Below, in pieces: positions 1 to 40,063 of a DNA stretch of 40,063 nucleotides. This stretch comes from a virus, in IMG/VR virus record IMGVR_UViG_3300020190_000137, positions 1 to 40,063 of that record, one strand, 5' to 3'. The position numbers and the translations under genes are program-made. How positions within the stretch are numbered: the first letter of the stretch is position 1; the number at the start of each line of letters is the position of its first letter. Below the pieces are notes generated by a model. It did no database searches. It was not told the DNA's origin and saw only the letters and a list, made by a program, of their open reading frames with translations.

Positions 1-43
1 TTACTACGTTTTCCATTTCTTGTAAATTGCTACCAACGGACAT
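1..43 (-). CDS. 22: prohead core scaffold gp22, N-terminal fragment
   Basis: An ATG at 43-41 opens a frame that runs off the left edge and encodes MSVGSNLQEMENVV. It lies directly downstream of the prohead protease gene, exactly where T4-like phages carry gene 22, the major internal scaffold around which the head shell assembles and which gp21 later cleaves. The short N-terminus looks like that of cyanophage gp22 proteins as I remember them. Only 14 codons are visible, so the assignment rests mainly on gene order. A perfect TATAAATA box lies 33 nt upstream, which suggests its own late promoter. Confidence 0.6.
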   Translation of the reverse strand, partial: MSVGSNLQEMENVV

Positions 44-75
44 TTGTTTTAGATTTTGTATATTTAATCTATATT

Positions 76-83
76 TATTTATA
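76..83 (-). promoter_or_regulatory. T4-type late promoter box upstream of gp22
   Basis: On the minus strand the bases read TATAAATA, the T4 late promoter consensus recognised by the phage late sigma factor gp55 with the gp45 clamp. The box sits between gp21 and gp22 and begins 33 nt before the gp22 ATG, leaving a short AT-rich leader. The scaffold gene is needed in large amounts, so a dedicated promoter here makes sense. Confidence 0.6.
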
Positions 84-85
84 AA

Positions 86-736
86 TTAAAGATTTGAAAG
101 AAATTCGTTGAATAAATTCAACTTATGTTCTTCAAGTCTTTTTTGATCGACTAGTGTATTAATTCTTTTTTGAGTTTGAGTGGCAAGTTGTTCACGAAGA
201 ATACCACCTTCCCATACCCACTCTTTACCTTCCATAATTCCCTGAACAAATGCATCAGGGGCAGAAGGATCGGCAACGATATCAGCTGCAGTTGCAAGCA
301 TAAAATCTTCACCCACAATTTTATGACCTTCATTGGTCATCTTGAGTGATCCAACACCACGAGAAGAAACTCCAAGGCAAACTCCTTCTCCAATTAAAGA
401 ACTTGCGATCTTACCCATAGGAGTATCTAGAAGTTGTGCTTTACCTCTAAAATTATTTCCTTCACAAGTAAGAGAAATAATTTTATGAGAAACGCGATCT
501 AGATTTACAGTTGGACCATCGGGGTGTCCGAGTTCTCCAAGAGCACGACCTTTTGCGATAAAGTTTTCATCATATCTCTTTACCTCACGGGAAAGAGTTT
601 CCATAGGATACATTCTTCCATTACGGTTGCAAATATTTCCCTGAAGGAAAACACCTTCGATGTACATCTTTTTAGATGTACCTTTTCCTTCGGTGATAAA
701 CTTTACCTGTTGTACTTCTTCTGTGATGAGTTTCAT
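86..736 (-). CDS. 21: prohead core protein protease gp21
   Basis: Serine protease of the prohead core that digests scaffold proteins and trims capsid proteins during head maturation. Using the ATG at 736 the product is 216 aa, close to the 212 aa of T4 gp21. The catalytic set is visible: H71 in GELGHP, S124/S125 in GVSSRGVGS, and an aspartate at D152 in the ADIVADPSAPDAF stretch, aligning with GELNHP, GVSSRG and VGVDAV of T4 gp21. The frame is open to an upstream ATG at 799, but that would overlap the preceding 91-aa gene by 58 nt and add a Cys/Lys-rich extension unlike the family, so 736 is preferred. There is no clear Shine-Dalgarno sequence; an A-rich tract precedes the ATG. Three matches to the T4 cleavage rule (L/I)xE|(A/G) lie at E16, E117 and E169. 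Confidence 0.93.
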   Translation of the reverse strand: MKLITEEVQQVKFITEGKGTSKKMYIEGVFLQGNICNRNGRMYPMETLSREVKRYDENFIAKGRALGELGHPDGPTVNLDRVSHKIISLTCEGNNFRGKAQLLDTPMGKIASSLIGEGVCLGVSSRGVGSLKMTNEGHKIVGEDFMLATAADIVADPSAPDAFVQGIMEGKEWVWEGGILREQLATQTQKRINTLVDQKRLEEHKLNLFNEFLSNL

Positions 737-741
737 TTTTT

Positions 742-1017
742 TTAATTTGTAAATCCTACTTTTGCTCCTAAAACAGCGGCATTTGCTGCAAACACACAAT
801 GTGATGGTAACTTTTCTAAAAGTTCAGATTGCGATCTTGCTAAAGTGAAGGATCCAATAACGGTTCCGCCTTGTGTTTCAACCACAGTGACTAAATGATC
901 CGCAGATGTTGCCGAATTAAAAAGACGTACAACTGTTGCTGAACTAAAACTTGTAGCAGCTCCAGTTGTCGTTGGGAGTGCCGCCTCCGCTCCAAGAACC
1001 TTAATTCTATTGGCCAT
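742..1017 (-). CDS. 91-aa hypothetical prohead-region protein
   Basis: Small protein without charged clusters, rich in Ala, Thr, Ser and Val, with alternating hydrophobic residues that suggest a compact beta fold (for example HLVTVVETQGGTVIGSFTL). No signal peptide or membrane segment is evident. It lies between gp67 and gp21, the place occupied in T4 by gp68 (141 aa), but it shows no gp68-like features. I recall similar short proteins in cyanophages. Its ATG overlaps the gp67 stop by one base (TAATG), implying coupled translation, and it ends 5 nt before gp21. Tight linkage to head-core genes suggests a head or prohead role, which is inference only. Confidence 0.75.
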   Translation of the reverse strand: MANRIKVLGAEAALPTTTGAATSFSSATVVRLFNSATSADHLVTVVETQGGTVIGSFTLARSQSELLEKLPSHCVFAANAAVLGAKVGFTN

Positions 1018-1208
1018 TATTCCTGATCCTCTGTTTCTTGTTGATCATCATAATCAGCAGATTCTTCTTCTCCAAATAGGGAAGAAGATACGATTGGTTT
1101 AGCAATATCAATTCTTTCAACCGCTTTTGCATACAAAGCACTTTTAATAGCGTCACTAATCTCATGTGCAGGTGCATCAGTTGCAATCAAATCGATAACA
1201 TTTTCCAT
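1017..1208 (-). CDS. 67: prohead core protein gp67-like
   Basis: This 63-aa protein starts MENVIDLI and continues with a helical segment (AIKSALYAKAVERIDIAK), then ends in a very acidic tail (EEESADYDDQQETEDQE). T4 gp67 (80 aa) has the same build: a short N-terminal helix region, an A/K-rich helix, and an acidic C-terminal tail. Gene order, immediately after the portal gene, also matches. gp67 is an internal core protein that helps determine head shape and is degraded by gp21. A clear (L/I)xE|(A/G) cleavage site like that in T4 gp67 is not present; the equivalent stretch reads SLFGEEE. A perfect late promoter box precedes the gene. Confidence 0.82.
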   Translation of the reverse strand: MENVIDLIATDAPAHEISDAIKSALYAKAVERIDIAKPIVSSSLFGEEESADYDDQQETEDQE

Positions 1209-1230
1209 AAATTTTATGTATTATATTTTA

Positions 1231-1238
1231 TATTTATA
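1231..1238 (-). promoter_or_regulatory. T4-type late promoter box upstream of gp67
   Basis: The minus strand reads TATAAATA, beginning 23 nt before the gp67 start codon and overlapping the last codon and stop of gp20. The leader to the ATG is pure A/T apart from one C and carries no Shine-Dalgarno sequence. It could drive gp67, the 91-aa gene and gp21 as a prohead-core unit. Confidence 0.65.
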
Positions 1239-2931
1239 TCTCAGCTTTTTTGGTATCTTTTTGCACTTGAGCATCAGTGACAGCGCCTTGTGTTTCCAAA
1301 TCTGGTTCTGCTGGAACTTCACCTATACCCATTACATCTTGCCCCATTCCTTGCATACCCGAACCTTCACCTTCTTGTGGTAATGGTTCTCCGGTAATTG
1401 GATCTATTTGAGATGGATCGGGAATAATGCCTTTCGAAATTTCATCCTCAATCTGCTCATCAATTTCAATAATTTCAGAATCAGTTTGACGAAGAATTCT
1501 TTTTCTTACATATTCAGTTGAGTAATATTTTCCAATGTAAGGTTCAATAGTTGCCAGATTTCCTAATCTATTTTGAAGAAGTTCTGATTCTTTAAGTTCA
1601 GCAAATTGATTATCATATAAGAAATCATATTGAATATGATCACTCATAATCTCCCAATCTTCAGGAGTTACAATATTTTTGAGAATCAATTGCGTTCTCA
1701 ACATATCATTAAACATTTGGGCAAATCTTTTTCTCAAACGTCCAACAAATTTTGCAAACTTAAGTTCATCTCTTAAAATTTCAGAAGAGCGACCAAGATT
1801 AAATCCACCATCAGCAGCAATTCTTGATTCTGGAACTCCAAGTGCTCTATAAAGTTTTTTCTGGAAATATTCAATATCAGAAAGTTCTCCAAGATTTTGA
1901 CCACCTGGAAGAGTTGTGATTTCAGTTCCTCTACCACCCTCTCTTCTTGGAAGCCAGAAATCTTCGAGCATACTCATATATTTGCGATCATCACGAACTT
2001 CGCCAGTATTGGCGTCATACGCAAGTTTGTTTCTGTAGCGAGACATAACCTCTTTGAGGTATTGTTCTGCCTTTACTTTTGGAAGATTTCCAACATCAAT
2101 GTAAAAAATTCTACGCTCCGGAGCACGGGACAATCTATAAATAACCAGAGAATCTTCAATCATTCTTAATTGATTGAGTGCTTTGATTGCTTTATGCATA
2201 TAAGAAAGCACTGTTCCTTTATTTCTATCTACAAGACCAGAACTGCAGTAAACGATAGAATCTTTTGCAATTTTGATTGATTCTTTTCCAGAACCAGAAA
2301 TCATTCCAGATGGATAATTTGGTTTCGCAGTATACAGAAAATATTCTTCAATTTCTGGTTCTACAACTTGAATATCCTGACTTCCTTTATTGATAGGAAA
2401 TGGATTTCTTCTATCCGTCTTTTTTTCTTGACGAACATATTTCATTTTCATTGGGTCAATATATCTTAAATCCTGAATACCTGCTTGTGGATTTTTAATA
2501 TCAATGACCTTTAAATAGTAAATTCTACCATCAATATACCAATTTCTAAAAATTTCGTGAGATTTTCGATCAAAATCTAGAATTTCTTTTAAATTTTTAA
2601 ACTCATCTCTAATTGTTTTTTTTAACTTCTCGCTTGCATTTAAATTTGATAATTCAATTTCTACTGGAGAATCATACAAGTCACTTACGATTGCTTCATT
2701 AACAACATCTTCAATTGCACCATCACATTCTGGATGAAGTGCCATTTCACGATATCTTTTTATAAGATCGTGTTCAGTTCTATAGACACCTTCAATGTCT
2801 ATATATTGACCATAAAAACCACTTGCAATATAATTATCAACCCCGTCCTCATTGGTTTGAGGAACGGGGGATATTACTGAAGATGGTTTTTTCTGCGAAT
2901 TTTCAATAGAAAAACCAAAAAGTTTTGCCAT
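1234..2931 (-). CDS. 20: portal vertex protein gp20
   Basis: Portal protein: the dodecameric ring at the unique head vertex through which DNA is packaged and to which the neck attaches. At 565 aa it is slightly longer than T4 gp20 (524 aa). Diagnostic stretches are LSRAPERRIFYIDVGNLP (about residues 267-285), YDANTGEVRDDRK, the MSMLEDFWLPRREGGRGTE segment, and YRALGVPESR, all closely matching T4 gp20. The C-terminal 50 residues are acidic, Gly/Pro/Gln-rich and probably disordered. There is no strong Shine-Dalgarno sequence; upstream is an AT-rich 30-nt gap after gp19. A GC-rich stem-loop lies in the early coding region (codons 21-31). Confidence 0.96.
   Translation of the reverse strand: MAKLFGFSIENSQKKPSSVISPVPQTNEDGVDNYIASGFYGQYIDIEGVYRTEHDLIKRYREMALHPECDGAIEDVVNEAIVSDLYDSPVEIELSNLNASEKLKKTIRDEFKNLKEILDFDRKSHEIFRNWYIDGRIYYLKVIDIKNPQAGIQDLRYIDPMKMKYVRQEKKTDRRNPFPINKGSQDIQVVEPEIEEYFLYTAKPNYPSGMISGSGKESIKIAKDSIVYCSSGLVDRNKGTVLSYMHKAIKALNQLRMIEDSLVIYRLSRAPERRIFYIDVGNLPKVKAEQYLKEVMSRYRNKLAYDANTGEVRDDRKYMSMLEDFWLPRREGGRGTEITTLPGGQNLGELSDIEYFQKKLYRALGVPESRIAADGGFNLGRSSEILRDELKFAKFVGRLRKRFAQMFNDMLRTQLILKNIVTPEDWEIMSDHIQYDFLYDNQFAELKESELLQNRLGNLATIEPYIGKYYSTEYVRKRILRQTDSEIIEIDEQIEDEISKGIIPDPSQIDPITGEPLPQEGEGSGMQGMGQDVMGIGEVPAEPDLETQGAVTDAQVQKDTKKAEI
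2841..2869 (-). other. GC-rich stem-loop within 5' coding region of gp20
   Basis: Eleven base pairs (CCCCGT then CCTCA against TGAGG then ACGGGG on the plus strand) with one bulged A and a six-base loop. It is strikingly GC-rich for this AT-rich region. It spans codons 21-31 of gp20, coding for a low-complexity Pro/Asn/Asp linker, so the amino-acid sequence would seem to tolerate other codons. It could act as an mRNA structure affecting gp20 expression or transcript stability. Confidence 0.5.
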
Positions 2932-2961
2932 CGTATAAACTAACTACTTAATATACAATAT

Positions 2962-3558
2962 TTAGTTAATATCTTCACCGCCAGCTGCCGGAGCATTACC
3001 CTTAAATGCTTCCCAATACAAAACTTGAAGTTCTACAGTGAACTCTTGAATACCTTGAGCATCATATGAAAGTTCGATTGGGGCAATTTGAGATGGGAAT
3101 ACATCATAGAACTTATATGTTCTCAAAACATCACCAGTGCGATCTAATTGATAAACAAATGCATCTGCTTGATATTCTGCAGGATTTGTTTTACCAGTAT
3201 TATCAGACACTCTATTAATCGTATTCATCCACTTTTCAAAAGCAGAACGAATTGCAAAATCAGTGTCGTTAATGATAGTTACAGTCCAAGTATCAAATGT
3301 ACGATCACCAGCAACTTTAAAAACTCTTCCTCTAAAGGGAATTTCGATAGGAGCTACATTGGAGGCAGGTAAATTTGCTGCTTTGACAAGAAATCTTGCC
3401 TTATTTAAGATATCATTGAGTCCGTCAACTTTAACTGCTTGTGGAAAAGAAAGTTCAACCTCAAACAGATTAGAACGAGCACCACCACCAGTTAATTTAC
3501 TTTTAAAATCAGTAATCTTTTTAAATACTGGTGGGTTTTGTTGATTTTTAGTGGCCAT
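2962..3558 (-). CDS. 19: tail tube protein gp19
   Basis: Major tail tube subunit that stacks in hexameric rings inside the contractile sheath. The 198-aa product carries the family signature GDRTFDTWTVTIIND (residues 84-98), matching GDRTFDDWTVTVMND of T4 gp19, plus a C-terminal FTVELQVLYWE similar to the T4 end FEVTLALDYWE. It is about 35 residues longer than T4 gp19 (163 aa), with extra residues at both ends. A good Shine-Dalgarno sequence (AGAGG) lies 8 nt before the ATG. It sits between sheath and portal genes, the standard T4 order. Confidence 0.95.
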   Translation of the reverse strand: MATKNQQNPPVFKKITDFKSKLTGGGARSNLFEVELSFPQAVKVDGLNDILNKARFLVKAANLPASNVAPIEIPFRGRVFKVAGDRTFDTWTVTIINDTDFAIRSAFEKWMNTINRVSDNTGKTNPAEYQADAFVYQLDRTGDVLRTYKFYDVFPSQIAPIELSYDAQGIQEFTVELQVLYWEAFKGNAPAAGGEDIN

Positions 3559-3579
3559 AGTTTTATACCTCTAGGTTAA

Positions 3580-5745
3580 TTAAATTACGCCGATTACTTC
3601 TTCAAAAGAAATACCAGTTCTTGTAGCGATAAAAGTCAAGCCAATAAAATTAATTGATCTTGCTGGTTTGATATAGATATCAGCAACAAATTCATTGCTA
3701 TCAATAATAGCAGCAGTATTGTTTGTTTCATCACAAACAACTACATAATCGAATATTCCACGCTTTGCTTGAACATCGCGGAGGAATGGCTCAATAATAT
3801 TGACAAAGTTTTGTCTAGTAACATCATCGTTAAATTCAAAGAGTTGGTCTTTCGCAGCAGCAGAAATACCATCTTCAAGATAGATAAAGAGTCTACGAAC
3901 ATTGATTCTATCAAATGCCGATGACTTACCAAATCCAGTCTTATCTCCAAAGAGAATAATACCAGCACCAGGTGAGAAAATAACTGGATTAATTCTGTTT
4001 GAATACAGAACGTCCCTTTGAGATTTGCTTGGATTGTATGCGAGTTTAACCGCATTTAAAATTGCACCTCTTGATGTTCCTGCAGGTGAGAACCAAGGGA
4101 AATTATTGATATCATTTCTAGCACAAGTTCCAGCAATATCACCATTAAGTGGAACATATCTAAAGGTATCATTGAATCTATCATACATGTACTTATAACC
4201 ACTATCAAATACAGCATAAGTTGATGAAGTTACAGATGCGTAAAAACTAACAAGATTATTAGTGATTGATGAATCTGAATTGACAGTTACAGTTCCTACT
4301 GTTCCGTCATTCAAAAAAGCAAGTCTATGAGGAGAGATAAATGCCACTGCATCTTTTCTTATTTCAGCAATAGAAATGAGTTTATTTGCAAGTGCTTGTG
4401 CAGTTTCTTTTGCATAATTTGCAGAACCCATCAATAGGAAATCAATTCTATAGTTTTCTGTATTTTCAAATAAACTATAACCATCAGCAAGTTTTGCTAA
4501 TGTTGAAGTTAAAGCTCCTGGCAATGTGATGTTATCTCCACCATCATAATTTTTGCCACCACCTAAAGTATAAGTAGATGCTCCATTTGCAGCAAAAGTA
4601 ATACCTTGAGTTTCTTGATCCCAACCTATATCAGACTCTAAAGTAAATCCACTACTAAATCCTGTTGTTACAACTCCAACTGGCGCTGAACCACCAAAAA
4701 CATATTGTGAGGCATTTACCAAAAATTTTCTCCAATAGGATGTTGATCCCGCAGAGTATTGAGAATCTTTTGCTTTTGAAAGTGCAATATACTTTTCAAG
4801 TATAGTTCCTGCGTTTCCAGTAATAGTTCCAGCATCATCAAAAATAACAATGTGCAATTCATCAAATCTAGAATCTCTAGCAGCAGCAAATTCCGAGGTT
4901 CCTGGTCTATCAACTAGGGTATTCCAAGGAATAGTGCTATTTGAAAGAGAAATAGTTTGTTGGTCAAACCAATCAAGTTGTGAAGTATACGAAGTACTGC
5001 CAACTGCAGTATTTTGTCCTGAAGTATGAATTGCAACAGATCCTGTAGAACTAAATGCATAAACACCAGATGGTTGATAATCAACTTCAGTTACTGTTCC
5101 TGCAGCAGACACATGAGCGAGAACTTTAACATAGATATTGGATCCACTTATTTCTGTAATGATTCCTTTTAAATGACCATCAAGATTTGAAGTTGAACCA
5201 TTGCCAGGAAGAGTTGTAGAAATTGCTTGCGTAACTCCGTAACCAACTTGAATGGTTGTAATTCCTGAAGCAACCGATGTGCTAATACCACTTAAAATTT
5301 GGTCTGCCTTTGAATCAATGATCGCAACTTTAATTCCATTTGCCCAAGATCCTGGATTTCTTGCTGCAAAAGTTACGCCTGAAATAGTATTTTCATCATA
5401 ACCTAATTGATTATAGTGTTCTTCACTCTTAATTTTTATACTAGACACGCCGACAAACGCATTTTTTAGATCATCATCATCAGATCTAACTACTCTTAAA
5501 TTTCCACCATAAGCTAAATATGAAGATGCAACCATCCAAGTTTCATAATGTTTGTCTGTGCTATATGGTTCAGCAAAAAGATTTACCAGGTCAGACTCAT
5601 TTTCCACAAAAGTTGGAGTATCTACTGGTCCTTTTGCAAAAGGACCGACAATTGCTCCTATAGCCGCGGAGACAGAATCAACTCTACCTACTGTTAGATC
5701 AACTTCTCTAACTAAAATTCCAGGAGATGCTAAATTTAGTGGCAT
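3580..5745 (-). CDS. 18: contractile tail sheath protein gp18
   Basis: Tail sheath subunit, 721 aa against 659 aa in T4. The N-terminus (MPLNLASPGILVREVDLT) and the following AIVGPFAKGPVDTP segment are typical of T4-like sheath proteins, whose N-terminal arms link neighbouring subunits. The C-terminal domain shows the conserved INVRRLFIYLEDGI helix, FVNIIEPFLRDVQAKRGI, and PARSINFIGLTFIATRTG near the end. The middle 200-400 region is variable, Ser/Thr/Gly-rich and probably surface-exposed. Start choice is supported by a strong AGGAG Shine-Dalgarno sequence 7 nt upstream. A late-promoter-like AATAAATA box lies 37 nt upstream. Confidence 0.96.
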   Translation of the reverse strand: MPLNLASPGILVREVDLTVGRVDSVSAAIGAIVGPFAKGPVDTPTFVENESDLVNLFAEPYSTDKHYETWMVASSYLAYGGNLRVVRSDDDDLKNAFVGVSSIKIKSEEHYNQLGYDENTISGVTFAARNPGSWANGIKVAIIDSKADQILSGISTSVASGITTIQVGYGVTQAISTTLPGNGSTSNLDGHLKGIITEISGSNIYVKVLAHVSAAGTVTEVDYQPSGVYAFSSTGSVAIHTSGQNTAVGSTSYTSQLDWFDQQTISLSNSTIPWNTLVDRPGTSEFAAARDSRFDELHIVIFDDAGTITGNAGTILEKYIALSKAKDSQYSAGSTSYWRKFLVNASQYVFGGSAPVGVVTTGFSSGFTLESDIGWDQETQGITFAANGASTYTLGGGKNYDGGDNITLPGALTSTLAKLADGYSLFENTENYRIDFLLMGSANYAKETAQALANKLISIAEIRKDAVAFISPHRLAFLNDGTVGTVTVNSDSSITNNLVSFYASVTSSTYAVFDSGYKYMYDRFNDTFRYVPLNGDIAGTCARNDINNFPWFSPAGTSRGAILNAVKLAYNPSKSQRDVLYSNRINPVIFSPGAGIILFGDKTGFGKSSAFDRINVRRLFIYLEDGISAAAKDQLFEFNDDVTRQNFVNIIEPFLRDVQAKRGIFDYVVVCDETNNTAAIIDSNEFVADIYIKPARSINFIGLTFIATRTGISFEEVIGVI

Positions 5746-5781
5746 CTTATTTCTCCTAAAGGTCCAGAATTATTCTAAAAA

Positions 5782-5789
5782 TATTTATT
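5782..5789 (-). promoter_or_regulatory. late promoter-like box upstream of gp18
   Basis: The minus strand reads AATAAATA, one base away from TATAAATA. It lies in the 85-nt gap between the 75-aa gene and gp18, 37 nt before the gp18 ATG. The rest of this gap is AT-rich and holds nothing else recognisable. T4 sheath genes are strongly transcribed late, so a promoter is expected here, but the box is not the perfect consensus. Confidence 0.42.
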
Positions 5790-5830
5790 AAAAACATTAT
5801 TTCCAATGGGGAATTAATGCGTGAATAAAA

Positions 5831-6058
5831 TTACCAATCTGGATATGACCAGTTAATTAAACTATCTTTCTTTTTATTTTTATAAATTCTATTTTTTGTG
5901 CATTCTTTACACTCATAAGAATATGCTGAAGGAAATGTTCCTCGATCTTTACGAGTTAAATAAAAATCATCTATTAAATTTTTTACCTCTCCACACACTC
6001 TACATTTTCTATCAAAAAATAATAGGTGTTCTATTTTTATCTGGTCATCTAAATCCAT
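5831..6058 (-). CDS. 75-aa zinc-knuckle protein
   Basis: Small protein with two CxxC pairs: C19-V-C22 region (CRVCG) and C50-x-x-C53 (CKEC), followed by a basic tail (KNRIYKNKKK). This layout matches the zinc-ribbon part of phage HNH/endonuclease VII-like proteins, with the FYLTRKDRG stretch between the pairs, but the His-Asn-His catalytic part is absent, so it is probably a DNA- or RNA-binding protein rather than a nuclease. Its ATG overlaps the gp17 stop (TAATG) and AGG lies just upstream, so it is translated with the terminase. Such a protein between genes 17 and 18 is, as I recall, usual in cyanophages. Confidence 0.75.
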   Translation of the reverse strand: MDLDDQIKIEHLLFFDRKCRVCGEVKNLIDDFYLTRKDRGTFPSAYSYECKECTKNRIYKNKKKDSLINWSYPDW

Positions 6059-7710
6059 TACCTATATTCCCACATATATGACCTGTCTCCATATTCATCT
6101 AAATGCCACCTATCACCATCGATATCGACAAAACTATGTTCATCAACACCATCTAAAATAAATCCAAATGGAGCCATATCTTGTTCAATTTGATTTTTCT
6201 GTTCCTCATAAATTCTTTTACGAACATCATTGTCCGTCATTTCTTTAAAGTAATCTTGAGCAACTAACCAGGAGAAAATAACAAGACACATCGCAAGGTC
6301 ATCATTACAACCCTCTTCAGCCTCAAATGAGTTATGACGCTGTGCAAATGTTGTTAATTCTGATATGATGTCATAATCAATAGTCAATAACTTATCATCT
6401 TCCATTAAAGTCTTTAAGTTAGAGCATCCTAACTTTTTAACTGCGGCAGTCATTCTCACACCGAGTTGAGATTTCTTTCCACTAAATCCAGAACCAACTA
6501 TTTGACCTGCTCGTCCTCTCATTGCACACATAAGAACATTATCATATTCTAGGTCAAAGTGAAGAATGTTTGCTACTTGATCTCCAATATCGTTAACTTC
6601 AATCAACAACCAAGCGTCATTGTATCCTTTAGCAACTTCGTATATAATACTGGGAAATAACATTGGTTTAATTTCATTATTTCGATATTTTGCTACAACT
6701 TTATATGGAAAGTTAGTAATATCAAAAACAATAAATGCTGAATAGTCATTACCCAATCCACGAGCAACATCAACTGTAATTAAATAATTATTTTCTTCCG
6801 TAGGATTTTCATATATGTCTAATCCTGCATTTTTTTTAATTGGATCTTCATAAACAAAGTTTCTTAACTTTGCTGAATTAATCAGTGTATTTGTAGAACC
6901 TAGAAACTCACACTCAAACTCAACTTTGAACTGTTGCTCACTTGTGTTAGCAATCGTCTGCTCCCTCCAGGTAGCGTCTCTACCAGGCACTTCGGACCAA
7001 TGCACATCAGTAGTTACATATTCGTTCTTGCCTCGTTCAGCGTCGTGCCACATACGGTAGAAGTGGTTCATACCTCGTGGCGTTGAAACAATAATTACCT
7101 TCGTGCTTTGTCCAGAAGAAATAGTGGGATAAACAGAGGCAAAGAAGTCATCAGCAATGTGATTTGGAATGAAAGCGAATTCGTCAAGAAAGATGACATT
7201 ATAGGATCCGCCTCGGACAGCAGATGACGAAGTAGAGTTAGATGAAATTTTGGATCCATTTTCTAATTCCAGAGATCCTTTGTTCCAAGATATAATACCT
7301 TGTTGCATCCACTTTGGTAAATTTTCATATGCAAGTTGCAATCTTCCAAGAAGATCTCTTGCTGTAGATGCTTTGTTTGCTAGAATAGCTATATTAACAT
7401 TATCGTTAAAAACTGCATAGTGTAACAAATATGATACAACAGTTGTAGATTTACCGGTTTGACGCGGCATCTTGCAAATATTAAATCTATTCTTGTGAAA
7501 ATTATTAATCAGTTTTTCTTGAAATGGATATAAATCAAATGGAACTAAACCATGATCCAGAGAAACAATTTTAATATAATTTTTAGAAAAATATACAGGG
7601 TCTTTCTTACACTTTAAAAACTCAATAATTTGATCTTCTGTAAATTCTATTGGAGTATTTGCTTTTTTGAGCAAAGGATTGCCCAAATAAACATCATTAG
7701 ACATATTCAT
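6058..7710 (-). CDS. 17: terminase large subunit gp17
   Basis: Packaging motor ATPase and headful nuclease. In the 550-aa frame the Walker A motif is PRQTGKST (82-89), Walker B with catalytic Glu is VIFLDEF (172-178), and the coupling motif is IIVSTPRG (206-213). The C-terminal RNase H-fold nuclease shows D314 (ITVDVARG), E371 (LLIEVND) and D470/D471 (GCNDDLAM), matching the D401/E458/D542 set of T4 gp17. T4 gp17 is 610 aa, so the family core is complete. The second ATG at 7704 (MSNDVYLG) is better spaced from AGAGAG (9 nt) than the first at 7710 (3 nt) and may be the true start. Confidence 0.97.
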   Translation of the reverse strand: MNMSNDVYLGNPLLKKANTPIEFTEDQIIEFLKCKKDPVYFSKNYIKIVSLDHGLVPFDLYPFQEKLINNFHKNRFNICKMPRQTGKSTTVVSYLLHYAVFNDNVNIAILANKASTARDLLGRLQLAYENLPKWMQQGIISWNKGSLELENGSKISSNSTSSSAVRGGSYNVIFLDEFAFIPNHIADDFFASVYPTISSGQSTKVIIVSTPRGMNHFYRMWHDAERGKNEYVTTDVHWSEVPGRDATWREQTIANTSEQQFKVEFECEFLGSTNTLINSAKLRNFVYEDPIKKNAGLDIYENPTEENNYLITVDVARGLGNDYSAFIVFDITNFPYKVVAKYRNNEIKPMLFPSIIYEVAKGYNDAWLLIEVNDIGDQVANILHFDLEYDNVLMCAMRGRAGQIVGSGFSGKKSQLGVRMTAAVKKLGCSNLKTLMEDDKLLTIDYDIISELTTFAQRHNSFEAEEGCNDDLAMCLVIFSWLVAQDYFKEMTDNDVRKRIYEEQKNQIEQDMAPFGFILDGVDEHSFVDIDGDRWHLDEYGDRSYMWEYR

Positions 7711-7746
7711 ATTCTCTCTTTGAGTTCATAATGTAAAGTAATTTTT

Positions 7747-9327
7747 TTAGTTACAATTCCAGCGACGTAGAGCCTTATTAATTCTAGAATCTGGGTCTCT
7801 TGCAGTTTTTGCAGAGGTTAGTTTTGCTTTCATACCTTTCATACGACGGCAAAAGGACTTGCGACGATCAGCCCTTTTGCCAGTAGGCTTTTTTTCGGTT
7901 ACTGCGGTTTGAAGTTTTGAACCTGGATTTTCACGACGATAAGCATCCACTGTTGATTGACTTAATCCATCAACTCCATCTTTACGATTTTTTTCTTGCC
8001 AATCTTCCAGTAATTCTGAAATCTGTAGTTCAGATCTCCAATTAGAGAATTCTTCTTTCTTTACACAGTTTGGATATCTTTTTCCAAACATCGTCTTCAT
8101 TCCTTTTTTTTTGTAACCAGGCCAGCACTTTTCATCAAGTTGTTCATCTTTAGATCCACTTAGATTCAGTGGTTCTGGTTCAATAATATTTGTGGTTTCA
8201 ATATCAGTTGGAAAGAAATCATCTCTCCAATTAGAAAGCACATATGCCTCACTCTTATTACCCCAGTTAGCAGCACCTACCTTACGGCATTTCACCAGTG
8301 CTCCAGAGGCATATGCAGAGGGCCAGACACTATATCTTGACTTGACCTTATGATAACAGGCATCCTTTGTGCCACTACCTTTACCCTTTTTGTCTGATTC
8401 TTCGTTCATTTCTCCACTATCAACGTAATCTGCTGCTGTATCTATATAGTCAGCGGCTTTCGTGATTTTTGATTGCACCCATGCTTCTACGTTTCCTTCA
8501 CCCTTTGCCATTTTTTTTCTCAGTCTCTTGGCAGCACCAATTATAGTAGATAGTTCTGAACGAGCCATAGAATACTCGTGATCTCTTGTCTTTGACACTG
8601 CTGGGCACTCCTCATTTCCGTGACATGGGCAATATGTGCCCTTTTTAGTATTATTACAATTATTTTTTTCAATTAAATTATATTGTAAATCTTGTCCTAC
8701 TTTATGAGTTAAAATTATATTATTTGTTAATTCAAAATAATCAGATAAGTTTATATCTTCTTTACGTGTTTTTCTCTTCCGTCTTTTTTTCTTTGGTAAA
8801 TCAGTTGAGACATAAGTTGGTCGTGCAGCACCAGTTTTTGCCTGTTGTCCAGGATCTGCTTCCTTTTTTCTTCTTGCAGCAGATAGTCTTTCTGCCTTTG
8901 TCATACTTGCTCTCTTTGCAGAAGAGACACACTTTGGAGTTCCTTCTCCTGGTTCATCACTCGCACAAGTGCCACCAGTTACGACATTAACCCAACCACG
9001 TATACCCTCTTTTGATTTGGACTTACCAAACCAATCACGAAGACTTTCTTCATCGATTGAAGCACCATTCTCTTTACGAAGCATTCCTTCAGGATCTACC
9101 ATAAATCCAGCAGGAATTGGTTTACACTTTTTATCTGTATAGCAATAATAGTTTCCTGGTTTGCACCTATTTTTCTTTTTTTCTTCGTTCATTTCACTGA
9201 AAGGTGACTTTGATTTTGTTTCTTCACCCTTTGCTCTTTTTTTACGAGCAGCACAATGAGCTTTCTGAGAAAATCCGCTAGGATTATCACAGTTTATTGA
9301 TCTTTTATATTTGTCAGACCAACTCAT
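7747..9327 (-). CDS. 526-aa Cys-rich basic mosaic protein
   Basis: No enzyme fold is recognised. The protein looks assembled from separate short modules: residues 5-33 (INCDNPSGFSQKAHC region); 54-82 (CKPGNYYCYTDKKC); 95-178 (DWFGKS, GWVNVVTGGTCAS, then MTKAERLSAARRKK; DUF5872-like as I recall); a KKKRRKRKTRK tract at 179-189; 230-306 (CPCHGNEEC, EYSMARSELSTI, then EAWVQSKITKAADYIDTAAD); 322-357 (CYHKVKSRYSVWPSAYASG); 401-424 (CWPGYKKKGMKTMFGKRY); and 462-526 (YRRENPGSKLQTAV, KSFCRRMKGMK, ending RINKALRRWNC). I recall each block from separate phage proteins in cyanophages and large algal viruses. It lies between terminase genes 16 and 17, suggesting a packaging or DNA-binding virion role, which is inference. 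There is no good Shine-Dalgarno sequence. Confidence 0.85.
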   Translation of the reverse strand: MSWSDKYKRSINCDNPSGFSQKAHCAARKKRAKGEETKSKSPFSEMNEEKKKNRCKPGNYYCYTDKKCKPIPAGFMVDPEGMLRKENGASIDEESLRDWFGKSKSKEGIRGWVNVVTGGTCASDEPGEGTPKCVSSAKRASMTKAERLSAARRKKEADPGQQAKTGAARPTYVSTDLPKKKRRKRKTRKEDINLSDYFELTNNIILTHKVGQDLQYNLIEKNNCNNTKKGTYCPCHGNEECPAVSKTRDHEYSMARSELSTIIGAAKRLRKKMAKGEGNVEAWVQSKITKAADYIDTAADYVDSGEMNEESDKKGKGSGTKDACYHKVKSRYSVWPSAYASGALVKCRKVGAANWGNKSEAYVLSNWRDDFFPTDIETTNIIEPEPLNLSGSKDEQLDEKCWPGYKKKGMKTMFGKRYPNCVKKEEFSNWRSELQISELLEDWQEKNRKDGVDGLSQSTVDAYRRENPGSKLQTAVTEKKPTGKRADRRKSFCRRMKGMKAKLTSAKTARDPDSRINKALRRWNCN

Positions 9328-9339
9328 TGAAAAAAGATA

Positions 9340-9768
9340 TTACTCTTTACTATTTAGAAAACCTTGTTTGAGTAATTTTGATAATTCAGAAGTAGATCCT
9401 ACAAATACTGCATTATTAGTTACATTACCAGTTGATTGTTTCGTATTATTTTCTTCCATCTCTTTTAATTTTTTCTGTAAATCTAGTAATTTATCGGTGG
9501 TGTCTCCAACACTTTTTATAATTTGTCCTGCAACTTCATATGCTCTTGGACTATCACTTTCAGCAGCCAATTCCATAATTCCATTTAGAGCTTCTTGACC
9601 CTTTTCAATCAAGGAATATAAGTTGGCTCTTGTGTATTGATAATCTTTTTTTATATCGTTAGTTTTTAAATCTTCAGCATAAGGTTTTATATCAGAAGAA
9701 GTTTTTTCAACTTCTACAATACTACTTTCAATATTCAGAGATTGATCAAGATTATTATAATTTGGCAT
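9340..9768 (-). CDS. 16: terminase small subunit gp16
   Basis: Small terminase that recognises concatemeric DNA and stimulates gp17. The 142-aa protein (T4 gp16 is 164 aa) has the central helical region expected of the family, with DSPRAYEVAGQIIKSV (87-102) resembling DSPRHMEVFATLMGQM of T4, the coiled LLDLQKKLKEMEE segment, and the C-terminal NAVFVGSTSELSKLL that parallels NATVFMGSPTELMDEI. It follows gp15 by 8 nt and lies upstream of the 526-aa gene and gp17, keeping the T4 order 15-16-17 apart from that inserted gene. No convincing Shine-Dalgarno sequence is seen. Confidence 0.93.
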   Translation of the reverse strand: MPNYNNLDQSLNIESSIVEVEKTSSDIKPYAEDLKTNDIKKDYQYTRANLYSLIEKGQEALNGIMELAAESDSPRAYEVAGQIIKSVGDTTDKLLDLQKKLKEMEENNTKQSTGNVTNNAVFVGSTSELSKLLKQGFLNSKE

Positions 9769-9776
9769 AATATTTA

Positions 9777-10574
9777 TCAGATATCAGTTTGTTGTGTTGG
9801 ACTATAAGTTTTTGAATCCCCAAGATATTGCCAATCTTCATCAAAATCAAATGGATCTCCAGGATTAGCATTAATCGGATCAGGTTGAACTGTATATCTC
9901 ATTTCTCTCTTAGCCGATTTAGTATCTGTGCTAGCGTATGTATCAACAATAACCTTACGAATCAGACCATCTGGATTGTCTGCAACAGGTCCAAATAGAT
10001 AGGTTTTTGCTGTAAATTGTAAAGTATATATTAATGCTCTTCGAGTTGAAAAATCTCCTTCATAATCATCCTGAAAAGAAACATTATTCAAAACGACTGG
10101 AATATCTCTTTTTTCCCCGATTGATTCGATTAAATCTATTGTTATATTAAACGCTGGTTGAAAATATGGTAAAATCTGTTCTACAATTTGCAAAGAATCA
10201 TCATTAAGTTTAGAAAGAATACTTAATTGAAAGCCAAAATTATAGGGAACTGGCATATAAACTTTCTTCATTTTATTTCCATCAACTGCTTTGAAAGTTT
10301 GAGATATTCCTGTTTTTCGCGTAGGGTCATATTCAATTGAAACCATTTCAAATGACATTCTTGGAAGAGAAATTTGAATTGGTTTATTTAAATTTGCTTG
10401 TTGTTCTAATCTCGCTAAAAATTTTTGAGCAGGACCATAAGATAACGGAACTGATAATTCACTAATTACAGCATCTGAAGAATTTTTGTGTTTGATTTTT
10501 ATATCATTGAACAAAGTTCCAAAACCAATAATAGTTTTACGAATAATCTCGTGATAGTAATAAGTTCCTAACAT
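9777..10574 (-). CDS. 15: proximal tail sheath stabilizer gp15
   Basis: Tail terminator that caps tube and sheath and joins the tail to the neck. Length 265 aa against 272 aa in T4. The strongest signature is QIVEQILPYFQPAFN (129-143), nearly identical to QIVEQILPYFQPHFN in T4 gp15; the N-terminus with LFNDIKIK (21-28) and the following PLSYGPAQKFLARL also match. The C-terminal tail is acidic. The ATG overlaps the gp14 stop by one base (TAATG). Confidence 0.95.
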   Translation of the reverse strand: MLGTYYYHEIIRKTIIGFGTLFNDIKIKHKNSSDAVISELSVPLSYGPAQKFLARLEQQANLNKPIQISLPRMSFEMVSIEYDPTRKTGISQTFKAVDGNKMKKVYMPVPYNFGFQLSILSKLNDDSLQIVEQILPYFQPAFNITIDLIESIGEKRDIPVVLNNVSFQDDYEGDFSTRRALIYTLQFTAKTYLFGPVADNPDGLIRKVIVDTYASTDTKSAKREMRYTVQPDPINANPGDPFDFDEDWQYLGDSKTYSPTQQTDI

Positions 10575-11947
10575 TAATAGACACCAAATGGATTTGATTC
10601 TGTAAAGTCGAGTATAAAATCTGCCTCTTTTTCTATTTCCTCATTTTGTCTATATTTATCAGTTATACTGGTGTTAGCTGCAGATACTTTAATAGCATAT
10701 GCTGCTCCAGATTTATAACCAGTTATAATTTCACCAGGATAGAAAGTTCCGGTAATAATACCAACTTGTAAAATATGAGTATCACTATCCCATCTCTTAG
10801 TTCTAGCGGTTGTTCCTGACACTGAACCAGTAACAATTTCATTTTTCCAATAAGTTCCAACACCAACAGTCGCTGCTGCACCAATTGTAATTGTTGGTGT
10901 TGATATGTATCCACGACCAGAATTTATAATTCTAATTCCAGTGACCTGACCATTTGAATTTATAACCGACTTAGCAGTTGCAGTAACTCCAGTTCCTGTT
11001 GGTGCTGAAATTGTTATAGCTGGTGCAGTTGCATATCCAGTGCCATTACTAGACATTGTAATTGATCCAATTCCACTGGTTGTAATACCACAAGTGGCAG
11101 CAGCTCCAGATCCATTACCACCGCTAATTGTAATTGTTGGTGCAACAGTATATCCTGCTCCAGGATTAATAAGAAGAATTTCTTTAACTGAATTTACACC
11201 ACCCTTAAATCTTGTAATTGCAACTGCCGATGCATTAATACCTCCAGATGGTGCACTGCTTATGGCAACAATTGGCGTTCCAGTATATCCATATCCATCA
11301 TTATTTAAGAATATTTGTTGGATACCTCCACTTACAATAGACGAAGTTGCAGATGCATTAGTTCCAGCAGAAATTAATTGAAGATCGACAATGTATCCCT
11401 TATCTTCAAGAAGAGAATCGATTTCATCTACTAAAGTGTTAACAACTTCATCCTCATATTCAAATAATTCACATTTAAGTTCATAAACATAGTTTTTACC
11501 CAATTGATAAAAAGGTTGTTCGTGCTCGACGAATTTAATTTCAAACAATCTTTGACCAAGTGGGAAATAAATCATATCTCCTTCTCTTGGTCTAGTTTCA
11601 AGTTCTATTTCATTATCATTCATATCATTAAGAAATGGTGATATAAAATCTTCAAACCTTTCTCTGGAAATAGTTAGAGTTAATTCATCTCTTATACTCA
11701 TTCCAAATTTTGTCAGAATATCTCCTGAACCACTATATCCATCATAAGTATTTACATATGCTTCAAGTGAAAAATTGTCATCAAATTTTGAAGATTGTAT
11801 TTCTTTTAAAATTGTTTGCTTTCTTACAAACTTTCGCGGTATGTAAGTTACTTCTACACCATAAATTTTAAGTTGTTCATTAATTAACTCTTGTATTAAT
11901 CTTTGTTCTCCTGGAGAACCTTGTAAAAAGAAAGGATTAAGTGCCAT
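10574..11947 (-). CDS. 14: neck protein gp14 with repeat insertion
   Basis: Neck protein that with gp13 closes the filled head and accepts the tail. Residues 1-188 align with T4 gp14: GVEVTYIPRKFV (30-41), YVNTYDGYSG, FGMSIRDELTLTIS, REGDMIYFPLGQRLFEIKFV (121-140) and PFYQLG. The end (DFTESNPFGVY) matches the T4 C-terminal area. T4 gp14 is only 256 aa; here an insertion at about 190-368 carries four GxGY repeats, followed by a short Gly/Ser domain. The frame is continuous, so the insertion is translated. Start and stop overlap gp13 and gp15 by one base each (TAATG). Confidence 0.94.
   Translation of the reverse strand: MALNPFFLQGSPGEQRLIQELINEQLKIYGVEVTYIPRKFVRKQTILKEIQSSKFDDNFSLEAYVNTYDGYSGSGDILTKFGMSIRDELTLTISRERFEDFISPFLNDMNDNEIELETRPREGDMIYFPLGQRLFEIKFVEHEQPFYQLGKNYVYELKCELFEYEDEVVNTLVDEIDSLLEDKGYIVDLQLISAGTNASATSSIVSGGIQQIFLNNDGYGYTGTPIVAISSAPSGGINASAVAITRFKGGVNSVKEILLINPGAGYTVAPTITISGGNGSGAAATCGITTSGIGSITMSSNGTGYATAPAITISAPTGTGVTATAKSVINSNGQVTGIRIINSGRGYISTPTITIGAAATVGVGTYWKNEIVTGSVSGTTARTKRWDSDTHILQVGIITGTFYPGEIITGYKSGAAYAIKVSAANTSITDKYRQNEEIEKEADFILDFTESNPFGVY
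10844..11380 (-). repeat. four GxGY protein repeats inserted in gp14
   Basis: Degenerate coding repeats of roughly 30-45 residues with consensus N-x-G-x-G-Y-x-x-x-P-x-I-x-I-S, then a Gly/Ala-rich turn and a short beta strand. Copies start near residues 216 (NDGYGYTGTPIVAIS), 260 (NPGAGYTVAPTITIS), 300 (SNGTGYATAPAITIS) and 341 (NSGRGYISTPTITIG). They interrupt the conserved neck fold. The same unit occurs in gp8, gp7 and the 1252-aa protein of this window. A beta-solenoid or stacked beta-sandwich exposed on the virion is a reasonable guess. Confidence 0.7.
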
Positions 11948-12792
11948 TATCCAATAAAATCGTAAGGTGGTAATTCATAATCCATTGACATTCTAGATTT
12001 AATTTGTTGTAATTCTCTTTCAGCATCTTCATAAATTTCTCTACCGTTTAGTTCAATACCACCAGGAAGTTTAACCCCTCTAAATTTAATTAAATTTTGA
12101 CCCCATTGTCTTTTAATCAATGCCGTTAAATATATTTTCAAAAAACTATCATTATAAACGTTTGTGAATGTGTTAGGATCTAAAATCCTATAACAGTCAA
12201 TAACAATAAAATTACCGACTGTTTGAGCTCCCCAGTCGATATCCAAATATAATCTATTTTGTCTCTTATTAAATCTTATTTGCTTATCTGTTGTAAGTAA
12301 AAAGTCAATATCTTCAAGATAAGACTTAACCATAGCATATTGTAAAAGTTCTACTGAATTAAAATAGTATAGATCATTTAAGAATAATTGATATTTTATA
12401 CTAAACATTCCTCCAGAAATAGCACTCATATCAAACTTAAATATTTTTTCAATTCCAATTATTGAATCTGGAACTTGTATAAAATTAGAATTTTCATAAA
12501 AATTTGATGTTGTTGTTCCATATCCACTAATACTTTTTGAAGTTGATGATGTAGTTACAATTCCAACTCCATTAGTATTTTTAGCTTTACCTCTATTAAT
12601 ATCTTCTTCTGATATTTTATATTTTAAATACATTTTTTCCACACCATCAAAATGACGCTCCTGGAAATACTGAAGTGCGTCATCAACCAAATCATCTATT
12701 TGATCGTCGTCAACATTTATTTCTAACACGGGAGCCCCTAAACGCCTTAAACAATAATCTACAAGTTCTTGGCGACTTGATGGTTTTGCCAT
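11947..12792 (-). CDS. 13: neck protein gp13
   Basis: Head-completion neck protein that binds the portal vertex together with gp14. It is 281 aa against 309 aa in T4. The N-terminal helix region RQELVDYCLRRLGAPVLEIN, followed by DDQIDDLVDDALQYFQ, is the typical start of T4-like gp13, and the C-terminal part ends with the helical ELQQIKSRMSMDYELPPYDF. A Thr/Ser-rich loop near residues 78-97 replaces the more compact T4 region. It is coupled to its neighbours on both sides by TAATG overlaps. Confidence 0.93.
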   Translation of the reverse strand: MAKPSSRQELVDYCLRRLGAPVLEINVDDDQIDDLVDDALQYFQERHFDGVEKMYLKYKISEEDINRGKAKNTNGVGIVTTSSTSKSISGYGTTTSNFYENSNFIQVPDSIIGIEKIFKFDMSAISGGMFSIKYQLFLNDLYYFNSVELLQYAMVKSYLEDIDFLLTTDKQIRFNKRQNRLYLDIDWGAQTVGNFIVIDCYRILDPNTFTNVYNDSFLKIYLTALIKRQWGQNLIKFRGVKLPGGIELNGREIYEDAERELQQIKSRMSMDYELPPYDFIG

Positions 12793-13016
12793 TAGAATCC
12801 CTCAGAATTTAAATTCTCTACTTTTTGAGTTTTTTTACTAATTTTGGAGTTTAAACTATCAATTTCACTGGTCAATTGATTAACTCTAGTTGATAACTCT
12901 TCAATTAATTGTGTTGAAGTCTTTAATCTTGCTTCTAGAGCAACTGTTTGCAAAAATAAATCAATTGATTTTTGTTGATATATTAAAATTAAAGTTTTGT
13001 AATCAGTTTCATTCAT
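12792..13016 (-). CDS. 74-aa coiled-coil hypothetical protein
   Basis: Starts MNETDYKTLILIYQQKSIDL and continues as one predicted heptad-rich helix (VALEARLKTSTQLIEELSTRV, NQLTSEIDSLNSKISKK), so a coiled coil is likely. No catalytic motif is present. It is the first gene after the terminator and late promoter at 13027-13061 and leads the gp13-gp14-gp15 block. A small coiled-coil protein in front of gp13 is common in cyanomyoviruses as I recall. T4 has the fibritin gene wac at this point, but length and sequence give no support for fibritin. Possible neck or assembly factor; function unknown. Confidence 0.72.
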   Translation of the reverse strand: MNETDYKTLILIYQQKSIDLFLQTVALEARLKTSTQLIEELSTRVNQLTSEIDSLNSKISKKTQKVENLNSEGF

Positions 13017-13026
13017 AGTTAACTAT

Positions 13027-13051
13027 AAAAAAAGGTGGGAGACTCCCCACC
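13027..13051 (-). terminator. Rho-independent terminator after the 571-aa gene
   Basis: On the minus strand a six-base-pair stem GGTGGG/CCCACC with the loop GAGTCT is followed directly by seven T residues (13033-13027). It is the only clear stem-plus-T-run terminator seen between genes. It ends transcripts coming from the 571-aa gene and upstream baseplate genes before the neck block. It is overlapped by the predicted start of transcripts from the adjoining late promoter. Confidence 0.75.
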
Positions 13052-13053
13052 CA

Positions 13054-13061
13054 TATTTATA
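13054..13061 (-). promoter_or_regulatory. T4-type late promoter box for the neck block
   Basis: A perfect TATAAATA on the minus strand, 38 nt before the ATG of the 74-aa gene and 2 nt before the 5' arm of the terminator stem. T4 late transcription starts about six nucleotides past the box, which would be within the 5' arm of the hairpin. It would drive the 74-aa gene, gp13, gp14, gp15 and perhaps the terminase genes. Confidence 0.65.
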
Positions 13062-13077
13062 AGTTATAATCTATTTA

Positions 13078-14793
13078 TTAGAATGATCCACCATCTATTG
13101 TGATATTCTCAAGATTTCTAGTTGAACCAGTGCAGGTGATGAGTTGAGATTGACCCGCACAGTCATTAATGAAAATACTTTCGACTTCAATAGACGCATA
13201 TGCATTTGCAGCAACTGTTAATACACTACTAGCTTCTGTAACCTCATCAGCAAATACAATTCTTGATGCAGAGTCATCCCAGAATACAGCAGCTTTCCTA
13301 GCCGAACCACTAAAATAATGAAATAGAACACCAATATCAATGTTTAAATCAGATGTAGGTGCAACTAGAGATCCAGAGCTATTGATAAGACCAATCTCAA
13401 TTAGACTGTCTTCAACTTTTAATGTTTCAGTATTAACAATAGTTTGTGATCCCAAAACTGATAGGTTGCCAGTAACCGTGAGATTACTTGAAATACCTAC
13501 AGCACCAGTTCCATTAGTTATTGTAATTGCACTAGTGCCGTCACTTGCTTGAATATTAGGTGTTATGACCGTAGGAGCACTTAAAGAGGTCCCAACAACT
13601 ACTGCATTTGGAAGACCAACAGTTATGGTTTGACCTGATACTGCAGTTTCAATTTCGTTAGCAGTACCAGCAACAGTTAGTGTTTGTGATGTAGAAACGG
13701 AACCAGTACCACTATCACCTGCAAGAGAAGTTGTTACATCAACAGCATCAACATAAGCCTTAACTGCTGCTTGTGTTGGTAAATAATTATTGCTGTTTTC
13801 TGCAAGTGTGGTGCTCGTTGAAATACCAGTAATACCAATGCCAGAAGTTCCACTGAGAATTAAAGTGCCAGTAGTTGTGATACCAGAGATATTAAGACTT
13901 GAAGCACTTGCATTTCCCAAAACTGGAGTTACTAGTGTTGGAGTATTAGCGAATACAAGTGCTCCAGTTCCTGTTTCATCGCTAACTGCAGATGCAAGGT
14001 TTGCTGATGAAGGAGTTGCAAGGAATGTAGCGACGTTTGCACCAAGACCAGTGATATTTGCAAGAGCAAGATCACCACTAAAAGTTGTTGCAGTAACGAT
14101 ACCAGAGAAACTACCATTTCTCCATCTCTGAGAACCAGTACCGAAGTCATAGGTTGCATCAGTGTTTGGAATGATATTTGAGTTAACATCCGCAGCGAAT
14201 ACAACATTATCACTTGCTGCATCACCAAGAGTAATTGTACCACCTTCAAATGTGACTGCACCTACAAAGGTTGATATACCTGCAACATAAACATTACCAA
14301 CAACTGATAGTCCTGCACCAACAGTTACATTTTTATCTACTCCCAGACCTCCATCAATTTGTACCGCACCAGTATTGGGGTTACCTAAGGTATTATCAGT
14401 AGTGTCTGAAAATGTTGAAATTCCAATAAAAACAGGGTTAGCAGACCCACTTCCCCAACTTAAATTACCATTGCCATCATTTAGTAATACGGTATTAGAT
14501 CCGCCTTGAATAGCTGGAAAATAAAAGGTTACCGCTGCTCCCACTGATGCTGGTGCAGCGAGTGTAATAAAGTCTGTTCCCGCAGTTGATTCTACAAGAT
14601 TGATACCACTTCCTGCTGAAGCTGTTTCTCTAGTCCAATATCTATGAGATCCAAAGAATTTATTATTTGCTGATACGTTATCTAAACCAATATATAACTC
14701 ATATTTGTCAGTGGTAAAACCAGGCTCACCTGCTTTTAACGCTGGTAAATTACTAAAGGCACCTCTTTTAAACTGTAATACAGGAGTAGCCAT
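13078..14793 (-). CDS. fibre-like virion structural protein, 571 aa
   Basis: The N-terminus (LQFKRGAFSNLPALKAGEPG, then FTTDKYELYIG) is the short attachment domain shared by many phage fibre and receptor-binding proteins. The middle is Gly/Thr/Ser/Val-rich with fibre-type phrases such as NITGLGANVATFLATPSSAN and FANTPTLVTPVLGNAS, typical of triple-beta or repetitive shafts. Towards the end are SQTIVNTETLKVEDSLIEIG and a compact C-terminal domain with two cysteines (NDCAGQSQLITC), ending ENITIDGGSF. No intramolecular chaperone domain is visible. Probably a tail or neck fibre protein; receptor unknown. Gene order puts it between baseplate and neck genes. AATAAATA boxes lie 24-28 nt upstream. 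Confidence 0.82.
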   Translation of the reverse strand: MATPVLQFKRGAFSNLPALKAGEPGFTTDKYELYIGLDNVSANNKFFGSHRYWTRETASAGSGINLVESTAGTDFITLAAPASVGAAVTFYFPAIQGGSNTVLLNDGNGNLSWGSGSANPVFIGISTFSDTTDNTLGNPNTGAVQIDGGLGVDKNVTVGAGLSVVGNVYVAGISTFVGAVTFEGGTITLGDAASDNVVFAADVNSNIIPNTDATYDFGTGSQRWRNGSFSGIVTATTFSGDLALANITGLGANVATFLATPSSANLASAVSDETGTGALVFANTPTLVTPVLGNASASSLNISGITTTGTLILSGTSGIGITGISTSTTLAENSNNYLPTQAAVKAYVDAVDVTTSLAGDSGTGSVSTSQTLTVAGTANEIETAVSGQTITVGLPNAVVVGTSLSAPTVITPNIQASDGTSAITITNGTGAVGISSNLTVTGNLSVLGSQTIVNTETLKVEDSLIEIGLINSSGSLVAPTSDLNIDIGVLFHYFSGSARKAAVFWDDSASRIVFADEVTEASSVLTVAANAYASIEVESIFINDCAGQSQLITCTGSTRNLENITIDGGSF

Positions 14794-14816
14794 CTTTTAA
14801 ATTTTACCTTTTATCT

Positions 14817-14828
14817 TATTTATTTATT
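14817..14828 (-). promoter_or_regulatory. late promoter-like boxes upstream of the 571-aa gene
   Basis: Two overlapping AATAAATA boxes on the minus strand (14817-14824 and 14821-14828), each one base from the consensus TATAAATA and 24-28 nt before the ATG, the spacing seen for the perfect boxes in this window. The stretch is generally A/T-rich, so chance occurrence is possible. Confidence 0.4.
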
Positions 14829-14837
14829 TTTAATACG

Positions 14838-15113
14838 TTAAAAAGTCCCTGCATCGTAGGAATCATTATCCACATTATCCGCTAAATCAACTATTTGACT
14901 TGCTGGAACATGAATATAAGTTTGAGTTGCAGAATTATATATTAAAACTGTATTATTCGCTCTTGCAGTTGCATCAATATCTGTGGCAATTTGTGCAAGA
15001 TTTCCTGAAGACCCTTTTCCAGATGCAATAATTTTAATTGCATCTTGTTGTTGACCTACACTAACTCTGATTGCATTTTGTTGTTGACCTACACTAACTT
15101 TGATTTCTGGCAT
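14838..15113 (-). CDS. 91-aa fibre-associated hypothetical protein
   Basis: The N-terminal part contains two near-identical 11-residue units, VSVGQQQNAIR and VSVGQQQDAIK, encoded by a 33-bp tandem DNA repeat. The second half reads like the tail of cyanophage fibre proteins: a TVLIYNSATQTYIHV strand and a C-terminal ending DSYDAGTF, close to the DGGSF end of the neighbouring 571-aa protein. No enzymatic motif. It overlaps the 112-aa gene by one base (TAATG). Likely a small virion or fibre-attachment protein, which is inference from position and the shared ending. Confidence 0.72.
   Translation of the reverse strand: MPEIKVSVGQQQNAIRVSVGQQQDAIKIIASGKGSSGNLAQIATDIDATARANNTVLIYNSATQTYIHVPASQIVDLADNVDNDSYDAGTF
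15037..15102 (-). repeat. two tandem 33-bp repeats
   Basis: Units 15037-15069 and 15070-15102 differ at 2 of 33 positions, both C/T changes; they encode the VSVGQQQ(N/D)AI(R/K) duplication at the start of the 91-aa protein. The high nucleotide identity indicates a recent duplication or ongoing homogenisation. Confidence 0.9.
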
Positions 15114-15451
15114 TAACGAGTAACTCCCTCTCTAACTAAAACCATCCCTTCTATCACACGACTCATTTTATTTGATGGATCGGTAAGAATTACATCATAA
15201 ACATATCTACCAGATTTTAAAGATGCTGTTGTAGTTGTTGAAAGTCCTATTTGTATTTTTCCTGTGGCGGCATCGAAAATAGAGGCAGTAAAAGTTGTTA
15301 CTCCAGTTGCACCGGCATGTTTACGCATTTGAGCTTTAACGCTATGATTTGTTAAATTCAAAGCAGAATTTGTGTTAACATTATCAAGTGTAAAAACTTG
15401 ATCAAAGTTAACACCAGAATTAACAACAATATTACTTACATAAACTGTCAT
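15113..15451 (-). CDS. 112-aa beta-rich virion-associated protein
   Basis: The sequence has the pattern of a small immunoglobulin-like beta-sandwich: FDQVFTLDN, SVKAQMRKHAG, FTASIFDAATGKIQIGLS, SGRYVYDVILTDPSN, then SRVIEGMVLVREGVTR. The SGRYVYDV...V.EG..LV...VTR ending is familiar from cyanophage structural proteins and resembles the N-terminal domains of some phage baseplate upper proteins. No signal peptide is present. Its location beside fibre-type genes suggests an adaptor or decoration function. A CATAAATA box lies 22 nt upstream, within the end of the 57-aa gene; a weak GAAG lies just before the ATG. Confidence 0.75.
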   Translation of the reverse strand: MTVYVSNIVVNSGVNFDQVFTLDNVNTNSALNLTNHSVKAQMRKHAGATGVTTFTASIFDAATGKIQIGLSTTTTASLKSGRYVYDVILTDPSNKMSRVIEGMVLVREGVTR

Positions 15452-15472
15452 TTCTTCAGGTAGTATTTTAAG

Positions 15473-15480
15473 TATTTATG
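15473..15480 (-). promoter_or_regulatory. late promoter-like box upstream of the 112-aa gene
   Basis: The minus strand reads CATAAATA, one base from TATAAATA, 22 nt before the ATG of the 112-aa gene and overlapping the stop codon of the 57-aa gene. Position and spacing fit the other late boxes here. A relaxed NATAAATA has been used for cyanophage late promoters, as I recall. Confidence 0.42.
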
Positions 15481-15649
15481 TAATCATCAATGTTGTTATA
15501 ATTTCCTGCTGCTTCATATATAACTTAATAGAAGTCTTTAACATTTTTTTTAAAGTACTAATATCATTACAAGAATCAATTTCTCTTGCTTGAATTTCAT
15601 ACTCAAACATTTTATTAATTGATTCTATTTCAATTTCATTTGGATCCAT
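15476..15649 (-). CDS. 57-aa helical hypothetical protein
   Basis: A short frame starting ATG at 15649-15647 and ending TAA at 15478-15476. The product begins MDPNEIEIESINKMFEYEIQ and continues REIDSCNDISTLKKMLK, then KLYMKQQEIITTLMIT; it is acidic at the start and strongly helical. It fills what would otherwise be a 184-nt gap in an otherwise gapless cluster, overlaps the 68-aa gene by 14 nt, and ends just before the 112-aa gene. A similar short protein with an LYxKQQE motif is present in cyanophages as I remember. The upstream 68-aa gene contains GGAG (in AAGGAG) 8 nt before the ATG, a usable Shine-Dalgarno sequence. Confidence 0.65.
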   Translation of the reverse strand: MDPNEIEIESINKMFEYEIQAREIDSCNDISTLKKMLKTSIKLYMKQQEIITTLMIT

Positions 15650-15842
15650 TGATTAACTCCTTGAGCAGTGATTTAATCTCATCAATATCCTCTTTCATTT
15701 TTTCAATTTCATCTTTTTGCTTCTTTTTTTGTTCTTTCATTTTAAGATAATTACTGTATGCTTGTGTATCAGTATTGACAATTGCTCCAGAGTCATCTCT
15801 GTATAAATTTTTATAACCTTCTACTCTAAGCATATCAGGCAA
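15636..15842 (-). CDS. 68-aa coiled-coil hypothetical protein
   Basis: N-terminal LRVEGYKNLYRDDSGAIVNT followed by a charged helix (MKEQKKKQKDEIEKMKEDID, then EIKSLLKELINGSK) with clear heptads, so probably a coiled coil. Small proteins with the GYKNLYRDxxxGAIVNxD start are widespread in marine T4-like phages next to baseplate genes; I know no demonstrated function. It overlaps the end of the 1252-aa gene by 8 nt and the start of the 57-aa gene by 14 nt, so all three are likely co-translated. Confidence 0.75.
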   Translation of the reverse strand: MPDMLRVEGYKNLYRDDSGAIVNTDTQAYSNYLKMKEQKKKQKDEIEKMKEDIDEIKSLLKELINGSK

Positions 15843-18800
15843 GAGCTAAAACTCTGAAATTTTTAAATTGTGGAGAATATGCTTCATTTTTACCACTCAT
15901 CACTAGTTTAATTTTAAATGCAGTAAACTGCTCTAAGTTATCGACACTAAATTGGTACTCTAAGAACTCTCCATCAGCACTTGATGGGAGTTTTGCGTCT
16001 GGTTTTCCATTATTAAAAGAAACATCAATTATTTTATCTCCAAATCCATCACCATCAGTATCTATCATATTATCATAACCTGGGAATAGTATATATGCTG
16101 GAGTTACTTCTTTGGAATCGGGTTTAAATATTTGATATAAAACTCTAAAATCTGATGAAGAATGAATATAAGCATCAACTAACACTTTGAGTGAAGTCGC
16201 AGATTGTTTTAGATTCACCTTATTAGTTACATAAATTGAAGCGTGTGGATCACTGGTTGGTGAATTTACTCTTCCATCTAATGCATAATCAGAAACAGGA
16301 CTATCCAAACAATTTCTAATTAAATGAACTTTAGCTCCAGTTGCATTTGTATTATCTACACTCGCTGCACCACCATCTAATTCAATAACTGGTGACAGTT
16401 CACTATTATTAGTTGTCATTAACATTGCAAGAGTGAAAGATCTATTATTTGGTAACCCAGACAAATTAACTTGGTTAAGTTCATTTGGTCTAGATGCGAT
16501 AAGTCTTACTGAAGAAAGTTTATTTTGTGCATTTAATTCTACCGATTCATATCCTTGATCTAAAAATGAAGTTTCAGAACCACCAGCACTAGTTCCAGAT
16601 ACAGTTCTCATTTGAGAAGTTATAGAAACACTTTTAGAATCGGTTTCAGAACTAGTAGTCAAAGATGATGGTATAAAAGTTTTAACCGTAGGTTTAATTT
16701 TATTAAATTGGTAATTTTTAGTTATATAAACATCGCCTGCTCCAACATCATTAAGATTATTAAAACTAATTTGTTGCTCCCCCAATGCCTTATCATCTCT
16801 ATTAATTTGTAAATAATATAAATCTAATTCTTTAGAACTTAAAAGACCTGGAGGTATAGTAGCCATTTGATATTGGGTATTGATTCTTCTTAACGAAATA
16901 TTATTTAATTCATATTTAAAAACTTGATCGTTGATTGAATGTGTGCTCTTCGGCGTATTATCAACACCTCTTTGCAACTGTTGAAGTTCCCCACCACCTG
17001 TCCCATTAGAAACTATAGCAGTATATCCAATAATTTCAGTTTTAATTTTAACATATCCAGTGTTAATACCACTAACAGCAGTTCCCTCAAAAGTATCAAA
17101 GTTTGCTGTTGCTGCAATAGAAATAACAGCCGTATCTAAATTTAGATTTGCAGATAAAGTACTTGGTTCTATATTTGATTTTACTCCATCTATTCTTAAA
17201 ATATTATTTATTGAGTGCATTCCGTGATCGGGATGAGTTACTTGAATAATATCTCCGGTATAAAAATCGGACAATGTGTTAGAACTTGTAAATGTTGTAT
17301 TTGCCAATGCTACATAATTAGTTCCATTCCAATATTTTACAGTTTGTGAAGCGGTTAAAGCTTCTCCCTGAACATTTGTTAGATAAAGAGTATCAATTCC
17401 AGTAATGCTAGGAATCGTAATTTGTGCACCTTTACCTTTACCACCGACATTAGTAGTTACAATTCCTATTAGATCACCAGCAACAAATCCATTTCCTTGT
17501 GCATTTGCATTTATGCTTACTGAGCTTACCACATTTGAAGCAATAACTACTGTTCCGCTTAGAGTTTGATTGCCAGATCCTGTGATATTAAAAAAAGGTA
17601 CATTAGTATATGTTCCATTAATATATCCTGTACCAACTCCTGTTACCGTTAAAGCACCTGCTGGAACAGGTCCCCCAACTTGCTCAATAACTCCATGAGG
17701 TCTAGCATTAATATTACTTGAACCTGCATTAGCACTACTGACTCTAGTACCAATAGTAAGTATGTTATTTAGAGTATTTGATGTTGAAATCCCTACTCTA
17801 AGTTTTCTAGGTAAAGTTTTAATTGGATCCTTGGGCCCAATTTTTGTTGTAGCATTTGTTTCTTTAATTGATTGATTATAAAGATATAATGTACCAGAAG
17901 AAGTTGTAAATAAACATTTATAAAGTTGATATTTTAAATCATCTAATGGACTAGGTATCCAAGTCGCAGCATTTTGTGATTTAAATAGAGTTCCTTCCTC
18001 ATTCTTAGAAATTTTTCCAGAGGCAGTCGTTGCACTAGTCTCATTTGCAATAGTTTCGCCTTGACCAGCAACCCATACCGTAAATTTATCAGAAGTTGGA
18101 GACTTAAGAACTATCGCATAAAATTTATCTTTTTCTAAAAATATTGGAGAATCAAATTTGAAATTCGTTGGTTTGCCTGGGAAATTTGGACTTACTAGAA
18201 TATCTGTTTGCTCTTTATAAACAACAGAACCAATAACTACATTTTGTGTAGGTATTCCTAATTCTACAGTTACAATCGATAATTGAACTTTATGATTTCC
18301 TGGATCTTTTTCACCAAAAAATATATCTACAGAAGATAAAAATATGCCAGATTGATTTCCATTTTGAAGTGTATCGATATAAAAAGTTTGTGCAAGAGGA
18401 TCAACCGGTGGTGGCGGTGGTTTAACTGTAATTGTAACTTGTTTTAGACCTTCTACTATACCTGTAGCTTGATATGTAGTTTCTGCGCTACTTATAGTAA
18501 GTATGCCTGGTTTATTTACTGCGTCATTTGGATCTGATGTTAATTTAAAAGTTTTAACTCCGGTTGAAAATTTAACAGGAGGGACTTTATCGGGAGATGA
18601 TGGTTTTTCAACTCCTGTAAATAAGGCTTTTAAAGCATCTGTATCTTCATAAGGATCTCTTATAAAAAATGATCCTTGTAAATCACCATTTTCATTTGAA
18701 AGTAAACGAATGTCTGTTACTTCTGCCTCAGCATTACTAGTTTTTCCCTTCAACTTCATTCCTTTTTTGATATATCCACTAAAGTCACCTAGTGCTTCTT

Positions 18801-19593
18801 CTGCTAAACTATAAATATCAATGTTTAATAAAATTGATCCTATGCTGTAAAAATCTTTTGGTAAAGATCCAGTAGCAGTGTTATATGGATTAAGATTATA
18901 ATTGATTTCTGGTGATGCTATAGGACCACTTTTATGAGATGGAGCACATACTTTAGCAGTAAAAACTGTTTTATTCTCTTCAATTCCAATTACAGTTTCG
19001 CCAATACTGAAAGACCCTGAAAGGGTATTAATTTCAATTAATTTTGGAATAATATCAAGATTTTTAGATTGTCCATCAAAAAATAAATAATATTGTGTAA
19101 GTGGTTTAAATCCAGAAGCATCAAACGCAATATTTCTAGATCTAATCCAATTATCTTCTTTTGTTCCTACTTGTGTATATTCGTTATATTGATTTTTATT
19201 TTGACCTGTTTTTGGATCTTTTATTACATTTTGTTGGATCTGTTGTGATATAAACTTTTTGGGATTAGCATTAACTATGGTTTTTTTACCAGTTTCAACT
19301 ATTACTGTTTTAACCCAACTATCCACAGAGGGCGTTAATTTAATTGTGCCTCCAGTGTAATCAATAATATTAAATGGATTTATATTTTCTTTTTTAGATG
19401 CTAATACTTGACCTTTCCACGCTTCTTCTTTATATTCTAGAAAAACTTTTGATGTACCATCTTTTTTAACCCATTTCAAATTAGAATCTAGGGGATCATA
19501 GGCATCGACAAGATTATCTAAATCCACATTATTCTTAGGTGCAACTAGCAAAGATAATGTATTTTCATTAAAGTCTGTAGTAAGTACCTTCAT
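15835..19593 (-). CDS. large virion structural protein, 1252 aa (gp10 position)
   Basis: Contains motifs I associate with the C-terminal half of DUF4815-type virion proteins: INPFNIIDYTGGTIKLTPS (71-89), WIRSRNIAFDASGFKPLT (149-166), YYLFFDG, and DPLAQTFYID (about 394-403) followed by GIFLSSVDIFF. Residues about 640-735 hold a GxGY-type insertion (GVGTGYINGTYTNVPFFNIT and later GNGFVAGDLIG). The C-terminal domain ends with FKIKLVMSGKNEAYSPQFKN. Position after gp8 matches T4 gp9/gp10 (tail fibre socket and tail pin), but no direct similarity to those was recognised. Likely baseplate periphery. It overlaps the 68-aa gene by 8 nt. GATAAATA lies 19 nt upstream in a leader nearly identical to that of gp8. 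Confidence 0.85.
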   Translation of the reverse strand: MKVLTTDFNENTLSLLVAPKNNVDLDNLVDAYDPLDSNLKWVKKDGTSKVFLEYKEEAWKGQVLASKKENINPFNIIDYTGGTIKLTPSVDSWVKTVIVETGKKTIVNANPKKFISQQIQQNVIKDPKTGQNKNQYNEYTQVGTKEDNWIRSRNIAFDASGFKPLTQYYLFFDGQSKNLDIIPKLIEINTLSGSFSIGETVIGIEENKTVFTAKVCAPSHKSGPIASPEINYNLNPYNTATGSLPKDFYSIGSILLNIDIYSLAEEALGDFSGYIKKGMKLKGKTSNAEAEVTDIRLLSNENGDLQGSFFIRDPYEDTDALKALFTGVEKPSSPDKVPPVKFSTGVKTFKLTSDPNDAVNKPGILTISSAETTYQATGIVEGLKQVTITVKPPPPPVDPLAQTFYIDTLQNGNQSGIFLSSVDIFFGEKDPGNHKVQLSIVTVELGIPTQNVVIGSVVYKEQTDILVSPNFPGKPTNFKFDSPIFLEKDKFYAIVLKSPTSDKFTVWVAGQGETIANETSATTASGKISKNEEGTLFKSQNAATWIPSPLDDLKYQLYKCLFTTSSGTLYLYNQSIKETNATTKIGPKDPIKTLPRKLRVGISTSNTLNNILTIGTRVSSANAGSSNINARPHGVIEQVGGPVPAGALTVTGVGTGYINGTYTNVPFFNITGSGNQTLSGTVVIASNVVSSVSINANAQGNGFVAGDLIGIVTTNVGGKGKGAQITIPSITGIDTLYLTNVQGEALTASQTVKYWNGTNYVALANTTFTSSNTLSDFYTGDIIQVTHPDHGMHSINNILRIDGVKSNIEPSTLSANLNLDTAVISIAATANFDTFEGTAVSGINTGYVKIKTEIIGYTAIVSNGTGGGELQQLQRGVDNTPKSTHSINDQVFKYELNNISLRRINTQYQMATIPPGLLSSKELDLYYLQINRDDKALGEQQISFNNLNDVGAGDVYITKNYQFNKIKPTVKTFIPSSLTTSSETDSKSVSITSQMRTVSGTSAGGSETSFLDQGYESVELNAQNKLSSVRLIASRPNELNQVNLSGLPNNRSFTLAMLMTTNNSELSPVIELDGGAASVDNTNATGAKVHLIRNCLDSPVSDYALDGRVNSPTSDPHASIYVTNKVNLKQSATSLKVLVDAYIHSSSDFRVLYQIFKPDSKEVTPAYILFPGYDNMIDTDGDGFGDKIIDVSFNNGKPDAKLPSSADGEFLEYQFSVDNLEQFTAFKIKLVMSGKNEAYSPQFKNFRVLALA

Positions 19594-19611
19594 ATTAGTA
19601 TCTTTTTTTTA

Positions 19612-19619
19612 TATTTATC
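19612..19619 (-). promoter_or_regulatory. late promoter-like box upstream of the 1252-aa gene
   Basis: The minus strand reads GATAAATA, 19 nt before the ATG. The 29-nt stretch from box to start codon is identical at 26 positions to the corresponding stretch before gp8 (24815-24843), where the box is the perfect TATAAATA. This similarity supports function despite the first-base change. Confidence 0.55.
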
Positions 19620-19631
19620 TGTTAAACAAAA

Positions 19632-22600
19632 TTATTTAATATTTTTTAAGTTAGTTGATTCATCTGAAATATCTTCAAGTTTTGCTGTAGTTGCTGGATC
19701 TGATTTCAAAGTGTCTTGAAAATCATCTACAAAAAATCCTGATTTAAATTTATCCAAACCATCAGCGTCTTTTACTTGAAGAGTTTTTGTATCAGTCTCT
19801 AATAATGAGAGTGATGTTAAATTTTCTAATTTAGTCACTCTATCATCAATTTTTCCAATATCTCTCATAGTATATCTCCTATTATCTATGAGAGTAATTT
19901 TTGCATCACCAACATTATACAAATAAGCTGGAAACTTTATTTGAGCAAGTTCCATTGCATCTTGTATTGGTTCTGGTAATTTTGGATCAAGTGAGGAGAC
20001 ACCATTTACGATGTTGAAAATTCCATTTTTATCAAGATATAATCTATCAACTCTTGGTAAGTAGTATTCGTATCCAAGTAAAGAATTTTCATTAGGAGTT
20101 AAAACTAATGGTGCAGTGTTGTTACTTGATCCAAAATTTCTACTAGAAAATGCAAATGGTGATCTATCAGTTGCAGTAAATTGTGCTACTTTTGGTCTAA
20201 AATCTAAAGTATCTGATGCTTTTTTATTATCTGGTAATAATGGAATTCCAGTTTTAAATTTATTTTCGGGGTATGAATTTACAGTATAAACATCACCAGT
20301 ATCGTTTGAAGGAGTAGTATAATAATCATAAATTACTAATAATCTATGCGAAGGGACATAAGATGATTTCTTTCTGACTATTCTTGAATAATCATAATAC
20401 TGATCTTTTTGTCCTTTATCTAAAGTAAAATGTGATGTTACATCTTGATATAAACCTTTAGCAACCGAAACAATTAAAGTTTCAATTTTGGATTCTTCAA
20501 AAGTTATTATTTCACCAACTATAAATTTATTTGAATTTATATAAACGATGCTTACTGTTGTATCTGGATTTGCAGTTGATTTTTTTATAACTTTAGCAAT
20601 TGCTCCACTCTCACTTCCAAATATTTTTTCTCCCAAAATTGAGTTTGTATTTAATGCTTTTCCAGTTGGAACTGTAATTGAATCCAAGAAATCATCATCA
20701 GCAGGATTTTTAGCACTTAATGATTCATAAATTACAACTATATTGGCAACATCAGGACGGTTTAATGAAATTTCTTCGTCTTGAACTCTTAGTCCATAAT
20801 GTGAATTAAATGCTAATCCAGAACTTTCTGTTCCTGATATAGAATTAGAATTACTAACAATTAAACTTTCACTTCTAACATATTGTTTTTCTTTTTGTTT
20901 TATTCCCTGCTTTTCTAAAGTTGCATTTAATACTACATTAGTTTGATTAGCAGTTAATCCAGTGATTGTAATTGAAGAACCTCCTGGATCTATTGTAACT
21001 TGCTCTGATGTTAAATCTTCAACTGCACCGGTACTGTAAATTATAGCATATTTTTCAGCATCATATGCATCAAAAAATGCACTAGATATACCAGCAGGTA
21101 TAGGAGCAGTTAAGGTTCCAGCGGCATCCGTAATTTCTCCTGTAATTTGTTTTGATATTGTTATATTAGAATTATTTAAATTAAGAGATGAAATATTAAT
21201 ATTAGGTAGAGATGCATATAGTCCACCTTTATCCAACATCTTAGGAGATAAAACTTGAAATTGAACATTATTAATTGTTTCAACTGCACCGCTACATATT
21301 CCAGCTACGGAAGGAATTGATCCTACTGTCATACTGGTTCCATTTACAGCGACACTCAAAACTTTATTGAAGTTCGGGACTGTTTGATTAGGCATCTGGT
21401 ATGAAATAATTGTATCAGTTTTAATTCCTGAAAAGAATTTACCAGGACATGTTACTATTCCTGTAATTTGATTATTACCAGTGATAGATATTGCATCAGT
21501 TTTGCTGAACTTTGGAGGAGTAGAAGGGTACAAAACTGTATCTGCTGAAAATGCTTGCCCAGCAACCAATCCACTTCCAGGTGGTGGTTCCTGATACATT
21601 GATTTTATATCTTGAACCCCAAATTCTCTAACAGTTTTAATCGTTCTTGATATTGTTGTAACACCAGAAATTGATATTTGTTCACCTATTGAAAATGTAC
21701 CAGAAGTTTGAGATAATGTTATTAATGAGGAACCGTTAGCATTCGCTGTAACATATCCAGAGGCTCCACTATTTTGTCCTTTAATATATGTCGTCTCTGG
21801 GCATTGAACGGTTGTTAAAGTTTGATTAAGATCTAATATTGTATAAGTTTGAACATCAAATAAATACAAATCCCATTGACTTGCTGCGTTTGAATATGGA
21901 GCATCTGATAAATTAAAAGAATAAACTCTAGCATCACCTATGTAAGTTGTAATGCCAGCAATATTTCCTTGGGATTTCCTTTGATTAAAAAGTCTTATAC
22001 TACTCGTTGTATTAAGACCAATTAACGGAGTTCCGCTTACATTATTAACTATAATTTTTGATCCAAATTCAAAAGAAACTGATGATGAGGTAACAGTTTC
22101 TTTATCTCTTGGTTTTTTGACATCAATTATTGTAGACGATATTGTTTCAATATCATATCCTTTTACATAAGATTTTCCAGGACCAAATTTAATGCACATT
22201 AAATCATCAGAAGGTGTACCGCCCTGCTTAGTGTTTTGAGATGCAAGGTATATCCCACCATTACCTTCATTATTATTTAAAGATTCTTTGACTTCAATAT
22301 CATAATCTTTTACGCTATAATTTCCTGATTCATCATATGTTCTTAATGCAATGTAATCTTTAATTGGATCTTTTGCAGGATTTACTGCCTTTGTTTTTAT
22401 GAGAAGACCATCTTTTACTTTAAATAACTCAACAAATGAAGTATCATCAAAGTCATCTAAAGGTTTTTTAGATAATTTTGTAAATATTTTTAGTCTATTT
22501 GCACCAGGTGCCGAATAATTTGAAAATCCTTTAGCATTATCATTGAGAGATGAGTCATCTTTTGATGATATAATTTCTTCACTTACAGATAAACCTACTC

Positions 22601-23261
22601 TATAAGACGAATTATTCTTGTATGCATCTAAAACTAGTTTATCAGAAGTTACATCTACGAGAGCTCCTCTAATAAAAAATACTCCTGGTTCTATTTTTGC
22701 ACAAGTTCCTATTGCACAAGAATCTTTAGAAATTAAAGTAGCGATGCTATCTCCTGGATTTATGACAGTATCTAAAAATGTAAATGATTCCTCATTTTCT
22801 TCTAGTAATAAAATTTCACCATTTTCAAAAAATGAAATTTTATTATCTTTACCTGCATCTAGATAGTTAATAAAAAATGTTAAATTAGTAATATTTTCTG
22901 CTTCTGAAATGTTTAAATATTGATCTATTTTTGCAACTATTTTTGTCGATTGTCCTACAATTTTTTTTCCTACTAATTTATCTGCATATAATAAAATATC
23001 TATACCTAAATGTTCAGAATTTACTTTAATAGAATAATACTTATCAATGTAACTGTGGCCACCTGGAAGCACCACAGAACCATCTTTTAAATTCATCCCT
23101 CTTGCAAGAGATTCTATTTGATTCTGTAATATTGATTGTGATGTAGTAAGTTCTCTAGCCTGAATTGGAAACCCTGGTCTAAATAAGACTTTATAAAAAT
23201 TCTTATACTTATCAAAATCATCATAATAAGGTCCTACATTTAGATTAGTCTTCTGTGGCAT
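19632..23261 (-). CDS. DUF4815-like virion structural protein, 1209 aa (gp9 position)
   Basis: The N-terminus FYKVLFRPGFPIQARELTTS (22-41) with QSILQNQIESLARGM is the hallmark of DUF4815 proteins, large virion proteins of tailed phages. Later features include LPGGHSYIDKYY, YVKGYDIETIS, and a conserved C-terminal region with LDFRPKVAQF, YEYYLPRVDRLYLDKNGIFN, and KITLIDNRRYTMRDIGKIDDRVTKLENLTSLS. The last part is helical and resembles an assembly or attachment segment. It starts 2 nt after gp8 with no clear Shine-Dalgarno sequence, suggesting translational coupling. It is probably part of the baseplate wedge rim, working with the adjacent 1252-aa protein. Equivalent to T4 gp9 or gp10 only by position. 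Confidence 0.88.
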   Translation of the reverse strand: MPQKTNLNVGPYYDDFDKYKNFYKVLFRPGFPIQARELTTSQSILQNQIESLARGMNLKDGSVVLPGGHSYIDKYYSIKVNSEHLGIDILLYADKLVGKKIVGQSTKIVAKIDQYLNISEAENITNLTFFINYLDAGKDNKISFFENGEILLLEENEESFTFLDTVINPGDSIATLISKDSCAIGTCAKIEPGVFFIRGALVDVTSDKLVLDAYKNNSSYRVGLSVSEEIISSKDDSSLNDNAKGFSNYSAPGANRLKIFTKLSKKPLDDFDDTSFVELFKVKDGLLIKTKAVNPAKDPIKDYIALRTYDESGNYSVKDYDIEVKESLNNNEGNGGIYLASQNTKQGGTPSDDLMCIKFGPGKSYVKGYDIETISSTIIDVKKPRDKETVTSSSVSFEFGSKIIVNNVSGTPLIGLNTTSSIRLFNQRKSQGNIAGITTYIGDARVYSFNLSDAPYSNAASQWDLYLFDVQTYTILDLNQTLTTVQCPETTYIKGQNSGASGYVTANANGSSLITLSQTSGTFSIGEQISISGVTTISRTIKTVREFGVQDIKSMYQEPPPGSGLVAGQAFSADTVLYPSTPPKFSKTDAISITGNNQITGIVTCPGKFFSGIKTDTIISYQMPNQTVPNFNKVLSVAVNGTSMTVGSIPSVAGICSGAVETINNVQFQVLSPKMLDKGGLYASLPNINISSLNLNNSNITISKQITGEITDAAGTLTAPIPAGISSAFFDAYDAEKYAIIYSTGAVEDLTSEQVTIDPGGSSITITGLTANQTNVVLNATLEKQGIKQKEKQYVRSESLIVSNSNSISGTESSGLAFNSHYGLRVQDEEISLNRPDVANIVVIYESLSAKNPADDDFLDSITVPTGKALNTNSILGEKIFGSESGAIAKVIKKSTANPDTTVSIVYINSNKFIVGEIITFEESKIETLIVSVAKGLYQDVTSHFTLDKGQKDQYYDYSRIVRKKSSYVPSHRLLVIYDYYTTPSNDTGDVYTVNSYPENKFKTGIPLLPDNKKASDTLDFRPKVAQFTATDRSPFAFSSRNFGSSNNTAPLVLTPNENSLLGYEYYLPRVDRLYLDKNGIFNIVNGVSSLDPKLPEPIQDAMELAQIKFPAYLYNVGDAKITLIDNRRYTMRDIGKIDDRVTKLENLTSLSLLETDTKTLQVKDADGLDKFKSGFFVDDFQDTLKSDPATTAKLEDISDESTNLKNIK

Positions 23262-23263
23262 TT

Positions 23264-24817
23264 TTAAAATTCCAGAATAATTTTAATGTCTTCTTTTTGT
23301 CTAGAGTTTCTTGATATTTCGGGTCTATTATCAAGATAGATAATTTCACCTGACTTTTTATTTATCTCTGGATTTGCAAGACCATTTGTAAATGATGAAT
23401 CTAACGATATAATTTTGTTACCAGTTGGATTTGTAGTGATTCCTGTAAAATTAATATCTACAGATCCACTAAAATTAACACTAGACACAACATTTGCAGA
23501 TGAGGCAAAGTTTAATACGAGTGATCCCGTTGTAACCCCAACATAATCGACAGTATCATGAGTATTTGGATTTAAAAATATTGTCCTATCTTGAAAATAT
23601 TTTAAAACCTTAGTTTCTATGTCATAAGATGCTACATATGCCCTTGCAGTTCCACCAGTTACCGTTTGACTAATTACATTTCCTATCGTAGGAGTGCCTG
23701 GAGTATCTTGTAAAAATTTTATAGATCCCAGTGCAGAAAATTGATTTTCTGTAAATAAAGTTGTTGAATTATACTGTGATGGATTTTTAATGATTCCAAT
23801 CTGAGCAAACTTAGTATCTACAGGAAAATCTTTACTAGAATCATCAAAACGAGCATAGACTAATACTTTATCTGCTCCAAGTTCAGTGTATATGTCATAC
23901 CCATGACCTTTTGAGGGCGGAATAATTGGAATTAAATTTGCTCTGGTTGAAACACTACCATTAATTGTTCCAAGGTCTACAATACCATAAGTATACCCTT
24001 TTCCGCCAGAAGAGACTACTGCGTTTATTATTCTTCCATTATCATCTACATCAATAACGACTTTTGCTCCAGTTCCATCTCCAACTATATTAAATTCTTG
24101 CCCAAGACCAGATTTATACCCAAAACCTCTACTTTGAATATAAACTTGTTTTAATTGATTTTCATTAATGTCAGAGTTTCCATTATCTCTAACTGCTTTT
24201 ATTTGAGCATTGGTTGAAGTGCTCCAATCATTAGGTAAAGAAATATAATCAGTTGAATCAAATTTTATTATGTCATTTGGAGAAATGGTAAATAGATATT
24301 TCCATAGATATCCATCCCCACTTGTACCAGCTTTGGAGGGTTCTAAATCAGTAAACGTTGGTTCGTCTAGAGAAGCATTCCCAGTTGGTAAATCACCTGT
24401 TGAACCATTGTATATACAAATATAAACTTTATATTCACTATTCATTACATAATAATTGGACTCATATAATCTAGGAGAATTCGTTATAGGAGTCAAATTA
24501 GTTAGACTATAATCATGTCTATACATTTCATATTTTCTTCCTCGTTCCCAATTTATTCTTCTTACTAATTTTTTAGTATTTGCTGGAACAACTCTTTTAC
24601 CAAAACACATCCCATCTTTAACAAAACTCATGTAGTTCTTGCTATCTATAGGATTTGGTGTATTGGTATCCCAATTTGCCGTTCTACCAAATCCAACAGC
24701 TGCTGAGTTTGGTAACCCTAGGAAAACATAATAAGAATTATTTGTTGTATCGTTAACTGAGTCAACAAAATTCCCAGCATTTAATATTCTAAACTGATCG
24801 GTTACGATTGCCGCCAT
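23264..24817 (-). CDS. 8: baseplate wedge protein gp8
   Basis: Wedge subunit that dimerises and bridges gp7 and gp6 in the baseplate. The family signature GDGYLWKYLFTISPNDI (167-183) corresponds to GDGYVWEYLFEIPPDV of T4 gp8; the N-terminal IVTDQFRILNA and VGFGRTANW (41-49) parallel IVTSKFRTEKM and TFGRSEPW. Length 517 aa against 334 aa in T4. The surplus lies after residue 225 and includes a GxGY repeat (SRGFGYKSG, SGGKGYTYG) and later Gly/Ser/Thr-rich strands. A perfect late promoter box is 19 nt upstream, and the A-rich leader has no Shine-Dalgarno sequence. Confidence 0.94.
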   Translation of the reverse strand: MAAIVTDQFRILNAGNFVDSVNDTTNNSYYVFLGLPNSAAVGFGRTANWDTNTPNPIDSKNYMSFVKDGMCFGKRVVPANTKKLVRRINWERGRKYEMYRHDYSLTNLTPITNSPRLYESNYYVMNSEYKVYICIYNGSTGDLPTGNASLDEPTFTDLEPSKAGTSGDGYLWKYLFTISPNDIIKFDSTDYISLPNDWSTSTNAQIKAVRDNGNSDINENQLKQVYIQSRGFGYKSGLGQEFNIVGDGTGAKVVIDVDDNGRIINAVVSSGGKGYTYGIVDLGTINGSVSTRANLIPIIPPSKGHGYDIYTELGADKVLVYARFDDSSKDFPVDTKFAQIGIIKNPSQYNSTTLFTENQFSALGSIKFLQDTPGTPTIGNVISQTVTGGTARAYVASYDIETKVLKYFQDRTIFLNPNTHDTVDYVGVTTGSLVLNFASSANVVSSVNFSGSVDINFTGITTNPTGNKIISLDSSFTNGLANPEINKKSGEIIYLDNRPEISRNSRQKEDIKIILEF

Positions 24818-24835
24818 ATTAATATCTTTTTTCTA

Positions 24836-24843
24836 TATTTATA
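24836..24843 (-). promoter_or_regulatory. T4-type late promoter box upstream of gp8
   Basis: Perfect TATAAATA on the minus strand, placed directly after the gp7 stop codon and 19 nt before the gp8 ATG. The transcript leader would be only about 12 nt and A-rich (AAAAAAGATATTAATATG up to the start). It can drive gp8 and the 1209-aa gene independently of the 12.5-kb gp7 gene. Confidence 0.68.
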
Positions 24844-27800
24844 CTACCCAAGATCTTTTTTAAGAGCTCCACTGTCTCTAAGACCATATTCCCTTCTTTG
24901 AATAGTTGGGAATGTTGTTAGACCTGCATCAACTCTCAGCCCAGTTACCCCAATAGAAATTGGTGATGATGCTCTGGTGAATCCAGAAAGTCTTCCCCAA
25001 GAGAATCTACCACAGATATTTGTGGGTGATCCTGTAGTTCCCAATCCAACAACACTGGTCGTTGAAAGAATATTAGAATCAATTTGAGCATTGGAACCAT
25101 TAGTTGTAATTGCGTTTACAATATAAACATTATCTAAAAATGTTGTCCCAATACCAACTATTGAAGTATTTAAAGTATTAATAGATGTAACTCCAGAACC
25201 AACTCCAGTATTATAAATGTAAATTGGATATCCAATTAAAAGTTCAGTAAAAGGATTTGCTGCTGCTTCTGGAATATTCACAAAGAATCTCAATGCTAGT
25301 GGATTTGAACCAGTTCCTGTGGTTGTTGTAATTCCGGTAATAATTCCAGCAAATCCTTGAACTGTGGTAATCTTAGAAATATTTTCATATATTATATTTT
25401 GTATTGGTGCAAGAACATTTGGTATTATTGAGGTTGTATAACCAAAACCAGGATTTATTATTGAAGTAGAAGTAATTGTTCCACCAGCACCAATTGTTGC
25501 TGTTGCTGTTGCTGTTGTACCTATACCAACACCAATAGTCTTTGGCGGAGCTATGGATAAAGTAATCGTTGCACCACTATATCCCGAACCGCCAGTATTA
25601 ATCGTTAACCCACTAATAGTTCCACCAGCAGAAACTGTTGCAGTAAAAGATGCTCCTACTGGATCAGTATTGATTCCAACAAGAGTATTAACACCAACAA
25701 TTATTGCACCAAAGTTTATTATCTCAATATTAGTTAGAGCATCATTTTCTTCATAATTAAAGAATTGAGCATCATCTACAAAAATTTCAGTATCTGAAAT
25801 AGATAGATTTCCAATTACTTTTGCAGTTGGATAAACTAAACTTTCAATAGAATCTCTTGACTTATGAATATATTCATTTGCAATAATTTTATCTACTTTT
25901 TGTTTAGTCCAATTAATTGGTTTAAAGTTGATTGAATCAATTCCAATATCTGTATAAATGTCTGTTTCAACTTTATTTGCAGAACGTATATTTACTACTG
26001 TTCTATTTTTTTGTTCTATTGTTCCAATAATAAAATCATTCTTATTAAGTTTTAAAGTGTCTCCAGATTTTACAGTTTCAGTGACATTTACCTGCCTACT
26101 ATCTTCATTTCTTGTTCCTCTGTAGAAGAATATATCTACTTTATCATTGATAGTTGGAGCTATTGTGAATATAAAAGAAGATCCCCCGTCAAATTCATAA
26201 TTTGCACCTGGATTTTGAATTACTCCATTTACAAAAATTAAGAGTAAGGTATTAAGATCAATTTCTACAGACTCTGCATTATTCTCATCTTTCTCAAAAC
26301 TTAACAAATCTCCATTATAAACTAGTGGAAATCTAACTCTGGATCCATTTTGAAGATCTTTTATTGAATCAATGTAATCAAGTTCTCCAAACTGCCAGGC
26401 AGAGAATGAATCGTTGAAGATTTCTAAAACTTCAAAAGTGCAGTCTATGAGTGGAGATGAAAGATTCTTATCAGTTACTAACCCAACTGGTTTAAATACA
26501 TCACCTTTTTTGAATCCATAACCAGGTCTAGAAATTTTAAATGATTTTACTTCAAATAATGTGGAACCTATTCCTGTAGTAGAACTTGCTCCAACTTCGA
26601 GATTAAGTAGTAATCCATCGCCTGTGGTTGTGGTTGTTCCTATACCAAGTCTAGAAACTCCAATCACTGAAAGATTTTCATAATTTGGTTCCGAAACAAA
26701 GATTTTTGGATTAACGTATCCGGTTCCACCAGAAACTACATTAAAAGATAATGTCCCTCCAGCACCAACTGTAGCAGTGATATTAGCAGCAGTCCCCGAA
26801 TGACTAGAATCAGTAATACCAATGGAAACAACACCACGATATCCAGATCCATTAATGTCTGTTGTTCCCAGTCCAACTGATGTAACAGCACCACCAGACA
26901 CAACTGCAGTTACAGAGGCACCAACCAACGGAGCAAATCCTAGTCCAGGTGTAGATGCAAGAGAAACAATAACTCCCCCTCTTGGTAATTGATTTTGATT
27001 TACATCAAATGGAGAAATATAAACATCCTGACCAATTGCCGTTGTTGTTATTCCTGTAAATACTACACTAGATATTCCAGAATTTTGAATAAATCTATAA
27101 TTATTGTTAGCATTATTAGATGTCGTTGGTGTTTGGAATACATTATTGATAAACAATAAACCACTACCAGTTTCAATTCCAGTGATATTTGAACCTTGAA
27201 CAGAAAGTTTATAAGTTTGTCCTATACCTGTAAAGTCATTTGAAATATTGTCATATATTAAATTCTTCGTGTAGTCTTTACGCAAATAAACTCGTCCACC
27301 AAAAGTTGATTTTACATATGGAATATTAGAATTATCAACTGTCTCACTTAAATTTCCTTTTGGAGCTTCGGTGAAGTGAATTCGATTATTGACAATGTTG
27401 AATGAACCAGTGTGTACTCTGATTTCAGTTCCATCGGTGTGGGTGGTTGCTAAAGTTCCAACAAAACCTCTTTTAGATTGAATAAGATTAAATGTGCCTA
27501 TTCCCGTGATTGGTCCTGTTGAAGTTGTTCCTAGTCCTACAGAAATAACTTCAATAAACTCATCATCTATTTTTAATATATTTTTTGGCACTATTGAAGA
27601 AATACCAGATATTGCAAAGTGTGTTGAAATTGCACTAACTTGTCCATTATTGTTTATCAGAGTATAATTTATTGGTGTGTATGATATTGGACTTTGAACT
27701 ATTCCATCAATAACAATAACTGATTTTTCAAGTTTTTTACGCATTTCAAGTTGATGTGCATTTCCAGTTGCAGTATTAGTAAATGTAAACGCTGCTCCAA

Positions 27801-30800
27801 CAACATTGCTAGTTCCTTTAGAACCAGAGAGTCTAAATGTACTATTGTCAATTTTAATTGCATAGACAGTTTCTGGTAAAATATTTGTAGAAATTCCAGT
27901 TGTATATGTTTGTCTTATAGAATTACTTGTAGATGCATTTGAAATTGTAATAGCAGTATTTACATTTGTTGCATAGAAAACTCCATTTGTAGTTGAAGCT
28001 GCAGATATTGATGCTGTAATAGAATTAATTCCAATATTTGTTATAGTTCCTAGAGATGTTCCATTTCCAGAGAAAATTCCTGCATTAATTGTAAATAATG
28101 TGGTATTTCCAATTCCAGTTATGACAGTCGAACCACCACCAACTACATTTCCGATAAAGTAAGTATAGTTAGTTCCTATTCCGGTAACAGTTGTTCCAGC
28201 AGCTATTGAAGGTCCTATTATGGTTTGATTTATTGCGATACCTGTTGATGTACTTATTCCGGTTATTGTAGAAAATCCAACAATAAAATCTCCTAAAAAT
28301 ACTGCTCCACCAACTATAGTAGTGCCTATTCCAACAGAAGTTGCAGATACACCAGAAAACGTGGATCCTGGAGTGTATATTAATTCTTCATTGTTTTGGA
28401 AAAAATGATTTGCTATAGTAAAAGTTCCTGTTTGTGGATTTAAAACTGTAGTGTCTGAAGGATTAAAAGTTTTTTCAAAAATAGGAATGCCTTTGTGAGT
28501 TAAATCAAAATTCGTAACATTACTTCTGTTTCCATTAATTCCATTAAATTTTGAAAGATTTAATTGTTCTCTGAAAGTTCCATATGTTAAAGACTGTGGT
28601 ATATTAAGACTATCACTTTGTGTTTGAATGATTTCATTATAAGTTTGAATTAAAATACTGGTTAAAATATTATCATCTGGATAAAACTTCAGAACAAAAT
28701 TATCACCAATTAATTCTGATGAGAAAGTTCCTATTCCAGTAGTGTTTTGACCAGAAAGAAACGGATATTGAACAACATAAGCATCTGTTCCATCGTGTAT
28801 TGATAAAATTTGATGTAATGCAGATGTATTTCCGTAACTAACTCGTGCAATTGTTTTAATTGTAGTGACATCATTTTTAGAAACACTAACTAAAGTTGAT
28901 ATACCAGAAGAAATTTCATAGTTACTTTGTAGTTTTGCAGTGTTTTGGGTTCCTGCTGGTTGTCCAGAAGCAGTGAATGTATAAGTGCCAACTCCAACAG
29001 ATGTTGTTCCAAATCCAACAACTTTACTTCTAACTAAAACTGAGTTGTTTTCAGTACTATTTGTAAAATCTAAAGATAAAACTCCAGAACTTATATTTGC
29101 ACTAAAGGACCCTATGAATCCCCCAGTCGAGAATCCTATCTTTGGTGTATTATCGACATAGTATTGTGAAATATTTGTATCTGTACCATCATGATCGACA
29201 TATAATTCAAAATAATTTCTCTTTTCAGTAGTGGTGTTTATAATTTCAGCGTTAACAAACAATGACTTAATTGTCCCAATTCCGGAAGAAATAATCGTGC
29301 TTGTAGAAGCAACTCCAACAATATTATTAGAACCTGTCAAATTAATAAATCCTATTGTTTGAGTTCCTACACCTGCTAAAGATCCATTAAAATTATTTTT
29401 TAAAATTTTAATATCATAATTTGAATTATAAGGATCTAAAGGATTAAATCTAAGAGATAATGATCCACTGTCAGTTATATTGGCAAAGACATCTCCCAAA
29501 TTGGAATTATATAATGATGCTTTCTCAATTGTGATGATGTCATTAGTCCCCGATGGTAATGTTATTACCTCAGTCACCTGCCTTTGAGTATTAAATGGAT
29601 TGACAATTTGAATTAAAAATCTGTTGTAACCATCATTTAAATTATATTTAAGTAAATCTACATAGTTATCTACATCCTGATTTGTATTATTAAATTGACT
29701 ACTAATGTCATCAATTGTTAGAACTCTATTTGATATACATTTAATATAATCGGTTAGTTTTTTATTTTTTAGTTGAATGAATTTTGATTTATTTGTTAAG
29801 GTATCAACTTCAATTCCAAAATCAAAATTATTGATTGTGTCAACTCTAATTTCGCTAATTAGATTAATTAAGGATTGTCTAATAGTGTTATTTGTCACTC
29901 CAAATCCTACTCTCTTTTTTTTAATAATTTCAGTATCTGCAAAATTCTTAAGACCAGTAGTATGTAAAAGACTATTGACTGGTTCTTTTAAATCTTCAAA
30001 TTCTATAGAACTTTTTACTGTATAAGAAAGATTTTGATAATAATCATTATCTGAAATAATTTGAGTATCATCATTTAATTTTCCGACATCATTAGACCAT
30101 CCACTATCTTTTCTTAAAGAGTAATCAAGTTCAAAAAATGCTCTATTATTTTGAATACTTTTAATGGTTGCTATAGTTCCAGAATCTCTACCTAAGATAA
30201 TATCATTTTCTTTTAATTCATACGTTCCATACACTTTTATTGTATTTTCTAAAATTTTTGTTATGATTAAATCTCTTCCAATATAACTTGATCCCTCACG
30301 AGTCAGAAGTTTTTCTTCAAGAGCAAAGTTTCGTGGAGATTGGGTAACTTTAAATATTGGATAATTTGATTTTTTAATTATTGATGCATATCCATTTTGT
30401 GTTGTTGCTATACCAAGAGCATTAGCACTAATATCAGTTGCTATCCCAACAAGACTAAATGTTACTTGTGCTGGATTACCATTTGTATAATTTGATACTG
30501 TAAAGAATTGGAATTTATGATCTTTAGAATTGAATCCTTTACCAGTATTTCCAATGTTTTGTATACCTTCAACAAATACTTCTTCACCAATTGTAAACAC
30601 ATTGGTTGTAAATCCAACTAGTGGAGTTGCTAAAACACATGTAACTATTCCAGATGAAGATGTAAGACAACTATTAATTCCTATTCCATTACTATTGTTT
30701 ATTGCATAAATTTCATTTGTTATTTCGGATAGTCCTGCTGGAGCAGTAACAATCGTTACAGAAGAAATTGAAGTTCCACTTAGTGAAGGTTTTAATACAC

Positions 30801-33800
30801 CATTATCATAAATTGTTCCAGTTTCTGGATTTACTATGACTAAATCCGGAGTAGAAGTGTAGTTGGAACCACCATATGTTACTTCAACATCTGTAACTTC
30901 ATTTCTGTTAGTTATAATAATCAATGGAGAGATGAATACTTCTGGACTTAAAGTTCTATCCACAGAAAAATCAAATCCAGGATCATCAATAGTTAATTGG
31001 TTAATTCTACCAATAACTGAAGACTGAGGAATTATATCTGCATTAATTCCGTTTGTAGAAGTTATACTTTTAAATTTTGGAAGTTTTTTATATGAGATTC
31101 CTCCAGAAAGAATTTTTAATTTAGCAATTCCACCTTCTTCAGTAGATGAGGTTGTGGAATATTCCAAAGTATCTGTGTTATTTTGAGTATATGTATAAAG
31201 TTCTGGTAGTTTATTGAGTTGAACTTGGAATGAGGTACTGCCAATACCAACTCCAGAAATTGCAAATGAATCTGAATACAGACTATCAACAAATAATATT
31301 TCAGAATAATTTACAACATCTTTATCAGATGTACTAATAAATCCGGTTTTTTCTAGAGAGTAATAAAGTTTTGGTGGTAAAGAATTATTGTAAGTTAAAG
31401 TTAGCGATGCATTGGTGGAAATTCCAACTGTGCCAACACCAATCACACTAAAGGTAGAAGTAGTTCCTGTTGACACAAACTCATTATTAAAATCTTCATC
31501 ATAGAATAATTTTAGTTTATATCCACTGAGTGATGAGTCTGAAACATCAAAAACTAGGTCGTTATTTCTAACTAATGAAATTTGAGGATTAATTTTTGAA
31601 ATTGAATTTAAATTTCCACCAGTTGAAGCAAGACTAACAATTACAGGTGGTTTTGCTACAGAATCGTTATAAGTTTCTGCTAGATTAAAATTATCATCAT
31701 CAATTCTGTAAATATAATATGGTCCAGTTTGCAATCCTGAGATTATTGAATTGGTGGAATTGTAAAATACTTTGTCTCCAGTTTCAAAATTATGAGAATT
31801 AATTTGAATTTGATTTGTACTAGTATTTACTCCAATAGAAGTAAATCCGATTGGATCGATTAATATTTTATCATGGTTAGAATTATATATAACTTTAATT
31901 GAGGTTGCTGTTGTTCCAAGTCCAACAGATCTATTTGATTTTAGAGATAATTTTATAATATCACCAACATTCATTCCATGTGCAGTTGAAACTGCAACTG
32001 TAGAAGTTGCTTTTTGAACTTTTGCTGTTATTTGATTAAAATTAGATTTAATAAAATATTGATAATTTAGTGAATCTTGATTTGGGGTAAATCCAACAAA
32101 ATATAATCCATTTGTACTAGTTGTTAATCCAACTTGAGTTGTAAGACCAATATAATTTGGAGATTTATTGATTACATAGAAGTTTTGTGTTGTTCCTGTT
32201 TGAGGTACATTGAATTGATCCAAGACAAAATTATTTCCACTTGTTGACACTGCAATGGTATTTCCACCCGCTGGTATAACAAGTGTTACAAGTTGATTTG
32301 TTTTAAATGGATGACCTGGTAAATAAATACTTTGTGATGGAATTGATACTAAACTATTTTTTTCTCCAATTTTGTAAGTCGTTGTTGATGTCAATCCAGT
32401 ATTTGTGGCAATACCAATTGCCTGTGTAGGATTGAAATATACAATATCGTTAAGTTTTGATTCAAAATATGGAGTTTTAAGTTCAATAGTAAAACTATCA
32501 GGTTTAGTGAAAATTGGTGTTGATATTGTATGAGCAAATCCAGTCTGTCCTCTTAAAATTCTTATAACTTTATTTTCAGGAAATAAATTGAGAACTTTAA
32601 CTAGTTCAGTTGCTCCAATTCCAAGTGTGGAACCCGCAGAAACATTACTAAAATTGGTAGTGACATATATATCAGTCACAAATCCAACTGCTGCATTTGA
32701 TGGAATTTGTTGAATCAGATATGAAGTTTCTGTTGATATTCCAATTAAATGTGAATTAGTTAATCCAAAAACAAATTTAGATGCTCTAGAAATAATTACC
32801 TTATCTTCATTATTAAGACCATGTGGTAAAGTACCATGTGGTAAAGTACTATGAATTGATACCTGCTCAGAATTTTTCCAAATAACAGTTGTTGAAGGAA
32901 ATGTTTGAACTGTGGTATTGATGCTACTAATTTTTTTACCTTTTACAGAGGAAACTACTACACTTAAACCTGTTCCATCCGTATCCTTGTCATCAAATAC
33001 TGCAATATCTCCAATCTTATAACCTTCACCGGATTGATTGATTATTAAATTATCAACTGGTCCTCTCTTTACAGATTCAATAGTTGCACTTTGAGTAATA
33101 ATTTCATTTGGTTCTAAAATAAAATCATTACTTGAATTTAAATCATAAACTTTATATGGGAATGTGTTTCTAATTAGATTTGAATTATTGAAATCAAAAC
33201 TCTGATTAATATTTTGATTTATTAAAAGTGAGCGATAGGAGTTTCCAATAAAATATGGGAAGATTGAATTTTTATTAGTATTGGAAATAGTTGCAAAGTA
33301 AGCATAAACTCCATTTGGAAATTCTGGAGTTTTAGTAAACCTTCCATTATATTGATCTAAATCTCCAGAATTATTGAAGAGATAATCCTCAACAAAAAAT
33401 CCTGCTGCAAATTCACTAGGTCTGTCTATTACATTGTTAGAGTTTAAAATATATCCAGGATTTAAATATTTTAATGATGAATTTAAATTATTTGGATCTG
33501 AGATTGATGTTGGTCCATAAATTGGATTTCCATCATATGCCCATCCAATTATTGGAGAATGAACAGTTCCAGTGTCATTTGAATTTACGTTTTGTTGGTT
33601 ACTATAATAACCAAGTAAATTATATCCTAGTCCAGGAACTCCTACATTATTTGAAAGAATTTCCTCCCCATGTCTTGCATAGTTATTGACAGTAAGAGAT
33701 CTAACATCAGGTTCAAATATTGCCCCTAGTCCTGGAACTGTAGCATAAACAAAAGTATTTTTCTCAATATATCCTAATCCAGAATTAATAATGATAACAT

Positions 33801-36800
33801 CAGTAACTTTACCATTAGTAACTACAGATCTTAATTTAGCACCTACACCATCTCCTTCAACTATTAAATCTGGTTCAGAAGTATATTTACTTCCACTAAA
33901 AGTAACTTGAACATCAATAATTCTACCGTTTGAAACAATTGGTTTAAACTCTGCTCCAGTTCCTTTTGCAATATTAATATTTGGTCTTTTATGTAGATTT
34001 AAAATCTTTGATCCATATCCGCTTCCTTTTTCATAAAGATAAGTATCAATAATTTTTCCTCTAAGATAAGGTGTAGCAACTATTGTTCCAGTTTGATTAT
34101 TTACAAAAGAAACATTAATAGTTAATTCAATATTTGGATAAGAAAATACCTGATATCCTGATCCTTTTGTTGGTAAATTTATATAATCTCTTCTAGTATA
34201 ATTTGTTTTATTTGTTCCTCCTATACCAGCATCAGATAATCTAAAAGAATCATTATCTACTTTAAGAATATAATAATGATTTGTTGTTGAAGTTATCCCC
34301 GTAGAAGTCGTTAATCCTGAGATAGCAACCGGAATAGTGGTTCCTACACCAACAGCAGTAGTGTAAATAACTTTATCACCATCGACAAAACCATGATTTG
34401 AAAAATTAACAGTTGAATTCTGAGTTGAAATTCCAGATGGAGTTACTTTTAGTGAACGATGTTGATATCCACTACCAGGATCAAGAACTTTGATTGATCT
34501 TAAAGTATTTTGTGCATTATAAAGTTTAAATTTATGAATTCCTGATTTTTGTGCAGTGGTTAAACCAACTGTATTAATTCCACTGTTTAAATCAGAAAGA
34601 TTTGCATAAAGTTTAATTGATGATATTCCCACAACTTGAGCATAATATACTGTACCTTTTACTAAAGTTCCACCATTTAACTTTGATACATCTGTATTGT
34701 TTGCAGATCCAAGAGAGGTTGCAATTCCAACAGGATCATTACCGTTATTATCATAAACTAGAGCCGTTCCAGATACAATTTTAGGATTTTTTGAAAACAT
34801 AATTGTTTCATCATTTGAATTGATACCAAATGATCCACCAGTTAATTCACGTTGTCTTGCATCAAATTCAATTTCACGTTGTCTCATCTCTACAATTGGT
34901 TTAAGAACTGCTCCAGAACCGTTTCCTCCAGAAATTGTAACTGAAGAAACATCTGCAATATCAAAATCTTGTGGATCGACAAATACTTTTTCTACAGATC
35001 CACTTATAACTGGACTTACAAGTGCTGTTGTTCCAGAACTAACGATTGGGTCGGTTACTATTAAAACTGGCGGATTTATTATGTCGTATCCAGTTCCACC
35101 ACTATAAAGTTTTACTTTCTCTAATGGACCATAGTAAATTTTATCAGTAGATTTATAATTTTGGATTTCAACTCCATTAATCAATATTCCTGTGGTTCCA
35201 GGGACAGTTTTTTGATTTTTACCAGTCTTAATATTTTGATTAGACGGGAATTTTTTTAGTGATTTTTGTGGATAAATCCTATCTTCTTTTTGTGAGAATA
35301 ATGTAAAAGTCTGCTTTGTGCCAGATGCATTTCCAAGAGCAAATTCTACAAAAATATTATCATCAATTAATGTTCTTGATTGATATAATTTAATTTTATT
35401 TTTATTATCTCCAGGAGATGGAGTCAATACTTTTACAAAATAGTTACCTGTTTCAAGTCCAACTAAAACTCTCCCTCCAGAATAATAAATTTCATCACCT
35501 GTTATGAATGGAACATCTTCAGTTCCATCAAATGCAATTGTTTGGTATTTTTGAGTTAAAGTATTAAAATCTTTTAAATTATTTTGAGATACCGAATTGA
35601 TTTCGGATTTAATAACTGTTTTAGTTATTTGATAAGAAGGTAATGAATTTGATGCAACATAGAAATATTGCTCACTATCATTATAAAAATTTTGTATATC
35701 AGATGTTACTACATTATTTCCGTAAAATATAGGAGTATTGGAACTAGTTGCAGTATTTAATTTTCTTCTAATTCTATAATTTGTTGTATCTAATTCTGGT
35801 TGTATAAATGAATCATCAACTTTGAATCCACCAGAATTTGGATCTCCAAGATTGTTTAAAGTAACTTCTCTTGTAGTTTGATTAATGTTTGCAACAATGG
35901 CACCAGAATATGCAACTGTTTCTGTGGATCCCTGTAATATATCAACAGTATCTCCAACTTTAAGATTCGATTTATCAGTTTCAGATTCTAATGTGAAAAC
36001 TGAGGTATTGATTCTCTTTACTTCAAAAGAAGAGCTGGTATTATAAACTAATGTATTTGCAAATAATTCTTTGTATGTTTTGTTTTGGGTAGGATTTAAA
36101 ATTATTTCACCAACATGTTTAACATAAATTCTTTCACCCTCATCAGTCAGGTAGATATCAGTAATTGGTTTAAATCCAGATAAAACACCGCCAATTCTAA
36201 ATTTTACTATTTTGGTTAAATCTCCATTTTCATATCCATAAAAGAAATCATCATTACGAATATCATCTCTAGAATTGATAATATTATTAATTCCAGTACA
36301 ACTTAAAAATTGATTTATAGTTTTATCTGCATACGAAATTTTATTATTTCCAGAAATTAAAGTTCCAGTAACACCAAATCCAACAGTAGAATCTACCGTA
36401 ATGACTGAAGAACCAACGGATACTTTTCCAATCACTCTTGTTTTTGGTTGAACATTAAAAATTCCATCTATAAATTCTTTATCATCATACCCAAGAAATA
36501 ATCCAAGTTTGTAATAGCTTCTTGTACCTGTCCTTGTAAAAATTTCTACCTCAGACACTGATGCCTTTGTATTTGGATCCGTGGATTTTATGATAGTTTG
36601 TCCAACTAAATTATTTGGTTCTCCAGAAATTTGTTCGACAATTATAATCTCTCTTCTTAAAAACTTTGCAGTTGAAGGTTTCGTTAGGTAATTTTCTAGA
36701 TCTATTACTTTTGGATCAATTCCATAAAGAACATTGAACAGAATTCTAAATGATTCTTCAGTTCCTTTTGCTTGATAAAAACTTCTTGCCTCTTTAATAA

Positions 36801-37377
36801 AATTATTTACATTTAAATTTGCTACAAAATCTACGTCTTCTAAACCTGGAGTGAGTAAATATTTTACTTTTTTATAAAATTCTTTTAAAAATAAAGAACT
36901 TAAATTTTTAACTGATGCCCCTTTAGAGTGAGAAGTAGCGTCTGTAGAACTAAAGACTAATTCTTCAGGATCTAAAGTGCTTTTATATTTTGTGATACCA
37001 CTGAATCCACGCACACAACCAGTAAATGTATTAGTTGTAATTCCTGTATATGTAAAAATTTCATCATTAATTTGAAATAATCCATACTCATTTGGAAATC
37101 CTTTAGTAGATTCCACCCTAACAACTTTTGCAGTGGGAATGATAGATTCACTAAGTGTAGTTACACCAACAATAACTTCTGGAGTGAAATTATCTAATTT
37201 GAGATATTGGTCAAGATTTTCTACAATATCAGAGGGTCCACCCTGATATTCTTGGGAAATATAATATTGCTTTAAAAAATCTACAAATTTTGGATTTTCT
37301 GAGAGTATAAATTCTGGTAGTTGATTTTCAATAATCTGCTGAACTTTTACTCTCTGCTCAAAACCAGTTGTTATCAT
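24844..37377 (-). CDS. 7: giant baseplate wedge initiator gp7, 4177 aa
   Basis: Central wedge protein that nucleates baseplate wedge assembly. Residues 30-260 match the C-terminal third of T4 gp7: YQAKGTEESFRILFNVLYG (201-219) parallels YSTKGIEASYKFLFKVLYN, followed in both by LVGQTI. T4 gp7 is 1032 aa; here about 3,900 residues follow, making a protein of roughly 450 kDa. They contain GxGY repeats (near residues 756, 970, 1115-1225, 1450, 2100-2210, 3510-3560, 3920-3985), HGxxxGDxVxY / VDxDxFRLS units, many G(I/V/L)GTT tetrads, and a YHYH-like domain at 1262-1385. A conserved C-terminal block includes LLLIFVNGVIQNPG, WTKQKVDKI, and FSWGRLSGFTR, ending REYGLRDSGALKKDLG. The frame is unbroken. 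AGAGG in the end of gp6 precedes the ATG. Confidence 0.92.
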   Translation of the reverse strand: MITTGFEQRVKVQQIIENQLPEFILSENPKFVDFLKQYYISQEYQGGPSDIVENLDQYLKLDNFTPEVIVGVTTLSESIIPTAKVVRVESTKGFPNEYGLFQINDEIFTYTGITTNTFTGCVRGFSGITKYKSTLDPEELVFSSTDATSHSKGASVKNLSSLFLKEFYKKVKYLLTPGLEDVDFVANLNVNNFIKEARSFYQAKGTEESFRILFNVLYGIDPKVIDLENYLTKPSTAKFLRREIIIVEQISGEPNNLVGQTIIKSTDPNTKASVSEVEIFTRTGTRSYYKLGLFLGYDDKEFIDGIFNVQPKTRVIGKVSVGSSVITVDSTVGFGVTGTLISGNNKISYADKTINQFLSCTGINNIINSRDDIRNDDFFYGYENGDLTKIVKFRIGGVLSGFKPITDIYLTDEGERIYVKHVGEIILNPTQNKTYKELFANTLVYNTSSSFEVKRINTSVFTLESETDKSNLKVGDTVDILQGSTETVAYSGAIVANINQTTREVTLNNLGDPNSGGFKVDDSFIQPELDTTNYRIRRKLNTATSSNTPIFYGNNVVTSDIQNFYNDSEQYFYVASNSLPSYQITKTVIKSEINSVSQNNLKDFNTLTQKYQTIAFDGTEDVPFITGDEIYYSGGRVLVGLETGNYFVKVLTPSPGDNKNKIKLYQSRTLIDDNIFVEFALGNASGTKQTFTLFSQKEDRIYPQKSLKKFPSNQNIKTGKNQKTVPGTTGILINGVEIQNYKSTDKIYYGPLEKVKLYSGGTGYDIINPPVLIVTDPIVSSGTTALVSPVISGSVEKVFVDPQDFDIADVSSVTISGGNGSGAVLKPIVEMRQREIEFDARQRELTGGSFGINSNDETIMFSKNPKIVSGTALVYDNNGNDPVGIATSLGSANNTDVSKLNGGTLVKGTVYYAQVVGISSIKLYANLSDLNSGINTVGLTTAQKSGIHKFKLYNAQNTLRSIKVLDPGSGYQHRSLKVTPSGISTQNSTVNFSNHGFVDGDKVIYTTAVGVGTTIPVAISGLTTSTGITSTTNHYYILKVDNDSFRLSDAGIGGTNKTNYTRRDYINLPTKGSGYQVFSYPNIELTINVSFVNNQTGTIVATPYLRGKIIDTYLYEKGSGYGSKILNLHKRPNINIAKGTGAEFKPIVSNGRIIDVQVTFSGSKYTSEPDLIVEGDGVGAKLRSVVTNGKVTDVIIINSGLGYIEKNTFVYATVPGLGAIFEPDVRSLTVNNYARHGEEILSNNVGVPGLGYNLLGYYSNQQNVNSNDTGTVHSPIIGWAYDGNPIYGPTSISDPNNLNSSLKYLNPGYILNSNNVIDRPSEFAAGFFVEDYLFNNSGDLDQYNGRFTKTPEFPNGVYAYFATISNTNKNSIFPYFIGNSYRSLLINQNINQSFDFNNSNLIRNTFPYKVYDLNSSNDFILEPNEIITQSATIESVKRGPVDNLIINQSGEGYKIGDIAVFDDKDTDGTGLSVVVSSVKGKKISSINTTVQTFPSTTVIWKNSEQVSIHSTLPHGTLPHGLNNEDKVIISRASKFVFGLTNSHLIGISTETSYLIQQIPSNAAVGFVTDIYVTTNFSNVSAGSTLGIGATELVKVLNLFPENKVIRILRGQTGFAHTISTPIFTKPDSFTIELKTPYFESKLNDIVYFNPTQAIGIATNTGLTSTTTYKIGEKNSLVSIPSQSIYLPGHPFKTNQLVTLVIPAGGNTIAVSTSGNNFVLDQFNVPQTGTTQNFYVINKSPNYIGLTTQVGLTTSTNGLYFVGFTPNQDSLNYQYFIKSNFNQITAKVQKATSTVAVSTAHGMNVGDIIKLSLKSNRSVGLGTTATSIKVIYNSNHDKILIDPIGFTSIGVNTSTNQIQINSHNFETGDKVFYNSTNSIISGLQTGPYYIYRIDDDNFNLAETYNDSVAKPPVIVSLASTGGNLNSISKINPQISLVRNNDLVFDVSDSSLSGYKLKLFYDEDFNNEFVSTGTTSTFSVIGVGTVGISTNASLTLTYNNSLPPKLYYSLEKTGFISTSDKDVVNYSEILFVDSLYSDSFAISGVGIGSTSFQVQLNKLPELYTYTQNNTDTLEYSTTSSTEEGGIAKLKILSGGISYKKLPKFKSITSTNGINADIIPQSSVIGRINQLTIDDPGFDFSVDRTLSPEVFISPLIIITNRNEVTDVEVTYGGSNYTSTPDLVIVNPETGTIYDNGVLKPSLSGTSISSVTIVTAPAGLSEITNEIYAINNSNGIGINSCLTSSSGIVTCVLATPLVGFTTNVFTIGEEVFVEGIQNIGNTGKGFNSKDHKFQFFTVSNYTNGNPAQVTFSLVGIATDISANALGIATTQNGYASIIKKSNYPIFKVTQSPRNFALEEKLLTREGSSYIGRDLIITKILENTIKVYGTYELKENDIILGRDSGTIATIKSIQNNRAFFELDYSLRKDSGWSNDVGKLNDDTQIISDNDYYQNLSYTVKSSIEFEDLKEPVNSLLHTTGLKNFADTEIIKKKRVGFGVTNNTIRQSLINLISEIRVDTINNFDFGIEVDTLTNKSKFIQLKNKKLTDYIKCISNRVLTIDDISSQFNNTNQDVDNYVDLLKYNLNDGYNRFLIQIVNPFNTQRQVTEVITLPSGTNDIITIEKASLYNSNLGDVFANITDSGSLSLRFNPLDPYNSNYDIKILKNNFNGSLAGVGTQTIGFINLTGSNNIVGVASTSTIISSGIGTIKSLFVNAEIINTTTEKRNYFELYVDHDGTDTNISQYYVDNTPKIGFSTGGFIGSFSANISSGVLSLDFTNSTENNSVLVRSKVVGFGTTSVGVGTYTFTASGQPAGTQNTAKLQSNYEISSGISTLVSVSKNDVTTIKTIARVSYGNTSALHQILSIHDGTDAYVVQYPFLSGQNTTGIGTFSSELIGDNFVLKFYPDDNILTSILIQTYNEIIQTQSDSLNIPQSLTYGTFREQLNLSKFNGINGNRSNVTNFDLTHKGIPIFEKTFNPSDTTVLNPQTGTFTIANHFFQNNEELIYTPGSTFSGVSATSVGIGTTIVGGAVFLGDFIVGFSTITGISTSTGIAINQTIIGPSIAAGTTVTGIGTNYTYFIGNVVGGGSTVITGIGNTTLFTINAGIFSGNGTSLGTITNIGINSITASISAASTTNGVFYATNVNTAITISNASTSNSIRQTYTTGISTNILPETVYAIKIDNSTFRLSGSKGTSNVVGAAFTFTNTATGNAHQLEMRKKLEKSVIVIDGIVQSPISYTPINYTLINNNGQVSAISTHFAISGISSIVPKNILKIDDEFIEVISVGLGTTSTGPITGIGTFNLIQSKRGFVGTLATTHTDGTEIRVHTGSFNIVNNRIHFTEAPKGNLSETVDNSNIPYVKSTFGGRVYLRKDYTKNLIYDNISNDFTGIGQTYKLSVQGSNITGIETGSGLLFINNVFQTPTTSNNANNNYRFIQNSGISSVVFTGITTTAIGQDVYISPFDVNQNQLPRGGVIVSLASTPGLGFAPLVGASVTAVVSGGAVTSVGLGTTDINGSGYRGVVSIGITDSSHSGTAANITATVGAGGTLSFNVVSGGTGYVNPKIFVSEPNYENLSVIGVSRLGIGTTTTTGDGLLLNLEVGASSTTGIGSTLFEVKSFKISRPGYGFKKGDVFKPVGLVTDKNLSSPLIDCTFEVLEIFNDSFSAWQFGELDYIDSIKDLQNGSRVRFPLVYNGDLLSFEKDENNAESVEIDLNTLLLIFVNGVIQNPGANYEFDGGSSFIFTIAPTINDKVDIFFYRGTRNEDSRQVNVTETVKSGDTLKLNKNDFIIGTIEQKNRTVVNIRSANKVETDIYTDIGIDSINFKPINWTKQKVDKIIANEYIHKSRDSIESLVYPTAKVIGNLSISDTEIFVDDAQFFNYEENDALTNIEIINFGAIIVGVNTLVGINTDPVGASFTATVSAGGTISGLTINTGGSGYSGATITLSIAPPKTIGVGIGTTATATATIGAGGTITSTSIINPGFGYTTSIIPNVLAPIQNIIYENISKITTVQGFAGIITGITTTTGTGSNPLALRFFVNIPEAAANPFTELLIGYPIYIYNTGVGSGVTSINTLNTSIVGIGTTFLDNVYIVNAITTNGSNAQIDSNILSTTSVVGLGTTGSPTNICGRFSWGRLSGFTRASSPISIGVTGLRVDAGLTTFPTIQRREYGLRDSGALKKDLG
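32818..32847 (-). repeat. two tandem 15-bp repeats in gp7
   Basis: Two exact copies of ACCATGTGGTAAAGT (plus strand) lie back to back, followed by a partial third (ACTATG). They encode the in-frame duplication TLPHGTLPHG near residue 1511-1520, in front of an HGLNNEDKV unit. The exact identity indicates a recent replication slippage event. Confidence 0.85.
33223..33594 (-). other. YHYH-like domain inside gp7
   Basis: Residues about 1262-1385 of gp7 contain HSPIIGWAYDGNPIYGP (1273-1289) and, 50 residues on, LDQYNGRFTKTPEFPNGVYA (1340-1359) followed by YFAT. This order and spacing match YHYH-domain proteins of bacteria and diatoms, in which HSP..G.A.DG.PIYG is followed by LD..NGR...TPE.P.GTYHYH.T. 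The eponymous YHYH is YAYF here. The domain has no T4 counterpart. Possible ligand or receptor binding on the virion is inference. Confidence 0.7.
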
Positions 37378-37378
37378 C

Positions 37379-39313
37379 TTATACCCTCTTTAATTCTCCG
37401 TTTAAGTAACTAGAAGTTATTTTATACCCAACTCCAGATATCTGTTCTCCAGAAGATATTGTATCCTTCACCATATTTATCTTACTCTTGCTAACATCAA
37501 AATACAAATAAAGATCTTTTAGACCAATCACATCATTAGATTCTGGATATGCTTGTACTTCAATTATATTTTCACTAATATCAGTTGATTTAATATTAAC
37601 TGGATTAATCATTATTTCTCCAGTGTTATAATTAACTGTTCCAGCAGATTTAACTACGACTACATATTTTTCTTTACCATCAGGTGTTTCTTTTACAATT
37701 GAAATAATACCTTTTCCTGTTCCGTCTAGATCGCCTGTAGAATTTTTATTAGGAGCATCTGTAAAATAAACGGTTTCTGTCTCACCTGCAATAGTAAAAC
37801 CAGTGCTCTTAATATTAAATCCAATTGGTTTTATATTAAATTGATTTCCAAAACATAATTCATATGTTGTAACCTGATCAATCAATACTTTAAGATTTCT
37901 TCTTATAATCACTCTTGTGATATTCGAAGTAATTGCATTATCAACGCTGTCTATGATTTGATTTATTTTACTATATTTGAATCTACCTCCAAATTTATTA
38001 ATATTGGAAGAAGAATAAGTCGTTAGGGCATTAATAATATTTGTCTTTAATTGGTTAACACTAGAGGTCTGAGAATTATTGTAGTAAATTCCAGCATCAA
38101 TCTCAACATAAAGTATTTTCAAGTCTACAATTTGCTGATTAATTCCTGCTAAAGAATATTGTTTTAGTTTGGATAAAATTTGCTCTTTATCAAAATCAGA
38201 AACATATTCACCATTTTTTGGTTTAATACTGATAATAACATTGCCAAATTGTGGTGGATCTAATTCTTCACCACCAACAACAGATACAGACTCAGTGCCT
38301 GAATAAATTGACTGAATAATTGTCTCATAGTCACGAGTTGTAACTGCACGATATTGTGAAGAATATAGGCGCGGAGCAAAGTATTTGATTGAATCGGTTG
38401 ATTCAATATCAGATCCATTTCTTGCTGAAGAAACAGTTGTGATTGTAACTAAATTTGTAGGAGTTACAATATTATTCAGGGAATCTCTAACTCTTCCTGA
38501 ATAAGAAAAATTAGTTCCTCCATTTCCATTTTTACCATTAGTTACAATATAAGTAACTGTAATAAGACTTCCATGTTCTAATTTCTTACCAAAATATCCA
38601 TCACCAAATAAAAGTTCATATTTTTCATCTTGAATTTCTTGTAACAGATATGTTTCTGAACTCTTATTTACATTTAAAATATTATCTACCTGCGCGTATT
38701 CTCTGCCTATAGCATTGGGATTATTGACATCTGCTGCTATAGTAACTTTAACAACAATTGTTGATGTATCAATTGAAGTATTATCAAGAACAAACCTCTG
38801 ATTTACAGATCCATCAACAGTAAAAGTTTTCCTAAGAAAAGTACCTTCATAAACTTCAATATTTTCAAATGAAGCAATTTTAGTATTTGTATTGACTGTG
38901 GTTGTAATACTTTCTGGAATTGAAAAAATATAGTTTGTAGTTAGGTCTCCAGTCCCAACACAGACTAGTCCTGCATCGAGTGTAAGAGACGGTGTAGTCG
39001 ATGCATTAGGAACTTGTACATCGAATTTTACAACCGCCTTGGAGGCGGTTTTAGAACGAGGTACATAACCAATGTTTCTTGCCAATGAAACAACATTTTC
39101 TCTTAGAGTTGCTGAATCTAAGAAAGATTCATTTGCAACCATATTTGTGTTAAATGCCGTAATGTATGTGTTATATGCTAACACATCAATTAAGACAGAA
39201 AAATTAGATCCCTCAAAGTCAAAATCCGTGAAATTAGAATTTGCACGAATGTAGTCTTTTATGGAAGTTTTGATCTGATCAAAATCTAGATTTGTAAACT
39301 TAGTAAAAGGCAT
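37379..39313 (-). CDS. 6: baseplate wedge protein gp6
   Basis: Wedge subunit forming the inner iris of the baseplate, related to the baseplate J proteins of other contractile tails. At 644 aa it equals T4 gp6 (660 aa). Diagnostic is FDFEGSNFSVLIDVLAYNTY (31-50), matching YDFEGSRLNVLCDLLAYNT of T4, then LRENVVSLARNIGYVPRSKT; the mid region has LLFGDGYFGKKLEHGSLITV and APRLYSSQYRAVTTRDYE, also typical. It starts 1 nt after the gp25 stop and ends 1 nt before the gp7 ATG. A compact GC-rich stem-loop lies in the early coding region. Confidence 0.96.
   Translation of the reverse strand: MPFTKFTNLDFDQIKTSIKDYIRANSNFTDFDFEGSNFSVLIDVLAYNTYITAFNTNMVANESFLDSATLRENVVSLARNIGYVPRSKTASKAVVKFDVQVPNASTTPSLTLDAGLVCVGTGDLTTNYIFSIPESITTTVNTNTKIASFENIEVYEGTFLRKTFTVDGSVNQRFVLDNTSIDTSTIVVKVTIAADVNNPNAIGREYAQVDNILNVNKSSETYLLQEIQDEKYELLFGDGYFGKKLEHGSLITVTYIVTNGKNGNGGTNFSYSGRVRDSLNNIVTPTNLVTITTVSSARNGSDIESTDSIKYFAPRLYSSQYRAVTTRDYETIIQSIYSGTESVSVVGGEELDPPQFGNVIISIKPKNGEYVSDFDKEQILSKLKQYSLAGINQQIVDLKILYVEIDAGIYYNNSQTSSVNQLKTNIINALTTYSSSNINKFGGRFKYSKINQIIDSVDNAITSNITRVIIRRNLKVLIDQVTTYELCFGNQFNIKPIGFNIKSTGFTIAGETETVYFTDAPNKNSTGDLDGTGKGIISIVKETPDGKEKYVVVVKSAGTVNYNTGEIMINPVNIKSTDISENIIEVQAYPESNDVIGLKDLYLYFDVSKSKINMVKDTISSGEQISGVGYKITSSYLNGELKRV
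39032..39050. other. GC-rich stem-loop within gp6 coding region
   Basis: Perfect seven-base-pair stem AACCGCC/GGCGGTT with the loop TTGGA, followed on the plus strand by two further T residues (TTTT in total) then AG. It lies in codons 88-94 of gp6 (SKTASKAV). On the sense (minus) strand the stem is followed by GTAAAA, not a T-run, so it does not look like a terminator for the gp6 transcript; on the plus strand it resembles a weak terminator that could stop antisense transcription. Confidence 0.45.
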
Positions 39314-39314
39314 A

Positions 39315-39716
39315 TTACTTTACTGCCTCTAATAAAAATGTAAATTCTTGTGTTGGAAAATCTTGACCGATAATATCAAAATAAACAGTGATATTAAATG
39401 CATTTAAATCTGGTTGAGGATCAACATCAACTTTAAGGTTTGTAACTCTTGGTTCAAAATTTCCGATGGATGTTTTAATTTGGTCTTCAATGACTGATGC
39501 AGTACCAAAATCTATAAGTTCGAATAAACTTGATCGTACATTTGTTCCAATTAGAGAATTAAAAAACCTTTCCGTTGGGATTGTTTCAACCAAATTTCTA
39601 ACACTTCTACGAATCGCAGATTCATTACGAAGAATAGATAAATCTTTTGTCACAGGATGAGGTTCAAAAGACAAACTAATGTCTTTAAATGCTCTAGAAA
39701 TCCTTGTGATTGCCAT
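39315..39716 (-). CDS. 25: baseplate wedge protein gp25
   Basis: Small wedge protein that contacts gp6 and the first sheath ring and starts sheath assembly. Length 133 aa, essentially that of T4 gp25 (132 aa). The conserved EPR core motif is at residues 88-90 (NFEPRVTNLKVDV), matching NYEPRIDKLAVNV in T4, and IPTERFFNSLIGTNVRSSLF (46-65) fits the TRKGSRPFDPEFGCDLSDQLF segment. In T4 gene 25 lies in another cluster; having it directly in front of gp6 is the cyanophage arrangement. A perfect late promoter box lies 22 nt upstream; no clear Shine-Dalgarno sequence. Confidence 0.94.
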   Translation of the reverse strand: MAITRISRAFKDISLSFEPHPVTKDLSILRNESAIRRSVRNLVETIPTERFFNSLIGTNVRSSLFELIDFGTASVIEDQIKTSIGNFEPRVTNLKVDVDPQPDLNAFNITVYFDIIGQDFPTQEFTFLLEAVK

Positions 39717-39737
39717 TGGTCAGTTGTTTTCTTGACT

Positions 39738-39745
39738 TATTTATA
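39738..39745 (-). promoter_or_regulatory. T4-type late promoter box upstream of gp25
   Basis: Perfect TATAAATA on the minus strand, 22 nt before the gp25 ATG and 1 nt after the 80-aa gene. It is placed to drive gp25, gp6 and the giant gp7 as one late transcript. Confidence 0.65.
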
Positions 39746-39746
39746 T

Positions 39747-39989
39747 TTACTTCCAAGGAATTCCATATGATGGTTCAGTTCCATAACTCCAGTCATCATA
39801 ATCTTCATCATTACGAATTTTTTCGTGCAATTCTTCTTGCTTTTTGAGATTATGTTTAGGTGCAAGATCGTGCATAACTTCTTGAATGACTCTTTTTGGT
39901 GGCGTTGCCTCATAATCTGTAATTAGTTTAGCAGTACCCCACATTTCTCTCATATAATTGGGGTCTCTATCGACTGGTAAATTAGACAT
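39747..39989 (-). CDS. 80-aa hypothetical protein
   Basis: Charged, Tyr/Trp/Pro-containing soluble protein: MSNLPVDRDPNYMREMWGTA, a KRVIQEVMHDLAPKHNLKKQ helix region, and an acidic aromatic tail (NDEDYDDWSYGTEPSYGIPW). No catalytic motif or membrane segment is visible. It precedes the gp25-gp6-gp7 wedge block but is separated from gp25 by a late promoter. The start is fixed by an AGGAG Shine-Dalgarno sequence 5 nt upstream, which abuts a stem-loop. I do not recognise a function; a small virion or assembly protein is possible. Confidence 0.75.
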   Translation of the reverse strand: MSNLPVDRDPNYMREMWGTAKLITDYEATPPKRVIQEVMHDLAPKHNLKKQEELHEKIRNDEDYDDWSYGTEPSYGIPWK

Positions 39990-39997
39990 TTTAGCTC

Positions 39998-40018
39998 CTG
40001 TTTTAATGAATAAAACAG
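39998..40018 (-). other. stem-loop abutting the ribosome binding site of the 80-aa gene
   Basis: Perfect eight-base-pair stem CTGTTTTA/TAAAACAG with a five-base loop. Its 3' arm on the transcript overlaps the first two bases of the AGGAG ribosome binding site (39999-39995). No T-run follows on either strand, so it is not a typical terminator. The remaining 45 nt to the right edge (40019-40063) show stop codons in two minus-strand frames and no recognisable gene start. Confidence 0.5.
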
Positions 40019-40063
40019 AACTTTTATAAAGGAGGTTGCTATCTCCCTGTTTCTATTTAACGA

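Follow-up and report, generated by a model that had tools for sequence, protein, structure and literature searches.

The open reading frame at positions 7747–9327 (minus strand) of the window, the whole 40,063-nucleotide stretch of viral DNA analysed here, codes for a 526-aa protein (ATG start; the coordinates include the stop) composed of a string of small modules; among related phages, such modules are gained, lost, and reordered, with module H (DUF6321) fixed at the C-terminus. The protein is probably packed along with the DNA, as a cargo whose modules are rapidly reshuffled. The best explanation, held with reasonable rather than high confidence, is that it is an internal protein of the virion head built of separately exchangeable units, like the internal proteins of phage T4 fused into one chain.

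The gene is situated between those of the two terminase subunits, its upstream neighbour gp16 (small subunit, PF11053/phrog_445; 9340–9768, minus strand) and its downstream neighbour gp17 (large subunit, Terminase_6N and Terminase_6C; 6058–7710, minus strand). Also within the window are gp18, gp19, gp20, and gp21, the last coding for the prohead protease (Peptidase_S77; 89–736, minus strand). The phage is T4-like, and its host, to go by those of the relatives, is probably cyanobacterial. The modular protein has 17 cysteines, a net charge of +38, and a pI of 9.55, which bears out the sequence-only reading of a basic, Cys-rich product between the two terminase genes and adds the strand, minus, that this reading had not given. 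Pfam recognises the C-terminus alone, as DUF6321 (PF19846; residues 451–523, E = 3e-14, 53.7 bits against a gathering cut-off of 28.5). phrog_727 matches the protein with E = 9e-105, and within PHROGs it belongs to this and several further families, all of unknown function; searches with it found no match in NCBIfam and no sequence match to the whole protein in the PDB. Relatives are found in 510 phage records, chiefly of Synechococcus and Prochlorococcus phages, and nearly all are less than 60% identical to the window protein; this number, together with the phrog_727 and DUF6321 E-values, indicates that the family is not a product of chance.

Elsewhere in the window, a small Cys-rich ORF (75 aa, CRVCG..CKEC; 5831–6058, minus strand) lies between gp17 and gp18, a place taken in S-SCSM1 by an ORF annotated as endonuclease VII. 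An open frame of ca. 4180 codons (24847–37389, minus strand) probably codes for a giant baseplate-region protein; the baseplate gene region of S-SCSM1 contains a 12.4-kb gene annotated as coding for a virion structural protein. The 572-residue open frame at 13081–14796 (minus strand), whose N-terminus matches the N-terminal domain of the major tropism determinant (PF18454, E = 5e-9), may code for a receptor-binding protein.

The window copy of the protein has the module order A-B-C-D-E-F-G-H, all on the minus strand. Module A (aa 1–38; 9214–9327) contains SDKYKRSINCDNPSGFSQKAHC and two cysteines, and is followed by a linker (9170–9195) coding for ..EMNEE.. and holding the word GAAATGAACGA. Module B (aa 52–91; 9055–9174) has three cysteines, and module C (aa 93–189; 8761–9051) reads DWFGKSKSK..GWVNVVTGGTCAS..PKC..DPGQQ, has two cysteines, and ends in the KKKRRKRKTRK tract (8761–8793). 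Module D (aa 220–243; 8599–8670), with the pattern Cn[hn]T..CP.HG...C, is a possible small zinc knuckle, while module E (aa 247–306; 8410–8589), with AWVQSKITKAADYID, is helical and found in 24 phage records only. The E-F linker (8387–8412) has the EMNEE-coding repeat again, with 85% identity between the two copies over 26 nt, and leads to module F (aa 312–361; 8245–8394; KDACYHKVKSRYSVWPSAYASGALVKCRK, two cysteines), found in 365 phage records. Module G (aa 396–428; 8044–8142) contains KCWPGYKKKGMKTMFGKRYPNCVKK and two cysteines, and the constant C-terminal module H (aa 441–526; 7750–8007), i.e., DUF6321, likewise has two. Every block quoted in the sequence-only reading, which had counted at least seven, is present in these eight modules. 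Zinc-knuckle-like Cys/His spacing is putatively recognised in modules D, B, and L, with the patterns of D (C..H..C.H...C) and L (C..C...C) compatible with zinc spacing; A, C, F, G, and H have only two cysteines apiece. Most modules are basic and the linkers are mildly acidic across the family (−4 per 100 aa); in the window copy modules E and D are neutral. An AlphaFold2 model of the whole protein (pLDDT 43 with 29 sequences) was uninformative.

The variability of the architecture was determined from 80 related loci of IMG/VR, for which module profiles were built and then mapped onto all ORFs. They comprise 17 module types of about 22–105 aa, mostly without a known fold, and 49 module orders among proteins of at least four modules, a count that takes in three profiles of linker type and some ORFs truncated where contigs end. 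The order of the window protein is one of them; others are A-B-D-C-..., B-C-A-F-E-G-H, B-A-E-C-F-G-H, C-E-F-B-D-G-H, and C-E-G-F-H. Further modules, I to R, fill gaps in the relatives, J being DUF5661 and R being DUF192. After two further scans seeded with the S-SM1 and Syn9 proteins, the enlarged set comprised 107 module compositions, some of them single modules or fragments, and H was the last module in 175 of the 176 proteins containing it. Copies of modules A, E, F, H, I, M, and Q are also found apart from the long ORF. The number of phage records differs widely between modules (H 505, F 365, E 24, A 16), these counts being lower bounds because of the low-complexity filter of tblastn. Module F is mostly more than 90% identical among the loci compared. 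Only DUF6321, DUF5661, and DUF192 pass the Pfam cut-offs, none of the other modules scanned doing so, and no effector or enzyme domain was recognised. The proposal that the protein is a mosaic of blocks with independent lives is thereby upheld: block-wise mapping revealed relatives with reordered or fewer modules, and the alternative that had been set against it, one fixed full-length protein in all relatives, does not hold in view of the 49 orders and 107 compositions. A scan of genome contigs gave one relative, on a contig that is assigned to a Neomarinimicrobiota MAG but resembles a T4-like phage. There (L178, 2184–3491 and 3917–7557), modules F, G-B-C, and E have an ORF each, and module Q forms one protein with a nucleotidyltransferase such as occurs in virions of cyanophages.

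Traces of module movement can be read in the nucleotide sequence. Four relatives (L002, L004, L006, and L027) have module I between A and B, which the window protein does not; in L002 and L004 the insert is flanked on each side by GAAATGAACGA, of which the window has one copy at a clean junction, so that the insertion is bounded by an 11-nt direct repeat within the linker. The EMNEE-coding word of the A-B linker is found again in the E-F linker, and the linker peptides EPEGE, IIKPE, and KGKGS are each shared by several junction types. The E-F part of L054 matches that of the window with 95.8% identity, as against 81–82% for G-H and gp17, as expected of exchange within the gene. In two loci (L006 and L005) the F-G gap holds an insert of ca. 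210 aa with a Gly/Ala-rich hydrophobic stretch, NGDRGS repeats, and two elements resembling capsid targeting sequences, SYEEFIEEG and SFGEFIADS.

Module H is near-universal in marine cyanophage records, with one copy per genome. In the T7-like phage P-SCSP1a a stand-alone DUF6321 protein of 84 aa is encoded directly after the major capsid gene (L093, 11364–11618), and H stands alone in pelagiphages too; since these phages are not T4-like, H cannot act solely via the T4 pathway. An AlphaFold2 model of H alone (pLDDT 71.5) is all-helical. No match to H was found in the PDB by sequence or fold, and its confident named matches in BFVD are all DUF6321 proteins, encoded by phages or by an uncultured virus. 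The papers on P-SCSP1u and P-SSP7 contain nothing on DUF6321.

Presence in the virion is supported for one relative by annotation and paper together: gp029 of S-SCSM1, encoded after a tail-fibre gene, is annotated as a virion protein, and 45 virion proteins of this phage were identified by mass spectrometry (PMC9602691), a number close to, but not exactly, the about 47 counted by us in the record. Homologues in S-B43, S-P4, and RN05-S are annotated as structural proteins. Among the options offered by the sequence-only reading, a virion protein, possibly injected, has come out as the best supported, owing to this S-SCSM1 homologue and to the predicted targeting sequences of the stand-alone modules.

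The internal proteins of T4 have a capsid targeting sequence in common at their N-termini. Its residues 4 and 7 serve targeting and its residues 8 and 10 processing; it is trimmed by gp21, which cuts after L/I-x-E, and Asp at residue 10 leaves targeting intact but blocks trimming (PMC9026906). The T4 proteins start with MKTFKEF (IPI) and MKTYQEF (IPII and IPIII), and in an 18-kb T4 stretch the pattern MK[ST][FY]xxF marks only the starts of these three. Among 534 kb of the relatives' loci there are 18 distinct starts of this pattern, all in short ORFs beside the long gene and all belonging to module A (11) or module M (7). With a weight matrix derived from 12 module-free proteins, the N-terminal signal was found in 52 of 254 module ORFs and in 9 of 9433 others; the Fisher P value of this comparison overstates significance, because the sequences counted are related, and the spread of the signal over seven module types is a sounder argument. 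The tagged ORFs are stand-alone A, M, H, and I, and short E-H, G-H, and Q-B-H forms (e.g., MKSFQQFISE|S). Two of the nine matches without modules are nucleotidyltransferase (NMNAT-like) proteins, both in the training set of the matrix, one of which belongs to the S-SCSM1 virion set. Near gp23, other short ORFs (L124, L126, L138, L152, L160, L161, and L170) start with a T4-type targeting sequence (8 matches against 0.02 expected) and are further candidate head cargoes.

The trimming site is unevenly distributed among the tagged ORFs. In each of the 24 M ORFs, [LIM]xE occupies residues 8–10, whereas a gp21 site follows the targeting sequence in only one of 24 A ORFs and in none of the H, E-H, G-H, and Q-B-H ORFs. 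Module A, in relatives also a separate ORF of 50–51 aa with the N-terminal sequence MKTFKQFQED, usually reads MKTFKQFQED or -EE without a trimming site, residue 10 often being Asp. Within long ORFs 18 distinct internal sites were found against one in reversed sequences, some of them just before module G (SFQDFQEKA in S-SM1, TFQQFQEKC in Syn9). Most long ORFs have no capsid targeting sequence, and in the window protein, which starts with MSWSDKYKR (relatives with a separate A start with MKTFKQFQEDWTNKYKK), the matrix scan recognised none, N-terminal or internal. The tag is unnecessary for the long form, since gp029 belongs to the S-SCSM1 virion set and has no N-terminal tag; the relatives and this one annotated virion set together suggest that the long form is targeted. 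SNWR-type linkers, considered as degenerate targeting sequences, were rejected because they score below the matrix threshold.

If the protein is head cargo, its long form would be taken up by the prohead core, packaged together with the DNA, and enter the cell along with it, where the modules would act early, most likely against host defences or for host take-over. By analogy with the T4 internal proteins, early action on the host, probably against defences, is likely for a cargo that is modular and patchily distributed with conserved modules; the T4 proteins are injected and inhibit type IV restriction enzymes, a different one for each of IPI, IPII, and IPIII (PMC12373910, PMC3012670). The gp21 gene inside the window counts in favour of the head-cargo reading, and the occurrence of H in phages that are not T4-like and the missing tag of the window copy count against it. 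It is conceivable, if somewhat short of probable, that these proteins form a new class of injected cargo: one cassette gene per marine T4-like phage, in which mini-modules are fused, inserted, and reordered through short linker repeats, several of them being individually targeted elsewhere, to give phage-specific early anti-defence or take-over sets with DUF6321 as the constant C-terminal anchor.

Neutralisation of the charge of packaged DNA is a serious rival to an early host-directed role. The protein would then be a structural, DNA-condensing head component, a tolerant bead-on-a-string chain whose shuffling is neutral drift rather than the making of an effector repertoire, an account to which a small but real chance is given. 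It agrees with the net charge of +38, with most modules carrying about +7 to +18 per 100 aa between slightly acidic linkers, with the near-universal single copy of H, and with the finding that lysines of the T4 internal proteins contact DNA phosphates (PMC3012670). However, some modules, E and DUF192 (R, −12 per 100 aa) for example, have a slight or marked acidic character, and the sharp conservation of modules such as F argues for specific partners and not for charge alone.

The protein could also be a polyprotein cut by gp21 at the module junctions, which would free separate small internal peptides in the head. Cyanophage major capsid proteins, whose sequences were read, retain L-x-E at the expected processing place; each of the six [LI]xE sites of the window protein falls at a junction, although module interiors make up 64% of its length; and at the G-H junction all 16 distinct sequences have a site, where 5.2 would be expected. 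Yet over 56 junction types of the family the value for junctions with a site is 17.3, as against 18.4 for the reversed control and 12.3 for the shuffled one, many junctions, A-B, D-E, and E-F among them, have no [LI]xE site, and the motif is not significantly depleted inside modules. Since the mean share of junctions with a site equals that of the reversed triplet, general cleavage into separate modules is not supported and was rejected, with the G-H junction as the exception, and processing of this kind is considered improbable.

That the protein is an accessory of the tail or baseplate, or contaminates virion preparations, is very improbable: virion proteomes give no location and the S-SCSM1 gene comes after a tail-fibre gene, but the stand-alone modules bear capsid targeting sequences and DUF6321 alone adjoins the major capsid gene in P-SCSP1a. 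The packaging accessory proposed earlier, working with the flanking terminase subunits, is hardly credible, because the position between gp16 and gp17, shared by the window and many relatives, is not that of the P-SSM4 gene, genes of carbon metabolism come between it and gp17 in Syn9 and S-SM1, variable genes of unrelated kinds accumulate in the gp16-gp17 gap, a hot spot (PMC3037559), H stands alone in a T7-like phage and in pelagiphages, and the protein is, by annotation, kept in S-SCSM1 virions.

By analogy, the proposed head-cargo protein may work like the T4 internal proteins and the polyvalent proteins, a proven member of neither group. Its likeness to IPI, IPII, and IPIII comprises the MK[ST][FY]xxF start of stand-alone module forms, with a gp21-type site after it in M, and a mostly basic, hypervariable product encoded at a variable locus; unlike in T4, many cargoes are fused and shuffled in one chain, the long ORF is mostly without an N-terminal tag, and no similarity is seen beyond the targeting sequence. 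DarA and Ddr of phage P1 are head-associated and linked to defence against restriction; they are not known to form shuffled strings of mini-modules. With several distinct domains per chain and a variable architecture, the proteins resemble the polyvalent proteins that phages and conjugative elements encode, which are likewise chains of multiple domains in variable sets and for which, in phages, packaging into the capsid and injection are predicted; those differ in including peptidases, kinases, and methylases, as against small modules here, and the words cyanophage, DUF5661, and DUF192 are absent from the main text of the paper describing them (PMC5512222).

The gene itself is already known as a catalogue entry, since phrog_727, T4-GC119 (comprising SSM1_115 of S-SM1 and PSSM4_160 of P-SSM4), and the DUF6321 cyanophage proteins are the same gene with H as its DUF6321, listed as a single hypothetical protein with no assigned function, and the gap between gp16 and gp17 has already been recognised as a hot spot (PMC3037559). 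In the literature searched on DUF6321, T4-GC119, and cyanophage capsid targeting, no description was found of the shuffling of modules or of the targeting sequences. About 500 sequenced phage records, mostly of marine cyanophages, contain the gene or at any rate its DUF6321 module, and the gene has no known function. If it codes for shuffled, injected head cargo, it would show how marine T4-like phages bring proteins into Synechococcus and Prochlorococcus cells right as infection begins, would supply a list of small modules for testing against host defences, and would provide a natural case of domain shuffling with insertion points readable at the nucleotide level.
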